Shown piece by piece: positions 1 through 58,873 of a DNA stretch of 58,873 nt. The notes beneath the pieces were generated by a model, which saw only the letters and a list, made by a program, of their open reading frames with translations, did no database searches and was not told where the DNA came from. This DNA is from Deltaproteobacteria bacterium (GTDB taxonomy: Bacteria > Desulfobacterota > Desulfomonilia > Desulfomonilales > Desulfomonilaceae): positions 1 through 58,873 of the forward strand of contig JAJYDQ010000016.1 of assembly GCA_021777225.1 (NCBI GenBank). Reading direction: 5' to 3'. Positions within the stretch are counted from its first letter, which is position 1. The number at the start of each line of letters is the position of its first letter. Both the position numbers and the translations under genes were made by a program.

Positions 1-1185
1 TCTGCGAATTCAGCGTCTACAGGGGGCTTTCCTTTTCTGAACAATTTCTGGCAGCAAGGACCGGCTGGGCTCCAGAACCGAATCGATCTTTCTTTTGGGC
101 TGGGATACCGCAAGCTGTTCGGAAACAACGCGCTGCTAGGAGTATACGGTTTTTATGATTCTACGCGATTGTCAGGCTCATGGAGGTCCGCTGGCAGTGT
201 TGGAGTACAAGCTGCAGCCAATGGACCCGGCGATTCGGCTGTAGACCTCAATGTCAATTACTATTCCGATTCTTATGTAGGTTTCGACTCACGTGGAAGC
301 GTTTTCCCGACTTATAACCTTTTTGGTGCGATCGCTCATGGTGAAGGCAACTACGACTTAGAAGCCGGTGTTTCTCAGCCGTTTTTCAATCACGCATATG
401 ATCTTAGGCTAAAGTTGGCCGGCTATCGGTATGACCTCGGAAACTCCAAAGTTCATGGCCTACGCACAGGCGCCGATGTCACAACAGCCGATGGAGTGTT
501 CAAGGTTTCCGCTGAATACGGCAATGATCGCCTTATAGGTCAGTATGGGCAGATCGGCGCATATGTTAATATCGGCTTCCAGGCTGAAAACATTGTCAAA
601 GGTGAAAGCCCGTTTACCAAGCCGGAACCAATATTCAAGAGCCCTCGACACTTGAGGCAATTGGCGTCTCAGCCAGCCAAGCGCAATTGGCGGAAACCGT
701 CTGCGGTCATTGCCAACGCAAAATGTGAAGGATTACCGGATGATTCACAGTTTAGTGTCGGATATAGCAAGTCTTGTTTTTATACCGGCTTTCCTATAGC
801 TTCAACTGAATGCACTGCCCAGGGTCGTCTCCTCGTGTCGGATACTCCTGGCGGCCAATGGGTAAATTCGTACGACGCTGCTTGGCTCACAAACCCACAA
901 ATAGGTGGTGGTAGTAATTACTATACCAATATTCAGCCAATGGACAAATGCCAGTCTGCTGCGTATGCCAGGGCAGCCGAAGGTGATGTATTAATATTTG
1001 TCAGGTGTGGTAACGACCCGATACACAATCCCGGCAGTGTGCTCTGGACCACTGAACTGCCCACTTTACTACAAAATCCAAACGTTACCAGCATTGAAGC
1101 CTATGACAACTGCCCTACTAAAACCGGTCCGTGTGTTACCGGTCCTGGAAGTTCAGTTTGGTGCAACGAGGTTAAATATAAGTAG
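1..1185 (+). CDS. Inverse autotransporter (intimin/invasin-type) outer-membrane protein, 5' truncated
   Basis: The frame is open from base 1, so the gene begins upstream of the window; an internal TTG at 169 is not a credible start. The first ~200 residues alternate aromatic and small residues as in beta-barrel strands and contain a stretch typical of inverse autotransporter barrels (YGFYDSTRLSGSWRSAG, around bases 145-195). Family knowledge: such barrels sit in the outer membrane and export a C-terminal passenger. From about base 640 the sequence changes to a ~180-residue region with eight cysteines, an even number that would suit four disulfides in an exposed passenger. I do not recognise that region. 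The N-terminal signal and LysM-type parts expected in the family lie outside the window. It ends at TAG 1183-1185. Confidence 0.7.
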   Translation, partial: SANSASTGGFPFLNNFWQQGPAGLQNRIDLSFGLGYRKLFGNNALLGVYGFYDSTRLSGSWRSAGSVGVQAAANGPGDSAVDLNVNYYSDSYVGFDSRGSVFPTYNLFGAIAHGEGNYDLEAGVSQPFFNHAYDLRLKLAGYRYDLGNSKVHGLRTGADVTTADGVFKVSAEYGNDRLIGQYGQIGAYVNIGFQAENIVKGESPFTKPEPIFKSPRHLRQLASQPAKRNWRKPSAVIANAKCEGLPDDSQFSVGYSKSCFYTGFPIASTECTAQGRLLVSDTPGGQWVNSYDAAWLTNPQIGGGSNYYTNIQPMDKCQSAAYARAAEGDVLIFVRCGNDPIHNPGSVLWTTELPTLLQNPNVTSIEAYDNCPTKTGPCVTGPGSSVWCNEVKYK

Positions 1186-1296
1186 TCTTTACATCCAAGT
1201 TTTCTCCCATTGAAGCAAGTGATTTAATTTACTACGAGATCTCCAGTAAATGGTTTGCAAAGTGAATACGTGTTGACCTTTGGTTTATAGGAGGTT

Positions 1297-1368
1297 ATGT
1301 CAAGAGTCGGTCTAATCCACCCCTTGAGTCAGGTGGCGCATACCACGTTACACTTAGTCAGGCTATAA
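1297..1368 (+). CDS. Possible 23-codon leader ORF upstream of asnS
   Basis: ATG at 1297 follows an AGGAGG at 1289-1294 and opens 23 codons ending TAA at 1366-1368, 10 bases before the proposed TTG start of asnS. The spacing from AGGAGG to ATG (2 bases) is shorter than usual. The peptide (MSRVGLIHPLSQVAHTTLHL then VRL) has no Asn codons, so classical attenuation by asparagine is not supported. An alternative reading is a promoter: TTGACC 1273-1278 and TATGTC 1296-1301 are 17 bases apart, which would place this ORF across the -10. Both readings are weak. Confidence 0.2.
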   Translation: MSRVGLIHPLSQVAHTTLHLVRL

Positions 1369-1378
1369 CAAAAACATT

Positions 1379-2707
1379 TTGTGCGTATTGATTGAGGATT
1401 GTCTTCATATGCGTGATGACGGTGAAACAATAGATAGAATGCCTGAATTTCTGGGCAAAACATCAAAACTCTTTGGCTGGGTAGCGAACCGGCGGTCATC
1501 GGGTAAGATCCGGTTCCTGCAACTTCGGGACGGTACTGGCGTTATCCAGTGCGTTGTCATGGCGGACAGAGTAAGCCCGGAAGTGTTCGAATTGGTCGAT
1601 CATATTCCTTATGAATCATCTGTGATAGTGACTGGCCAAGTCCAAAAAGACCCCAGATCACCGATCGGTTTTGAGATTGCGGTCGACAACATCGAGGTGA
1701 TTTCGGAGGCGTTACCCTACCCTATCTCGAAAAAGGATCATGGGGTAGCGTTCCTGATGGATCACCGTCACTTGTGGCTAAGATCCTCGAGACAAAATGC
1801 GCTCATGAAGATACGCTCGGTCTTGACCCGATCAGCACGAGCATATTTTGACGAACTCGGGTTTATCTCCGTCGAGGCCCCGATCCTTACTCCAACAGCG
1901 TGCGAGGGGACAACTTCCCTGTTCGAGGTAGCCTACTTCGATAGGTCAGCATACCTGACTCAATCAGGCCAGTTGTATGGTGAAGCGGCGGCCATGGCCC
2001 TCGGGAAAATATATGTTTACGGTCCAACCTTCAGGGCTGAGAAGTCAAAAACACGACGACACCTGACCGAATTCTGGATGATAGAACCTGAGATGGCTTT
2101 TTGGGAGTTACCTGAGGCAATAGACCTTGCTGAAGGACTCATCTGCAAAATAGTCTCCGATGTACTTCACGAATGCGCCACACAGTTGAAAATTCTTGAA
2201 AGAGACATATCCAGACTTGAACTTGTCAAGCCACCCTTCCCCCGGCTCACATACACTGAAGCCATAGACATATTAAAACAAAAAGGCGTGGCCATAGAAT
2301 GGGGGGCAGACATGGGGGGCGACGAAGAATCCGTGCTATCAGAAACCTTTGACAAACCGGTGTTTGTCACTCATTATCCTGCTGATATTAAGGCCTTTTA
2401 CATGAAAAGGGATTCATCCAACCAACGACTCGCTCTCGCGGTGGACCTATTAGCTCCAGAAGGTTATGGAGAAATAATTGGTGGTGGGCAACGTGAGGAA
2501 TCGCTCGAAGCTTTGGAACAACGAATTGATGAACACGGACTGGATAAGCAGCCTCTGGAATGGTACCTCGATCTAAGACGATATGGCTCCGTGCCTCACG
2601 CCGGCTTCGGAATGGGAATTGAACGAGCCCTGGCATGGATAGCTGGAATACATCATGTGCGAGAGACTATCGCATTCCCCAGGCTACTGGATAGGCTATA
2701 CCCGTAA
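1379..2707 (+). CDS. asnS: Asparaginyl-tRNA synthetase
   Basis: Charges tRNA-Asn with asparagine in the cytoplasm; class II aminoacyl-tRNA synthetase. An N-terminal OB-fold anticodon-binding domain (about residues 20-115, including GWVANRRSSGKIRFLQLRDG) precedes the catalytic core. Motif 2 reads FRAEKSKTRRHLTEFWMIEP, the form typical of AsnRS rather than AspRS, and motif 3 is GFGMGIERAL near the C-terminus. At 442 residues the length is normal. The frame is closed upstream by TAG at 1355, so the start is TTG 1379 or ATG 1409; TTG keeps the VLIEDCL segment that aligns with the family's N-terminus, but no clear ribosome-binding site precedes it. It is convergent with infC. Confidence 0.92.
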   Translation: MCVLIEDCLHMRDDGETIDRMPEFLGKTSKLFGWVANRRSSGKIRFLQLRDGTGVIQCVVMADRVSPEVFELVDHIPYESSVIVTGQVQKDPRSPIGFEIAVDNIEVISEALPYPISKKDHGVAFLMDHRHLWLRSSRQNALMKIRSVLTRSARAYFDELGFISVEAPILTPTACEGTTSLFEVAYFDRSAYLTQSGQLYGEAAAMALGKIYVYGPTFRAEKSKTRRHLTEFWMIEPEMAFWELPEAIDLAEGLICKIVSDVLHECATQLKILERDISRLELVKPPFPRLTYTEAIDILKQKGVAIEWGADMGGDEESVLSETFDKPVFVTHYPADIKAFYMKRDSSNQRLALAVDLLAPEGYGEIIGGGQREESLEALEQRIDEHGLDKQPLEWYLDLRRYGSVPHAGFGMGIERALAWIAGIHHVRETIAFPRLLDRLYP

Positions 2708-2738
2708 TTCATTCTACGGACATAGCCCTCTATCCATG

Positions 2739-2769
2739 CTTCGACAGCGGTTTCTCGCTTGAATCGAAG
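2739..2769. terminator. Possible bidirectional hairpin between asnS and infC
   Basis: CTTCGA (2739-2744) can pair with TCGAAG (2764-2769), and inside it AGCG pairs with CGCT, giving an interrupted stem in the short gap between two convergent genes. No clear T-run follows on either side, so assignment as a terminator rests mainly on position. Confidence 0.3.
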
Positions 2770-2784
2770 AGATCTAACAAGTTC

Positions 2785-3321
2785 CTATTTTGGCGCTAAA
2801 ACCATAGTCATATTCCGACCTTCAAGTTTTGGCGGCTGCTCTATCTCGACGCTGTCGCTGATGAGTTCTCTCAGTTTGTTCATTAGCGTGCTCGCTAATT
2901 CAGGGTGCGTAATTTCCCGTCCCCGAAACATGATTGTCACTTTGACCTTGCAGGATTCCGAAATGAAACGTTTGATCTGTTTGACCTTGTGTTCAAGGTC
3001 ATGTTCCTCAGTTTTGGGTCGAAGTTTGACTTCCTTCAGGACAACAGTCGCCTGTTTTTTCTTACGTTCATGGTCCTTTTTGGTCTCTTCAAACCGAAAC
3101 TTGCCATAATCCATGATCTTGCACACGGGCGGATCGACATTGGACGCAACCTCAACGAGATCAAGCCCATATTCCTCGGCCCTCCGTAGCGCTTCAGCGA
3201 CGTCCAAAATACCCAATTGTTCACCTTCAGGTGATATCGCTCGCACCTGTGCGGCGCGAATCTTTTGGTTCACCCTGACCTTGGGTTCCGCAACCACGGA
3301 GCCTCTTGGTCTTCCTTTCAT
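2785..3321 (-). CDS. infC: Translation initiation factor IF-3
   Basis: Binds the 30S subunit, keeps it apart from 50S and proofreads initiator tRNA and start codon. The N-domain (VRVNQKIRAAQVRAISPEGE, VDPPVCKIMDYGKFRFE) and the C-domain (KEVKLRPKTEEHDL, KVKVTIMFRGREITHPEL) are both intact. ATG at 3321 has a GGGGG run about 8 bases upstream and gives 178 residues; an in-frame TTG two codons earlier lies too close to that run. The rare AUU start famous for this gene occurs here only out of frame. It lies 54 bases behind thrS on the same strand, so the two are probably cotranscribed. The usual followers rpmI and rplT are absent; the next gene is asnS on the other strand. Confidence 0.95.
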   Translation of the reverse strand: MKGRPRGSVVAEPKVRVNQKIRAAQVRAISPEGEQLGILDVAEALRRAEEYGLDLVEVASNVDPPVCKIMDYGKFRFEETKKDHERKKKQATVVLKEVKLRPKTEEHDLEHKVKQIKRFISESCKVKVTIMFRGREITHPELASTLMNKLRELISDSVEIEQPPKLEGRNMTMVLAPK

Positions 3322-3375
3322 GCGCAATGCCCCCTTGTAACTGAAAAAGAAGTCATTAATTTTCCCTTTCTGAAC

Positions 3376-5322
3376 TCAGAAAGAGCGCAACTCAATTTGT
3401 TGTTTCAATGAATTGATGAATTCCGCAAGGTCTACCGTAATTGTAGAATCTTGCCCACGTTTCCTTACAGCGATATTAAGGTTTTCCAATTCCTTGTCAC
3501 CTAGTATGACCATGTAGGGAATTTTTTGATTACGAGCCTCTCGAATCTTAAACCCAATTTTTTCATTCCTTAGGTCAATCTCAACACGAATGCCCTGTTC
3601 CTTAAGAGTTTCAGCGATCTCAACAGCATAGCTGTCGGTCCTGTCAGTAATTGTAAGGACCATGACCTGGACCGGAGCTAACCAAAGAGGAAAGGCTCCT
3701 GAATAATGTTCGATCAATACCCCAAGAAAACGTTCTATAGCGCCTAGTACCACTCTATGAATCATGACTGGTCTCTTTCGAGATCCGTCTGCGTCCACAT
3801 ATGTCAACCCGAAACGTTCGGGTAACGTAAAATCGCATTGAATCGTAGCGCATTGCCACGATCTAGCCAGAGCGTCGGTGAGCTTGATATCGATCTTTGG
3901 CCCGTAAAAGGCCCCGTCGCCTTCATTGATTTCATATGGGAGTTCTAAGGCCTGCAGGGCTTTCTCCAGTGCGATAGTAGCTCGGTCCCAGTCCTCATCT
4001 GAGCCAATAGATTTTTCAGGGCGCGTGCTCAATTCCATCGTGAAATTGAACCCGAATATTCCCATGACATCTTTTACAAAATTTATAATCCCAAGAATTT
4101 CACTATTAAGCTGATCGGGCGTGCAAAGTATGTGAGCGTCATCTTGAGTAAATTGCCGGACTCTGAGTAAGCCGTGAAGCACTCCGCTCTTTTCATGTCT
4201 GTGAACAGTTCCAAGCTCGAAATATCGAATTGGCAGATCGCGGTACGAACGAATCTTGGATTTATAAATAATCATGTGCGAAAGGCAATTCATCGGCTTG
4301 ATACCATAGTCGATCTCGTCTACAGTAGTAAAATACATGTTTTCCCGGTAGTTATCGAAATGACCGGACTTTTCCCATAATTCCCGTTTAAGGATTTGCG
4401 GGCCGACAACCATTTGGTAACCTCTTTTGAGATGTTCTTTTCGTTCGAACTCCTCAATGAGGTATCTTAACATAGCGCCTTTGGGGTGCCATATTACCAT
4501 GCCAGGACCAGCCTCGTCGGAGATGGAGAAAAGATCCAACTCTTTTCCGAGCTTCCTGTGATCTCGACGTTTGGCTTCTTCCAGCAACTCCAGGTAGCGC
4601 TTCAGTTCCTCCTTTGACGGGAAAGCCGTGCCGTAAATCCTCTGGAGCATTCTGTTGCGCTCGTCACCCCGCCAGTACGCCCCCGCCACTTTTGTCAGCT
4701 TAAAAGCTTTAACAGACCCGGAACTCGGTATATGAGGTCCTCTACAGAGGTCAGTAAAGTTTCCCTGTGAATACAAGTTCACTTCTTCGGCTTCTATCCC
4801 CTCAATCAATTCTACCTTGTAATTTTCACCGAGTTCCCGGAAAAACTGAATCGCCTCTTCTTTGGGCAGGACTACTTTCCTGAAAGGAAGCTTACTCTTG
4901 ATGATTTCTTTCATACGGACTTCAATTTTTTCGAGATCATCAGGAGTAAAAGGCCTTGGAGAATCGAAATCATAATAAAATCCATCGGCTATAGCCGGCC
5001 CTATAGTTACTTTTACCTCAGGGAATAGCTCCTTAACTGCTTGCGCCATAATATGGGCGGTGGAGTGCCTTAGGATCTCAAGGCCCTTGGGGGTATTGAC
5101 AGATATAAAATCCACCTTGCCCGATTCCATGACAGGAGAGTGGAGATCAGTCTGTTTCCCATTTATTTCCGCAGCTAAAATCTCAGACTTGTTAGATGGA
5201 TAAACATCTTTCAAGATTTCAGCGGCAGTAATTCCTGGACCATATGTCTTAGCAGTGTCTTGGACAAGAATTTCTATGGAGGGATTCATGTTTGGGAATG
5301 CTCTAGCGCTATAATCGTCCAT
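3376..5322 (-). CDS. thrS: Threonyl-tRNA synthetase
   Basis: Charges tRNA-Thr and edits mis-acylated Ser-tRNA. Domains in order: TGS domain (about residues 12-75), second additional/editing domain with [11 protein letters not shown], class II catalytic core ([20 protein letters not shown], then [16 protein letters not shown], then [13 protein letters not shown]) and C-terminal anticodon-binding domain. The Cys of KPMNCLSH, a His in the RHEKSG/LHG segment and the His of MIHR are the expected Zn ligands for reading threonine. Full length at 648 residues. The start is uncertain: ATG 5322 precedes the TGS domain by 14 residues, and a strong AGGAGG (about 5355-5360) lies too far upstream to serve it directly. 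First gene of the thrS-infC unit, 59 bases behind tRNA-Val. Confidence 0.95.
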
Positions 5323-5381
5323 TCCCGAAGGGTTGATAACATCTACCGAGATTGCCTCCTATTAATCCAATTTCGTTCTAG

Positions 5382-5456
5382 TGGTAGGCGCGTGGGGATT
5401 TGAACCCCAGACCCTCACCGCGTCAAGGTGATGCTCTCCCCCTGAGCTACGCGCCT
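5382..5456 (-). tRNA. tRNA-Val (anticodon GAC)
   Basis: Folded by eye: acceptor AGGCGCG/CGCGCCT, D-arm GCTC...GAGC, anticodon stem TCACC/GGTGA with loop TTGACGC (anticodon GAC), T-arm TGGGG/CCCCA with loop TTCAAAT, discriminator A and encoded CCA at 5382-5384. All four stems pair. GAC reads valine codons GUC/GUU. It lies just upstream of thrS on the same strand. Confidence 0.95.
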
Positions 5457-5470
5457 AAATGTATCGGTAA

Positions 5471-5499
5471 CGATTAACAAGGGCGACGCCACTTGTCAA
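5471..5499 (-). promoter_or_regulatory. Sigma-70 type promoter for tRNA-Val
   Basis: On the minus strand a perfect TTGACA (5494-5499) is followed after 17 bases by TAATCG (5471-5476). A start a few bases further on would lie within about 10 bases of the mature tRNA 5' end (5456). The -10 match is weak; the position is the main support. It may also serve thrS-infC. Confidence 0.4.
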
Positions 5500-5530
5500 G
5501 TTAAAATCTTCTCATGATTCCAGTTGAACA

Positions 5531-6196
5531 TCATCTCATTGAATATCGGCCGTCAGTAGCCGCGTTTTTGCCGGAAACACATGTGCGTCCTTCAACTATT
5601 AGTTTCTGCAACATAGCTTGAGCTGAAGCGGCGTCCCATCTAGCCGGACCAACACTGTAACCAACTGCGGAACCTCTACAATCTACAATATAGGTGGTGG
5701 GGAAACCCGGTACTTCCAATATGGCTTCCTGCTTTGGATTAACCAGAAATGATGTCCTTTTTCCGGCCATTTCAACCACTCGCAGGCTAAAACCACGTCC
5801 ACCGTCAAAAAGGATCGAAAACGGGGTCCTGGTCGTGGCTGCGTACCTTTGTATGGAAGACGGAGGATCTACAAGGTTGACCCCAAGTATCTCCAACCCA
5901 GAACCACTGTATGCCCTTTTCAGGTTCTCCAAGAGCGGTTCCTCCATCTTACACGCAGGACAAGTAATGGACCAGAAATGCAGCAGTACGACCTTACCTC
6001 TGTAATCATTGAGTGACACAGTCTGACCAGTAGGAGTCTTAAGGACAAGGTCCGAAACTTTGTGGGGTTTCGGATAGAGATAGATATTTGCTTGCGTCAG
6101 TGGATCAGAAGCGTTTGAAATAGCGATTGGAATTATAAAGGCCATCAGCGAGAGTGAGGTAATGATCATTATAGAATAGCGAAGTGGACGGGTCAT
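5531..6196 (-). CDS. Membrane-anchored or periplasmic thioredoxin-like protein (TlpA/ResA type)
   Basis: Thiol-disulfide oxidoreductase of the TlpA/ResA/AhpC-like group, probably periplasmic. A hydrophobic N-terminal segment (YSIMIITSLSLMAFIIPIAI) is a signal or anchor. The thioredoxin fold carries the CPAC redox motif (SITCPACKMEEP) and the conserved cis-proline region GFPTTYIVD. ATG at 6196 is chosen because GGAGG lies just upstream; a longer frame to 6259 lacks this. 221 residues, usual for the family. There is an insertion between the redox motif and GFPTTY (FDGGRGFSLRVVEMAG and following), longer than in minimal thioredoxins. Likely partners are cytochrome c maturation or periplasmic reductases, but no such gene adjoins it. 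Confidence 0.8.
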   Translation of the reverse strand: MTRPLRYSIMIITSLSLMAFIIPIAISNASDPLTQANIYLYPKPHKVSDLVLKTPTGQTVSLNDYRGKVVLLHFWSITCPACKMEEPLLENLKRAYSGSGLEILGVNLVDPPSSIQRYAATTRTPFSILFDGGRGFSLRVVEMAGKRTSFLVNPKQEAILEVPGFPTTYIVDCRGSAVGYSVGPARWDAASAQAMLQKLIVEGRTCVSGKNAATDGRYSMR

Positions 6197-6291
6197 CGGT
6201 CCTCCATTTCTATGTAACATTTGTATATTCAATTTATAATATAGATTGGGTGATGTCAATCCTTTTTTGAATTCCCTTTTTAGCTTCAGAG

Positions 6292-6320
6292 ACTAATACT
6301 TCCCACACTAATACTTCCCA
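6292..6320. repeat. 15-bp tandem duplication in a divergent promoter region
   Basis: ACTAATACTTCCCA occurs at 6292-6305 and again at 6307-6320, a perfect 14-base repeat with a 15-base period. It lies just upstream of the proposed promoter of the HPr kinase-like gene and could be a paired binding site or a replication slip. Confidence 0.6.
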
Positions 6321-6323
6321 TAT

Positions 6324-6352
6324 TTGTCCATACAGCCACGCCGTGCTATATT
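6324..6352 (+). promoter_or_regulatory. Possible sigma-70 promoter of the hprK-like gene
   Basis: TTGTCC (6324-6329), 17 bases, TATATT (6347-6352). Transcription would begin at or next to the ATG at 6358, implying a leaderless or nearly leaderless message; consistent with that, the only SD-like bases (GAGG) sit one base from the ATG. Confidence 0.3.
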
Positions 6353-6357
6353 GAGGT

Positions 6358-6813
6358 ATGAAAGAACGAATTGTGTTTCAAGGAACGCTGGTCAATGTTC
6401 ACGGAATTGGGGTTCTCATTGTAGGACAACCCGGTATTGGAAAATCATTGGCAGCCATCAACCTGATGAGATCCGGACACAAATTGATCGCTGATGATCT
6501 CCTGGCGATATCAAAACAGGAACCTGAAAAACTCGTGGGACAGGCCCTTGAAGAAAATGTTCGGATTGAGGTCCGAGGATTAGGAATATTTGAAGCACGG
6601 TCCCTTTTCGAGGACGCAGTGGAAAAGTCCTGCCAAATCGACATGATGGTTGAACTCACATCCTATCTCTCGGAGAGAGACGCAGGGCGTATTGGGCTGA
6701 ATATAACTCAAACGAGTATAATGGGTTGCTTCCTTGACAAAATATTGGTTCCACTACCATCCGGCATGGACCCTGGTTTGTTGGTCGAGTTGATTGTCCG
6801 TACCCGAAAATGA
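6358..6813 (+). CDS. Single-domain HPr kinase/phosphorylase-like protein
   Basis: Resembles only the C-terminal catalytic domain of HPr(Ser) kinase/phosphorylase, which phosphorylates HPr on a regulatory serine using ATP. Visible are the P-loop GQPGIGKS (around residues 23-30), the IADD segment and the family signature IEVRGLGIF. The usual N-terminal ~130-residue domain is missing, as in the short alphaproteobacterial HprK forms, so at 151 residues this is probably a genuine short form and not a broken gene. It is followed within 11 bases by rapZ and then by PTS components, which supports a role in PTS regulation. No HPr or Enzyme I gene lies in the window. Confidence 0.75.
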   Translation: MKERIVFQGTLVNVHGIGVLIVGQPGIGKSLAAINLMRSGHKLIADDLLAISKQEPEKLVGQALEENVRIEVRGLGIFEARSLFEDAVEKSCQIDMMVELTSYLSERDAGRIGLNITQTSIMGCFLDKILVPLPSGMDPGLLVELIVRTRK

Positions 6814-6823
6814 TGGAGCAAAT

Positions 6824-7714
6824 TTGAGCAAGCGCAAAATAGTTATTGTTACTGGATTGTCGGGGTCTGGAAAATCAACAGTAGCCCGAACCTTAGAAGA
6901 CCTGGGATATTTCTGTGTGGACAACCTACCCGTTGATCTGGCGCCCAAACTCATAGAATTGATGGACACCGGTGGAACAGAACTACAAAAAATAGCCCTG
7001 ATCATCGACCTAAGACAGCGAAGGTTTTTCCCCAGGTACTCGAGCATATTAGACTCACTGGAATTGCGAGACACATCATTAGAAATTTTGTTCCTTGACG
7101 CCAGAGATGAGGTCTTGATTCGACGTTTCAGTGAGACTAGAAGGCAGCATCCCCTGGCAATCGACGGCGACGTAACCGAGGGCATAAAAAAAGAAAGATC
7201 AGAACTGAAAGAGATCCGGGATAGAGCCTACAGGATTATTGACACATCCGATATAACCGTCCATGAACTTCGGGACGATATTAAGAAAATTTACGGCGAC
7301 GTGCGTTCAGGAGAACTCCAAATACAGGTAAATGCATTTGGCTTTGGTAAAGGGATCCCTCTTGAATCCGACCTCGTTTTTGACGTTCGCTTTCTGCCCA
7401 ACCCATTTTTCGTGCAGCAACTCAAGGAAAAAGATGGTAGAAACAGTGAGGTCGTGGAATGGATATTGGAAAAACCTGTGACCGGTGTGTTTATTGAAAA
7501 AATTTATGACCTGTTAAATTTTCTTTTGCCTCTTTACATAAAAGAGGGAAAACAGTACTTTACTGTCTCAATTGGTTGTACCGGGGGTCGTCACAGGTCT
7601 GTAGTAATCGCATCCTTGCTGGCTAACAGGCTAGTGACTCAAGGTTATCACAACGTGCGCCTCAAATTACGCGAACTCGGGGTAGAGTCGCGTGTAAAAG
7701 GCGACGGATCCTGA
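6824..7714 (+). CDS. rapZ: RNase adapter/nucleotide-binding protein RapZ (YvcJ family)
   Basis: P-loop NTPase of the RapZ/YvcJ family; in E. coli it binds the sRNA GlmZ and presents it to RNase E, linking cell-wall amino-sugar supply to gene control. Seen here: Walker A GLSGSGKST, the DNLPVDLAPKL segment, RRQHPLA, and the C-terminal signature IGCTGGRHRSV. TTG at 6824 is preferred because GGAG lies 6 bases upstream; the longer frame from 6794 overlaps the previous gene. 296 residues is normal (about 285). Its place between the HPr kinase-like gene and PTS genes matches a common proteobacterial arrangement. Confidence 0.92.
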   Translation: MSKRKIVIVTGLSGSGKSTVARTLEDLGYFCVDNLPVDLAPKLIELMDTGGTELQKIALIIDLRQRRFFPRYSSILDSLELRDTSLEILFLDARDEVLIRRFSETRRQHPLAIDGDVTEGIKKERSELKEIRDRAYRIIDTSDITVHELRDDIKKIYGDVRSGELQIQVNAFGFGKGIPLESDLVFDVRFLPNPFFVQQLKEKDGRNSEVVEWILEKPVTGVFIEKIYDLLNFLLPLYIKEGKQYFTVSIGCTGGRHRSVVIASLLANRLVTQGYHNVRLKLRELGVESRVKGDGS

Positions 7715-7826
7715 GTTATGAATTTAAAGTCATGAGCTATTAGTGTAGATTTCTCGGGCGCGTGAGAAACACGGTTTCGTCATCTTGTAGATGAAGCTCC
7801 TGTTAGCTCACAGAAAGATCGTTATG

Positions 7827-8246
7827 ATGATAGGAATTATCGTGTTGACTCACGGGGAACTGGGAATCAAATTCCTCGACACGGCTCGTCTGATCGGTTT
7901 GACATCCGACGAGGGGGTTACTGCTTTATCCATAGATCCCAACAGCTCCCCGGACACTCTCCGAGAACAGGTTGCAAAAGCCATAGCCAAAACAAACTCC
8001 GGTTCCGGGATCCTTATACTGACAGACCTCTTTGGAGGAACCCCAACAAACGTGTCATTGTCCTTTTTGGAAGAAGGACGTGTTGAAGTAGTGACGGGAT
8101 TAAATTTGCCAATGCTTATCAAGTCGGTCAATTCGCGCAATGATCACGACTTGACTGGTCTGGCTCAACTTGCCGCAGACGCGGGAAAAGAAAATATTTA
8201 CAGAGCTTCAGATGTTTTAAAACAAAGGCGAAACCGCGGGACCTGA
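7827..8246 (+). CDS. PTS mannose-family EIIA component
   Basis: Phosphocarrier of a mannose-class phosphotransferase system: takes phosphate from HPr-His and hands it to EIIB. The catalytic histidine lies in LTHGEL (residue 9), and FGGTPTN is the other hallmark of the fold. ATG 7827 (or 7824) removes an unlikely 12-residue N-terminal extension from an upstream TTG frame. 139 residues, normal for a free-standing EIIA. It is followed by EIIB and EIIC but no EIID, so uptake of a sugar is doubtful and a regulatory role is possible. Confidence 0.88.
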   Translation: MIGIIVLTHGELGIKFLDTARLIGLTSDEGVTALSIDPNSSPDTLREQVAKAIAKTNSGSGILILTDLFGGTPTNVSLSFLEEGRVEVVTGLNLPMLIKSVNSRNDHDLTGLAQLAADAGKENIYRASDVLKQRRNRGT

Positions 8247-8292
8247 TATATTACATGATTAGAATTCGGCAACATACGGGCGGTATTGATCA

Positions 8293-8808
8293 ATGTCCAT
8301 AGTGCTCCTCAGAGTTGATGACCGGTTTGTTCATGGTCAGATTTTGCAGGGATGGCTCCCCTCCACGCGCGCTCAGGAGCTATACATAGCCAATGATGTC
8401 CTGGCAGAAGATGATGTGCAAAAAATGATAATGGAATGCGCTATTCCGTATACTGTAAAAATTGTAATAGACACTGTAGATCATATAGCGCAACTGCTGA
8501 AGGACGAAGACAGGACCGATGTCCGCCGTATGGTATTGGTTGACACACCTATCGACGCGCTCCGTTTGATAAAAATGGGAGTGAAATTTGATCGTCTGAA
8601 TTTGGGAAATATGGCAGGGAATGATAACAGAAAAGTACTCACCCGGTCCGTGGCTGTAGGTGAAGAATCACTAACCGCACTCCGCGAAATTCTTGACAGC
8701 GGTGTTGATATCAGCGTTCAAAGCGTACCTTTCGAGAAGCCTATAAATTTCTGTGACTTGTGCAATTCTTCCACATTTTGTCCATCTACACAGGACATAC
8801 TTATCTAA
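8293..8808 (+). CDS. PTS mannose/sorbose-family EIIB component
   Basis: Receives phosphate from EIIA on the histidine of DDRFVHGQI (His14) and would pass it to a sugar. 171 residues, with the usual VDTP and LNLGNMAG segments. An oddity is the C-terminal cysteine cluster Cys154-x2-Cys157-x5-Cys163, which is not part of the core EIIB fold and could bind metal or respond to redox. Second gene of the EIIA-EIIB-EIIC run, with 46 bases before it and 16 after. Confidence 0.88.
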   Translation: MSIVLLRVDDRFVHGQILQGWLPSTRAQELYIANDVLAEDDVQKMIMECAIPYTVKIVIDTVDHIAQLLKDEDRTDVRRMVLVDTPIDALRLIKMGVKFDRLNLGNMAGNDNRKVLTRSVAVGEESLTALREILDSGVDISVQSVPFEKPINFCDLCNSSTFCPSTQDILI

Positions 8809-8824
8809 AGACCGCGGGGCATAG

Positions 8825-9514
8825 ATGTTAAAAGAGGCTTTTTGCGCTGCCACGATTGGCGGATTGCTATGGCTGGACCGTTATCAGTTTGGCCAATTAA
8901 TGGTCTCTAGACCGATAGTGGTAGGCCCAGTTATTGGAGGCGCGTTGGGCGACTTCTCCGTGGGGCTGGCGGTAGGAGTCCTCTTCGAAGTTCTATGGCT
9001 AAGACGCCCGCCTATAGGCGGCTTCATTGCCCCAGACGTAACTTTTGCCAGCACTGTAGCCACTGCGGCGACCGTGATTGTCAGAAACCAGCATTATTTT
9101 GATGTCCTCGCTTTGGCGTTGCTGAGCTTTATGCTCTTCATGCCGTTATCGTTTTTGGGCAGCAAACTAGACCTGCTCTTGAGATTATGCATAGGTAAGC
9201 TTTCAATTCCGGCGGAACAGGCTATTCTACAACGCAACAGCGCAAAGATAGCCATATTGTTTGTTGCTTCTTTGTTACTAGGTTTTGCAATTTGTATGGC
9301 GGCTCAGTTCCCAATCATAATTTTGGGGACAATCATTCTGCGGCGCTTGCTCGAAGTGTGGCCTGAAAATCTTACTGAAGCTCTCAAGTTTGCGTATTTT
9401 ACGATCCCCGCTATAGGATCCCTGGATATGCTGGCCGGAAACTTTGAGAAATCCTCTTTCGCCCTTTTTCTTATAGGTTTTGTATCAACAATTTGTTGCT
9501 ACCTGTTTCTATGA
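8825..9514 (+). CDS. PTS mannose/sorbose-family EIIC membrane component
   Basis: Polytopic inner-membrane protein with at least five hydrophobic segments. The N-terminal region (RYQFGQLMVSRPIVVGPVIG and following GDFSVGLAVGVLFEVLW) matches the conserved EIIC-sorbose start. 229 residues, slightly short for the family (about 250). The partner EIID needed for the translocation complex is absent: the next gene is an acetyltransferase. This matches the incomplete mannose-type PTS reported in several deltaproteobacteria. Confidence 0.83.
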   Translation: MLKEAFCAATIGGLLWLDRYQFGQLMVSRPIVVGPVIGGALGDFSVGLAVGVLFEVLWLRRPPIGGFIAPDVTFASTVATAATVIVRNQHYFDVLALALLSFMLFMPLSFLGSKLDLLLRLCIGKLSIPAEQAILQRNSAKIAILFVASLLLGFAICMAAQFPIIILGTIILRRLLEVWPENLTEALKFAYFTIPAIGSLDMLAGNFEKSSFALFLIGFVSTICCYLFL

Positions 9515-9556
9515 TCCGATTTTCTGTAATCTGGCCACAGAAGACCTCAGTGCCAC

Positions 9557-10048
9557 ATGAACAATCAAAGATTCAGCGATGAAACTTCGGAATGGGAAAG
9601 CAGAATCGTTTCCTCTCCAATGTCCATCACCGATTTACCGGAGGTGGTCGAGATTGAGCTGACCACAATCTACAGCCCATGGTCCGGAGAAATGTTCCGA
9701 AAGGAAATTGAGTCAAGAAACCCCGGACTGAAGACATTCAGGTTCAAAAGCCAACTAATTGGCTACTTCTGCTTCTGGCGGGTCCTTAACGAAGCGCATT
9801 TGCTAAACTTGACCCTGCATGCCGATTTCAGAGGCAAGGGTTTGGGGCGTTTTTTGATGCGGGACCTTGAACAAACTTGCAACGAAATGAAAATATCCAA
9901 AATTCTCCTCGAAGTAGCGGAAACAAACTTTGTGGCTGTAAAACTTTACAAGAACTTCGGATTTGTCAAAGTTGGTATCAGGAAAAAGTTTTACCAGGAA
10001 ACCGGAGATGACGCCATTCTAATGGAGAAGAGACTACAACGACGCTAA
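9557..10048 (+). CDS. rimI: RimI-like GNAT N-acetyltransferase
   Basis: GNAT acetyltransferase resembling RimI, which acetylates the N-terminus of ribosomal protein S18. The acetyl-CoA pyrophosphate-binding loop is RGKGLGRFLM (about residues 92-101), followed by LLEVAETNFVAVKLYKNFGF, typical of RimI. The first ~20 residues (MNNQRFSDETSEWESRIVSS) are an extension compared with E. coli RimI, so a later start at SPMSITDL is possible. It lies 42 bases behind EIIC on the same strand. Confidence 0.75.
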   Translation: MNNQRFSDETSEWESRIVSSPMSITDLPEVVEIELTTIYSPWSGEMFRKEIESRNPGLKTFRFKSQLIGYFCFWRVLNEAHLLNLTLHADFRGKGLGRFLMRDLEQTCNEMKISKILLEVAETNFVAVKLYKNFGFVKVGIRKKFYQETGDDAILMEKRLQRR

Positions 10049-10123
10049 CCTTCATTAATATTTAAATTATATTTCACAACATCCTATTATATAATATTTT
10101 TTCATGAATAATATTAATAAATA

Positions 10124-10152
10124 TTGATATTACGGATAATAATATATATAAG
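10124..10152 (+). promoter_or_regulatory. Sigma-70 type promoter for the small lipoprotein gene
   Basis: TTGATA (10124-10129), 17 bases, TATAAG (10147-10152), each 5 of 6 from consensus, within a very A+T-rich stretch (about 10040-10160) that stands out from its surroundings. The ATG at 10208 is about 50 bases below the predicted start. Confidence 0.5.
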
Positions 10153-10207
10153 CTCCGCTATAAGAGGTTTGAGCGTATCAACCTACTGTCAATGCGGGTG
10201 ATTTTAT

Positions 10208-10459
10208 ATGAATAATATTTCATGGATTATTTTGGTAGTCGCGTTTCACAGCCTTGTTTTATCATCCTGCTCCTCAATGCAAACTTCCGCCATACGTCCG
10301 GCAGGTTACGAAAGCGAAAAAACAGGCTGGATCCAAAAGAACCTGCCGAGTCTGGAAACATTATCTAACATGATCCCACCCCCAACCGAGGCCCGTAACA
10401 AATGGGATGAAAGACAGAAGAGACAAAGAGATGGGGCTCGTAATGAAGAGGGATTTTGA
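10208..10459 (+). CDS. Small predicted lipoprotein
   Basis: 83 residues. A hydrophobic signal (ISWIILVVAFHSLVLSSC) ends in a lipobox-like LSSC, so Cys21 would be lipidated after cleavage by signal peptidase II. The mature part is short, hydrophilic and rich in charged residues, with no recognised domain. It has its own A+T-rich promoter region. The residues after the Cys are Ser-Ser, which would suit outer-membrane sorting by Lol rules. Function unknown. Confidence 0.6.
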   Translation: MNNISWIILVVAFHSLVLSSCSSMQTSAIRPAGYESEKTGWIQKNLPSLETLSNMIPPPTEARNKWDERQKRQRDGARNEEGF

Positions 10460-10540
10460 CAAATTTCATTGATGAAGGGCCAGATAAATCAGCAAAACGC
10501 CAAAAATAGATGCGAGACTGCTTTTTACGGATCACTACAC

Positions 10541-11281
10541 TTATACGACTATGCCCTCATGCAAATAGGTTAACCCAAACGTTAGTGGAAAAATTCTGAT
10601 GGATTTGAAACCTGCTGACCCAAACAGGGCACTTAGTTGGTCGGGCGTAAGGAAATCCTGAATCGAATCCGGAAGGTATCTGTAAGCGGATCTGTTGCCG
10701 GATATCAAGCCCCCGACAAAAGGAATCATGTGGTTTAAATACCACCTGAAAAAACTCCTTAATCGAAGATTTTTAGGGAATGTCATCTCAAGAGTTATAA
10801 CTTTGCCTCCTGGCTTTACAACCCGTCCCATTTCACGTAAGGCCGCCAATCTATCAGGAATGTTGCGCAATCCGAAGGCAATGGTCGCCGCATCAAATTG
10901 ATCGGTCCTAAATGGAAGTTTTGTAGCGTCAGCAGACACATAGTCAATCTTTGAGATGAATCCTCGGTTTTGCGTCTTGGATTGAGCCAGTTCCATCATC
11001 TTTTTCACGAAATCGGCCCCGGTTACATGCACTCCATGCGCCCCATCAGCAATGGCAAGCGCAAGGTCACCTGTACCCGTCGCAACATCCAATACATCTT
11101 TAGCATCAACAGGAATACGTTTTACGACAAATTTTCGCCACGCTACATCCCGTCGCCCAGACATAATTCGGTTGAGTAAATCGTAATGAGGTGTGATAGT
11201 GTTGAAAATGTTTTTCACAGCGGATATGCGCTCATCCGGGGTCCAGCTTTTCAAGGGTCTCAACTCCATAGGTGGCTCCAA
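10541..11281 (-). CDS. menG: Demethylmenaquinone/ubiquinone C-methyltransferase
   Basis: SAM-dependent methyltransferase of the UbiE/MenG family, which methylates the quinone ring in the last step of menaquinone (or in ubiquinone) synthesis. The SAM-binding motif is DVATGTGDLALAIA, and the family signature FGLRNIPDRLAALREMGRVV and the C-terminal FGLTYLHEGIVV segment are present. 246 residues, normal. An anaerobe would be expected to use it for menaquinone. It is divergent from the glucan phosphorylase gene. An equally valid symbol is ubiE. Confidence 0.9.
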   Translation of the reverse strand: MEPPMELRPLKSWTPDERISAVKNIFNTITPHYDLLNRIMSGRRDVAWRKFVVKRIPVDAKDVLDVATGTGDLALAIADGAHGVHVTGADFVKKMMELAQSKTQNRGFISKIDYVSADATKLPFRTDQFDAATIAFGLRNIPDRLAALREMGRVVKPGGKVITLEMTFPKNLRLRSFFRWYLNHMIPFVGGLISGNRSAYRYLPDSIQDFLTPDQLSALFGSAGFKSIRIFPLTFGLTYLHEGIVV

Positions 11282-11361
11282 CTCAAAGCAGCGCTTTACG
11301 AAGTTGCTATCTTAGTCATTCGATCCATAGGCCGCAACTTTTTTGGACATTCCCAATCAAC

Positions 11362-11389
11362 TTGACACAAAGAAAGCCTTCTTGATAAG
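11362..11389 (+). promoter_or_regulatory. Probable sigma-70 promoter of the glucan phosphorylase gene
   Basis: TTGACA (11362-11367), 16 bases, GATAAG (11384-11389; 4 of 6). It lies about 70 bases above the ATG at 11461, in the gap between the divergent menG and glgP genes. Confidence 0.4.
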
Positions 11390-11460
11390 AATTTTGAAAC
11401 GTCATTATCCTGAAATTCTCTTTTGCCATCGTCTTTACTGGATTTACACGAGGTGAGACA

Positions 11461-14022
11461 ATGAAACTCCGTCACCTGATCGTTAAACCCGATCTGCCGG
11501 ATGAACTTCAACCGCTCCGAATCATCGCCATGAACATGTGGTTCACATGGAATCCCGAAGCGAGTCGTCTATTTCAGGCGCTCGACCCAGAACTTTGGGA
11601 AACATGTGGACATAACCCGATAATGCTTCTGTCCACGTTGAAAGAGTCCCGCATACGTGAGATTCTGGAGGACAACCTTCTTATAGATAGGATAAGGCAA
11701 GTTGAAAGACTTTTCGACAATTACGTGAGTAACATCGAGAATTATTCTTTTAACCTCGAGAGGCCTATAGATTACCGAATAGCTTATTTCAGCATGGAAT
11801 ATGGTATTGCAGAATGTCTGCCGATCTATTCAGGCGGACTTGGCATATTGGCTGGTGACCACCTTAAGAGCGCGTCAAACCTCTGTTTTCCTCTGATAGG
11901 CCTTGGCCTGTTATACCAGAAGGGATATTTCAGGCAGTATTTGAATATAGACGGCTGGCAACAGGAATCTTATCTGGATAACGATTTCTATAACATGCCG
12001 ATCTCACCTGTAGGCGATGGAGCTGGGGGACAACTATCTTTTGACCTGGGGCTTGATGGAAAATCGGTCAAAATTCTTGTCTGGAAGGTTCAGGTTGGAC
12101 GTATCCCGTTGTATCTTCTGGACTCCTCGCATCCATCCAATCCGGATACGGCAAGACGTATCACGGCCGAGCTTTATGGCGGCGACCTAGAAATGCGGAT
12201 CAAACAGGAAATTGTTTTGGGAGTAGGAGGCGCCCGCGCTCTTCACCTCCTGGGACTCTGGCCATTCGTTTACCATTTGAATGAAGGGCATGCGGCTTTT
12301 GCCGCTCTGGAGCGTATACGCCAGACTATGATCACATACAAGACCTCATTTGAAGTAGCTATGGAGGCAGTAACAGCGTCAACTGTTTTTACAACACACA
12401 CGCCTGTGCCAGCAGGTATCGATTTGTTCCCTCAGGAATTGATAGACAAATACTTCAGAAATTATATGGAATCCATGGGAATGACAGTAAAAGATTTACT
12501 CGATCTTGGTTGCGCCAATCCTGATGATCGATCTTCACCATTTTCGATGGCGGTTTTGGCCTTAAGATTGTCGCGAGGCGTCAACGCAGTGAGCAAATTG
12601 CATCGGGATGTTTCTAAAAAAATGTGGCGGTTCCTATGGCCCAAAGTTGAAGAAGAAGATATCCCAATTGGTTATGTTACCAATGGGGTGCACATTCCAT
12701 CTTATCTTTCCAAAGAGATGTCTGACCTTTTCGACAGGTATCTCGGCGAAGGCTGGATCGAAGAACCGGACAACACTAAAATTTGGTCACGAGTTTACAA
12801 CATACCGTATGAGCAAATCTGGACAGCGCATGAAACCCGTAGGGAAAGACTTGTAAATTTTTGTCGTCGTAGACTCATTAAGCAGATGGTAGCGAGCGGT
12901 GGTTCCACACTCGACCGAAAGAGGGTCCGCGAATACCTGAACCCTGAAGCCCTGACCATTGGATTTGCACGGAGGTTCGCGCCGTACAAGAGGGCAGACC
13001 TGGTGTTATCAGATCCTGACAGGCTACTTAGAATCATGTCCGACAAGAGGCGACCGGTCCAATTCATATTTTCCGGCAAGGCCCATCCAAAAGATATGAT
13101 AGGTAAGGAAATAATCAAGAAGGTGGTGCATCAATCGAGGTCCGAAGGACTGTACAGGAATCTGGTTTTCATTGAGGACTATGACATAAACGTGGCTCGC
13201 TATCTTTTGCAGGGCTGCGATCTTTGGTTGAACACACCTAAACGTCCAAAGGAAGCTTGCGGAACATCGGGAATGAAAGCAGCAGCTAACGGGGTCTTAA
13301 ATCTCAGTATTCTAGATGGCTGGTGGCCCGAAGCTTTCGACGGAACCAATGGATGGGCAATTGGCGGAAATGAAGAATCTCCGGATTCTGAAGATCAGGA
13401 CAAACGTGACGCTGAGCAAATATTTGACTTGCTCGAATATGAAATTATCCCTCTGTTTTTCGACCGTGGCCCCGATGGACTTCCCCATGCATGGATTGAG
13501 AAAATGAAAAACAGCATGGCAAAGATTTCTGGGCATTTCAATTCGCATCGTATGATCGAACAATACATGGAGGAGTATTACCTGCAAGCCGGCCTTGCCC
13601 ACCAAATCCTTGGAGAAAACAAGCTGACCCGGTCGATCGAACTGAGTGAATGGAAACGTCGGGTCCGCTCGGTATGGAATAATGTGAAGGTCCTCGAAGT
13701 GTCCTTGCCCGCGGGTGAACAGGTGTCATTGGGTCAAACTTTTGAAGTGACCGCCTCGATTCAGCTCGGCATACTACGGGATGAAGAAGTAATTGTGGAT
13801 CTTTGTCACGGTACGGTCGGCCAGGATGAAAATAATGAACGTTTAACCAACAGAAACATAACGGCAATGGTAAGTGAGGAAAAAATTGCCGATGGTGTGT
13901 GGCGCTTTAAAGGCGTAATTCACTGCGAAGAAACAGGAGTCTACGCCTACTATTTGCGAGTGCTTCCCTTCCACCCGTATTTATTTAACCCTCTGTCCAT
14001 GAATCTCGTGGCATGGGGGTAG
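11461..14022 (+). CDS. glgP: Alpha-glucan (glycogen/maltodextrin) phosphorylase, Thermotoga type
   Basis: Releases glucose-1-phosphate from alpha-1,4-glucans using phosphate and PLP (GT35). The N-terminus (LRIIAMNMWFTWNPEA) is the DUF3417 region typical of the short/archaeal-Thermotoga type. Core motifs include YFSMEYGIAECLPIYSGGLG, FTTHTPVPAGID, FARRFAPYKRADL and the PLP-lysine region ACGTSGMKAAANGVLNLS. 853 residues is normal for this subgroup. GAGGTGAG upstream of ATG 11461 supports the start. It is convergent with usp, only 10 bases away. It indicates an internal glycogen store. Confidence 0.92.
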   Translation: MKLRHLIVKPDLPDELQPLRIIAMNMWFTWNPEASRLFQALDPELWETCGHNPIMLLSTLKESRIREILEDNLLIDRIRQVERLFDNYVSNIENYSFNLERPIDYRIAYFSMEYGIAECLPIYSGGLGILAGDHLKSASNLCFPLIGLGLLYQKGYFRQYLNIDGWQQESYLDNDFYNMPISPVGDGAGGQLSFDLGLDGKSVKILVWKVQVGRIPLYLLDSSHPSNPDTARRITAELYGGDLEMRIKQEIVLGVGGARALHLLGLWPFVYHLNEGHAAFAALERIRQTMITYKTSFEVAMEAVTASTVFTTHTPVPAGIDLFPQELIDKYFRNYMESMGMTVKDLLDLGCANPDDRSSPFSMAVLALRLSRGVNAVSKLHRDVSKKMWRFLWPKVEEEDIPIGYVTNGVHIPSYLSKEMSDLFDRYLGEGWIEEPDNTKIWSRVYNIPYEQIWTAHETRRERLVNFCRRRLIKQMVASGGSTLDRKRVREYLNPEALTIGFARRFAPYKRADLVLSDPDRLLRIMSDKRRPVQFIFSGKAHPKDMIGKEIIKKVVHQSRSEGLYRNLVFIEDYDINVARYLLQGCDLWLNTPKRPKEACGTSGMKAAANGVLNLSILDGWWPEAFDGTNGWAIGGNEESPDSEDQDKRDAEQIFDLLEYEIIPLFFDRGPDGLPHAWIEKMKNSMAKISGHFNSHRMIEQYMEEYYLQAGLAHQILGENKLTRSIELSEWKRRVRSVWNNVKVLEVSLPAGEQVSLGQTFEVTASIQLGILRDEEVIVDLCHGTVGQDENNERLTNRNITAMVSEEKIADGVWRFKGVIHCEETGVYAYYLRVLPFHPYLFNPLSMNLVAWG

Positions 14023-14032
14023 TCGCTCAAAT

Positions 14033-14425
14033 TTATTTCACAGTGACGACAGGGCAATGAGCGTTGAGAATCACATACCTTGCATTGGACCCAAACACCA
14101 TCTTCCCGACAGTAGAGGTCCTTTTGATTCCAACCACGATCTCATCGATGTCGTGTTCCCTCGCGAATTCCACGAGATCTTCCCCTGGGGTAAACCCTCG
14201 AACTAGAAGATGAGTTTCAACAGGAATTCCACTATTCGAGAAAAATTGTCTCGTATATTCGAGCGATTCCTGCGACTGTTCGATCTCGCTCTGGGGGGTC
14301 TGCGACTGTTTTTTCATCGAGCAAACTACGAAAACAGTCGCGTCAAAGGCTTTAGCATGCTTCTTGGCCACATTCAGGGCATTCTTAGCCTGATTGGAAC
14401 CATCATAGCCTACCAGAATTTTCAT
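14033..14425 (-). CDS. Universal stress protein (UspA family)
   Basis: Single UspA domain of 130 residues, beginning MKILVGYDGSNQAKNAL. The nucleotide-binding loop (VVGIKRTSTVGKMVFGSNAR, ending near HCPVVTVK) follows the G-x2-G-x9-G-S/T style of ATP-binding Usp proteins, with the first glycine pair somewhat altered. Located 27 bases behind livF of the first Liv cluster on the same strand, so it is possibly the last gene of that operon. Usp proteins next to transporters are common, but their role here is not known. Confidence 0.85.
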   Translation of the reverse strand: MKILVGYDGSNQAKNALNVAKKHAKAFDATVFVVCSMKKQSQTPQSEIEQSQESLEYTRQFFSNSGIPVETHLLVRGFTPGEDLVEFAREHDIDEIVVGIKRTSTVGKMVFGSNARYVILNAHCPVVTVK

Positions 14426-14452
14426 TGACTCTCCTCCCCTAGGATCATAGCC

Positions 14453-15154
14453 TTATACAACAAGATAACGTCTGACAACATCGTCATTATCCCATATCTC
14501 CGTCATGCTTCCTCCATGAACCACAGTCCCTTTCTCGAGTATATAGCCTCGGTCACACACCTCGTTACAAAAGCGCAAATTCTGGTCCGCCAAAAGTATT
14601 GTGACGCCGTGTCCCTTTATCTTCTTTATAGTTTCGAGGAGTGTTCGGACAATCAACGGCGCAAGGCCTTCCGATGGTTCGTCTAGCAGAATCAGGGTAG
14701 GGTTCATCATTAGGGATCGGCCTAAACTCAGGATTTTTTTCTCTCCACCCGAAAAACTGGAGCCCTTTTGCTTCCGGCGATCCGCCAGCAAAGGAAACAA
14801 ATTCTCAATTCTTTCTTTTGTCCAGTACCCTGACCGCCCTGATGCCCTAGCCGCAATTTCCAGGTTCTCTTCGCATGTAAGATCCGGAAAAATCCGCAAA
14901 TCATCAGGAATGTAACTTACTCCACGCTTGGCTATGACATTTGGAGCTAGTTTACAGATTTCCACACCCTCGAAGCGGATCGATCCATTCGTTGGAGGAT
15001 TTAAACCCATTATGGAACGGAGGGTAGTAGTCTTTCCCATGCCATTCCGTCCCAGCAGGGCCACTGTCTCGCCCTGTTTCACCTCAAAGGATATGTTTTG
15101 AAGCACATGAGCCGTACCATAGTAGACATCGATCTGATCTACCCGCAATACCAT
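14453..15154 (-). CDS. livF: Branched-chain-type ABC importer, ATPase LivF (cluster 1)
   Basis: One of two ATPases powering a Liv-type ABC importer. Walker A GRNGMGKTT, signature SFSGGEKKILSLGRSL, Walker B LILLDEPSEGLAP, H-loop region replaced by LLADQNLRF as usual for LivF. 233 residues. Its ATG overlaps the livG stop codon by one base (TAATG, 15152-15156), so the two are translationally coupled. The signature has GGEKK in place of the more usual GGEQQ. Confidence 0.93.
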   Translation of the reverse strand: MVLRVDQIDVYYGTAHVLQNISFEVKQGETVALLGRNGMGKTTTLRSIMGLNPPTNGSIRFEGVEICKLAPNVIAKRGVSYIPDDLRIFPDLTCEENLEIAARASGRSGYWTKERIENLFPLLADRRKQKGSSFSGGEKKILSLGRSLMMNPTLILLDEPSEGLAPLIVRTLLETIKKIKGHGVTILLADQNLRFCNEVCDRGYILEKGTVVHGGSMTEIWDNDDVVRRYLVV

Positions 15155-15912
15155 TACGCAACCTCTTCCCCAAGATAGACCTCTCGGACTTGAGGATTCA
15201 TCTTGATTTGGTCCGGCGAACCATCCCCGATTATTTTCCCCTTGTGCAAAGCGATAACTCGATCCGACAATGAAAAAACTATGTCCATGTCGTGCTCAAC
15301 GATCGCAAAGGTAACCTCGCCGGTTTGTGACAGTTCGCGGATGGTTTCCAGGATTCTAGATCTTTCCACCGGGTTCATGCCTGCTGTGGGTTCATCAAGG
15401 AACAAGAGTCGAGGTTTGGCGGCAAGAGCTATGGCCACCTCCAGAAGGCGTTGGTCCCCATGCGAAAGGGATCGCGCAACCATGTACGCCTCATCTATAA
15501 GCCCAACTTGCGTCAGGACCATCTCCACATCTTCTCGAACTTCTTTCAAATGAGCTATTGACCTAATCATACCTTTGGCTCGTCGATTAAGTGCAAGGAC
15601 AGGGATAGCCAGATTTTCAAACAAGGTTAGATTTCCAAACACATTGACGACCTGAAATGATCTTCCCAGCCCCAGCTTGACCCGCCTGTGGATCGGCTCG
15701 CGTGTGACCTCCCGTCCCTGAAACCATATTTCTCCCGAATCCGCCGCCAGTAGCCCAGTTAATACATTGATCAATGTAGATTTACCCGCCCCATTGGGGC
15801 CGATAATAGAAGTGATAACCCCTCGACAAAGGGAGAAATTTAAGTCCCTGGCCGTGACTATCGACCCGAAGGCCTTGTTCAGCATTCGAACATCTAACAG
15901 ACTCTCACCCAT
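15154..15912 (-). CDS. livG: Branched-chain-type ABC importer, ATPase LivG (cluster 1)
   Basis: Second ATPase of the importer. Walker A GPNGAGKSTLINVLTG, signature region SLSHGDQRLLEVAIALA (LSHGDQ is the LivG form), Walker B LLFLDEPTAGMNP, H-loop VEHDMD. 252 residues. About 107 bases separate it from livM upstream; I see no promoter there. C-terminal VREVYLGEEVA is the typical LivG end. Confidence 0.93.
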   Translation of the reverse strand: MGESLLDVRMLNKAFGSIVTARDLNFSLCRGVITSIIGPNGAGKSTLINVLTGLLAADSGEIWFQGREVTREPIHRRVKLGLGRSFQVVNVFGNLTLFENLAIPVLALNRRAKGMIRSIAHLKEVREDVEMVLTQVGLIDEAYMVARSLSHGDQRLLEVAIALAAKPRLLFLDEPTAGMNPVERSRILETIRELSQTGEVTFAIVEHDMDIVFSLSDRVIALHKGKIIGDGSPDQIKMNPQVREVYLGEEVA

Positions 15913-16019
15913 GTTATCCTTTCCTAATCAACGCAACTAAAGGACCCTTTAGATCATAATGGTGGGACGATAGGGTTTCGCTGCTACACTCAATTATAGC
16001 GTTTCTCTTTGTATTCGTT

Positions 16020-16973
16020 TCATGGCCGTGAATATTTCCTAAAAGCGTCTGAAATCGACCCAACTATACCACCACGAAAGCCAATGATGATTGCCAGTAA
16101 TAGCACCCCGAACCAGAACATCCAGTTGTAAGTGAATCGCTGAAGGACCTCCCGGAGAGCAACGAAAACGATACTACCGACCAAGGGTCCAGAGAAGGTC
16201 TGTAACCCACCAATAAGACTCACCAATACTGGCTCGGCCGAGTGACTCCAGTGTGCGGAAAATGGGGCGACATTACTCTCTAGCAGCGCAGACAGTGATC
16301 CGGCTAGCCCCGCAAAAGCCCCGGAGACAGTAAATACTCCCAGGCGATACGCTTTTACCGACAGACCGGCAAATTCAGCCCGAATATGGTTTTCTCGAAT
16401 GCCCGCGAGCGCCAGTCCAAACGGTGATGAGTAGATACGATGGATTAAGAAGACACTAGCCACAAAGAAAAGAAGAACGAAATAATAAAATTGGTAGTCC
16501 TTTCGGATCGGAATATTCACAATACCCAATGAAATGGCTGTGCGTGAAATTCCGTAAAGCCCATCATCACCCCCCGTAATGCTTCTAAGATTCCATATGA
16601 GGGCAAAGACCATCATACCGAACGCTAGGGTAAGCATAGCAAAATATATTTCAGTATGCCTGACACAAAAAAAACCAATGCACAAAGACAGGAGCGCAGC
16701 GGCAGTTACACCGATGAGGATTCCTAAAAGAGGATGAGCGCTTATGTGTATTGATGTTATAGCCAGCCCGTAAGCGCCGATGGCAAAGAAAGCCGCATGG
16801 CCGAATGATAGGAGTCCGGTTCGTCCCAATAGCAAATTGTATCCAAGGGCAAAAATACAGAGAATCATAATGCGTGTCGCGAGATACAGGACGAAGGGAC
16901 CACTAACGAAACCGATTCCAACCAAGGCGCCAAGGCAACCTAACATCAGGAAATATTTCCAGTATTGGTTCAT
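16020..16973 (-). CDS. livM: Branched-chain-type ABC importer, permease LivM (cluster 1)
   Basis: Inner-membrane permease, 317 residues with about ten hydrophobic segments. LivM hallmarks: YNLLLGRTGLLSFGHAAFFA, the TGGDDGLYGI loop, and the EAA-like AGIRENHIRAEFAGLSVKAYRL region that contacts the ATPases. It lies 3 bases behind livH. Confidence 0.93.
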   Translation of the reverse strand: MNQYWKYFLMLGCLGALVGIGFVSGPFVLYLATRIMILCIFALGYNLLLGRTGLLSFGHAAFFAIGAYGLAITSIHISAHPLLGILIGVTAAALLSLCIGFFCVRHTEIYFAMLTLAFGMMVFALIWNLRSITGGDDGLYGISRTAISLGIVNIPIRKDYQFYYFVLLFFVASVFLIHRIYSSPFGLALAGIRENHIRAEFAGLSVKAYRLGVFTVSGAFAGLAGSLSALLESNVAPFSAHWSHSAEPVLVSLIGGLQTFSGPLVGSIVFVALREVLQRFTYNWMFWFGVLLLAIIIGFRGGIVGSISDAFRKYSRP

Positions 16974-16976
16974 CTG

Positions 16977-17849
16977 TCAGCCTTCTGCGAAGAAACCTTG
17001 AGGACGCCATAGTAAAACAGCGGCCATAAGTCCAAACGTTAGGAACATGTCAAGCATTGGCATGAATCTCGTTCCGAAAGAACTGAGGAGGCCCACTATC
17101 AAAGACCCAAGAAACGCCCCTTTCAAGCTGCCCAAACCTCCGATAACCACAACTATGAAAGCCGAGATGATGATCGCCTCACCCATACCTGTAGTTAATA
17201 GTCCAACGTATGGGACCGCCAAGGCGCCCCCAACGGCCGAGAGCCAGGCCCCAAACATGAACACGCCTGAGTACAGTAGGGGAACATTGACACCTATGGA
17301 TAGGGCCATTTCACGGTCAGAAGCAGAAGCTCGGACTATCCTTCCCCACCAGGTCTTTTCCAATAGACCATAAAGACCAAGCGCAACGAGGGGGCCAACG
17401 GCTATGATAAAAAGATTGTAAACCGGAAATTCACGGCCTGCGATGGAAACTGACCCGGAAAGACCGGGAACGGCGGGTGACCCTATGGATCCAGCTCCCC
17501 AGATCATTTTGACAAGATCATCGAAGATCAACACCATCGCAAAGGTAAGCAATAATTGGTACGGTAGTTCCAGGTGATAAACCAGCCTTAAGAGATACCT
17601 TTCCATAACATACCCAACCATACTTACAACTAGGGGACCTAATAGAAGCCCTAACCAGAAATTCCCACCCATCGCTTTGAGGACCGCAAAACACAAATAG
17701 GCCCCCAACATATAGAAACTGCCATGAGCAAAGTTCAAAACTCGAAGGACCCCGAAAACCAGGGTTAGGCCGCTGGCTACCAGCCAAATAAACATACCTG
17801 CTGAAATCCCGGCAAGGCAGACATGGACGAGCGATTGTAACATAGACAT
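16977..17849 (-). CDS. livH: Branched-chain-type ABC importer, permease LivH (cluster 1)
   Basis: Partner permease of LivM, 290 residues, polytopic. Hallmarks: VASGLTLVFGVLRVLNFAHG near the N-terminus and the RASASDREMALSIGVNVPLL cytoplasmic loop. ATG 17849 or a second in-frame ATG at 17843 could be used; a GGAG lies 3 and 9 bases upstream respectively, so the second is also plausible. Confidence 0.93.
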   Translation of the reverse strand: MSMLQSLVHVCLAGISAGMFIWLVASGLTLVFGVLRVLNFAHGSFYMLGAYLCFAVLKAMGGNFWLGLLLGPLVVSMVGYVMERYLLRLVYHLELPYQLLLTFAMVLIFDDLVKMIWGAGSIGSPAVPGLSGSVSIAGREFPVYNLFIIAVGPLVALGLYGLLEKTWWGRIVRASASDREMALSIGVNVPLLYSGVFMFGAWLSAVGGALAVPYVGLLTTGMGEAIIISAFIVVVIGGLGSLKGAFLGSLIVGLLSSFGTRFMPMLDMFLTFGLMAAVLLWRPQGFFAEG

Positions 17850-17935
17850 CTACTCCGTGACTTATACATTTTCAATAGCTTATCTAGAGGAAACAAAGTG
17901 AGGCGCACTGCGGGCCTCACCTTGTTATTTCATGT

Positions 17936-19231
17936 CTACTTGGAATCCTTAAATGGTGGATGAGTCCCAGGCCCTTCAAATGGTGGTCGATTGAAAAATT
18001 CTTTTGCCGGAATTACTATCTGTTTGCCCATGATCTTAAAGGGATATTTCGGATCCGCTTTAGTAAGCCCCCAAGGGACCTCGTACATCGCTTGGTGATC
18101 TTCTTTTCGGAAAACGCGATGACCCGCCGGTGAATCGAGTTCCATGCCAGCTAAAGCATCAACAACTTTTCCCGTTTCCTTGGACCCTGCCGCCTCTACC
18201 GCTTTCTTGAACGCATACATTGTGGAATAGGCGGTTTCTGAAACATAGGCAGGATAATGATTCCATCGCTTGTGGAAACGGGCGACAAATTCCTTATTCC
18301 GGTCACTGTCTGGATAAAGGAAAAAATATCTTCCTGAAATCCAAATATTATCCGGCATCTCTGGACCTAGCCCTTCGAGTACATCCATCGCCGCTCCCAC
18401 AGGAAACATGACATGCTTGATTTTGTCGAATAGTCCAGCTTGCTTGGCCTGTTTTACCAGGGTAATCAGTTCACCTGCCCATACTACCGAGTATAGGCCC
18501 TCAGGTTTAGCGTCCATGATCGTGTTGATGTGGGGCCTGAAGTCTGTGGTCCCGAACGGGGCCCAAGACTCAGCGGTAAACTTTACTCCCGGTTTGAGTT
18601 TTCCGAGAGTGTCTTTAAACATGTTCCATGTGGTGTAGCCATATTCATATTTTGGATTTATGGTAGCCCATGTATTAACGGGCAAATCCTTAGCCACGAA
18701 CGCCGCCGCATTCCCGTCCTGATAAGTAGGAGTACATATGCGAAAAACCTGCTTGATTCCTTTCTTGAAAACTTCATCTTCTGTAAGTTTTTCTGTCGCA
18801 GCATGAGTGACCATTAGCACTCGATCAAGCTCGCCGACTACAGGCGCCAGCGCTAGAGCCTGACCTGATGAATCGACTCCCGCTAGAAAATCAGCCCCCC
18901 AACTATCAACAAAATAGCGAGCGTTCTGAATACATGCTGGAGCGGCTAATGTGGAGTCGCGGATCTCAAGTTCCACTTTATTCCCTGCAATCCCGCCAGC
19001 CGCGTTAATCTCCTCAACCCCCATCAGCGCTCCCATTTTGTGAAACTCTCCATAACCAGCCAGTGTACCGGAGAGCACTGTCAAGTAACCAATTTTGATC
19101 GGGCCCTTGATGTTTGGCGTCGCCGCCCACAAACCCACCGGCTTTACGATTCCGGACCCCAAAGCCGTTGCGGCTGCGGTTACCAACCCAGCCTTGAGAA
19201 AATCCCTACGCGTCGTTTCATGCTGATCCAT
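17936..19231 (-). CDS. livK: Liv-type substrate-binding protein with Tat signal (cluster 1)
   Basis: Periplasmic type I substrate-binding protein delivering ligand to LivHM. The N-terminus reads TTRRDFLKAGLVTAAATALG, a twin-arginine signal, so export is probably by Tat after folding. ATG 19231 is preferred since AAAGGAA lies just upstream. The mature part (KIGYLTVLSGTLAGYGEFHK, GVEEINAAGGIAGNKVELEI) is typical of the family. 431 residues. Ligand not predictable: this family also binds aromatic acids, amides and short fatty or hydroxy acids. The neighbours (acyl-CoA synthetase, 4-hydroxybutyryl-CoA dehydratase) point to an organic acid. Confidence 0.9.
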   Translation of the reverse strand: MDQHETTRRDFLKAGLVTAAATALGSGIVKPVGLWAATPNIKGPIKIGYLTVLSGTLAGYGEFHKMGALMGVEEINAAGGIAGNKVELEIRDSTLAAPACIQNARYFVDSWGADFLAGVDSSGQALALAPVVGELDRVLMVTHAATEKLTEDEVFKKGIKQVFRICTPTYQDGNAAAFVAKDLPVNTWATINPKYEYGYTTWNMFKDTLGKLKPGVKFTAESWAPFGTTDFRPHINTIMDAKPEGLYSVVWAGELITLVKQAKQAGLFDKIKHVMFPVGAAMDVLEGLGPEMPDNIWISGRYFFLYPDSDRNKEFVARFHKRWNHYPAYVSETAYSTMYAFKKAVEAAGSKETGKVVDALAGMELDSPAGHRVFRKEDHQAMYEVPWGLTKADPKYPFKIMGKQIVIPAKEFFNRPPFEGPGTHPPFKDSK

Positions 19232-19340
19232 ATTCTTATTCCTTTCTTTTTGGCCAAATTCAGGCCTCTTGAAATTCAGCCTTCCAGCCACCGACTAAGG
19301 ACTCTTCGCTCGGATACACTGTCTACGTAACACAACTCTG

Positions 19341-20105
19341 TCACCAGGATGTCCAGCCTCCATCAATAAATATCGTCTGACCTGTTATGAAATCTGAAGC
19401 TCTGGAGGCGAGGAAAATAGCAATCCCTGCAATTTCATCCGGCTGTCCCCAACGGCCCATTGGGGTGCGTTCAACAATAAACTGGTACCTTTCCGCATCA
19501 TTTCTCAGTTGGGCCACCAATGGAGTTTCAAAATAGGTGGGGCCAATAGCGTTAACCTGAATACCCTGTCTGGCCCATTCAATCGCCATGACTTTTGTCA
19601 TCTGTATCACCCCACCCTTGCTGGATGCGTACGCCAATTGCATGGGGAGTCCGACAGTTCCCAGGATTGACGCCATGTTGATGACTTTTCCATATGATCC
19701 GGCCAGCATATGGGGTACTACAGCCTGGGCCATCAAAAAATAGCCTTTCAGGTTGGTATCTATAACAAGGTCCCATTCCTCAGGAGCCAATTCCAGAACA
19801 GGCTTTCTGATGTTTACGCCGGCGTTGTTCACAAGGATATCGATGTGCCCAAAAGCTTCTAAAGTGGATTTTGCGGCCTCGTCCAGGGTCCTTTTGTCTA
19901 GGACATCAATGCAGAAAATCTCGGCTCTGCGTCCCAACGATTCTATCGAAGCCTTTACCGATTCAAGGTCATCGCGGTTGCGAGCGCATAGCGCCACATT
20001 CGCTCCTGCCCCCGCAAGCGCTATAGCAATTGACCTTCCAAGGCCCTTCGATGCGCCGGTTACAACGGCGACACGGTTTGTTAGATCAAACAAATCTCTA
20101 TACAT
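19341..20105 (-). CDS. Short-chain dehydrogenase/reductase (FabG-like)
   Basis: Classical NAD(P)-dependent SDR of 254 residues. Cofactor motif TGASKGLG, NNAG, catalytic Ser in NMASILG and YASSK, and the C-terminal GRWGQPDEIAGIAIFLASRA typical of the FabG/gluconate 5-dehydrogenase group are all intact. It sits between abfD and livK on the same strand, so it could oxidise or reduce the hydroxy/keto intermediate of the same pathway, for example a hydroxyacyl substrate. Exact substrate unknown. It should be compared with the degenerate SDR domain fused to TetR at the head of this operon. Confidence 0.88.
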   Translation of the reverse strand: MYRDLFDLTNRVAVVTGASKGLGRSIAIALAGAGANVALCARNRDDLESVKASIESLGRRAEIFCIDVLDKRTLDEAAKSTLEAFGHIDILVNNAGVNIRKPVLELAPEEWDLVIDTNLKGYFLMAQAVVPHMLAGSYGKVINMASILGTVGLPMQLAYASSKGGVIQMTKVMAIEWARQGIQVNAIGPTYFETPLVAQLRNDAERYQFIVERTPMGRWGQPDEIAGIAIFLASRASDFITGQTIFIDGGWTSW

Positions 20106-20173
20106 TGCAAATCATCCTTGCATAAGTTTTTCAGATGACAATCAATAGCGTCCGCTCAACACAAAAACCGGCC

Positions 20174-21724
20174 CTATGGCGCCACACGTCGGCAAATCTT
20201 AACCTTTTCACTTTTAAGCTTTTCAGCCACTTCATCCATGTAATCCTTTTCAGGTTTACCCACTATTTTTTCAAAAGACTCGTCACGCCGTATGCCTATA
20301 ATGGTCTCGGCAAGTGAACTTTTTTCCTGTATCCCGCTACGGCGGGCGATTATTATTTTCTGCGCCGCAGGAGACCCCGCCCCGTGCATGGCTTCGGGAA
20401 GGCCTGCCCCAACGGACATACTTTCAACGAGCCTCAACATCTTGAGTATACTTCTTACATCAACACCGTCCCTGCCGGCAAAATAGCCCGTTATTATGTC
20501 TCCCATTTCCCTGGCGCCCAAATCATCTTCAGACGGCAAAGTGATGATCTTCCCTCCGGCTATGTCTTGAGCTATGCGCATCCATTCATAGACCATTCTT
20601 GTAATGTTGAGTTTGGTAACACTGGCAAGCAAAGGATTGATGTTGTACGCGCCGGACGGCGTCTTTCGTCCCTCGTACGAGCAGGCCAGCGAACAGGACC
20701 AACAGGTCTCCGCCATAGAGGTCATTTCAGTCAGTTTATCCAGGATGTGTGACGATTTGGCGACACCATGAGCGTCCGCCAGCCAATAAGAAGCGCCGGT
20801 GACGACATCCGCCAGTCCAACCTTGCAACCACCGTAATTGGCCCTGTGATGACCCGCAAATATCTCAACGAGTTGGCCTGCAAAATCGTACTCACCGGCC
20901 ATGAATACCCTTTCCCAAGGGATGAACACATCCTTGAAAATTACCAGCGCTTCCCCACCTACGTTCGCATACTTGGGATTTCCAGTGTCCAGACTACCAT
21001 CAAGGCGACGCATGTCATTGGTCTGGCGCGCGAAAACCAGTTTGATCCCTTTCGTGTTAACCGGAGTGGCAAAAGCTACGGCAAAATCCCTGTCCTCTTC
21101 ACCCATTGCTCTGGTGGGCATAGCTATGATTTCATGAGAATTAATCACACCAGTAATGTGAAGTTTGGCCCCATTGACGATTATTCCATCGTCATTTCTT
21201 TCCGTTATATGCAGATACATGTCCGGATTTTTCTGCTGATGGGGTCTGAGGCTCCTATCTCCGCGTGCGTCTGTCATTGCCCCCGCGGACATCAGATCAT
21301 TTTCCTGAACATATCCAAGAAATTCTTTGAAGCGTTGGTGGTATGAAGTTCCAAGCTTTGCGTCCATCGCATATGTTATGACGTAAAGCGCATTGAGACC
21401 ATCAAGACCGACACATCGCTGGAAACACGTGCCGGTTTTCCGGCCCAATAAGCGCATCATTCTGACTTTATTCACTAAATCTTCGACGCTATGGTGAATA
21501 TGCGTGAACCGATTGATTGTTTTCCCTGTCAAATGCGAAGTCGCGGTCATTGTTCCCGCGTGCTCGGGGTCATGAGCCAGTTCGTATGTCATGGCCGCAG
21601 TATTTATATGAGGAGCGAACATGGGCTCGTCGACCACATTGGTGATCCTTTCGCCCATGAAGTATACATCGGGGCGTAATTCCCTAAGAGACTCTATGTA
21701 TTCTTTCCCTGTCATCATCGCCAT
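20174..21724 (-). CDS. abfD: 4-hydroxybutyryl-CoA dehydratase/vinylacetyl-CoA isomerase homologue 1
   Basis: Flavoprotein with a [4Fe-4S] cluster that dehydrates 4-hydroxybutyryl-CoA to crotonyl-CoA by a ketyl-radical mechanism. The cluster ligands known from the Clostridium aminobutyricum enzyme (Cys99, Cys103, His292, Cys299) are present one position later: Cys100 and Cys104 in TGTCFQRCVGLD, His293 and Cys300 in HRANYGGCKVG; the following Lys and the Tyr of ANYGG are kept too. The acyl-CoA dehydrogenase-like fold spans the 516 residues. AGGAGA precedes ATG 21724. It lies 21 bases behind the acyl-CoA synthetase. Conserved residues argue for an active, oxygen-sensitive enzyme, but the precise acyl substrate is inferred. 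Confidence 0.88.
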   Translation of the reverse strand: MAMMTGKEYIESLRELRPDVYFMGERITNVVDEPMFAPHINTAAMTYELAHDPEHAGTMTATSHLTGKTINRFTHIHHSVEDLVNKVRMMRLLGRKTGTCFQRCVGLDGLNALYVITYAMDAKLGTSYHQRFKEFLGYVQENDLMSAGAMTDARGDRSLRPHQQKNPDMYLHITERNDDGIIVNGAKLHITGVINSHEIIAMPTRAMGEEDRDFAVAFATPVNTKGIKLVFARQTNDMRRLDGSLDTGNPKYANVGGEALVIFKDVFIPWERVFMAGEYDFAGQLVEIFAGHHRANYGGCKVGLADVVTGASYWLADAHGVAKSSHILDKLTEMTSMAETCWSCSLACSYEGRKTPSGAYNINPLLASVTKLNITRMVYEWMRIAQDIAGGKIITLPSEDDLGAREMGDIITGYFAGRDGVDVRSILKMLRLVESMSVGAGLPEAMHGAGSPAAQKIIIARRSGIQEKSSLAETIIGIRRDESFEKIVGKPEKDYMDEVAEKLKSEKVKICRRVAP

Positions 21725-21745
21725 GGCGGTATTCTCCTTTAACTG

Positions 21746-23422
21746 TCATTTTTTTTCACGGAGATCTTTTCTCAGGAATTTTCCTGTAAGGGTCTTGGGA
21801 ATGGCTGGCACAAATTCTACCTGCCTTGGGTACTTGTAAGCGGCCATGCGACTCTTGCAGAATGATATAATTTCATCAGCCGTCACTGTTCCTTCTGACC
21901 CTTCTTTTAAAGCCACAAAAGCCTTAACCGTCTCGCCCCTATATGAATCAGGAACACCGACGACAGCGGCTTCCCGCACAGCGGGATGTTGATATAGAAC
22001 GTCCTCGACATCCCTGGGCCAAACTTTATATCCCGAAGCGATAATGAGGTCCTTTTTGCGATCTACCAAATAGAACCAACCCTGCTCATCCATCTTCCCA
22101 ACATCTCCGGTGAAAAGCCAACCCTCCCGGATCGCGTGCGCCGTCTCCTCTGGCTTGTTCCAGTACCCGGGAACGATCATAGGTCCACGATTCACTATTT
22201 CCCCAACTTCACCCGGGGCGAGTTCACGAGTTCCCTCTTGAAGATCCATTATTTTGGAAACACAATTGGGCACTGGTAGTCCCACAGAGAGCGCTCCACT
22301 TTCTGAATCCACAGGCGCCGACTCTCCCAAGGGAACAATGTGAGATGGAGAATTGGTTTCAGTCATCCCATACACGTTATGAAGCCTTAACCCTGTCAAA
22401 TCCTCGAATTGATCCACCAATGCTTTGGATACCGGAGCCCCACCACTATACGCCTTGACAAAGCTGTCCAGACGTCTGGTCTTGATGTCAGGGTGATTCA
22501 TCATGGCGATGTACACTGTAATCGACGCGACCGTCATTGTGACTTTCCAACGTTCGATGAGCCTAAGCGCCTCGCCCGGATCAAAACGGTAAAACAGGAC
22601 AAGTGGAATACCGGCCAAGGCGGCGATGGCTGAATGGGCCACTTCACCAGTAACGTGGAAAAGCGGTGCGACACCGAGGACCACGTCATTGGAGTCTATG
22701 CGCATGGCAACTTGGTATACCCTGGCATTGAAGGCAATGTTTCCATGAGTGTTCATAGCTCCTTTGGGTTGACCAGTAGTGCCGGATGTATAGGTTAGAT
22801 ACGCTACCGTATTAGGTGTAACTTCACTATAGTCGAGAGTTTTATGCTGGTATTTCTGTAAGATATCGACAAAATTCAGGCATCCCGGAACCTTTATGCG
22901 CTTCACCCCTCTGAGGGATTCGCTTACACACACCCCCATAGGGAAAGGATCAAGAGCTGAAGTCGTAATTACATGTTTAACTTTGGTTCGATCCAGAAAA
23001 GAAAGATCCAGTGACTCTGCGATTTCATCATGAGTAATGAGCAACCTGGCGCCGGAATCATTGAAAAAATACGAGAGTTCGTGTTCCTTATACATCGGAT
23101 TTAGCGGAACCACTATCAGTCCAACTTTCCAGGCGGCATAAACGGAAATAAGAAACTGTGGAATGTTCTGAAGGTGGAGAATTATTCGATCGCCATTCTC
23201 GAGCCCCAAATCCCTAAACGCTACAGCAAGTGAATCCGATAACCGATTGACTTCTCCATATGAAATCATATGATCGAAATAATATATGGCCGGAGCGTCA
23301 GGTCTGGAACGCGCTGTTCTAAAGAAATCATCCCTAGCCGTTGCCGATCCTATTTCCAGGCTATCAGAGACCCAATCAGGGTAAGAATTCAACCAAGGCC
23401 TTTTTTCATAAATCGATTCCAT
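21746..23422 (-). CDS. Acyl-CoA synthetase (AMP-forming, ANL superfamily)
   Basis: Activates a carboxylic acid to its CoA thioester through an acyl-AMP. Motifs in order: YTSGTTGQPKGA (P-loop), YGMTET, GWLFTGDVG, DRKKDLIIASGYKVWPRDVE and the C-terminal catalytic lysine of TLTGKFLRKDL. 558 residues, usual length. Being immediately upstream of abfD it is a good candidate for a 4-hydroxybutyrate or related hydroxy-acid CoA ligase. Chain length cannot be read from sequence alone, and a medium-chain fatty-acid ligase is possible. Confidence 0.88.
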   Translation of the reverse strand: MESIYEKRPWLNSYPDWVSDSLEIGSATARDDFFRTARSRPDAPAIYYFDHMISYGEVNRLSDSLAVAFRDLGLENGDRIILHLQNIPQFLISVYAAWKVGLIVVPLNPMYKEHELSYFFNDSGARLLITHDEIAESLDLSFLDRTKVKHVITTSALDPFPMGVCVSESLRGVKRIKVPGCLNFVDILQKYQHKTLDYSEVTPNTVAYLTYTSGTTGQPKGAMNTHGNIAFNARVYQVAMRIDSNDVVLGVAPLFHVTGEVAHSAIAALAGIPLVLFYRFDPGEALRLIERWKVTMTVASITVYIAMMNHPDIKTRRLDSFVKAYSGGAPVSKALVDQFEDLTGLRLHNVYGMTETNSPSHIVPLGESAPVDSESGALSVGLPVPNCVSKIMDLQEGTRELAPGEVGEIVNRGPMIVPGYWNKPEETAHAIREGWLFTGDVGKMDEQGWFYLVDRKKDLIIASGYKVWPRDVEDVLYQHPAVREAAVVGVPDSYRGETVKAFVALKEGSEGTVTADEIISFCKSRMAAYKYPRQVEFVPAIPKTLTGKFLRKDLREKK

Positions 23423-23487
23423 ATCAGTTATCCTGTTATCCCATCGTGGTTTCGTTTCCAGTTCATCAAGCGCTCATTGTCCTTGCC

Positions 23488-24879
23488 TTAAAGAGAAAGG
23501 CGCAGTTCAGCGCCGCCGTCGCATCTTATCGTCTGCCCTGTGACATATTTGGATGAATCTCCCGCCAAAAAAAGTACGGTATTGGCAATGTCTGTGACTT
23601 CTCCCATACGCGCGGCCGGAATCTCCTTTGTTAACTGATCCGAAAGCTCCTTCTGAATCGGCGAAGGACGGATAGTCCTTATGAACCCCGGCACGATGCA
23701 GTTCACATTAACCTGGAACCCTGCCACATCCCTGGCGAATGCCAAAGTTAGAGCAATTATGGAAGCCTTGGCTGTTTCATAACCCAAAGCGTCAGCGTAC
23801 CTGTCCCATGCCCATGGAGCCAAATAGATGACTCGACCGGAGGAGCGTTTGCACATGCTTTCTCTAAGTGAAGTTATAAGTTCTTGCGCGCAGGTCACGT
23901 TCTGGTGAAACCTGCCGCCGGCGTTCAAATTTTTCCGTCCGGCGTCAGCGATCTTAAGGGCGCCAATTCCTATGTCGTGAATGTAAATGTCGGGAGGCCC
24001 AACTTCATCCTCAATTTTCTTGCAAAGCTCTGAAGACATTGGCCCGTGTTCCGAACTAAAATAACATTTCAGGTTTTCGGACCCGCCCGGATTCAAAACC
24101 GCATATTCTCGGCCCCTCTTTACTATGTCCATGTGCGCCGCCACTTTGACTCCGTGCGACAAAAGAAAAGAAATTAAAGCGGTACTCAGCACTGTTCCAC
24201 CGTTCACGACTAGCGCAGACTTGCCTTCAAGGGAGCGCCCGTCCGATTGATACTGCATGGGCGTGGAATCCGGCTCAAGTAAGCCTTGAAAAAGCAGTTC
24301 AAGAATGGTTTTCTCCACATCCAGCGCGCTGGCATATCCCCGAAGGTCCCACCTCTTTAGGACCCATGCGTCAACCATAGACTTGATCAGGTTGGCGACT
24401 ACCCGAACATTGCATGAGCGAAGTATTTCCTTTTCAACACATTCGTCCAGTATTGACTCGATGACCTCCAAATGGGCCCGTTCTTTCTTCAAGAGGCTTT
24501 TTAAAAGGGGTTTAGTTAGAATGTGGCCTTCCTGGTAGATCAGCATTATAGCGTCGGCCAGTTTGTCCATGGTGCCAAATTCGGCCCGGATCATGCGCCT
24601 AAGCTTCTCAAGAGGATCTGAAACCTGTTCCAGAGACTTTTTCATGGCCTCCATGGCTGAACTGGCGGCTAACTCATGGATCAAGAAGAATATATCCTCT
24701 TTGGATCCGACATAATCGTAGATGCTGGCCTGACTTAAACCTGTTTGCTCGGCGAGATTTCTGAGGGTGGTTTTGTGGAACCCCTTTTGTGAAAACAGAT
24801 TAATTGCAGCCAGAACGATTTGTTCCCGACGCTTCTGAACGAGTTGCGGGTTTTTGACGTTGGTGTGAATAGTGCTCAC
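23488..24879 (-). CDS. TetR-family regulator fused to a degenerate short-chain dehydrogenase domain
   Basis: Two-domain protein of 463 residues starting at GTG 24879. Residues ~14-60 form a TetR helix-turn-helix (LRNLAEQTGLSQASIYDYVG) with a TetR ligand/dimer domain to ~200. Residues ~217-463 are an SDR fold, recognisable by VNVNCIVPGFIRT and VTDIANTVLFLAGDSSKYVTG. The SDR part has lost its working residues: the TGxxxGxG motif is replaced by VNGGTVLSTAL (residues 225-235), NNAG by HDIG (301-304) and the catalytic Ser by Ala354, although Tyr367 and Lys371 remain. This suggests a sensor of an acyl-CoA or dinucleotide and not an enzyme. First gene of the minus-strand operon. Confidence 0.85.
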   Translation of the reverse strand: MSTIHTNVKNPQLVQKRREQIVLAAINLFSQKGFHKTTLRNLAEQTGLSQASIYDYVGSKEDIFFLIHELAASSAMEAMKKSLEQVSDPLEKLRRMIRAEFGTMDKLADAIMLIYQEGHILTKPLLKSLLKKERAHLEVIESILDECVEKEILRSCNVRVVANLIKSMVDAWVLKRWDLRGYASALDVEKTILELLFQGLLEPDSTPMQYQSDGRSLEGKSALVVNGGTVLSTALISFLLSHGVKVAAHMDIVKRGREYAVLNPGGSENLKCYFSSEHGPMSSELCKKIEDEVGPPDIYIHDIGIGALKIADAGRKNLNAGGRFHQNVTCAQELITSLRESMCKRSSGRVIYLAPWAWDRYADALGYETAKASIIALTLAFARDVAGFQVNVNCIVPGFIRTIRPSPIQKELSDQLTKEIPAARMGEVTDIANTVLFLAGDSSKYVTGQTIRCDGGAELRLSL

Positions 24880-24912
24880 GTTCCGGCCTGATATAGGTTA
24901 TTACCGAATGTT

Positions 24913-24938
24913 CGCTCACCTTCCGAGCGCCCGCTCAC
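24913..24938. repeat. Direct repeats CGCTCAC at the TetR-SDR promoter
   Basis: CGCTCAC occurs at 24913-24919 and 24932-24938, 19 bases apart; GCTCAC recurs at 24874-24879 over the start codon. They lie over and below the proposed -10 of the TetR-SDR gene and could be part of an autoregulatory operator. The outer ends AATGT (24908-24912, with one T more) and ACATT (24937-24941) are also complementary. Confidence 0.3.
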
Positions 24939-24966
24939 ATTAATTCCTGCGCTAGCAGATTGTCAA
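24937..24966 (-). promoter_or_regulatory. Possible promoter of the TetR-SDR/acs/abfD/liv operon
   Basis: On the minus strand a perfect TTGACA (24961-24966) is followed after 18 bases by TAATGT (24937-24942, 3 of 6). Position upstream of GTG 24879 is suitable. Confidence 0.35.
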
Positions 24967-24974
24967 CCCCAAAT

Positions 24975-24996
24975 ATGAACAAAAGCTAACGTTCAT
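24975..24996. promoter_or_regulatory. Inverted repeat ATGAAC-n10-GTTCAT, candidate operator
   Basis: ATGAAC (24975-24980) pairs with GTTCAT (24991-24996); one more base pair extends it on each side. It lies just upstream of the TTGACA of the divergent TetR-SDR gene. The right part includes CTAACGTTCA (24986-24995), a 10-base string repeated at the sigma-54 promoter of the second Liv operon (27137-27146). TetR proteins bind such inverted repeats, so this is a candidate TetR-SDR site. Confidence 0.4.
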
Positions 24997-25124
24997 AAAA
25001 ACTTTGAAAATTCATTCATTTTGTCCCAGAGTAACTAAAATTGAACAAAATCTTCACAATTTTGTAGATACCACTTATAAGTGAATTCCAGTGTCATATC
25101 AGGAGACACTTTCAATCTGACGGT

Positions 25125-25139
25125 TGGCGCTGGGTTAGC
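25125..25139 (+). promoter_or_regulatory. Weak -24/-12 (sigma-54) like element before the activator gene
   Basis: TGGCGC at 25125-25130 and TAGC at 25136-25139 have GG and GC at the required 12-base offset (25126 and 25138). The match to the consensus is partial. If real, it would allow autoactivation of the regulator at 25178. Confidence 0.25.
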
Positions 25140-25177
25140 CCAAAAAAAGTGTACGGGGCGCTCATTCGTGTACAGTT

Positions 25178-26950
25178 ATGGAAAAATTAATTTACACTGA
25201 ATTGACCGACATTACATTATCCTGGTCCGACATCCTCGACGCTTCACATGACGGAATAGTGATTATAAATCGTGAGGGAATTATTCACGTCTACAACAAG
25301 GCCGCCAGACGTTTACTCGACGATGGGGATTATTCTGCGGTTGGTCGTCATTTTTCCGAGGTCCGACCGGAAACCTGGCCTGATCTGAAAAACGTTTTGG
25401 AAACCGGGGTATCACAGGTTGGTAAAAAGATTGTCCTTCCCAAAGCCACCATTATCGCCAATCGTAATCCAATTGTTGTTGACGGAAGAGTTATCGGTGT
25501 CATTAGCGTCTTTCAGGACATCTCGGAATACGAGTCAATGATTTCAAGTCTTCAGGGCTACAAAAAACTCCATCGTCAACTCGAAGCTATTTTCGAATCG
25601 TCATTTGACGGCCTGTACATCACGGATGGCAAAGCAAATACCATTCGCGTCAACAACGCTTACGAACGGATTACTCAGTTGAAACGCCAAGACCTTATCG
25701 GTCGAAACATGGTGGACCTCGTTAAAGATGGGGTCCTGGACCATTCGGTAACGCTTGACGTCCTGGAGCGTCGTGACCAGGTGACGATCATGCAAAAAAT
25801 CAAGGGGGACAAACACCTGCTGGTCACAGGAACACCCATTTTTGACGATGAAGGCCGGATAACGCTCGTAGTAACAAATGTCAGGGACATGACCCTGCTT
25901 AACGAAGTCAATGCGCAACTTGAAGAGAGCCGACGTTTGAGTTCGCGCTACTACCAGGCGTTGGTCGAACAGAAAGAATTCCGGCACGCGATGCGGGACA
26001 TGGTGGTTAAAAGCGCATCCATGGCTCAAACAGTTCAAAGAGCGATTAAAGTGGCCGTTGCTGACGCGTCCGTCCTGCTACTTGGGGAATCGGGAGTCGG
26101 CAAGAGCATGCTAGCTCGAATTATCCATATTATAAGTCCCAGAAAGGAAAGGCCCTTTATAAAAGTCAACTGTGGGGCGATACCGGAATCACTCATTGAG
26201 AGTGAGCTTTTTGGTTATGCTAAAGGGGCTTTTACCGGCGCGGCGCCTGAAGGCAAGGCCGGCCTGATTGAAATCGCCCACACAGGGACGGTTCTCCTTG
26301 ATGAAGTGGGCGAATTGACCTTGAATATGCAGGTAAAGCTGCTGCAGGTGATTGAAGAAAAGGTATTCACCCGTCTTGGCGGCACAAAGCCAATTTCTGT
26401 TGATGCCCGAATTATCGCCGCCACCAATAGTGACTTGAAAGACCTCGTTCAACAGGGGCGTTTCAGGGAAGATCTGTACTACAGGCTCAACGTAATTCCC
26501 ATCCATATCCCTGCCCTGCGAGAACGACGTGATGACATCGCGGCGCTGGCGTTAAACAGGCTCGAAAGATTCAACAGGGCGTCAGGTTGCGCCAAACGCC
26601 TCGAACAGGCCGTGATGGACAGGCTCATGTGCTACAATTATCCCGGTAACGTGCGTGAGTTGATAAATATTATGGAACGCATGATGATAATGAGCGAAGG
26701 GAATTTGATTTCCATTTCCGACCTTCCTGGGGAACTTAGGGAACAAAACCACCCCAATATTGACATGTTCGAGGATGGAATGACGTTGGGCGAGGCGGTG
26801 GAACAATTTGAAAGCCGCGTCATAGTCCGTGCTTTGGCTCACCAAAAAACCCTCCTCAGGGCTGCAAGATCGTTGGGCATCCATCCGACGACGCTGTGGC
26901 GCAAAATGACAAAACTGGGGATATCGAAGCCTAATGCATTATCGCAATAA
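25178..26950 (+). CDS. Sigma-54-dependent transcriptional activator, PAS-PAS-AAA+-Fis
   Basis: Bacterial enhancer-binding protein that remodels sigma-54 RNA polymerase using ATP. Two PAS sensor domains (about residues 15-115 and 130-240) replace a receiver domain, so it should sense a small ligand or redox state directly. The AAA+ core has Walker A GESGVGKS, the sigma-54 contact loop GAFTGA, Walker B VLLDEVGEL and the arginine-finger region FREDLYYRLNVIPI. A Fis-type helix-turn-helix (LLRAARSLGIHPTTLWRKMT) ends the 590 residues. It lies between the two Liv/AbfD arms, and a near-consensus sigma-54 promoter follows 160 bases downstream, so it probably activates the second Liv operon. Confidence 0.92.
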   Translation: MEKLIYTELTDITLSWSDILDASHDGIVIINREGIIHVYNKAARRLLDDGDYSAVGRHFSEVRPETWPDLKNVLETGVSQVGKKIVLPKATIIANRNPIVVDGRVIGVISVFQDISEYESMISSLQGYKKLHRQLEAIFESSFDGLYITDGKANTIRVNNAYERITQLKRQDLIGRNMVDLVKDGVLDHSVTLDVLERRDQVTIMQKIKGDKHLLVTGTPIFDDEGRITLVVTNVRDMTLLNEVNAQLEESRRLSSRYYQALVEQKEFRHAMRDMVVKSASMAQTVQRAIKVAVADASVLLLGESGVGKSMLARIIHIISPRKERPFIKVNCGAIPESLIESELFGYAKGAFTGAAPEGKAGLIEIAHTGTVLLDEVGELTLNMQVKLLQVIEEKVFTRLGGTKPISVDARIIAATNSDLKDLVQQGRFREDLYYRLNVIPIHIPALRERRDDIAALALNRLERFNRASGCAKRLEQAVMDRLMCYNYPGNVRELINIMERMMIMSEGNLISISDLPGELREQNHPNIDMFEDGMTLGEAVEQFESRVIVRALAHQKTLLRAARSLGIHPTTLWRKMTKLGISKPNALSQ

Positions 26951-26994
26951 GATTGCAAAATTGCTATAAATTTATATCACCTGCTCTTTATAGC
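26944..26994. promoter_or_regulatory. Candidate enhancer (UAS) with two inverted repeats
   Basis: GCAAT-AAG-ATTGC (26944-26956) overlaps the end of the activator gene, and GCTATAAA (26963-26970) pairs with TTTATAGC (26987-26994). They lie about 150-195 bases above the predicted start of the sigma-54 transcript, the usual range for activator sites. The second repeat could instead be a weak A+T-rich hairpin ending the activator transcript. Confidence 0.3.
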
Positions 26995-27113
26995 GCTATC
27001 GTGCGCAAAATGGTTCAATCGTACATATAGTATTGCATTAACGCAGTCATGCCCATTACCCTCAACGTCCCTTAATCTCATAAAATTTAGTGTGGCCGCT
27101 AATGACTTAATTG

Positions 27114-27129
27114 TGGCATATTTGTTGCT
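27114..27129 (+). promoter_or_regulatory. Sigma-54 (-24/-12) promoter of the second Liv operon
   Basis: TGGCAT-ATTTG-TTGCT at 27114-27129: GG (27115-27116) and GC (27127-27128) have the exact N10 spacing, and all conserved positions except one match TGGCAC-N5-TTGCW. The transcript would begin near 27140, about 36 bases before the livK ATG at 27176, and the gene for a sigma-54 activator lies immediately upstream. Confidence 0.7.
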
Positions 27130-27133
27130 CAAC

Positions 27134-27146
27134 GAACTAACGTTCA
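27134..27146. promoter_or_regulatory. GAAC-TAAC-GTTC palindrome at the sigma-54 start site
   Basis: GAAC (27134-27137) and GTTC (27142-27145) form a short inverted repeat containing CTAACGTTCA (27137-27146), identical to bases 24986-24995 in the divergent regulatory region. Its position over the predicted transcript start would suit repression. Confidence 0.4.
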
Positions 27147-27175
27147 AACAAACTGAAGATTCAGGAGGTAGGCCT

Positions 27176-28432
27176 ATGCTAACACGTAAATCCTGTCTGT
27201 GGGTCACGCTAGCGCTGCTGGCGTTTCTGGTCCTTTCCCTGCCTGTAGGCGCTGAGGAGAAGATAATTAAAATCGGTTCACTGTACCCTATGACCGGAAG
27301 ACCGGGTATTTATGGACTGGACTCTGTTGACGCGGCGGAAATGGCCATAGATGAAATCAATTCCAAGGGTGGCGTCAATGGATACAAGATTCAGTTGATT
27401 AATACCGATAGCAAGGCTAAACCCGATTATTCCGTAATGGTTGCCAAACGTTACATAACTCAGGACAAGGTTAATTTTCTTTTTGGCGTTGTCAGTTCCG
27501 CTGTTGGTCTGGCCGTCACTGAGGTGTCCAAGCAGCACAAAAAGATCTTTATCGGCACGGATCACGCATCTACGCAGCTCACCACCGACAAGCTGCAACC
27601 CTATTATTTCAGGGTTTCCAACAACACTTTCCAGTCAATGGCCGCAGGGGCGAAGTACCTCAAAGAGTTACAGAAAACCAAACCCTGGGTCACTATCGCC
27701 TATATCGGCCCTGATTACGCCTATGGACATGATCAATGGAATGAACTCAAATATAACCTCGACCGCTTCGGAGTCAAATACAAGGCTGTTGGAGAATACT
27801 GGCCCAAACTTTTCGCTCCTGATTACACAGCCTTTATCAGCACGATAATAAACGAAAAACCGGACATTCTGGTTGCCGGGTTCTGGGGCGGCGACACTGT
27901 GGCTTTCATTAAACAGGCTCAACCTTACGGCCTGTTCTCGAAGACCTTATATTTTTCCCCCGATGGCGGCGGCAACTATGAACTTATGGCCGCAATGGGC
28001 GCAGATCTTCCTGAAGGTCTTGTGCTCAGCGGTCGGCATCACAACAACTGGCCTGATACCGAACTCAATCGTGAATATGTGAACAAGTTCTTCAAGCGCA
28101 CGGGCCGTTATCCGACCTACGCCGCCGAAGGCGCCTACACCGGTGTCTACGCCATAGCGGAGGCGGTCAAAAAGGTTGGCAATCCTGATGACACAGAGGC
28201 CCTGGTAAAGGCTTTTGAAGGCATGAAAATCAAACTCCCCGAAGACCCGGAAGGTTTCACGTCCTATATCGATCCCAAATCCCATCAAATTGTTCAGGAA
28301 CAGGCTATCGGGGTTACCGAACCCAATGACAAATTTCCACCGGCCAAACTGATGTTGGGAAAATGGAAAGTATACAAAGCGGAAGATTTGCTCCCGCCGG
28401 CTGATTACATCGAACAACTGAAGAAGAAATAG
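27176..28432 (+). CDS. livK: Liv-type substrate-binding protein with Sec signal (cluster 2)
   Basis: Periplasmic binding protein of the second importer. ATG 27176 has AGGAGGT 8 bases upstream and lies below the sigma-54 start; the longer frame from 27092 would begin above the promoter. The signal peptide (LWVTLALLAFLVLSLPVGA) is Sec type, unlike the Tat signal of the cluster 1 protein. Mature part: KIGSLYPMTGRPGIYGLDSV, MAIDEINSKGGVNGYKIQLI. 418 residues. First gene of the livKHMGF-CoA-transferase-abfD-pxpABC series. Confidence 0.9.
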   Translation: MLTRKSCLWVTLALLAFLVLSLPVGAEEKIIKIGSLYPMTGRPGIYGLDSVDAAEMAIDEINSKGGVNGYKIQLINTDSKAKPDYSVMVAKRYITQDKVNFLFGVVSSAVGLAVTEVSKQHKKIFIGTDHASTQLTTDKLQPYYFRVSNNTFQSMAAGAKYLKELQKTKPWVTIAYIGPDYAYGHDQWNELKYNLDRFGVKYKAVGEYWPKLFAPDYTAFISTIINEKPDILVAGFWGGDTVAFIKQAQPYGLFSKTLYFSPDGGGNYELMAAMGADLPEGLVLSGRHHNNWPDTELNREYVNKFFKRTGRYPTYAAEGAYTGVYAIAEAVKKVGNPDDTEALVKAFEGMKIKLPEDPEGFTSYIDPKSHQIVQEQAIGVTEPNDKFPPAKLMLGKWKVYKAEDLLPPADYIEQLKKK

Positions 28433-28460
28433 ACTTTAGATTGTTGCGAGAGCATTCCCG

Positions 28461-29348
28461 ATGGACCCTTCGTTTATTCTAATGCAATTTCTGAGTGGAC
28501 TGATGATGGCGACACTGCTTTTTCTGGTCGCCAGTGGACTCACTCTGATATTTGGCGTAGGCAATGTTTTTAACTTCGCCCACGGCTCCTTTTACATGAT
28601 AGGGGCCTACCTCGCCTTTCAGGTTGTTTCCTCGTGTCACGCCAACTTCTGGTTATCAGTCCTTGCGGCGGCCCTTGGGGCCGGGGCCCTCGGCATGTTT
28701 GCTGAAGCGACATTTCTTCGCAGGATCTATGGCCGCTCTCAGGAGGGTGGATTTCAGATCCTGCTTACATACTCCTTCATCCTTATTATCGATGATCTCG
28801 TGAAGTTGATATGGGGAACAGAATACAAATCATTGCAACGTCCAGAAGGTTTTAAGGGAGCTGTAAACTTTTTTGGGCTGACTATTCCCTCCTACAACCT
28901 TGCCATCATTGGAATAGGAATTCTGGTCGTTGTCGTGGCGTGGCTTATTCTTTCCCGGACACGTCCGGGAAGAATAGCCAGGGCCGCGGCCCTTGACAGG
29001 GAAATGCTCGGATCACTGGGGATCAATGTTCCTCTCACCATGACCCTGGTATTTGGCATCGCCACAGCGATGGGCGGGTTTGCCGGAGCACTTGCGGCCC
29101 CCCTTCGATCCGTGTCCCCCGGGGCTGGAATTGAAGTCATAATTGACTCCCTCATTGTGGTGGTGATAGGGGGCATGGGCAACTTCTGGGGCGCCTGGCT
29201 GGGAGCCCTCATACTTGGTGAAGTGAACGCGTTCGCAATCGCCACTGCGCCGGACTGGGCGTCCCTGTTCAGCTACCTTGTAATGGCGCTGACCCTGATT
29301 TTTAAACCAGAGGGTATTTTTTCCTCACGCAGGGTCAGGAAGGTTTAG
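28461..29348 (+). CDS. livH: Branched-chain-type ABC importer, permease LivH (cluster 2)
   Basis: Polytopic inner-membrane permease of 295 residues. VASGLTLIFGVGNVFNFAHG and the RAAALDREMLGSLGINVPLT loop are the family hallmarks and align position for position with cluster 1 LivH, though the two have clearly diverged elsewhere. 28 bases behind livK, 7 bases before livM. Confidence 0.93.
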   Translation: MDPSFILMQFLSGLMMATLLFLVASGLTLIFGVGNVFNFAHGSFYMIGAYLAFQVVSSCHANFWLSVLAAALGAGALGMFAEATFLRRIYGRSQEGGFQILLTYSFILIIDDLVKLIWGTEYKSLQRPEGFKGAVNFFGLTIPSYNLAIIGIGILVVVVAWLILSRTRPGRIARAAALDREMLGSLGINVPLTMTLVFGIATAMGGFAGALAAPLRSVSPGAGIEVIIDSLIVVVIGGMGNFWGAWLGALILGEVNAFAIATAPDWASLFSYLVMALTLIFKPEGIFSSRRVRKV

Positions 29349-29355
29349 CCGCCCT

Positions 29356-30315
29356 ATGAAGACCCCCGAAGCAATCAAGGAATTTGGTTTTTGGTCCCTA
29401 TTTTTTCTGATTTTCGGACTGGCTCCGATACTCGACAACTCCGAATACCATCTCATGCTTGCCACCCACATCCTGATCTGGGGCATGTTTGCGGTCGCTT
29501 TCAACATGTTGTTCGGAGTCACCGGTATGCTGTCTTTTGGCCAGGCCCTGTATTATGGGGTCGGCGCCTACTCGGTTGGCCTGCTGGTAAGGGGTTTTGG
29601 GGACACATGGTTTCTGCCCTCGATTATTGTAGGGCTCCTGGTGGCTGTTGCGGTTTCGGTACTTTTAGGACTTCTGGTCATTCGTGTCAGTGGGGTCTAC
29701 TTCACGGTCCTCACGTTGGCTTTCGGACAGTTGGCCTGGCAGGTTACTCTGAAATGGTATCACTTCACAGGGGGCGATGACGGCATTCAGAGTATCATTC
29801 CGCCCGGATTGCTCGGAAATAATCGTGTTTATTACTGGTTCACCCTGGCCCTGGTGGCCCTATCAATCCTTGCGTTAAAACGTCTGGTCAATTCCCCGCT
29901 CGGACTAACTTTACGCTGTATCCGGCAAAACCCTGAAAGGGTGCGCTTCCTCGGACGCCGAGTTCGCCGCAATGAGCTTCGTGTCTACGTTGTTTCGTCT
30001 TTTTTCGCCGCATTGGCAGGATGCCTGATGGCAGGCGCAGACAACTCAATTCATCCTGACATGTTCTACTGGACAACGTCCGGAGAAGTCATTCTTATGG
30101 CGGTCATAGGTGGCATAGGTCAATTCTTTGGCCCATTCATCGGAGCCGCGGTGATCATCATAATCCAGGATTATGTCGGGGCTCGAACCGAGTATTGGTC
30201 TCTAATAATAGGCCTGATCATGATGACGATGGTCCTCCTGTTCCCTCAGGGACTGGTCGGTGAGATTCGATCTTTACGAACACGTCTTGTGTCCGGCGAG
30301 AGGAACCGGAGTTAA
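29356..30315 (+). CDS. livM: Branched-chain-type ABC importer, permease LivM (cluster 2)
   Basis: 319 residues, about ten hydrophobic segments. FNMLFGVTGMLSFGQALYYG, the TGGDDGIQSI loop and RCIRQNPERVRFLGRRVRRN are the LivM marks. It ends one base before the livG ATG at 30317. Confidence 0.93.
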   Translation: MKTPEAIKEFGFWSLFFLIFGLAPILDNSEYHLMLATHILIWGMFAVAFNMLFGVTGMLSFGQALYYGVGAYSVGLLVRGFGDTWFLPSIIVGLLVAVAVSVLLGLLVIRVSGVYFTVLTLAFGQLAWQVTLKWYHFTGGDDGIQSIIPPGLLGNNRVYYWFTLALVALSILALKRLVNSPLGLTLRCIRQNPERVRFLGRRVRRNELRVYVVSSFFAALAGCLMAGADNSIHPDMFYWTTSGEVILMAVIGGIGQFFGPFIGAAVIIIIQDYVGARTEYWSLIIGLIMMTMVLLFPQGLVGEIRSLRTRLVSGERNRS

Positions 30316-30316
30316 A

Positions 30317-31072
30317 ATGGACGCTATTTTAACCCTTGACTCTGTAACCAAATCGTTCGGCGGCCTGCGAGTCACCTCGGGCGTGAGTTTTTCAATAGAC
30401 AGAGGAAGTATCTCGGCGATAATCGGCCCGAACGGGGCCGGAAAGACCTCCCTGTTCAATGAAATAACCGGATACCTTAAACCCGATAGCGGCAGGATAA
30501 TTTTTCAGGGCGCAGAAATTACGAATCTGAGCACGCGTGAAATCGTGGCCCGAGGTATGGGACGTGCATTTCAGGTCACATCATTTTTTCCGGAAGAAAC
30601 TGTGCTGGACAATGTTCGTGTGGCGTGTCTATCCAGAATGGATTTGACTAGAAAGTCCATCAAGAGCGTTTCCCGATTCACTAAGGCCACTGACAGGGCG
30701 GTGAGCATCCTTGAGAGCCTGGGTCTTGACAAATACGCGAAACGGCCTGCCTTCGAACTGGCGCACGGTGATCAAAAACTGCTCGACATCGGGATCGCCC
30801 TGGGGATTGAGCCCAAAATGTTACTTCTGGACGAGCCCACTGCGGGTATGTCTCCTGAAGAACGATTACTTACTCGAAATTTGATCCAGAAACTGTGGAA
30901 AGAATTTAATCTCACCCTGCTATTTATCGAACATGATATGGACACGGTCTTTGGGATCGCCCAGACTGTCAGGGTCCTTCAAACCGGAAGGCTACTGGCT
31001 GAGGGGACTCCGGAAGAAATAAGGAACAATCCTGAAGTGGTTACCGCGTATCTAGGTGAGGAGGTTTTTTGA
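30317..31072 (+). CDS. livG: Branched-chain-type ABC importer, ATPase LivG (cluster 2)
   Basis: Walker A GPNGAGKTSLFNEITG, signature ELAHGDQKLLDIGIALG, Walker B LLLDEPTAGMSP, H-loop IEHDMD. ATG 30317 is preferred over an upstream frame that would overlap livM by 56 bases. 251 residues, ending YLGEEVF. The stop overlaps the livF start. Confidence 0.93.
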   Translation: MDAILTLDSVTKSFGGLRVTSGVSFSIDRGSISAIIGPNGAGKTSLFNEITGYLKPDSGRIIFQGAEITNLSTREIVARGMGRAFQVTSFFPEETVLDNVRVACLSRMDLTRKSIKSVSRFTKATDRAVSILESLGLDKYAKRPAFELAHGDQKLLDIGIALGIEPKMLLLDEPTAGMSPEERLLTRNLIQKLWKEFNLTLLFIEHDMDTVFGIAQTVRVLQTGRLLAEGTPEEIRNNPEVVTAYLGEEVF

Positions 31073-31773
31073 ACTATATCCTCGAAGTAGCAGGAATGGA
31101 TACGTTTTACGGCCGGAGCCACATCCTTTTTGATGTCAGTCTTTCCGTGGCCCAAGGCGAAACGGTCTGTCTCATGGGTCGGAACGGGGCGGGTAAAACA
31201 ACTACCTTTCGATCGATAATGGGGCTAACCCCTCCGAAAAGTGGAAAAGTGATTTTTAAAGGTAAAAATTGCGCTGGATCGCCGTCCTTCAGGATGGCCC
31301 GCATGGGAATGGGATTCGTCCCCGAAGATCGCCGTATTTTCGGGCCGTTAACGGTTCAGGAAAATCTGGAACTGGGAATAATTGCCCGCCGACCTGGGCC
31401 ATGGAACACGGAAACGGTCCTGGCGAGATTTCCAATCTTGCAGCGTTGCAAGGACCGGCTCGGGGGATCTCTTTCTGGCGGAGAGCAGCAGATGTTGACT
31501 ATCGCCAGAGCGCTTATGGGCAATCCTGATCTGTTGGTGTTGGATGAGCCCACAGAAGGACTTGCCCCGGTCATCGTAGATGTTTTGAAGGAACTCATAG
31601 TGGGTTTGAAACAGTCCGGCGCCACCATTCTGCTTTCAGAGCAGAATATCCGGTTCGCTACAGCGGTTTCGGATCAAGTGGTAGTAATTGATAAGGGGCA
31701 CATCGTGTACACTGACACAATACAAGCCTTTAAGGACCAGGACTCAATTCGGAAGAAATACCTGGCCGTTTGA
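31069..31773 (+). CDS. livF: Branched-chain-type ABC importer, ATPase LivF (cluster 2)
   Basis: Walker A GRNGAGKTTTFRSIMG, signature SLSGGEQQMLTIARAL, Walker B LLVLDEPTEGLAP, LLSEQNIRF. TTG 31069 is the start, preceded by GAGGAGG and overlapping the livG stop by four bases. 234 residues, ending KKYLAV. The 228 bases that follow before the CoA-transferase hold no gene I can support; a short GTTC-CAAAA-GAAC repeat at 31946-31958 is too small to interpret. Confidence 0.93.
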   Translation: MNYILEVAGMDTFYGRSHILFDVSLSVAQGETVCLMGRNGAGKTTTFRSIMGLTPPKSGKVIFKGKNCAGSPSFRMARMGMGFVPEDRRIFGPLTVQENLELGIIARRPGPWNTETVLARFPILQRCKDRLGGSLSGGEQQMLTIARALMGNPDLLVLDEPTEGLAPVIVDVLKELIVGLKQSGATILLSEQNIRFATAVSDQVVVIDKGHIVYTDTIQAFKDQDSIRKKYLAV

Positions 31774-32001
31774 CAACGGACGCAGATGCCTCCTCCACTT
31801 CCCACTGTCAGACCTGTGGGCCCATGCAGGCGTAATTCTCTATCTGTTATCCCATGTTAGAGACTTATTCCTCAGAAAGTGGAGGCGCGTCAAATCGTTA
31901 ACAGTGAATTTGGCGCCATGATCCTCGGCATCGGGATTGTGCTCGGTTCCAAAAGAACGGCCTGCGACGTTCGTGGCGGAAGGACGGCAAGGAGAATTGT
32001 T

Positions 32002-33354
32002 ATGAACTGGAAAGATTACTATGAGCAACGCCTAGTCCCGGCACAAGAGGCGGTAAAGATGATACAATCAGGAGACAGGGTTGTTCACGGACATGCCTGC
32101 GGTGAACCAACATGTCTGGTCGAAGCGATGGTGAACCGCGCTGACGAAATTGAGGGCGTGGAAATCGTCCACATGGTGTCCATGGGCAAAGCCACGTATT
32201 GTCAGCCGGAGTATGCTGGATCGTTCAGGCACAACTCGCTCTTTGTCGGCGGCACAAGCAGGCAAGCGATAAACGAAGGACGAGGTGATTACACCTGCTG
32301 CTATTTTTCCGAAATACCTCTCCTGTTCAGACATAATCTGCTACCTGTTGACGTTGCTCTCATTGCGGTATCACCACCGGACAAATCGGGGTTTGTCTGT
32401 CTCGGCATTTCCGTCGACTACACCAAACAGGCGGCGCTGAGCGCCAAGACAGTGATAGCGGCTGTAAATCCCAATATGCCTCGAATTGGAGGGGACTCTT
32501 ATCTGCACGTAACGGACATCGACTATTTCGTTCCCACGCAAGAACCACTCATCGAACTCAAGCCGCCTGTCCTGGGTGAATTGGAAAAGGCCATCGGAAG
32601 CAATGTAGCGAATCTTATACGAGATGGAGACTGTCTGCAGCTTGGCATAGGAGCGCTACCCGATGCCGTGCTTAGCTTTCTTGGGGATAAAACACATCTC
32701 GGTATTCATTCGGAAATGATTTCCGACGGCGTGATGAACCTGGTGGAAGCCGGGGTCATCACTTGCAAGAAGAAAACGTTCAGGCCGAGGAAGGCGGTAA
32801 TTACCTTTGCAATGGGCACTCACAGGTTTTATCAGTGGCTTGATGACAATGCTTTGATGGAATCCCATCCCGTGGATTTCACAAACGATCCATCTGTCAT
32901 TGCCCGAAATGATAACATGGTCTCGATCAATTCGGCGATCTCCGTAGATCTGCAGGGGCAGGTCGCAGCGGATACGCTGGGCTCGAAGCAATTCAGCGGG
33001 GTCGGCGGACAAGTGGATTTTGTGAGGGGCGCAAACCAGTCCAAAGGAGGCCGCAGCATTATCGCCATGCCGGCGACCGCCGCAAAAGGTAAGGCGTCCC
33101 GGATAGTCGCCGCCCTGGATCGAGGACAGGCCGTTACGACATCCCGAAACGATGTGGCGTATGTCGTCACCGAACACGGTATCGCCTCCCTTAAGGGGAA
33201 AACCATCCGTCAGCGGGCTGACGCGCTAATATCCATAGCTGATCCGCAGTTTAGGGACCAACTCAAAGAGGATTTCCTGCAAATCTACGGCTTGCGTGGC
33301 CCGATCGTTCAGGTCCCCGTTCAGCTTACCGCTTCTGAAAAAATTGAACAGTAA
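32002..33354 (+). CDS. Acetyl-CoA hydrolase/4-hydroxybutyrate CoA-transferase family protein
   Basis: Family I CoA-transferase of the Cat1/AbfT type, 450 residues: moves CoA from acetyl-CoA or another donor to a carboxylic acid such as 4-hydroxybutyrate or butyrate. Visible are the conserved SGDRVVHGHACGEP start, the LQLGIGALPDAV loop, the catalytic Glu in IHSEMISDGVMNLVEAG, and GVGGQVDFVRGA. ATG 32002 is preceded by AAGGAGA; the longer frame from 31879 has no such site. Directly followed by abfD-2, as in the 4-aminobutyrate fermentation genes of clostridia, which makes a 4-hydroxybutyrate (or analogue) CoA-transferase the best guess. Confidence 0.85.
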   Translation: MNWKDYYEQRLVPAQEAVKMIQSGDRVVHGHACGEPTCLVEAMVNRADEIEGVEIVHMVSMGKATYCQPEYAGSFRHNSLFVGGTSRQAINEGRGDYTCCYFSEIPLLFRHNLLPVDVALIAVSPPDKSGFVCLGISVDYTKQAALSAKTVIAAVNPNMPRIGGDSYLHVTDIDYFVPTQEPLIELKPPVLGELEKAIGSNVANLIRDGDCLQLGIGALPDAVLSFLGDKTHLGIHSEMISDGVMNLVEAGVITCKKKTFRPRKAVITFAMGTHRFYQWLDDNALMESHPVDFTNDPSVIARNDNMVSINSAISVDLQGQVAADTLGSKQFSGVGGQVDFVRGANQSKGGRSIIAMPATAAKGKASRIVAALDRGQAVTTSRNDVAYVVTEHGIASLKGKTIRQRADALISIADPQFRDQLKEDFLQIYGLRGPIVQVPVQLTASEKIEQ

Positions 33355-33418
33355 TCTGGAGTTGAAACAGTCCATGAGAATGTCTTAATTTTTATTCAAC
33401 GAAAGGAACACAATAGCC

Positions 33419-34864
33419 ATGAAAACGGCTGATCAGTATCTTGAATCATTGAAATCGCTCAAAATTGAAGCTCATGTAATGGGGGAGAAAACCGCCGAAC
33501 CAGGGGGCCACGGACTTGTGGGTCCTTCACGAAAGGCCGTGGCCTTCACTTACGAAGCCGCTCATAACCCTGAAAGCAGGGATACACTTCGGGCCGTTTC
33601 TCACCTCTGTAATGCCGAGGTCAACAGATTCACTCATCTTCATCAGAGCGCTGAAGACCTGGTCAAAAAGATCAAGATGCAACGTTATTGCGGCGCTATG
33701 ACGGGCTGCTGTTTCCAGCGTTGCGTCGGACTGGACGCCGCAAACGCCATCTACAGCACGACTTTCGACTGCGATCGCAAGCACGGGACACAATTTCACG
33801 ATCGTTTTCGAAACTATTGGGCATGGATACAGAAAGAAGATCTTGTCGTGGATGGCGCGATGACCGACCCCAAGGGTGATCGAAGTAAACGGCCGAAAGA
33901 CCAGTTGGACCCGGACCTTTTTTTGAGAGTCAAAGAGCGAAAACCGGGGGATGGAGTAATAATTAGCGGCGCAAAGCTCCATCAGACCGGGATGCTCAAT
34001 TCCCATGAAATCCTTGTCATGCCCACGATGAGCATGAGATCGGGCGAGGAATCTTGGGCGATCTGTTGCGCTGTTCCAATAAACACCCCCGGTGTGCGCT
34101 ATATTTATGGCAGACAGGCGAGCGACACCAGAAAACTTGAACATGACACGTTTGATGTCGGCAATCCCATATTTGGCGGCCAGGAGGTTATGACCGTTTT
34201 CGAGGATGTATTTGTTCCAGAAGAACGCGTATTCCTCGATGGTCAGGTGGATTTTGCAGGGACTCTGGTAGAACGTTTCGCATCTTACCATCGCCAGAGT
34301 TACGGTGGTTGTAAGGTTGGAGTCGGGGACGTCCTGATTGGCGCTACTGAATTGATAGCTCGTATGAACGGAGTGGAAAAGGCTTCTCACGTCAGAGAAA
34401 AAATCGTTGAGATGATCCACCTCAACGAAACCCTCTATTGCTGCGGCCTCGCATGCTCAAGTCAGGGATACCCTACCCCGGCTGGTAATTATCAGGTTGA
34501 TCTGCTGCTGGCAAATGTCTGCAAGCTTAACGTCACCCGATTCCCTTATGAAATAGCCCGTCTTGCTACAGACGTCGCAGGTGGTCTTCTGGGTACAATG
34601 CCTTCCGCTGCGGATTTGAATGACCCCGAGGTTGGGCCGTACATCAGGAAATATCTTGCCGCCAATCCAAACTTCGATGTGGTAGATCGCATGAAAGTTT
34701 TAAGGCTGATCGAGAACCTCACCATTGGAGCAGGCGCTGTAGGTTATCTGGTTGAATCCATGCATGGGGCCGGGCCACCGGCGGCTCAAAGAATCATGAT
34801 AGGCAGGCAGGCTGCGCTCGATGACAAGGTTGACAGGATAAAGGGACTTCTGTCAGTTTCCTGA
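33419..34864 (+). CDS. abfD: 4-hydroxybutyryl-CoA dehydratase/vinylacetyl-CoA isomerase homologue 2
   Basis: Second copy of the [4Fe-4S]/FAD dehydratase, 481 residues. Cluster ligands are intact: Cys98 and Cys102 (CFQRCVGLDAANA), His291 and Cys298 (HRQSYGGCKVG), with the following Lys kept. ESMHGAGPPAAQRIMIG matches the conserved C-terminal active-site segment; homologue 1 has EAMHGAGSPAAQ here. Homologue 1 carries about 30 extra residues at the C-terminus. The two proteins align throughout but differ at many positions, so they are old paralogues, perhaps for different acyl groups. AAAGGAA precedes ATG 33419. Confidence 0.88.
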   Translation: MKTADQYLESLKSLKIEAHVMGEKTAEPGGHGLVGPSRKAVAFTYEAAHNPESRDTLRAVSHLCNAEVNRFTHLHQSAEDLVKKIKMQRYCGAMTGCCFQRCVGLDAANAIYSTTFDCDRKHGTQFHDRFRNYWAWIQKEDLVVDGAMTDPKGDRSKRPKDQLDPDLFLRVKERKPGDGVIISGAKLHQTGMLNSHEILVMPTMSMRSGEESWAICCAVPINTPGVRYIYGRQASDTRKLEHDTFDVGNPIFGGQEVMTVFEDVFVPEERVFLDGQVDFAGTLVERFASYHRQSYGGCKVGVGDVLIGATELIARMNGVEKASHVREKIVEMIHLNETLYCCGLACSSQGYPTPAGNYQVDLLLANVCKLNVTRFPYEIARLATDVAGGLLGTMPSAADLNDPEVGPYIRKYLAANPNFDVVDRMKVLRLIENLTIGAGAVGYLVESMHGAGPPAAQRIMIGRQAALDDKVDRIKGLLSVS

Positions 34865-34986
34865 AACTATCCCCTTTTCCACTTGTTCTCCTAATAACTT
34901 GAGATCGAAACGAAATGGGCTAGTATTATAAATTCTGATAGGCTTGTCGGTGTTAAGTTTGGGAGCGGCGCATCTGGAGAATTTGA

Positions 34987-35769
34987 ATGACACCCGAAAC
35001 AGTCGATCTCAATTGCGACATGGGAGAAAGTTTTGGGCGGTACAGCCTTGGGATGGACAACCAGGTGATCAAATACGTGACTTCCGCAAATATTGCTTGC
35101 GGTTTCCACGCAGGCGATCCTTTGGTGATGAATCGAACAGTACAATTGGCTGCCAAACATGGCGTGGCTGTTGGCGCTCATCCTGGTTTTCCCGACCTCG
35201 AGGGATTCGGTCGCAGAAATATGGATTGTTCCCTCAACGAAATTGGAGCTTACGTCACTTATCAAGTGGGCGCCCTAATGGCATTCTGCGCTAAGCACGG
35301 GGTTCGGTTACAGCATGTCAAACCACACGGCGGCCTGTACAATATGGCCGCTTTCGAAAAGAGCGTCGCCAGAGCGATTGCCGAGGCGGTTGCAAGAGTT
35401 GACGCAAATATTATTCTGGTAGCTCTTGCGGGTAAGAACGCAGAACTTATCTCTTCCATTGGTCGAGAGGTTGGTATCAGGGTGGCTTTTGAAGCTTTTG
35501 CAGACAGGGCGTATACCCCTGATGGCAAATTGGTCTCGAGACGCCTACCGGGTGCCGTCATTGAAGACCCGGCACACGCGGCTGAACAGGCGCTAAGGAT
35601 AGTCAGAGAAGGCAGGGTGATTGCGATCGACGGATCTTTCCTCCATGTGGAAGCACAGACCCTTTGCATTCACGGTGATACACCTGGAGCTTCAGATCTG
35701 TCGCACTCAATCCGGGAGCGCCTCATCAATGAAGGAATCGCATTACAGCCATTGCAGACGTTCTGCTAA
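34987..35769 (+). CDS. pxpA: 5-oxoprolinase subunit A (LamB/YcsF family)
   Basis: Subunit of the ATP-dependent 5-oxoprolinase PxpABC, which opens the lactam ring of 5-oxoproline to give glutamate. Family marks: VDLNCDMGESFGRY, ANIACGFHAGDP, GAHPGFPDLEGFGRR, VKPHGGLYNM, IHGDTPGA. 260 residues, normal. GGAG lies 7 bases before ATG 34987. It follows abfD-2 by 122 bases on the same strand; that gap holds nothing I recognise. In this setting the substrate could be another lactam, which is inference. Confidence 0.9.
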   Translation: MTPETVDLNCDMGESFGRYSLGMDNQVIKYVTSANIACGFHAGDPLVMNRTVQLAAKHGVAVGAHPGFPDLEGFGRRNMDCSLNEIGAYVTYQVGALMAFCAKHGVRLQHVKPHGGLYNMAAFEKSVARAIAEAVARVDANIILVALAGKNAELISSIGREVGIRVAFEAFADRAYTPDGKLVSRRLPGAVIEDPAHAAEQALRIVREGRVIAIDGSFLHVEAQTLCIHGDTPGASDLSHSIRERLINEGIALQPLQTFC

Positions 35770-35850
35770 ATCCATGGCATGTCAATTATCCCCTGGGTAA
35801 GAATGAAATCGGTCGAGACAGCATTTGAGACTACGAACAGATAGAGATGG

Positions 35851-36627
35851 ATGGGTGATATCGGAGAATTCTTTTCCTTTCTTTCGCAGTATATGAGAGT
35901 GATGCGACGGGGTTTCGTCTTGAGAAAGAATCCGTATCAAAAAGGAAGATTCAGGATAAATGGAGACCGAAGTCTGTTAGTGGATTACGGAGATGACATT
36001 GATCTCACCACAAACCGGAAAGTTAAGCGGATGGCCGAAATTCTCTCTGGAGAGAGGCTCAAGGGGGTACAGGCTATCATCCCGTCCTATCGGAATATAT
36101 CGGTCGTATATAACCCTTTAGAGATTTCAGTTTTAGAGCTGCGTGACCAAATTTTGCTACTGGAGGATCGATTCGACCAGACAGACGCCTCCGTTCGGCG
36201 AGTTGTGGAGATCCCCGTTTGTTACGGTAAGGAGTTTGGTCCAGACATCGATTTTGTGGCTGACTACAATCATATCCGCCCGGATGACGTAATCCTATTA
36301 CACACCGCGCCACTGTACAATGTCTTTGCAGTAGGCTTCACACCTGGCTTCTGCTATCTTGGGGGACTCCACAAACGGCTCCATACGCCTCGTTTGGACA
36401 ACCCGCGATTAAGCGTCCCGGCCGGCTCAGTAGGGATTGCGGAGAATCAAACAGGGGTGTATCCCCTCGAAACCCCTGGTGGATGGCGATTGATCGGCCG
36501 CACCCCACTCACCTTGTTCAACCCCGACAGACCGGATCCCTTTTTATGCGGAATTGCTGATAGTATTAAATTCGTGGCCATATCCGTAGAGGAATTTGAC
36601 CAAATAAGGCAAAGTAAGGCGCCATGA
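35851..36627 (+). CDS. pxpB: 5-oxoprolinase subunit B (KipI/allophanate hydrolase subunit 1 family)
   Basis: Cyclophilin-like fold subunit of the PxpABC complex. The family signature FTPGFCYLGGL, followed by LHTPRLDNPRLSVPAGSVGI and YPLETPGGWRLIGRTPL, is complete. The N-terminus is about 30 residues longer than usual (FSFLSQYMRVMRRGFVLRKN before RFRINGDRSLLVDYGD), so a later start is possible. Its stop overlaps the pxpC ATG by four bases (ATGA at 36624-36627), which implies translational coupling. Confidence 0.9.
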   Translation: MGDIGEFFSFLSQYMRVMRRGFVLRKNPYQKGRFRINGDRSLLVDYGDDIDLTTNRKVKRMAEILSGERLKGVQAIIPSYRNISVVYNPLEISVLELRDQILLLEDRFDQTDASVRRVVEIPVCYGKEFGPDIDFVADYNHIRPDDVILLHTAPLYNVFAVGFTPGFCYLGGLHKRLHTPRLDNPRLSVPAGSVGIAENQTGVYPLETPGGWRLIGRTPLTLFNPDRPDPFLCGIADSIKFVAISVEEFDQIRQSKAP

Positions 36628-37571
36628 TGGATGCGTTTCTGGTCGTTTCCCCAGGCCCTTATACAACAGTTCAGGATAGAGGTCGATTCGACTATCAGCA
36701 TATGGGGATTCCAGTTTCTGGCGCTCTTGACTCCTTCGCTTTCAGGATAGCCAATTTGCTTGTTGGAAATTGTACCGGCTGCGCGGCCCTGGAAATGACA
36801 TTCACGGGAGCCAGGCTCGAAGCGTTATGTGAAGCCGACATCGCAGTTACTGGCGCAGAAATGACATTAAAAGTGAACGGTAAGCCTGAGGCCTGTTGGA
36901 AGTCTATCCGAATTCATCGGGGCGACATTATACGGATTGGCACCGCCAGGAGTGGTTGCCGAGCTTATCTGGCGGTCACCGGAGGCATAGATGTTCCCAT
37001 GGTCATGGGAAGCCGTTCCACTTATGTAGCTGGGAGGTTGGGAGGACTTGAAGGACGAATTTTGAATGAAAGGGACATTATCAAGAGAGGCTCCGGCGCA
37101 TTACTTTCGTCACCGCGTTCTTTCCCCTCGATACCTTTGTATCCGCCAGAGATTTGGTTAAGAGCGATACCAGATGATCATGCGGATTATTTTGTAGGCG
37201 GCGCAGAAGGTTTTTTCGGTTCAGCCTTCACGGTGGGCGTTCAGTCAGATCGCATGGGCTACAGGCTTCAGGGACCAGAACTGTTTCGCGAAGAGGGAGC
37301 GCCAAAAAGTATGATTTCAGAGCCGGTCATGCCAGGCGCCGTGCAGGTACCGCCGAATGGCCAGGCTGTAATTCTTCTGTGTGAACAGACCCTGGGAGGA
37401 TATACAAAAATTGCATCGGTTATTTCTCCGGACCTGGACAGAGTTGCTCAGGCGAAGCCAGGTGACGTTGTACATTTCGCGCCGGTTACTCTTAATGAAG
37501 CGCATGCGATTTACAGAGATCACACAAGGTATATTGCCAAGTTAGCCACGCTCCTTAGCCCCTCGAAATAG
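36624..37571 (+). CDS. pxpC: 5-oxoprolinase subunit C (biotin-dependent carboxylase-like)
   Basis: KipA/allophanate hydrolase subunit 2-like subunit. Marks: SPGPYTTVQDRGRFDYQHMG, PVSGALDSFAFRIANLLVGN, LEMTFTGARLEA, and the QSDRMGYRLQGP segment. 315 residues, normal. Last gene of the plus-strand series; the converging LarA-like gene begins 56 bases on, and no clear terminator is seen between them. Confidence 0.9.
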   Translation: MMDAFLVVSPGPYTTVQDRGRFDYQHMGIPVSGALDSFAFRIANLLVGNCTGCAALEMTFTGARLEALCEADIAVTGAEMTLKVNGKPEACWKSIRIHRGDIIRIGTARSGCRAYLAVTGGIDVPMVMGSRSTYVAGRLGGLEGRILNERDIIKRGSGALLSSPRSFPSIPLYPPEIWLRAIPDDHADYFVGGAEGFFGSAFTVGVQSDRMGYRLQGPELFREEGAPKSMISEPVMPGAVQVPPNGQAVILLCEQTLGGYTKIASVISPDLDRVAQAKPGDVVHFAPVTLNEAHAIYRDHTRYIAKLATLLSPSK

Positions 37572-37627
37572 ACCCCTCGCTTACCCGCATGAACAAAAGA
37601 CTTGCGAAACCAGAAGCGTAATCCTTC

Positions 37628-38884
37628 CTAAGGGACCCTCAACAACAATCTTTCCTCATCGTCAAATGTAAATTCTTCCGGATTTTTGTCAAATTGCATG
37701 CCCTGCTTGCCAAGCAGGTCTGCTCTGACTGTCTCCGAAACAATACATTCACCAAGAAAAAGGGTATTCGGAATGATGACAATGCGTAATTCACTGGAAG
37801 AAGCGCCGTAAAGGGTCATTATAGCAGCGTCCAAAAGTTCCTTTTCTGTATTGAAGCGCATGGGCATGGCGGCTCGACCCACGAAGGTAGTGGTTAGACA
37901 GTTCAGATAGGTTGCTTGCCAATCCACTTTTTCAACCAACCGTTGTGTCACAAAGTCGGCCATTCCTATGCCGGTCGCATTTCCATGAGATTGTTTCGAA
38001 AGATCCAGAACGGCTATTCTTTTGACGCAGGGATTTTCAGGCTCAGAAAGGCCTTGAATGCGAAGTCTGCCTATGATGTTGGTGTCCATCCCGGTTCCGC
38101 TGAAGTTTTTTCCCATTTCCTGTATGATGAGAAGATCGATCTGATCAGTAGGAAGGGACGGCATAAGGGATTTCGAATAGAGCAACAATTCACGTTCTTT
38201 GTCTATCATATCCGTTCTGGAGACTCCCCGTATCAGAGCGGTCTCTTCGTAAGCGTTTTCCACAACGGCTATGCCGCCAACTATTGGAAGCCTGTTTAAT
38301 ATTACTTCACCGATTTCCGTCAGGAGCCTTGGCAATTCGGCCTGGCCAAAACCATGAAATTGCTGCGCCCCCCTCGGTCCACCTAATCCAACTACGAGCA
38401 TTTTGACTAGGCCACTTTCCAGGTCCCCTCTTAACGAAGTGTGGGATTTGACTCGATTGATTACCAGGATACCATCCAATCCAAGGGCAGATTCCAGAAT
38501 GTATACAGGTAGCCCTGATACAGTGTTTCCGATGGCTCGGCATTCAGCGCATGTCACCACAGGCGCGCCAAGATTGGCTTCGGTAACACCCAGACTGTAA
38601 AGCACTGACCTTTGGCCTTCTTCCTCTCCACCCCCATGACTACCCATGGCTGAGACCAAATAGGGAAACGCCCCAATTGCCCTGATGAAATCAACACAAG
38701 CCCTGAGTATGGGTGTCAAGTTCTGGATCCCCCGACTGCCCACAGTAATTCCTATTTTGTCCCCCGACATTACAGTTTCACCGAGACGTAGCAGGGCTAA
38801 CTCTTGGTTAATGGCGCTCTGGATATTTGAAGCCACTGGTCTTTGGAATTGCTGCCTCAAACGATACATCTTAGGGAATCGCAT
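37628..38884 (-). CDS. LarA-like/DUF2088 protein
   Basis: Resembles the nickel-pincer lactate racemase family (LarA N-terminal DUF2088 domain): GITVGSRGIQNLTPILRACV, AMGSHGGGEEEGQR, and NRVKSHTSLRGDLESGLVKM. In LarA the corresponding histidines and lysine hold the nickel-pincer cofactor; SHGG and KSHT here fit those places. 418 residues, close to LarA (about 425), but the C-terminal half (ENPCVKRIAVLDLSKQSHGN, FNTEKELLDAAIMTL) looks diverged. Many relatives racemise or epimerise 2-hydroxy acids. It is the last gene of a minus-strand group with LhgO and a broken aldolase. Substrate unknown; no LarB/C/E cofactor genes are nearby. Confidence 0.7.
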   Translation of the reverse strand: MRFPKMYRLRQQFQRPVASNIQSAINQELALLRLGETVMSGDKIGITVGSRGIQNLTPILRACVDFIRAIGAFPYLVSAMGSHGGGEEEGQRSVLYSLGVTEANLGAPVVTCAECRAIGNTVSGLPVYILESALGLDGILVINRVKSHTSLRGDLESGLVKMLVVGLGGPRGAQQFHGFGQAELPRLLTEIGEVILNRLPIVGGIAVVENAYEETALIRGVSRTDMIDKERELLLYSKSLMPSLPTDQIDLLIIQEMGKNFSGTGMDTNIIGRLRIQGLSEPENPCVKRIAVLDLSKQSHGNATGIGMADFVTQRLVEKVDWQATYLNCLTTTFVGRAAMPMRFNTEKELLDAAIMTLYGASSSELRIVIIPNTLFLGECIVSETVRADLLGKQGMQFDKNPEEFTFDDEERLLLRVP

Positions 38885-38908
38885 TTTGATGTCCGCCTTT
38901 TTCTCAAC

Positions 38909-39390
38909 CTATGCCATGCTTTTTCTGGCAAGTTCGACACCTGTATTCAAATCTTGTTGGCATATCTCACGATTTTTTTGATGCGCGTCCTTTCGTTCCA
39001 TTAAAAAGGGGCGCAACTTATCCAAGTCGACGTTTAACTCCTCTAGCGCGTTTTCGGGAATCGTCAAAGGTAACCGCGCTTCACATCCCTGGAATCTTAC
39101 GGCGTTCATGGCCAGCTTTAGGCCACCTACGCCATAAACGTTAGTGACCATTATATCGCTAAAGGATTCAGAGCGCGCTGTAGCTCTAAGGCTTCCATGT
39201 GGTTACCTTGCATAAAGCAGTCATATATCCTTATTGGAATCTCGGGAACAACGTTAGCGGTCGCTAACACTCCTCCGCGACCCCTACGCAAAGAGCTGGA
39301 TAGCATACGAGATTTGAACCTACCAGGACTGTGATGTCCTGAGGAGTTAGCCGGTTCATGATTGCTATTTCTCCCGTTTGGAAAACCTTC
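38909..39390 (-). pseudogene. Broken DapA/NanA-family aldolase (C-terminal half only)
   Basis: Three reading frames together give the second half of a class I aldolase of the dihydrodipicolinate synthase family: LTPQDITVLVGSNLVCYPAL (to about 39280), then GGVLATANVVPEIPIRIYDC and MEALELQRALNPL (to the stop at 39151-39153), then TNVYGVGGLKLAMNAVRFQG (to 38909). A frameshift near 39272-39285 and another near 39150 break it, and the N-terminal half with the catalytic lysine is absent, since lhgO ends at 39443. It is a remnant within a catabolic cluster that presumably once cleaved a 2-keto-3-deoxy type acid. Confidence 0.75.
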
Positions 39391-39442
39391 ATTCATCCTC
39401 AGACCCGATTTAACATAAATAGTTTTCTCAGAAACAACCGCG

Positions 39443-40648
39443 TCAAAACCCGAATCTTGTAGCCACCTTCTCACACAAATATTCGCCAATTGGCATTGCC
39501 GCGGTCGCTGCCGGCGAAGGAGCGTTGCAGACATGAAAAGACCGATCAGTTTCAGCAAAAAGGAAATCGTGAACTAGAGTTCCATCTTTCTTTACCGCCT
39601 GGGCGCGGATTCCAGGCGGATATGGCAGCAGGTCAGCGGTAGAATCCAGACTTGGGCAGTACTTACGAACCCGCTGAAGGTAACCGGGCTTGAAGATCGA
39701 ATCCTTAAACTCACTCAACCCGTTTAAAAAATTCTCCCGCATAACCGTCCAAAATCCAGAAAATTTGAGCATCTCCGCGGTGTCTCGTAAATCGAAGTTG
39801 AAACGACCGTATCCCTCTCTTTTCCAGCCAAGAACAGCGTTTGGCCCAACTGTAATGAAGCCTTGAATTGTAGGGGTGAGATGCACTCCCAAGAAAGGTA
39901 ACTCGGGGTCGGGGATTGGATAGACAAGGCGCCTGACGATAGAATTGCGCCTCGGTGAGAGTTTGTAGTACTCCCCGCGAAAAGGTACGATCTGAAAATC
40001 GATGTCAATTTCCATCTTCCTGGCAAGACGATCGGCCATCACGCCGCCACACAGCACAAGGTATCTGGTGGTAACCGTAGTCCCTGCCAACTCAATATTT
40101 ACTGTGTGGGTTTTCTCTCTAATGGCTTTGACCTCTTGACCGCATTTGATTTCGCCGCCAAGAGCTATGAAAAGCTCCGCCATTTTTGCGGTGACTATCT
40201 TGAAATCAGTAATCCCTGTGGCTGATACCAAAAGAGCGCCTACTCCGACGACGGCAGGTTCAGCTTCTGTTAGTTCTTTCGAGGATAATCGCTCGGTTTT
40301 GATACCATTCCGGCTACATCTTTCTTCCAGGGCTTCCATCCGTTCATGTTCAATCGCGTCTGTCGCAACCAGGAGTTTGCCAATTTGTTTGAACGGCAGT
40401 CCATGTTCTTTACAAAATTCGATCGTTTGAGCAGCCCCACGTTTACAAAAGTCAGCTTTTAAGCTACCAGGCTGATAATATACACCCGCATGGACCACAC
40501 CGGAATTATGACCGGTCTGGTGTTGGGCTAAAAGCGCTTCCTTTTCAATCAACAAAATTTCAGCGCCCGGGTTACGCCTCTTCAATTGCAGAGCGGTGGA
40601 GACCCCGACAATTCCTCCACCCACCAGTATTAGATCGTATGTCTTCAA
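39443..40648 (-). CDS. lhgO: L-2-hydroxyglutarate oxidase/dehydrogenase-like flavoprotein
   Basis: FAD enzyme of the LhgO family that oxidises L-2-hydroxyglutarate to 2-oxoglutarate, in E. coli passing electrons to the membrane quinone pool. FAD-binding LVGGGIVGVSTALQL at the N-terminus and the family signature HNSGVVHAGVYYQPGSLKAD are present. TTG 40648 is chosen as GGGAGGT lies 5 bases upstream and the protein then starts (M)KTYDLILVGGG as in the family; 401 residues. The 194 bases upstream (40649-40842) hold no recognisable gene. Its neighbours suggest a hydroxy-acid pathway. Confidence 0.85.
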   Translation of the reverse strand: MKTYDLILVGGGIVGVSTALQLKRRNPGAEILLIEKEALLAQHQTGHNSGVVHAGVYYQPGSLKADFCKRGAAQTIEFCKEHGLPFKQIGKLLVATDAIEHERMEALEERCSRNGIKTERLSSKELTEAEPAVVGVGALLVSATGITDFKIVTAKMAELFIALGGEIKCGQEVKAIREKTHTVNIELAGTTVTTRYLVLCGGVMADRLARKMEIDIDFQIVPFRGEYYKLSPRRNSIVRRLVYPIPDPELPFLGVHLTPTIQGFITVGPNAVLGWKREGYGRFNFDLRDTAEMLKFSGFWTVMRENFLNGLSEFKDSIFKPGYLQRVRKYCPSLDSTADLLPYPPGIRAQAVKKDGTLVHDFLFAETDRSFHVCNAPSPAATAAMPIGEYLCEKVATRFGF

Positions 40649-40842
40649 AATGACCTCCCTCGAGTCCTGTATCAAAAATTAGAGTCAACTAACGAGGCTG
40701 GTAGCAGTATCATCTGGCAATTCCCAATTGAATTAAAAGATAAAAGACTTGTTTGAAGATTCCAAAAGACAAATTCTTGTTGTTCCTTTCTTACTGATCC
40801 TTTTCTGATTGATTCGTTCGAAGCCGTGGTTCGTACTACGTC

Positions 40843-41562
40843 TCATTCAATACGAATCATTTTTGCATTTTGATCCGGGCCCGGATAAAATTTGATGATG
40901 GGAGTATAGGACTGTAGATATTTAGCTCCACCATCCGGTGTGATCCGAAAAGGACTGTCATGTCCGGGCACAACAACGTCGACCAGTTCCAACACCTTTT
41001 TGTAGTTGGCCACGGCCTTTTCAGCATCGTAAAAGGCTGGCGGAGGAACCCGATTCACAAATTCCCACGCATTTTTTACACCATCACCAGCGAAGAGGGT
41101 ATGACTGTCTTCATCATATAATCCAGATGTTCCGGGAGTATGGCCCGGCAGCCCCATGGCCAGCAATCCCTCAACAATGATTTGATCGGGGACGTAACAA
41201 GTCAAATGATCGGAAAAATAACGCACTACAACCTCAGGAACATAAGGGTCATTACAACGAAGGTATTCCCTTTCCATGACATAGGTCAAATCTCGCTCAG
41301 GGACCCAAATTTTCGCCCTAGAAAAGAGATCGACATTTAGAAAATGGTCATAATGCAGATGCGAAATGAATACATCATTAACCTGATCTGGCTTGAGACC
41401 ATGTGTCTCGAGAGCGGCCAGCAGCGTCATACGATCTCCGTACGAACCTGTATCTACAAGGATGTTCCTGGCGCCACGACGGATGAGAGTGACGGAACTC
41501 CATCCCAGGGCGCCGCGATCTGAAGAAACAGGCGTCCCGGGCAAGAGAATAGAGTAACCCAT
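40843..41562 (-). CDS. Metallo-beta-lactamase-fold hydrolase (lactonase-like)
   Basis: 239 residues with the di-zinc motif HLHYDH (SHLHYDHFLNVD), LPGHTPGTSGLY, the bridging Asp of LFAGDGVKNAWE and VVPGHDSPF. The arrangement resembles N-acyl homoserine lactonases and related lactone or thioester hydrolases. It has no signal peptide. 59 bases behind the amidohydrolase gene, same strand. In this cluster hydrolysis of a sugar-acid or hydroxy-acid lactone is plausible; quorum-quenching is an alternative. Confidence 0.8.
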   Translation of the reverse strand: MGYSILLPGTPVSSDRGALGWSSVTLIRRGARNILVDTGSYGDRMTLLAALETHGLKPDQVNDVFISHLHYDHFLNVDLFSRAKIWVPERDLTYVMEREYLRCNDPYVPEVVVRYFSDHLTCYVPDQIIVEGLLAMGLPGHTPGTSGLYDEDSHTLFAGDGVKNAWEFVNRVPPPAFYDAEKAVANYKKVLELVDVVVPGHDSPFRITPDGGAKYLQSYTPIIKFYPGPDQNAKMIRIE

Positions 41563-41621
41563 TATGTAAAAACCGCCTTCCTACAATAAGGTTAATTTTT
41601 CCCCAACGTCAAACCGCTGTT

Positions 41622-42518
41622 TTAAAGTCGTGGAAAATCGTAAAGCATTTCCGGATTCTTCACCAAAATCCGATGTTGGATATCCGTGTCAGGCACCCAC
41701 AATGGCAGCAGATCCAATAAACTCGCATCCTCCGGTATAAACCCATTTACTGCTGGATGCGGCCAGTCCGTACCAAATACAAGGCGGTCCGGAGCAGTTT
41801 CAACCAACGCGTGAGCAAACGGCAAGAAATCATTATATGGAAATTGTTCACCAGACACACGATATGGACCAGACAGTTTCACCCAACACCTGCCTTCACG
41901 CGCTAACTGCAGCAAAGCCTGAAACCCGGGGTGATTCACTCCTGCCAAAGCAGGCATGTGACCTATGTGGTCGACAACAATATCTACCGGTAAACGCCGA
42001 AATCGATTCGCAAGTTCAATTAGTTCTCTCCCGTCAAGCAGTAACTGGACGTGCCAGCCAAATGGCTGAATCACTTCGGCAATGCGTTCTAGTTCCTCTA
42101 ACGCTGTTCCTCCCTTGAATAAAAGGTTCAAGCGGGCGCCACGAAAACCCCCCGAGTGCAAGTCAATAAGAACGGATTCCTTGATGTCCGAAGTTATCAC
42201 TGCGACTCCCCGCCAGGATGTTTCAGATGCCCTCACAGCGTCATAAGTACAACGGTTGTCCATTCCATAAACACTCGGTTGCACGATTACCGCGCGACTA
42301 AACCCTAAGGTGACAAGCAAGCGCCTATAAGCCTCGATGTTGGCCTCCGGCGGAGTGTAGCTTCGATTCGATGTAAACGGATACTGATCAACCGGCCCAA
42401 AGATGTGCGCGTGACAATCGCAACTACCTGGTGGAAGCGAAAGCCTAGGTTTTGCCGGAACAGGATTCGGTCCCTGACATATCGGGATCGACGGATTGTT
42501 AAGACCTCCCTCATTCAT
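41622..42518 (-). CDS. Amidohydrolase (2-pyrone-4,6-dicarboxylate lactonase/LigI-like)
   Basis: TIM-barrel hydrolase of the amidohydrolase-2 family, 298 residues. Metal-site HxH in SCDCHAHIFGP, VDHIGHMPAL, and FGTDWPHPAVN fit the COG3618/LigI group, which opens lactones of sugar acids or 2-pyrone-4,6-dicarboxylate. ATG 42518 overlaps the end of the MFS gene by eight bases, so the two are coupled. With an MFS acid transporter in front and an MBL hydrolase behind, it probably hydrolyses an imported lactone. Confidence 0.82.
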   Translation of the reverse strand: MNEGGLNNPSIPICQGPNPVPAKPRLSLPPGSCDCHAHIFGPVDQYPFTSNRSYTPPEANIEAYRRLLVTLGFSRAVIVQPSVYGMDNRCTYDAVRASETSWRGVAVITSDIKESVLIDLHSGGFRGARLNLLFKGGTALEELERIAEVIQPFGWHVQLLLDGRELIELANRFRRLPVDIVVDHIGHMPALAGVNHPGFQALLQLAREGRCWVKLSGPYRVSGEQFPYNDFLPFAHALVETAPDRLVFGTDWPHPAVNGFIPEDASLLDLLPLWVPDTDIQHRILVKNPEMLYDFPRL

Positions 42519-43803
42519 AGATTCTCAGCTCCTTTCCTCGGGTTTCCGGCAATAGAGCGACAGCCAGGATCATGATGAAGTACGCCAATGCGGCAAAGAT
42601 TGCGATAGCGTCGCCGAGCGCAACGCTTACGCTTAAATATCCGACTAGTGTGGGAAAAAGAGCCCCTACTCCCCTCCCAAAATTGTATGAAAACCCCTGG
42701 CCGGATCCGCGTAATCGACTCGGGAATAACTCAGTAAAAAAAGCTCCAATTGGACTAAAAGACCCAGAAGCAAAAAATCCCAGCGGAAACCCCAATATTA
42801 ACATGACTGAATTACTGATTGGTAGATAGGCGTAAGCAATCACTGTGAAGAACGAACATACTGCGAAAAGGATGAGTGTTCTTTTTCGCCCAAGTTGATC
42901 AGAAGCGTAAGCGCTGACCATGTACCCAACAAATGATCCCACAATGACTACCAACAGGTATACGCTTGAATTTAAAATAGACAGACCTCGTACTGTTTTC
43001 AAAAATGTTGGAAGCCAGGTGGTGATAGCATAGTACCCACCCTGTACACCTACCGCCATTATGGCTGTAAGAGCTGTAATCTTTATGAAAGCGGGAGAGA
43101 AGATCTCGAGGAAATTAGATTTTTTTCCAAGATCCTTAACCTGTTTTCGGGTTTTTGTGAAAACCTCGGGTTCAGGGACTCGCCGACGAATGTAAAAAAC
43201 AAGCAGACCCGGAAGAATTCCCATCCAAAACATGTAACGCCAGGCAACTTCCTGAGGGAAAACAGAAAAGATGATAGCATTGAAAATTGCAGCCAATCCC
43301 CATCCAATGGCCCATCCGCCCTGCACGGTACCGACCGCCTTTCCGCGGTGCTTGGGGCGTATCATCTCACCAATCAGGACCGATCCCACTGCCCATTCTC
43401 CACCGAACCCAAGCCCTTGCAATCCACGAGTGATTAACAATTGCCAGAAGGAATTCGTGAACCCGCTTAAAAACGTGAAAAATGAAAACCATACAATCGT
43501 GATTTGCAAAACACGGGCTCGACCAAAACGGTCGGCCAGAAGACCTGCAATCCAGCCTCCTAAAGCCGAGATCAATAGCGCAGCCGTGCCGAGTAGACCG
43601 GCTTCGCCTGCGCTGATACGCCAGGCCGTGATCAGGCTGGGGATGACAAAGCTGTAAACCATTACGTCCATGCCATCCAGCGCCCAACCCAAAAAAGTGG
43701 CAAACAGGGTGTGACGTTCAGTAGGCGAGAGTTCGCTAAGCCAAAAAGTGGGCCGATTGCACGGTTTGGAATTGGATGTTGATGGCCCGGGGGATGCATG
43801 CAT
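42511..43803 (-). CDS. MFS transporter (aromatic acid/sialic acid:H+ symporter type)
   Basis: 430 residues, twelve predicted membrane segments. MFS signatures ADRFGRARVLQ between segments 2 and 3, and SDQLGRKRTL between 8 and 9; the WALDGMDVMVYSFVIPSL start and RGLQGLGFGGEWAVGSVLIG are typical of the AAHS/NanT-like acid symporters. First gene of the minus-strand catabolic cluster. The ~120 bases upstream separate it from decayed insertion sequences. Ligand unknown; an organic acid or lactone is likely. Confidence 0.87.
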   Translation of the reverse strand: MHASPGPSTSNSKPCNRPTFWLSELSPTERHTLFATFLGWALDGMDVMVYSFVIPSLITAWRISAGEAGLLGTAALLISALGGWIAGLLADRFGRARVLQITIVWFSFFTFLSGFTNSFWQLLITRGLQGLGFGGEWAVGSVLIGEMIRPKHRGKAVGTVQGGWAIGWGLAAIFNAIIFSVFPQEVAWRYMFWMGILPGLLVFYIRRRVPEPEVFTKTRKQVKDLGKKSNFLEIFSPAFIKITALTAIMAVGVQGGYYAITTWLPTFLKTVRGLSILNSSVYLLVVIVGSFVGYMVSAYASDQLGRKRTLILFAVCSFFTVIAYAYLPISNSVMLILGFPLGFFASGSFSPIGAFFTELFPSRLRGSGQGFSYNFGRGVGALFPTLVGYLSVSVALGDAIAIFAALAYFIMILAVALLPETRGKELRIYE

Positions 43804-43920
43804 AACGTGCTCCTTTTTTGAAAAATGGTCCTGACTTTGACAGCCTTTGTTGCGAAAACACTAGATATCACCAGGTTGATTTTTATCCGGGGCACTACTG
43901 TTTCTTTTTTATAGCGCAAG

Positions 43921-44277
43921 TCACGTCATTGGTCTAGGCGCCTCTGATCGTATAAGTCCGAAGATTTGATAAAGCCTTTACTGAACATCCGTGATTTTAG
44001 AAGGCATGATGTATTTCCTGTTGGTGGCCGTATCCATGAGTATACTGGCCTGGGCGTGTAACAGCTCATTTCTGATTTTCTCGAAGCTCATCGGTTCATA
44101 CTGACGGCGATCCTGTCCCTAGCCTGTCTGACAAGAGCGTATGTGATAAAGCAGATCAGAATGCGGGAGCGGATTCTCTCCGGCGTCCAGTGGTAAACGG
44201 GCCGCACCTTAAGATCATGCTTGCTTATCCTGAATGACTCCTCAATACGCCACAGCCCTCTGTGCCTAAGATTATCT
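43921..44277 (-). pseudogene. C-terminal remnant of an IS4/IS1634-type transposase
   Basis: Reading the minus strand gives LWRIEESFRISKHDLKVRPV and YHWTPERIRSRILICFITYA, the conserved end of IS1634-type DDE transposases, where IEESF carries the catalytic Glu. A frameshift near 44105 leads to MSFEKIRNELLHAQASILMD and MPSKITDVQ, then an in-frame stop, then RLYQIFGLIRSEAPRPMT to the final stop at 43921-43923. The N-terminal two thirds are absent. I could not define terminal repeats. Confidence 0.7.
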
Positions 44278-44404
44278 GGGTGGGCGAAAGTTCGTCAGTG
44301 TTGCTTATAACTCCGTGCAAGCCATACTAAAGAGGAATATGTAAAATCTTTTATGTAAATAGCCAATCTGGGTTTAGAACCAGCGCAAAGGAGCAAAGCC
44401 AATT

Positions 44405-45192
44405 GCCAATACCTGCGAACCGCTTGACGACCCCATCAGGGGCTACAAGAAACCGGAAGATCTAATAGGAGAAAACGGTTTACTAAAATAATTAACAAAG
44501 CGGTGGCTGGAACGTGCCACGCATTCGGAGATGACGGAACACCTGGGTTATGCCAGGAATGCGGTGGCCGAGAAGAATTCCCGCAACTCCATGAACGGCG
44601 CTTACCCGAAGAAGATCAAAGGCGAACTCTGCCAAATAGACATATCAGTCCCGAGGGACCGGAACTGAACCTTTGATCCTGTTATTGTCCCAAAGTGAGA
44701 AAGCCGTTTTACAGGCTTCGATAACAAAATCATGTCAATGTACGCCAAGGGGATGACCACCGAAGATATCCGGTCGCATCTAGAAGAGATGTATTGGGTT
44801 GATGTGTCGCCTACCCTCATCTCCAGGGCTACTGACACCATAATCGACCAAGTCCGTCTCTGGCAAAACAGGCCTTTGGATGACATATATCCGATTGTTT
44901 ATCTGGACGCCGTCAGGATCAAGGTCAAGCATAACGGCAGATAGTCTCCAAGACTGTATATGTGGCCACAGCCGTCACAATGGAAGGTGTCAACGATGTG
45001 CTTGGGATGTGGGCGGCCGAATCCGAGAGAGCGAAGTTCCAGCTGTCTATTCTCAACGAACTCAAAAACCGTGGATCGCTTCCCAATGACGAGGCCATGT
45101 TCAAACTTCTCTATCTGGCCTTGAGCAATATCTCAAAAAAATGGACTACGCCGACAAAAGAATGGAAATCGGCCCTAGATCAGTTAGCATAA
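44405..45192 (+). pseudogene. Decayed IS256-family (mutator type) transposase
   Basis: The reading frame begins TCEPLDDPIRGYKKPEDLIG and continues through LTKRWLERATHSEMTEHLGY and MSMYAKGMTTEDIRSHLEEM, the usual IS256 order. In-frame stops occur at 44489-44491, 44666-44668 and near 44696, a one-base deletion lies near 44940, and the stretch after LSILNELKNRG jumps directly to LPNDEAMFKLLYLALSNISK, so a large part of the catalytic domain is missing. Not able to move itself. With the IS1634 remnant it fills most of 43.9-45.2 kb; bases 44278-44404 and 45193-45330 hold nothing else I recognise. Confidence 0.8.
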
Positions 45193-45330
45193 TGTTCGAA
45201 AAGAGGTTGCCAATCTTTTGAAAACCGAAATTCCTTTTACACAATATTTTTTTGCAGGCTCTATTCGTTTATCCCTCCTCACCATATCGTAAAAATAATT
45301 GACAGGGACACTGCCCCTGCAAAACAAATT

Positions 45331-45741
45331 CTATTTCTGGGGAAGGCGGTCTTTTATCATTTCCCTTGCCTTGTCGATACCTTCCTCAGCCTTTTCCTTT
45401 AATTTCTCAGCTTCTCCTTTGGCCTTCTCGAACCCGGGAGCGGCCTTTTCTTTCAGTTTTTCGGCCTCAGCTTTCGCCTTTTCGATTCCTTCAGCAGCCT
45501 TTTCTCTCAGTTTCTCGATTGCGCTCTTCGGACAGGCTTTGGCTAACGCTTGCTCCGCCTGCTCTTTGCCGGTAAATGGTCCAGCTATTGTGTTGGCTAT
45601 CTTTTCTTGGGTCTTGACAACCTTACAGACATTATCTTTGCCCTTGATCACGACCCAACTATCGCCGGTGGCGAAAACAGCAACTGTTGTCAGCAAGATA
45701 ATGACGCCGATGAAAAGACCAAGAATTCGCTGAGTTTTCAT
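45331..45741 (-). CDS. Exported protein with three 18-residue coiled-coil repeats
   Basis: 136 residues. AGGAGATCTCC precedes ATG 45741; the signal peptide runs RILGLFIGVIILLTTVAVFA. A short domain (GDSWVVIKGKDNVCKVVKTQ, GPFTGKEQAEQALAKACP) with two cysteines is followed by three consecutive 18-residue units of the form EKLKEKAxxGxEKAKxEA, which should form a charged helix or coiled coil. No enzyme motif. Probably periplasmic. Function unknown. Confidence 0.7.
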   Translation of the reverse strand: MKTQRILGLFIGVIILLTTVAVFATGDSWVVIKGKDNVCKVVKTQEKIANTIAGPFTGKEQAEQALAKACPKSAIEKLREKAAEGIEKAKAEAEKLKEKAAPGFEKAKGEAEKLKEKAEEGIDKAREMIKDRLPQK

Positions 45742-45967
45742 GGAGATCTCCTTTGCACGAATTTGCAGTTTTATGAAACATCGTGGGCTGAACACCGATT
45801 ACCGAGAGAAATTTGCCACAGGCTTTTGGAATTGACAAGATCCTTTTGGCAATTATTTCAGAGCATTTGTCCGAGGTCTTTTCCGACGTTTAATTTACTA
45901 TGCTGCCAGGGCTGTGATAAGTAATTAATTTAAACGCTGAACAAGCGACACACGGAGGCATACGGAA

Positions 45968-46168
45968 ATGTTTGAGGAGTTTTACGCTTCAGAAACCGAC
46001 ACGGAAATCTACTCTGAAGCTGACATAGACCGATTCAATCTATACTTGGAAGAACGTCTCACCAGGATGGAGTTGGACCCGGATGTGAACTCTGATCAGG
46101 TCGCCCGGGAAGTGAAACATCTGTCCGATATGTATTTGACCTGCGATCCCGAAGAATGGCCTTTTTAG
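45968..46168 (+). CDS. Small acidic protein of unknown function
   Basis: 66 residues, strongly acidic (MFEEFYASETDTEIYSEADI at the start, CDPEEWPF at the end). GGAGG lies about 10 bases upstream of ATG 45968. No domain recognised; mostly helical by composition. It converges on the zinc-ribbon protein gene and has no obvious operon partner. Confidence 0.5.
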   Translation: MFEEFYASETDTEIYSEADIDRFNLYLEERLTRMELDPDVNSDQVAREVKHLSDMYLTCDPEEWPF

Positions 46169-46232
46169 GGTATCAGGGCCACATTATCGTTGCATCTCAG
46201 TTTTCGCTTGTAATTACTATGGCTACCCAGTC

Positions 46233-48323
46233 CTAGTTGTCGTGTGTTATTTGTTCGGTAAACCCCCCGTCTAGTATATTATTTCCGTTCGCTATGACCC
46301 AATCGAATATTTCGGCCTCATTTATTCGGACTTTAGCGCCTTTCTGGAGATCTTTGCGCAGTATGGGCACATTTTCCAAAAAGCCAACAATTGATTGACC
46401 CCGCCAGGCGTCCAACGATACCCACATCCACTCATATTGCCCATCATAAGCGGGGAACCCGATTTTGACCGCATGCACGTTATCACTCTTCAAATCAGAA
46501 TCCTGGAAGCTCTTCCTGAAAATGTCCAGATTGCTGCGTGCCTTGCGATGGGCTTCCAACATTTTGTGTCTCGCTGCCATTAGTTTCGGGTTGAGAATGC
46601 CAGCCCGGACATCTTGTGGCTTTAGGTTTATATTGTCTTTTTCCTGGCGCTCCTGACCATGACCACCGACACGATTAAACAATTTCAGAGCGTCACACAG
46701 AGCGTCTTCACTATCCGGCCTTTTCCCTTGTATGTAAGGGGCTATATGCAAACTCCCAGATGGAAAGTGTCCTTCCGAATCTGATTTACGGTATTCAAAA
46801 ACGCATGACACGGGAGAATCATGAAGGTTTATGGGTTGCGTTATTAGAGAGGATTGACTTCTCATATGTATCAGGGTTTCGCATACGTTCAATATGAGTT
46901 TGGCCGCTGCCCCTCCAAAACCCCTCGGCACGTCCTCAAGTTCAACATCCGGCAACCCAAATTTTTGCATCCCGTGACTGTGGGCCCACACCGCCCCATT
47001 TTCGTCCAACAACTCTATCAAAGTATTCGACTGGGCTAGATGGGAATCATCATTATACAGGTCTCTCTGCCAAGCTTTACACCCCCACAAAACATGTGAA
47101 ACAGCGTCCTGTATTACTCCTCCGGAAACATCCCTGATAGCTTCTACAAATTTGGTTAAGAAAATTACGTTCTCACGCGCCAATTCGGCGACATCCGAAA
47201 ATCTTATTCGGATGACCATCTGTGCGCTGTTAAGGGTATTTAAATCGACGGAATCCAGTTCGCGTGCGTTGAACTGGAGTAATTCTTCAGGATATTCAAA
47301 TAGCTCCATGGCTTCTTCACGAAGTATATAATCAATTGTAAGTTTTTGTCTGGCGATTAGCGTTTCAAGATTCTGAAGCTCACGAGACCTGTTTTGTCTA
47401 TTTAATGATTGTTGAAGAAAACTTCTTTTAAGCTCCTCCCAACTGGGAATAGTAGATGTAGGAGAGTACACCCAGTATTCGCAGTGACTCACCCACAATC
47501 CTGATTCCAGGTTTAGCGCCCCAGCGGCGTCGTCTTGCGGGAGCAGATTGCAATCTTTTGACCCGCGAAATGTGTTGAGTATATTGTTCCCAGGAGACGA
47601 AACAAGCGACCGAGCGCGGTTACTGATAGCTTTGAGGCCCTCTTTGCCGGACATTGAGAAAATTTTGTTAAATGGGACCTTTCCTCCCAGGATTGCCCCC
47701 AGACCAAGAGAACCCTTACCGTTTAGTTCCTTGCGCGCCTTCTTGATCGCCGGATTTTTGTTGTCCATACAAGGGTGGGAATCCAGAAGCCTACGAGCCT
47801 CTTCCTCCCTTCCCAACCGAACAAGCACAAGCCCGAGCCGGCCTATGTCATCGTCCTCCGCCTCAGAGCTCTGGTACAGGTTCAACCCTGTTTCAACAGC
47901 TTCTTCATATTTTTCCTGAGCCAAATATATTTTTAACAGCGCTTGCAGAACCTCCTTATCGTTAGGGTCCTCATGATAAAGCAGAGCCAGAAATTCCTCT
48001 GCCTTCTTGGGTTCTCCAACCGAAGCGTAGCCCAGCCCTAGAGCCCTGATACTGTTTTCCAGCGGGCCAAACTTTCGGAACAGCGACTCCAGAGCACACA
48101 CTACGTCTCTGTTTATCTCTCCGCCATTGAGTATTCGGCTCGAAAACGCGAGAATCTTGTGCCGAACCTCTTCGGGTATAGAATCGGTTTGAGCGGGCTT
48201 CCATGCCTTGGGAATCTTGGCATGGCAATGTGGACAATTGAGAAAATCTTCGGATATGTTTAAGAACCTTTCTTCTGAAAGGCTTTGAAGATAACCACAG
48301 TCGGGGCAACGGACCTGGACCAT
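46233..48323 (-). CDS. Zinc-ribbon/TPR protein with C-terminal DUF2314-like domain
   Basis: 696 residues from ATG 48323, which follows GAGGAG by 7 bases; a longer frame to 48422 has no such site. An N-terminal zinc-ribbon has two CxxC knuckles (CPDC, Cys6/Cys9; CPHC, Cys30/Cys33). Residues ~45-190 are TPR-like helices (LGYASVGEPKKAEEFLALLY, LAQEKYEEAVETGLNLYQSS). A long middle region is unknown, with AHSHGMQKFGLPDVELEDVP recalling DUF4261-type proteins. The C-terminus (YEWMWVSLDAWRGQSIVGFL, then KGAKVRINEAEIFDWVI) resembles DUF2314. No signal or membrane segment. Function unknown. Confidence 0.65.
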   Translation of the reverse strand: MVQVRCPDCGYLQSLSEERFLNISEDFLNCPHCHAKIPKAWKPAQTDSIPEEVRHKILAFSSRILNGGEINRDVVCALESLFRKFGPLENSIRALGLGYASVGEPKKAEEFLALLYHEDPNDKEVLQALLKIYLAQEKYEEAVETGLNLYQSSEAEDDDIGRLGLVLVRLGREEEARRLLDSHPCMDNKNPAIKKARKELNGKGSLGLGAILGGKVPFNKIFSMSGKEGLKAISNRARSLVSSPGNNILNTFRGSKDCNLLPQDDAAGALNLESGLWVSHCEYWVYSPTSTIPSWEELKRSFLQQSLNRQNRSRELQNLETLIARQKLTIDYILREEAMELFEYPEELLQFNARELDSVDLNTLNSAQMVIRIRFSDVAELARENVIFLTKFVEAIRDVSGGVIQDAVSHVLWGCKAWQRDLYNDDSHLAQSNTLIELLDENGAVWAHSHGMQKFGLPDVELEDVPRGFGGAAAKLILNVCETLIHMRSQSSLITQPINLHDSPVSCVFEYRKSDSEGHFPSGSLHIAPYIQGKRPDSEDALCDALKLFNRVGGHGQERQEKDNINLKPQDVRAGILNPKLMAARHKMLEAHRKARSNLDIFRKSFQDSDLKSDNVHAVKIGFPAYDGQYEWMWVSLDAWRGQSIVGFLENVPILRKDLQKGAKVRINEAEIFDWVIANGNNILDGGFTEQITHDN

Positions 48324-48488
48324 ATGATGACTCCTCAGAGGTCTGACACCTGGCGAACGTGAACCAGTTACGGCCACGATTAAACTTGAACAAAAACTTT
48401 CATAGTTTAGTTCAAATGTCAAATATTATATACTAATTTGGTGTATAGTGATATTTATTGAACAAGTGATCTTGTTGTAGGATTGTAA

Positions 48489-50342
48489 ATGTGTGGAATT
48501 ACCGGAATAATTGATTTTAAGAATCAACCCGTTGAGCAGATCGCACAAATGATGACGGATGCGCTGACTCACAGGGGACCCGACGCTGGAGGATTGTGCA
48601 AGTTTCAATCTTGTGCGCTCGGCCACAGGAGACTCTCAATTATTGACCTCACTGATTCGGCCAACCAGCCTATGCTGTCTGACGATGGGCTTACAGCTAT
48701 TGTATTCAATGGAGAAATATACAATTTCAAAGAGTTACGTGCTTCCCTGGAGTCTAGGGGCGTAAGATTTCGCACCAGCTCGGACACTGAAGTCCTTATT
48801 AGACTTTACATCAGCAAACAGGAGCAAATGCTTCCTCTTCTCAACGGAATGTTTAGCTTCGCAATCTGGGACGATAGGCGAAGGCGGCTTTTTCTAGCTA
48901 GAGACAGGATGGGTAAAAAGCCTTTATACTATTCACTCCAAGGAAAGAAGCTGTCGTTTTCATCGGAACTCAGTTCGTTACTGGAAAACCCTGAGATATC
49001 TCGAAGCATCGATCCACAAGCCATGTCGGAATATTTCCTTTACGATTTCATCCCAGCCCCGCATACCATTTTTGCCGGCATAAGGAAATTGCCGGCTGCT
49101 CATATGGCCGTTTTTGACGAATCCGGAATGACGGTATCACGATATTGGCTACCGCCAACTCCTGGTTTAGGCTTGAACTATAGGGCGTCCAAAGAGTCAT
49201 TGTTAACAACTCTCGCCGACTCAACCGAAAAAAGGTTGGTTTCTGATGTGCCCTTGGGAGCATTTCTCAGCGGGGGTGTAGATTCGACTCTGGTGACCGC
49301 TCTTATGGCGAAATCCGCAGCGTCACGGGTCAAGACTTTCAGCATTTCCTTTCCGGGCACAAGTCATGACGAATCAAGATGGTCCAGGATGGCGGCAAAA
49401 TCTGTAGGCTCAGACCACACTGAGCATAGGGTCAATTTCGATATAGAAGACCTCTTCCCCAGACTTGTAAGACACTTTGGAGAACCATTCGGAGATTCAT
49501 CAGCCATTCCGACCTGGCGTTTATGCCAGGAAACAAGGAAAAGGGTGACTGTTGCCCTTTCCGGGGATGGAGGGGACGAACTTTTTGGCGGGTACGAACG
49601 ATATGTAGCTCGTCGATACCAAAATATCTACGACTGCCTACCTACAGTCCTCAGGGAAAAAGTCATTGAGCCTATCTTGATGAGTACAAAGGCCACTACA
49701 AAATATTATGGTTTTAGTCTTACTAAGAAATTCAAACTTTTTATTGACGCGTCAACGCGCATAAGACGGGACCCACTTGCTTTAACTCCGCAGACATTCA
49801 CCAAGGATGAAGTCAAATTGTTAACGGGTTTAGTTTATAAACCTGAACTCGATCCGGCGATTGAGCAGGCAGAGCATTGTATGAATCTTGATCCCGTAAG
49901 CAGAATGATGTTCACAGATCTCCAGACGTATCTTGCTGAAGACATCCTTACCAAGGTAGATCGGATGAGCATGGCTCACGCCTTGGAGGTGAGAAGTCCA
50001 TTGTTGGACCACCGTGTTGTTGAGTTTGCCTGTCGGCTCCCAATACATTTCAAGATCAAAGGCCACACGACCAAGCGAATCCTTAAAGACGCGGCAAGAG
50101 GGATCATACCGGACGCAATACTGAAACGTTCCAAGCAAGGTTTTCAGGTACCGCTAGGGGAATGGTTCAAAAACTCATTGAAATCGTGGGCTGAACAACG
50201 TTTGTTCGCATATGAGCAAGGACTTCTTGATAGGAGGTCAATCGAAAAGATTTGGCAAGACCATCAAAAATCCCGGTCCGACAATGCCTCAAAAATATGG
50301 CTGATACTATGTTTCAATGAATGGAAAAACCAGTTTGGCTAA
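48489..50342 (+). CDS. asnB: Asparagine synthase (glutamine-hydrolysing)
   Basis: Makes asparagine from aspartate, glutamine and ATP, or amidotransfers in cell-surface sugar synthesis. Starts directly at Cys2 (MCGITGIIDF), the nucleophile of the class II glutaminase domain; LTHRGPDAGG and the synthetase P-loop FLSGGVDSTLVTAL follow, then SGDGGDELFGGY and the C-terminal KVDRMSMAHALEVRSPLLDH. 617 residues, typical of the AsnB/WbpS-like form. No polysaccharide genes adjoin it. Confidence 0.9.
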   Translation: MCGITGIIDFKNQPVEQIAQMMTDALTHRGPDAGGLCKFQSCALGHRRLSIIDLTDSANQPMLSDDGLTAIVFNGEIYNFKELRASLESRGVRFRTSSDTEVLIRLYISKQEQMLPLLNGMFSFAIWDDRRRRLFLARDRMGKKPLYYSLQGKKLSFSSELSSLLENPEISRSIDPQAMSEYFLYDFIPAPHTIFAGIRKLPAAHMAVFDESGMTVSRYWLPPTPGLGLNYRASKESLLTTLADSTEKRLVSDVPLGAFLSGGVDSTLVTALMAKSAASRVKTFSISFPGTSHDESRWSRMAAKSVGSDHTEHRVNFDIEDLFPRLVRHFGEPFGDSSAIPTWRLCQETRKRVTVALSGDGGDELFGGYERYVARRYQNIYDCLPTVLREKVIEPILMSTKATTKYYGFSLTKKFKLFIDASTRIRRDPLALTPQTFTKDEVKLLTGLVYKPELDPAIEQAEHCMNLDPVSRMMFTDLQTYLAEDILTKVDRMSMAHALEVRSPLLDHRVVEFACRLPIHFKIKGHTTKRILKDAARGIIPDAILKRSKQGFQVPLGEWFKNSLKSWAEQRLFAYEQGLLDRRSIEKIWQDHQKSRSDNASKIWLILCFNEWKNQFG

Positions 50343-50471
50343 TTCCGAATGGACATTCTAATTTGGGACGCCCTAAACGGTGCTGTTGCAATTTTAGGCG
50401 TCGCCCGGATTGACTTCGCAGAGTGTAGAGATTATACCGTTGCAAACTCGCGGTTTACCAAGGAGACTAAC

Positions 50472-50831
50472 GTGAAGAATACGGAAAACGGAGAAACTCA
50501 ACAGAAGGGGCGTTCAAATATCTCTTACGCAATTATGTCCCTTGTTTTCCCCGGCATGGGTCAGATTGTGCGAGGACGGGTCCTGGCAGGTCTACTATTT
50601 CTGCTAAACGTGATTCTGTATCTGGCGCCTCTTGCCCTGGTTCCACAAAACATCCAATATGATATTAAGACTCCTTCTCTGCTGATAGCCCTTATTTTGT
50701 GGGGTGGATCAGCTTTGGACGCGTTTTTGTATAGGAGTTCTTTTCTTATCATGGCTCTACTGGTATCACTGTTGAGTTTCGGAGCAGGTTTTTTTGGATC
50801 TTTCCTTATTCTGCCAAATCTCGACATATAG
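50472..50831 (+). CDS. Small inner-membrane protein
   Basis: 119 residues from GTG 50472, preceded by AAGGAG; a longer frame from 50349 lacks a ribosome-binding site. Four hydrophobic stretches, beginning [20 protein letters not shown], which resembles the TM2/DUF5683-like small membrane families (a proline-glycine turn followed by GxxxxG). No catalytic motif. It lies between asnB and the DppD-type ATPase, same strand. Function unknown. Confidence 0.6.
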
Positions 50832-50866
50832 TATCTACAAGCATTTGCGAGCTTATTTTCGAATTC

Positions 50867-51841
50867 ATGGTTAATCCTCTCCTTGAAATAAAGCGCTTGA
50901 AGGTCATTTTCAATTCTGACCGTGGATTGGCGGTCGCAGTCAACGATGTGAACCTTTCTCTGGATCGGGGCCAGGCGCTCGGGTTAGTCGGAGAATCAGG
51001 GTGCGGCAAAAGTGTAACCGCCCTGTCGATAATGAGGCTTGTCGCTTCACCTCCAGGGGTTATTGCGAGCGGAGAAATAATTTTTGAGGGCCGAGATCTT
51101 CTAAATCTGACCCCGTCGGAAATGCGTTCGGTGCGTGGCAACGACATATCCATGATCTTTCAGGAACCAATGACAAGCTTGAACCCCGTCTTCAAAATAG
51201 GTGAACAGGTTTCTGAAGTTTACCGGACCCACAAAAAAATGAATAGAAGACAGGCCATGGAAGCTTCGATTGAAATACTCAAGATGGTGGGAATACCTTT
51301 CCCGGAAGAAAGAGTCCAGGATTATCCTCATCAAATGAGTGGAGGCATGCGCCAACGCGTCATGATAGCCATGGCTTTGGCTTGCGATCCTAAGCTCATG
51401 ATAGCCGATGAACCCACAACGGCCCTGGATGTGACTATCCAGGCTCAAATTCTGGACTTGATGAACGAGATAAAGCATGAGAAGGAAACAGGTATCATTC
51501 TTATCACCCATGATTTGGGAGTGGTCGCAGAAATGGCTGACAAGATAGCTGTAATGTACGCTGGTTATATAGTAGAAGAAGCTAATGTAAAAAACCTTTT
51601 TGAGAACCCTCTCCATCCCTATACAATTGGTTTGCTAAAATCTGTGCCCAGAATCGATAAAGACGCCGTATCCAAGGGTGAAAAACTATACATGATTCCC
51701 GGAATGGTCCCGGACTTGGTCAACCTTCCCCGTGGATGTGTATTTCGTGAAAGATGTCCCGAGGCGGAGGACATATGTCTCAATGCTCCGATATTGGAAA
51801 GAAAGGCCTCTGGAACCCTTGTGCGGTGCTGGATGAGATAA
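50867..51841 (+). CDS. Oligopeptide/dipeptide ABC transporter ATPase (DppD/OppD type), orphan
   Basis: ATPase of peptide-type importers, 324 residues. Walker [17 protein letters not shown]-loop [12 protein letters not shown], signature [17 protein letters not shown], Walker [15 protein letters not shown]-loop ITHDLGVV. The C-terminal oligopeptide-binding extension contains [14 protein letters not shown] and a last RCWM Cys, four cysteines that bind an iron-sulfur cluster in some relatives. No permease or binding-protein genes are in the window, and the second ATPase (DppF) is missing, so it must work with components encoded elsewhere. Confidence 0.88.
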
Positions 51842-51881
51842 CTGCGTTATTGGTAGGGTAAATTTAAAAAGGAGTTTTTGG

Positions 51882-52448
51882 ATGAACAGCCCATCAGCCT
51901 CTGAACCATACAAAATTCAGGATTCAGGTAGTTACGTAAAGATAAGGTATCGCGTTAGGATAGTAGGCGGCCCATCGCTAAAGGGATCGCCGGAACTGGA
52001 AACCATGGATTTTGTTACTGGTTATGGTCATGTAATCCCAGGTTTGGAAAAGAGACTTGTTGGAGAAACAAACGGCCGGAAACTGACTTTCGATGTTCCT
52101 GCGCAAGAGGCGTTTGGTATGCGCGACGAAAAAATGGTCTTCTTGAAAAAGATTGAAGAATTCCATTTTCCACCCGGCGTAAAACCATTTCCCGGCATGG
52201 AAATTCCGGTCATATGCAACGATGATGAAGGACCGGGAAGTGTCACAATAAAGGATGTCCGGGAAGACGGAATTGTTATTGATTTTAATCACGCTCTTGC
52301 CGGGTTTGCTTTGGGGTACGAACTTGAAATCATAGAAGCCAGGCCTTCCCGTGAATCCGATGTTTGCGCGGAGTGGGACAAAAAGGCGGACGACGATTTT
52401 CAGCGCTCCTGTCTTCCGCACGAAATAGTCTTGGGTGAGGATTCGTAA
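51882..52448 (+). CDS. FKBP-type peptidyl-prolyl isomerase, SlyD-like
   Basis: 188 residues. FKBP core with VTGYGHVIPGLEKRLVGE, an inserted 'IF' chaperone flap (KMVFLKKIEEFHFPPGVKPF to EDGIVIDFN) and HALAGFALGYELEI matching the SlyD DxNHPLAG motif (Pro replaced by Ala). The His/Cys-rich metal-binding tail of E. coli SlyD is absent; a short tail with two Cys remains. GGAG lies upstream of ATG 51882. The stop is directly followed by the ATG of the next gene. Confidence 0.8.
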   Translation: MNSPSASEPYKIQDSGSYVKIRYRVRIVGGPSLKGSPELETMDFVTGYGHVIPGLEKRLVGETNGRKLTFDVPAQEAFGMRDEKMVFLKKIEEFHFPPGVKPFPGMEIPVICNDDEGPGSVTIKDVREDGIVIDFNHALAGFALGYELEIIEARPSRESDVCAEWDKKADDDFQRSCLPHEIVLGEDS

Positions 52449-53342
52449 ATGAAAGTTTTCCTGACCGGCTCAAATGGGTTTGTTGGGACCAATATGGCTC
52501 GATTCTTAATTGAATCCGGACATAAGGTTTTTGCTCTGGTCCGCAATCCTTCAAAGGCGACTGGGCTTCCCAAAGACGTTACCATCGTTGTTGGAGAGCC
52601 AACCAAGCCGGGTAAATGGCAGGATGCGCTTGACAAATACGACCTGTTCATAAATTTGGCCGGGGCCAATATTTTTCGCAGATGGGATGAAAATTATAAG
52701 AAATTACTGAGAGACAGCCGAATTAACACTACCAAAAACCTTGTTGATGCGATAACAAGCAACGCGACGTTGTTGAGCGCGTCAGCAGTCGGTTATTATG
52801 GCATGACTGAAGATGAGGAACTTGACGAGTCATCGAAACCAGGCAATGATTTTTTGGCTAAACTCGCTGTGGATTGGGAAAATGAAGCCTTTAAAGCGTC
52901 TGATAAGGGCGTAAGAGTGGTTACAACCAGATTCGGTGTAGTGTTAGGCAGGAATGGCGGAGCGTTGGCCCAAATGATCAGGCCATTTAAGTTCTTCGCT
53001 GGTGGGCCTATTGGAAGCGGACGTCAGTGGATGTCATGGATACACATTATCGATCTGTGCAGGGCAGCATCATTTGTAGCCGAAAACACAGAGATTCGTG
53101 GGCCGGTAAATTTATGCGCCCCCGGGCCGATAAGGAACCGAGATCTAGCAAAAGAAATGGGTAAGATCTTGGGAAGGCCATCTTTTCTGGCTGCGCCTGG
53201 ATTCATCGTGAGTCTGGCCATGGGGGAATTTGGGTCCATCATCCTGAAAGGCCAAAGAGTTGTTCCGAGAAAACTCCAAAAATACGGGTTTTCGTTCAAT
53301 TTCCCCGATATCAAATCAGCCCTCTCGGACCTGTTGAGATAG
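52449..53342 (+). CDS. TIGR01777-family (SDR39U1-like) sugar-nucleotide epimerase-type protein
   Basis: Atypical extended SDR of 297 residues. Rossmann motif GSNGFVGTNMARFL at the N-terminus, then LFINLAGANIFRRWDENYKK, SASAVGYYG, and WMSWIHIIDLCRAASFVAEN, the signature region of the family. Its start abuts the FKBP stop codon, so the two are cotranscribed. NAD(P)-binding likely; the substrate is not known for most of the family. The C-terminal QKYGFSFNFPDIKSALSDLL is standard. Confidence 0.85.
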   Translation: MKVFLTGSNGFVGTNMARFLIESGHKVFALVRNPSKATGLPKDVTIVVGEPTKPGKWQDALDKYDLFINLAGANIFRRWDENYKKLLRDSRINTTKNLVDAITSNATLLSASAVGYYGMTEDEELDESSKPGNDFLAKLAVDWENEAFKASDKGVRVVTTRFGVVLGRNGGALAQMIRPFKFFAGGPIGSGRQWMSWIHIIDLCRAASFVAENTEIRGPVNLCAPGPIRNRDLAKEMGKILGRPSFLAAPGFIVSLAMGEFGSIILKGQRVVPRKLQKYGFSFNFPDIKSALSDLLR

Positions 53343-53353
53343 TTTTAGTTGGC

Positions 53354-53373
53354 AGCCTGTTCTTAGACAGGCT
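53354..53373. terminator. Bidirectional terminator between convergent genes
   Basis: AGCCTGT (53354-53360) pairs perfectly with ACAGGCT (53367-53373) over a six-base loop. ACTCTTT follows on the plus strand. It lies midway between the ends of the epimerase and the histidine kinase. Confidence 0.55.
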
Positions 53374-53408
53374 ACTCTTTCAATCTCTGTCTGTTGAAGT
53401 TTTTCAGA

Positions 53409-54986
53409 TCAGGGATTCGCTTGAAAGAGGCAAAAATCTTTTCTGGCGCCGGGTTTTTCTTTCAAAGGGAGCCAGATGGTGAAGGCTGTGCCGTCCTCGT
53501 CTGATTTGACAGAGATCGACCCACCGTGATCTTCCACTATTTTTTTGCTCACGGTCAGCCCCAAGCCCGTTCCGTGCTCTTTGGTTGTGAAAAATGGGTT
53601 GAACACATTTTGGAGGGTTTCAGGTGGAATAACCGGACCATTGTTACGTATCTTCATTTCAAAGAATGTAGTTGAATCTAGGGCGCCTATTTTTAGGGCC
53701 CTGTCGCTGGGAATTGAAACACCAGTTTCCAGGTCGATGGCGCTGCCTTTTGGCGAAGCGTCAATTGCATTGGATAGGAGATTCAACACCAACTGTTGAA
53801 ATCGGCCCGGGTCCAAGGGGATGTCACCTATTTCCGGACCGAGATTAACATTGAGACATATGTTCTTTTCAAGGACCCTGCTCTCAGTTATGCCGACAAT
53901 GTATTTGATAAGCTCATTGGGATCAACCTTCTGGAATTTTATACTGTCCCTTTTGGTGAACTCTATCAACCGGTCGAGTATTTTCTCCAGTCTCTGGATC
54001 TCGGATATTATTATATTTATATATTGTTTTTGTTTGTCCAGATCAATGCTGACGGCCCCTTCGAGCGATTTGGAAAGCCTTCTGGCAAACCCCCCTACGA
54101 TGGCGAGAGGTTGACGAAGCTCATGGGCTACCTCCGCCGTGTGGTCCTCAATAGCTTTGCATTTACCTGATTCAACTATGTGCTCATAAAGTTCGTCAAT
54201 TATTTTTATTTTTTCAACGAGGGCAGCCCGGGACGCCTTCAATTCTTCTTCCAGTTTGCGGCGAACTGTTCTGTCTCGCATCACACCGTCGAAAACATTT
54301 GACGTCTCAGTCTCATTAAATGAGACTTTCATCCTTATTCTAGCGTATTTGCGAGCGCCATCGGCGTCAATCACAGCTACTTCTTCATCCCAAATCGATT
54401 CAGGCTCAAGTTCTGAGATACCATCAAGCCTGGATCTATCTTCAGGAGCTACATAATCCCTCAAGGGTGTCTCCAGGACGTGTGCGACAGAATAACAAAG
54501 AAATTTTTCTACTTGGGTGTTCACGAAAGTAAATTTTCCTTGGGCGTCCAAGGAAAATATTACGTCTGGTGACTGCTCCACCAAGTTTCTATATAATCTT
54601 TCAGAATCTCTAATCCACAAGAGATCGCGTTTTCTCTGCGTGACATCTACAGACAATTCACCGGCGCCTATTATTTCACCCGCGTCATTCCTTATGGGCG
54701 TGGACGTGTTTTCAAGCCAGATTGGCATACCATCCTTGTCGTACCTGACTTCTTCACTAACCGCCCTGTCAGCGCCCCGTAGGACTTTGTCCATAGGACA
54801 ATCAGGACAAACCTGGGATTTTTTGCATATAAATTCATAGCATCTCTTTCCACTGGGATCACCAAAAACCTCCTTGAGCAAATCGTTGGAGTAAACAATG
54901 GTGAATTCCTTGTCGACCTCAAAATACATCTGGCCGGCGCTAGCCAGCAACGTTCCAAATCTGTCTTTTATAGGGCTATTCAACAC
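53409..54986 (-). CDS. Orphan PAS-PAS sensor histidine kinase
   Basis: 525 residues from GTG 54986, preceded by GGAGGCGGGA. Two PAS domains (residues ~15-125 and ~130-245); the first contains Cys residues in CYEFICKKSQVCPDCPMDKV, a pattern frequent in anaerobe PAS domains that could bind metal or sense redox. The HisKA phosphoacceptor is in VAHELRQPLAIVGG, followed by an HATPase domain with NLLSNAID, NNGPVIPPE, FFTTKEHGTGLGLTVSKKIV. No membrane segment, so cytoplasmic. No response regulator gene adjoins it. Confidence 0.88.
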   Translation of the reverse strand: MLNSPIKDRFGTLLASAGQMYFEVDKEFTIVYSNDLLKEVFGDPSGKRCYEFICKKSQVCPDCPMDKVLRGADRAVSEEVRYDKDGMPIWLENTSTPIRNDAGEIIGAGELSVDVTQRKRDLLWIRDSERLYRNLVEQSPDVIFSLDAQGKFTFVNTQVEKFLCYSVAHVLETPLRDYVAPEDRSRLDGISELEPESIWDEEVAVIDADGARKYARIRMKVSFNETETSNVFDGVMRDRTVRRKLEEELKASRAALVEKIKIIDELYEHIVESGKCKAIEDHTAEVAHELRQPLAIVGGFARRLSKSLEGAVSIDLDKQKQYINIIISEIQRLEKILDRLIEFTKRDSIKFQKVDPNELIKYIVGITESRVLEKNICLNVNLGPEIGDIPLDPGRFQQLVLNLLSNAIDASPKGSAIDLETGVSIPSDRALKIGALDSTTFFEMKIRNNGPVIPPETLQNVFNPFFTTKEHGTGLGLTVSKKIVEDHGGSISVKSDEDGTAFTIWLPLKEKPGARKDFCLFQANP

Positions 54987-55106
54987 TCCCGCCTCCGGGT
55001 CATAAATCGCGGCATGACGGCTACTGAGTTTATTATCTTAAGCCGCAAAATATTTGTCCATATTTATGTTTCCTTTTCATTTCAAAACGAAAATGGCGAA
55101 ACAAGT

Positions 55107-55943
55107 TTACTTCGTCTGTCCACTATAGCGGGCGAGCATTTTCTCTATTCGTCGGTCGCCCTGCAAAGTATAAAATAGGTTCTTTTCATCTTTCATGTCC
55201 TGACGTAGTTTGTCCGAAAATCTTAAAGAATTCAATTTAAGTGCAGCAGCGAGATTTTTATAAACGTCCTTCTCGTCATTTAAACCAGTGTAAATTTCCG
55301 CCAGTAGGTAATTATTCAGCCCACGATCCTCGCCTTTCTCAAAATCATCCGTCTCCAGTGACCTCCCGTCAACTATGGCAAGGACCTTCCTGGCTCGGTC
55401 GTAGTCTCCCAGGATAACAAAGGTCCTGGCTATTAGAATCATGTACATTGGGTTCCTGTCAAATTCGGATGCGGCTTCCTTGTAGAAACCCAGCGCAGCT
55501 TGATACTTGCCTGTTAAATAATAAAGATTCCCAATGTTGGCAAGTATCTTGGCCCTTTCTTCTGGAACATTTGTCAGGTTAAGGGCCTTTTCGAAGTATT
55601 TCATCGCCTGCGAGAAATCGCCAATGTTTTTGTAACTTATGGCCATCGCGTTAAAGGCTGAAAAGTCCTTAGGTTCCGTTTCGGTGTATTTCTTTAAACA
55701 CTCTATAGCTTCAGGGAAAGTCTTCTCACGCGCTAGCCTTATCCCCTTTTCTTTCAAATTCTCGCCGGAACTTTCCGGTTGCTCGAAAGATAGATTATCC
55801 AGGTCAAAGACTGATTTTTGGAGGACAATCTTCTTTGAACAGCTAACTGACAATAGCAGGACACAACTCAGAAAACAGAGCCTGCCAAAGAACACGACCA
55901 ATTTCGAGATTTGCCATTTATCAATAAGCAACAATCGGACCAT
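55107..55943 (-). CDS. TPR-repeat lipoprotein
   Basis: 278 residues. A hydrophobic signal (LVVFFGRLCFLSCVLLLSVS) ends in a lipobox-like SVSC, so Cys35 is the likely lipidation site. At least four TPR units follow (FSAFNAMAISYKNIGDFSQA; AKILANIGNLYYLTGKYQAA; PMYMILIARTFVILGDYDRA). Probably a scaffold in the periplasm or at the outer membrane. ATG 55943 has no clear ribosome-binding site, so the start may lie further in. Gene 120 bases downstream of the kinase region, same strand. Confidence 0.72.
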   Translation of the reverse strand: MVRLLLIDKWQISKLVVFFGRLCFLSCVLLLSVSCSKKIVLQKSVFDLDNLSFEQPESSGENLKEKGIRLAREKTFPEAIECLKKYTETEPKDFSAFNAMAISYKNIGDFSQAMKYFEKALNLTNVPEERAKILANIGNLYYLTGKYQAALGFYKEAASEFDRNPMYMILIARTFVILGDYDRARKVLAIVDGRSLETDDFEKGEDRGLNNYLLAEIYTGLNDEKDVYKNLAAALKLNSLRFSDKLRQDMKDEKNLFYTLQGDRRIEKMLARYSGQTK

Positions 55944-56189
55944 TCAGAGAGATTAATCCTGATATATATTCAGGACGCTACGATACCCGATTCAACCTTG
56001 TGTTTCAATGCGCTTTAATCAACAGCCGGACATCTCTTTCCCAGCTTGGCGCCACAACTGTATGATAGATAATACCTTGGTTTTAATTTTAGAGTTAATA
56101 CATTAATTATTATAGTTAATTATTAATATTTGTGCCTAACAACCCCAATGTGCTAACTTGAGACCTTACATTGATTCCGGGAGTAGCTG

Positions 56190-57131
56190 ATGCATAGACG
56201 GTTAACTTTTTCACTCATTGTCGATTATTTGGTATATCTGGCGGTAATTTTGATCGAAAACGCCCTTAATATTATCCCGGAATCTTGGGCCAGAGCTTTC
56301 GGTAGATTTCTAGGCAGAGTCGCTTGGATAGTATCTTCCGATCGCCGAGAAGCAGTAATAGAGAACCTTACTATCGCCTTTGGAAAAGACAAATCCGCTA
56401 AATGGATTCGAAAAACGGCCATAAAGAGTTTCGAACACCTCGGCCTTCTAATTGTTGAGTTTTTTCTTATAAGACGATGGACCCAGGAAGAAATGACTAA
56501 AAGGATCATACTCAAGGGTAAGCTGGACTATGACTTGGCGTTGATGCCTGGGAATCACGGAATTTGCCTCCTTACTTCGCACTTTGGTTGTTTTGAAGTG
56601 AGCGCCGCCACTACCAAGCTTCTCGGTTTTAAAACCAATCTGTTCGCAACTGGCTTAAAGAATCCGTTTCTGACCCGTTACCTGTTCAGTCGGGCTGGAA
56701 AGGACGCGGCAATCAGGACTTTTCCCCACAAAGGTATGGTCAAGGACCTCATTGAGATCCTGAAAGGCGGCGAACTTCTTGCTTTCTTGGGTGACCAGCG
56801 AGGAGACACTGAACGAGGGATTTTTGTGAATTATTTCGGGACGCCTGCTCCGGCTAATGAAGTCTTCGCTCGCCTGGCGATTGACGGAAAGGCCCGGATC
56901 CTGCCCATTTGCACATATCGTCTGGACGACGGGAATTACCTGTCTACGCTGGGGCCAGATATAGAATTTGAGCCTACTGGTGACCGTAAAGCCGATCTCA
57001 CCGCTTTAAGTCAAAAGTTTCATGATCTGTTCGAATCCTGGTTAAGAATACAACCAGAACAGGGTTTCTGGTTCCAGCGCAAGTGGCGGAGGAAACCCTC
57101 CTCCAAACGAAGACGGAACAAATCACGGTGA
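56190..57131 (+). CDS. Lipid A biosynthesis lauroyl/myristoyl acyltransferase (LpxL/HtrB family)
   Basis: Adds a secondary acyl chain to Kdo-lipid A at the inner membrane. N-terminal membrane segment (LVYLAVILIENALNIIPESW), catalytic HX4E motif in LLTSHFGCFEVSAA, then LAFLGDQRGDTERGIFVNYF, the second conserved block. 313 residues, normal. GGGAG lies 6 bases before ATG 56190. It shows that the organism makes lipopolysaccharide. The 246 bases shared with the divergent TPR lipoprotein gene are A+T-rich around 56085-56135 and presumably hold both promoters. Confidence 0.88.
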   Translation: MHRRLTFSLIVDYLVYLAVILIENALNIIPESWARAFGRFLGRVAWIVSSDRREAVIENLTIAFGKDKSAKWIRKTAIKSFEHLGLLIVEFFLIRRWTQEEMTKRIILKGKLDYDLALMPGNHGICLLTSHFGCFEVSAATTKLLGFKTNLFATGLKNPFLTRYLFSRAGKDAAIRTFPHKGMVKDLIEILKGGELLAFLGDQRGDTERGIFVNYFGTPAPANEVFARLAIDGKARILPICTYRLDDGNYLSTLGPDIEFEPTGDRKADLTALSQKFHDLFESWLRIQPEQGFWFQRKWRRKPSSKRRRNKSR

Positions 57132-57151
57132 GACCGGATTTCATGCGAAAC

Positions 57152-57619
57152 TTACAGTGCCTTTAAAGGGGCCTTTATTCTTTTTTTAGCCGGCTTGGCG
57201 TTTTTTGTCTCAACTTTTTTCTTTTTCTTGGTAACACTTTTTGAGGAACTAATTGCTATTGTCTTCTTTTTCTTGGCAACCTTTTTTATTTTCTTCTTTA
57301 CCAGCGGAGGTGGTTCATCCTTGAGTTCCTTAGCCTCCTTGGCAGCCGAAACTTCAGAAATCTCATTAGCCGGTGGCTGCCCGAACTGATCTATGACAGC
57401 CTTCGCTTCAATGGTAAGCCTATCAATCGCCCAGCAAATTTGAGGTATCAAAAGCGCTTCCGTAAGCTTGTTCAAGGTGTCAGGAATTACACCCCGCTGA
57501 ATTAATGGGGAACAATCACACCTCTCGTTCCCGGGAGTATAAACCCCAACCGCCAAACTGTTTGAAGAAAATGCGAACAATGCGGCTACGCAGAGTAGCG
57601 ACACTAGAAGATATCGCAT
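57152..57619 (-). CDS. Exported protein with lysine-rich, histone H1-like tail
   Basis: 155 residues from ATG 57619, with AGGAG upstream; a longer frame to 57700 adds an unlikely leader. The signal peptide (RYLLVSLLCVAALFAFSSNS) is followed by a ~75-residue domain with three Cys (NERCDCSPLIQRGVIPDTLN, LIPQICWAIDRLTIEAKAVI). The last ~60 residues are built from Lys, Ala, Pro and Ser (KKKIKKVAKKKKT, AKPAKKRIKAPLKAL), like histone H1 or Lys-rich wall-binding tails. Being exported, it more likely binds anionic envelope polymers than DNA. Function unknown. Confidence 0.65.
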   Translation of the reverse strand: MRYLLVSLLCVAALFAFSSNSLAVGVYTPGNERCDCSPLIQRGVIPDTLNKLTEALLIPQICWAIDRLTIEAKAVIDQFGQPPANEISEVSAAKEAKELKDEPPPLVKKKIKKVAKKKKTIAISSSKSVTKKKKKVETKNAKPAKKRIKAPLKAL

Positions 57620-57870
57620 CACAATTCTCCTGAATACATGGATTTGATCATATTCTATCAGAAATAACACAAAAAAATCAACAACTTCTTTATACCACAA
57701 TATTTTCGGCCCATTGTGCCTGATTCAGGGCGCTTACCAGAGCGATGGCCTCCTGTTATTAATCGGCCACTATCAATAGGTAGCTATCTGAGAAGCGCCG
57801 CGGTATTCTGAAGACATGAACCCTATAAAGGCTAGAACCGGCAACTTCTTAGTGAGGAGAACCTTTTGCA

Positions 57871-58500
57871 ATGGTCTATTATTTAAATCTCCTTGGAACG
57901 GCGATTTTTGCAATTGGGGGGTCCCTGGCTGCCGCCCGTAAAGGAATGGATCTGTTCGGGGTTGTCGTTGCCGCTGTGTTGACTGCTATAGGTGGCGGCA
58001 CGTTGCGTGACCTTTGTCTCGGAGTACATCCGGTCAACTGGGTAACTGACTCGTCTGGACTTGTGATGGCGGTAATTGCTGGTATCTTGACTTTCATTTA
58101 CGTCAGTTTTCACCGTTTAACCGACATTCCGTTCCAACATCTGAATGTAGCAGACGCGTTTGGACTTGCTCTGTTCACGGTGATCGGATGCAACACGGCC
58201 ATAGACCTTAACGCTAACCCACTTATTACGGTGACGATGGGAATGTTGACCGGATCAGGAGGAGGGATCATGCGGGATGTGTTTTCAGGTGAAATCCCCC
58301 TGTTTTTTCGTCAGGAAATCTATGCCACTGCTTGCCTTGTCGGTGGCGCTGCCTATTTGATGTTTTTGGACATATCGATTCCTAACAGTTTGGCAATGCT
58401 GGGAGGGGCCGCAGTGACCCTCGCCATACGTCTTGCTGCAATCCATTGGCGGTTATCTTTACCCAATCTGGCTCGACACGCCGAGAACCTTAAAATCTGA
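57871..58500 (+). CDS. TRIC/UPF0126 family membrane protein (YicG-like)
   Basis: Two copies of the UPF0126 repeat in 209 residues: LLGTAIFAIGGSLAAARKGM with TAIGGGTLRDLCLG, then VADAFGLALFTVIGCNTAID with GMLTGSGGGIMRDVFSGEIP. About seven membrane segments. Members are small cation channels of TRIC type or, in E. coli YicG, glycine-associated transporters. GAGGAG lies about 11 bases before ATG 57871. The 250-base gap to the divergent Lys-rich protein gene shows nothing else. Confidence 0.88.
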   Translation: MVYYLNLLGTAIFAIGGSLAAARKGMDLFGVVVAAVLTAIGGGTLRDLCLGVHPVNWVTDSSGLVMAVIAGILTFIYVSFHRLTDIPFQHLNVADAFGLALFTVIGCNTAIDLNANPLITVTMGMLTGSGGGIMRDVFSGEIPLFFRQEIYATACLVGGAAYLMFLDISIPNSLAMLGGAAVTLAIRLAAIHWRLSLPNLARHAENLKI

Positions 58501-58533
58501 CCTGCTGCCAACAAAGAAAGAGGAATTATAAGA

Positions 58534-58873
58534 TTAAATGGGTGGTCGTGGAACGCTCAGGCATAAATCCACTAGATCCTCTATCACTGCCGTTCCCATG
58601 CACATTACAGTATCAGCCCCACCCCAATAGATCTTCACAGAGCCGTCGTCTTCGGGGATGGCTCCACAGGTAAAGACCACGTTATGGACATAACCCGTTA
58701 CTTCCCATGGGTCCTCGGGTTGAAGAATCCACTCGTCAGCAACCCCAAGAATCTTTGTGGGATCTTCAAGATCGTGCAGGGCGACTCCCAGCCGATAAAC
58801 CGCTCCATCCATGGTCTGGAAGACTCCGTGATATATATGAAGCCAGCCTTTGGATGTCAGAAAAGGCGTCGCC
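58534..58873 (-). CDS. GH130-type mannoside phosphorylase/glycosidase, 5' truncated by window edge
   Basis: The frame stays open to the window end, so only the C-terminal ~112 residues are here. TSKGWLHIYHGV, YRLGVALHDLEDPTKILG, DEWILQPEDPWEVTGYVHNV, VVFTCGAIPEDDGSVKIYWG and GADTVMCMGTAVIEDLV match the end of the beta-1,4-mannooligosaccharide/mannosylglucose phosphorylase family (GH130), which splits beta-mannosides with phosphate. Function of this member uncertain without its N-terminal half. Confidence 0.75.
   Translation of the reverse strand, partial: ATPFLTSKGWLHIYHGVFQTMDGAVYRLGVALHDLEDPTKILGVADEWILQPEDPWEVTGYVHNVVFTCGAIPEDDGSVKIYWGGADTVMCMGTAVIEDLVDLCLSVPRPPI

Follow-up and report, generated by a model that had tools for sequence, protein, structure and literature searches.

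Regulators of the MocR/GabR/PdxR group combine a GntR-type winged helix-turn-helix (wHTH) with a domain of aminotransferase fold (PMC6917764, PMC5320631). In the window, the whole stretch of 58,873 nucleotides analysed here, we find a repressor and an enzyme fold joined from other families, a TetR-type protein that runs on in the same frame into a short-chain dehydrogenase/reductase (SDR) domain (Table 1). TetR repressors of the FadR, PfmR and KstR2 type are autoregulated and belong to acyl-CoA pathways; Bacillus FadR (1vi0/3whb), Thermus PfmR (3vpr) and KstR2 (4w97) are the solved proteins closest to residues 1-205 of the fusion. We found no description of a TetR-SDR fusion or a TetR-pseudoSDR regulator in the searchable literature, to which most subscription journals do not belong. 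From its sequence and surroundings, we consider it fairly probable that this protein of sulfate-reducer-type (Desulfobacterota) bacteria is an autorepressor of TetR type, specific to one pathway, that has taken up a FabG-like SDR as a regulatory module without catalytic function. Through one unique double site in the genome, it appears to control an operon for hydroxy-acid degradation.

Table 1 Features of the fusion gene, its operon and its upstream region (window coordinates)
Feature	Position	Strand	Basis and remarks
TetR-pseudoSDR fusion gene	23488..24879	minus	463 aa, uninterrupted frame, GTG start
TetR_N helix-turn-helix, residues 21-65	24685..24819	minus	Pfam PF00440, 4e-13
TetR_C_24 ligand/dimerisation domain, residues 88-200	24280..24618	minus	Pfam PF17932, 3e-9; solved relatives FadR, KstR2
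FabG-like pseudo-SDR domain, residues 216-457	23509..24234	minus	Ser to Pro at 355; Gly and NNAG motifs altered
Acyl-CoA ligase (AMP-binding)	21746..23422	minus	Pfam
AbfD-type (4-hydroxybutyryl-CoA dehydratase-like) flavin/Fe-S dehydratase	20174..21724	minus	1u8v at 5e-159
Intact operon SDR, in a clade apart from the fused SDR	19341..20105	minus	Pfam, tree, motif alignment
ABC importer, branched-chain amino acid type	14453..19291	minus	Pfam; binding protein 17936-19291, two permeases, two ATPases
Probable double operator	24905..24937		Pair of 14-bp palindromes, spaced 19 bp centre to centre
Probable -35 element (TTGACA), operon promoter	24961..24966	minus	Read from upstream regions of the fused members

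Architecture and distribution of the fusion protein

A Pfam domain-architecture search places TetR_N, TetR_C_24 and SDR in one protein, with all matches, including the SDR models over residues 222-457, above the curated cut-offs; within the SDR half, adh_short_C2 covers residues 284-457 (2e-26) and adh_short residues 222-403 (1e-10). The protein has the features of the TetR family, an N-terminal TetR_N helix-turn-helix and a helical ligand-binding C domain, and the profile of this half matches solved TetR proteins along its whole length. Among solved structures, the N half is best matched by TetR proteins and the SDR half by FabG; a PADLOC search gave no match. An AlphaFold2 model computed from a 20-sequence alignment (mean pLDDT 78.9) is helical in its N half and has a Rossmann fold in its SDR half, the pTM of 0.52 rendering their relative arrangement unreliable. 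Residues 212-460 of this model align with solved FabG chains with Z up to 25.6; the structure comparison in effect covered this part only, and sequence profiles served to assign the TetR half. The full-length SDR fold described in the earlier note is thus confirmed by the model, and the single continuous TetR-SDR frame by the Pfam domains and by homologues in other genomes.

Independent assemblies contain this one-piece protein at 18 further loci, with identities down to 39%; full-length homologues are found in close genomes at 79, 69 and 67% and, at 48%, in a second family of the phylum. The GTDB genome collection holds 16 loci with the fusion. Five of 395 sampled genomes of the phylum have a fused member, at 325-362 bits, and none of these 395 yielded a free SDR closely similar to the fused domain, the top free SDR reaching 147 bits. 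Matches spanning both halves all lie in records titled Deltaproteobacteria or Desulfobacterota groups, and the GTDB genome scan, relying on two short peptide patterns, returned no full-length fusion from other phyla. In Desulfosarcina widdelii PP31, whose chromosome is complete, there are two tandem copies (L032:6208-7590 and 7986-9368), of which only the second is preceded by the double operator.

One plasmid match covering both halves was rejected as a fusion, as it consists of two separate genes: the Phocaeicola massiliensis record (L109:5995-7371) holds a tetR (199 aa) and an intact fabG (248 aa) that share a frame and are separated by 30 bp. This pair could illustrate a possible route to the fusion, rather than its descent. 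Two genes arranged like this could become one if a stop were lost. The earlier note had reckoned with two genes joined by a frameshift or an assembly error. However, the same join in the 18 other loci, independently assembled and including a complete chromosome, rules out assembly error and shows that the fusion is a product neither of chance nor of misassembly; together with the purifying selection on the SDR half, it leaves a misassembly or recent frameshift with virtually no probability. The fusion is real and conserved.

Sequence and origin of the SDR half

All 20 fused members have Pro in place of the catalytic Ser (P355 in the window copy); 8 have Phe instead of the catalytic Tyr and 4 have Arg or Gln instead of the catalytic Lys. 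The catalytic Asn is kept in 19. The glycine motif TGxxxGxG reads VNGGTVLS in the window, with N226, V230 and S232 at the three Gly positions. Its typical form in the fused family is VNGGTVLG, with Asn and Val for the first two glycines in most members and the third glycine, Ser in the window, kept in 18 of 20, while NNAG has become HDIG in the window and HDxG in the family. These cofactor motifs are altered in all fused members but normal in the free SDRs and the operon SDR of the same alignment. By the classical SDR criteria, the Rossmann fold is present, and the cofactor motifs and the catalytic Asn-Ser-Tyr-Lys set are not intact, in agreement with the earlier note, which had reported the glycines, the NNAG motif and the catalytic Ser as missing. 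It had also stated that Tyr367 and Lys371 are retained. Both are indeed present in the window copy, but the two positions are unconstrained across the family, so they are no sign of retained chemistry. An SDR half that is still an active reductase, making the protein a trigger enzyme, would draw on these two residues and on Asn327; we regard it as most improbable, given the invariant Pro at the Ser position, the Tyr and Lys replacements elsewhere in the family and the changed cofactor motifs.

The dN/dS of the SDR half, from non-saturated pairs only, is 0.11-0.18, indicating purifying selection. As judged from its sequence, the SDR half is catalytically dead yet kept by selection. Mean identity among the fused domains is 34% in the cofactor half and 52% in the C half, compared to 47 and 55% in free SDRs. 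The active-site loop (APWxWD) and the PG loop, which normally lines the nicotinamide site, are the most conserved parts and exceed free SDRs in this respect, while identity is only 18% in the β2-β3 region, on which the choice of cofactor depends. The C-terminal segments 426-457, which we take to be one classical SDR dimer interface, are as conserved as in free SDRs; two long helices, presumably the other classical interface, diverge faster in the fused members than in free SDRs.

FabG-type classical SDR reductases share the fold of the fused SDR half and are its closest sequence relatives, but they keep the catalytic and cofactor motifs, whereas the fused SDR has lost them and is found only joined to TetR. 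A tree of 48 SDRs places the fused domains in a single clade (SH-aLRT 100) apart from that of the operon SDRs, and a topology uniting the two is rejected (AU p=0.0155); although long branches prevent the tree from pinpointing the exact FabG-like parent, it rules out the intact operon SDR, which the earlier note had suspected to be the source. No unfused tetR/SDR precursor pair was identified in the phylum, an SDR gene lying near one stand-alone TetR relative only (L083). The stand-alone protein most similar to the fused TetR half (L082:1491-2129, 238 bits), located between TRAP transporter genes, has neither an SDR half nor the usual operator, and may mark a pre-fusion state or a loss.

The operon and its probable operator

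Downstream of the fusion gene lie, on the same strand, the acyl-CoA ligase, the AbfD-type dehydratase, the intact SDR and the co-directional ABC importer, which is kept in loci L031 and L030 and probably forms the end of the operon. The Fe-S ligands of the dehydratase are C100, C104, H293 and C300, invariant in seven homologues, where we presume the ligand set (three Cys and one His) of the C. aminobutyricum enzyme. An AbfD-type gene adjoins most fused copies, often along with a ligase, an operon SDR or a TRAP importer, and AbfD-type or ligase genes adjoin nearly every one. The dehydratases beside distant fused members are only 36-37% identical to that of the window, so substrates may differ among members.

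A divergent cluster on the plus strand of the window (25178-37571) comprises a sigma-54 activator with PAS domains, a second Liv-type ABC importer, a CoA-transferase-family gene, a second AbfD-type dehydratase (33419-34864) and LamB_YcsF, CT_C_D and CT_A_B, the three parts of 5-oxoprolinase PxpABC; it perhaps encodes a route from a gamma-lactam to a 4-hydroxyacyl-CoA.

Common to the upstream regions of the fused members are two palindromes (YGANYRNNYRNTCR, 14 bp each) separated by 5 bp; shortly upstream of them, a TTGAC[A/T] stands at the matching place in 18 of 20. The double palindrome has a single match in the window and in the 4.04-Mb genome, none in the reversed control and none in shuffles, and is the probable operator of the fusion protein. 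In a uniform scan, a score of at least 18/20 at spacing 19 was reached by 16 of the 20 fused members, the other four remaining below 18, by none of 32 stand-alone TetR relatives and by one of 1040 Markov sequences, the pattern having been read from the same data on which it was scored. Instead of two palindromes at 19 bp, the stand-alone relatives in the phylum have one compact operator, in 28 of the 32 an 18-bp site made of two 14-mers offset by 4 bp; with the fused family being one clade, this contrast represents one correlated evolutionary change, not many. A -10-like element at about 24938-24943, touching the operator, is weak, and a consensus promoter scan did not find the operon promoter.

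The compact 18-bp operator (such as TGAACGAGCGCTCAGTCA) is found at promoters of stand-alone TetR relatives across the phylum (L017-L024, L046, L083-L108) and also in a Methylomirabilota genome (L046), apparently marking a large unnamed regulon family. One stand-alone relative adjoins a B12-dependent acyl-CoA mutase-like gene, as judged by eye.

Proposed mechanism and comparison with known regulators

The probable operator lends support to the repressor logic of the earlier note. In the mechanism we propose, the repressor would, without substrate, occupy the double operator beside the -10 of its own promoter, blocking an operon for the activation and dehydration of a 4-hydroxyacyl-type substrate (CoA ligase, AbfD-type dehydratase, SDR and importer), until an acyl-CoA intermediate of the pathway releases it. 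The pseudo-SDR half would bind a ligand in its rebuilt active-site pocket, link two TetR dimers on the two palindromes, or both. We infer from the genomic evidence above that the palindromes are the operator, that the protein represses, what its SDR half does and that an acyl-CoA is its effector; this effector is likely because of the operon context and the solved relatives of the TetR half, including FadR and KstR2, which we take from family knowledge to be acyl-CoA-responsive. Thus, of the two ligand sites envisaged in the earlier note, an acyl-CoA site in the TetR half is plausible, but a dinucleotide site in the SDR half is weakened by the changed hallmark motifs and by a cofactor half that diverges faster than in active SDRs.

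For the SDR half, conservation of the pocket speaks for a ligand, the doubling of the operator and the conserved C-terminal segments for a bridge; both may hold. A half that serves only as an oligomerisation bridge would bind no ligand and join two TetR dimers for cooperative binding to the two palindromes, all sensing being left to the TetR C domain. This would account for a doubled operator found only in fused members, for the conservation of segments 426-457 and for the relaxed cofactor half, but a mere bridge would not need the highly conserved active-site and PG loops, and the faster divergence of the long helices of the other interface weakens the idea of a tetramer; we hold this reading to be possible rather than probable. 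Sensing of dinucleotides by the SDR half, with NAD(H) or NADP(H) bound without turnover as in a redox sensor, is possible but not favoured. The Rossmann fold, the PG loop and the mostly retained third glycine are compatible with it, yet Asn and Val at the first two glycines, HDxG in place of NNAG and the poorly conserved β2-β3 region argue against it, making it distinctly unlikely. Tentatively, the pseudo-dehydrogenase might be a ligand-gated clamp, in which a (4-hydroxy)acyl-CoA in the rebuilt pocket lets the SDR dimer interface lock two TetR dimers on the doubled operator. If so, the repressor would have two ligand sites, and the gain of an enzyme domain and the doubling of the operator would have co-evolved.

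Should the preferred reading of a non-catalytic regulatory module be true, SDRs, one of the largest enzyme families, would join the short list of enzyme folds that became regulatory domains of repressors. Fused and stand-alone operator geometries then offer a natural contrast, and the step from enzyme to regulator would be directly testable. The fusion is also a marker for operons with AbfD-type radical dehydratases in anaerobes, and could possibly serve as a biosensor. Among the described systems, acyl-CoA-responsive repressors such as FadR, PfmR and KstR2 are the closest to its N-terminal half, but lack an SDR domain. As in MocR, GabR and PdxR, a whole enzyme fold that is no longer metabolic would act as the regulatory domain of a one-component regulator. 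However, the fusion is not a member of that group: in place of a GntR wHTH and an aminotransferase fold it has a TetR DNA-binding domain, with a ligand domain of its own, and an SDR fold, such that neither domain is common to both, and while MocR proteins keep their cofactor, the fused SDR has lost its cofactor motifs.
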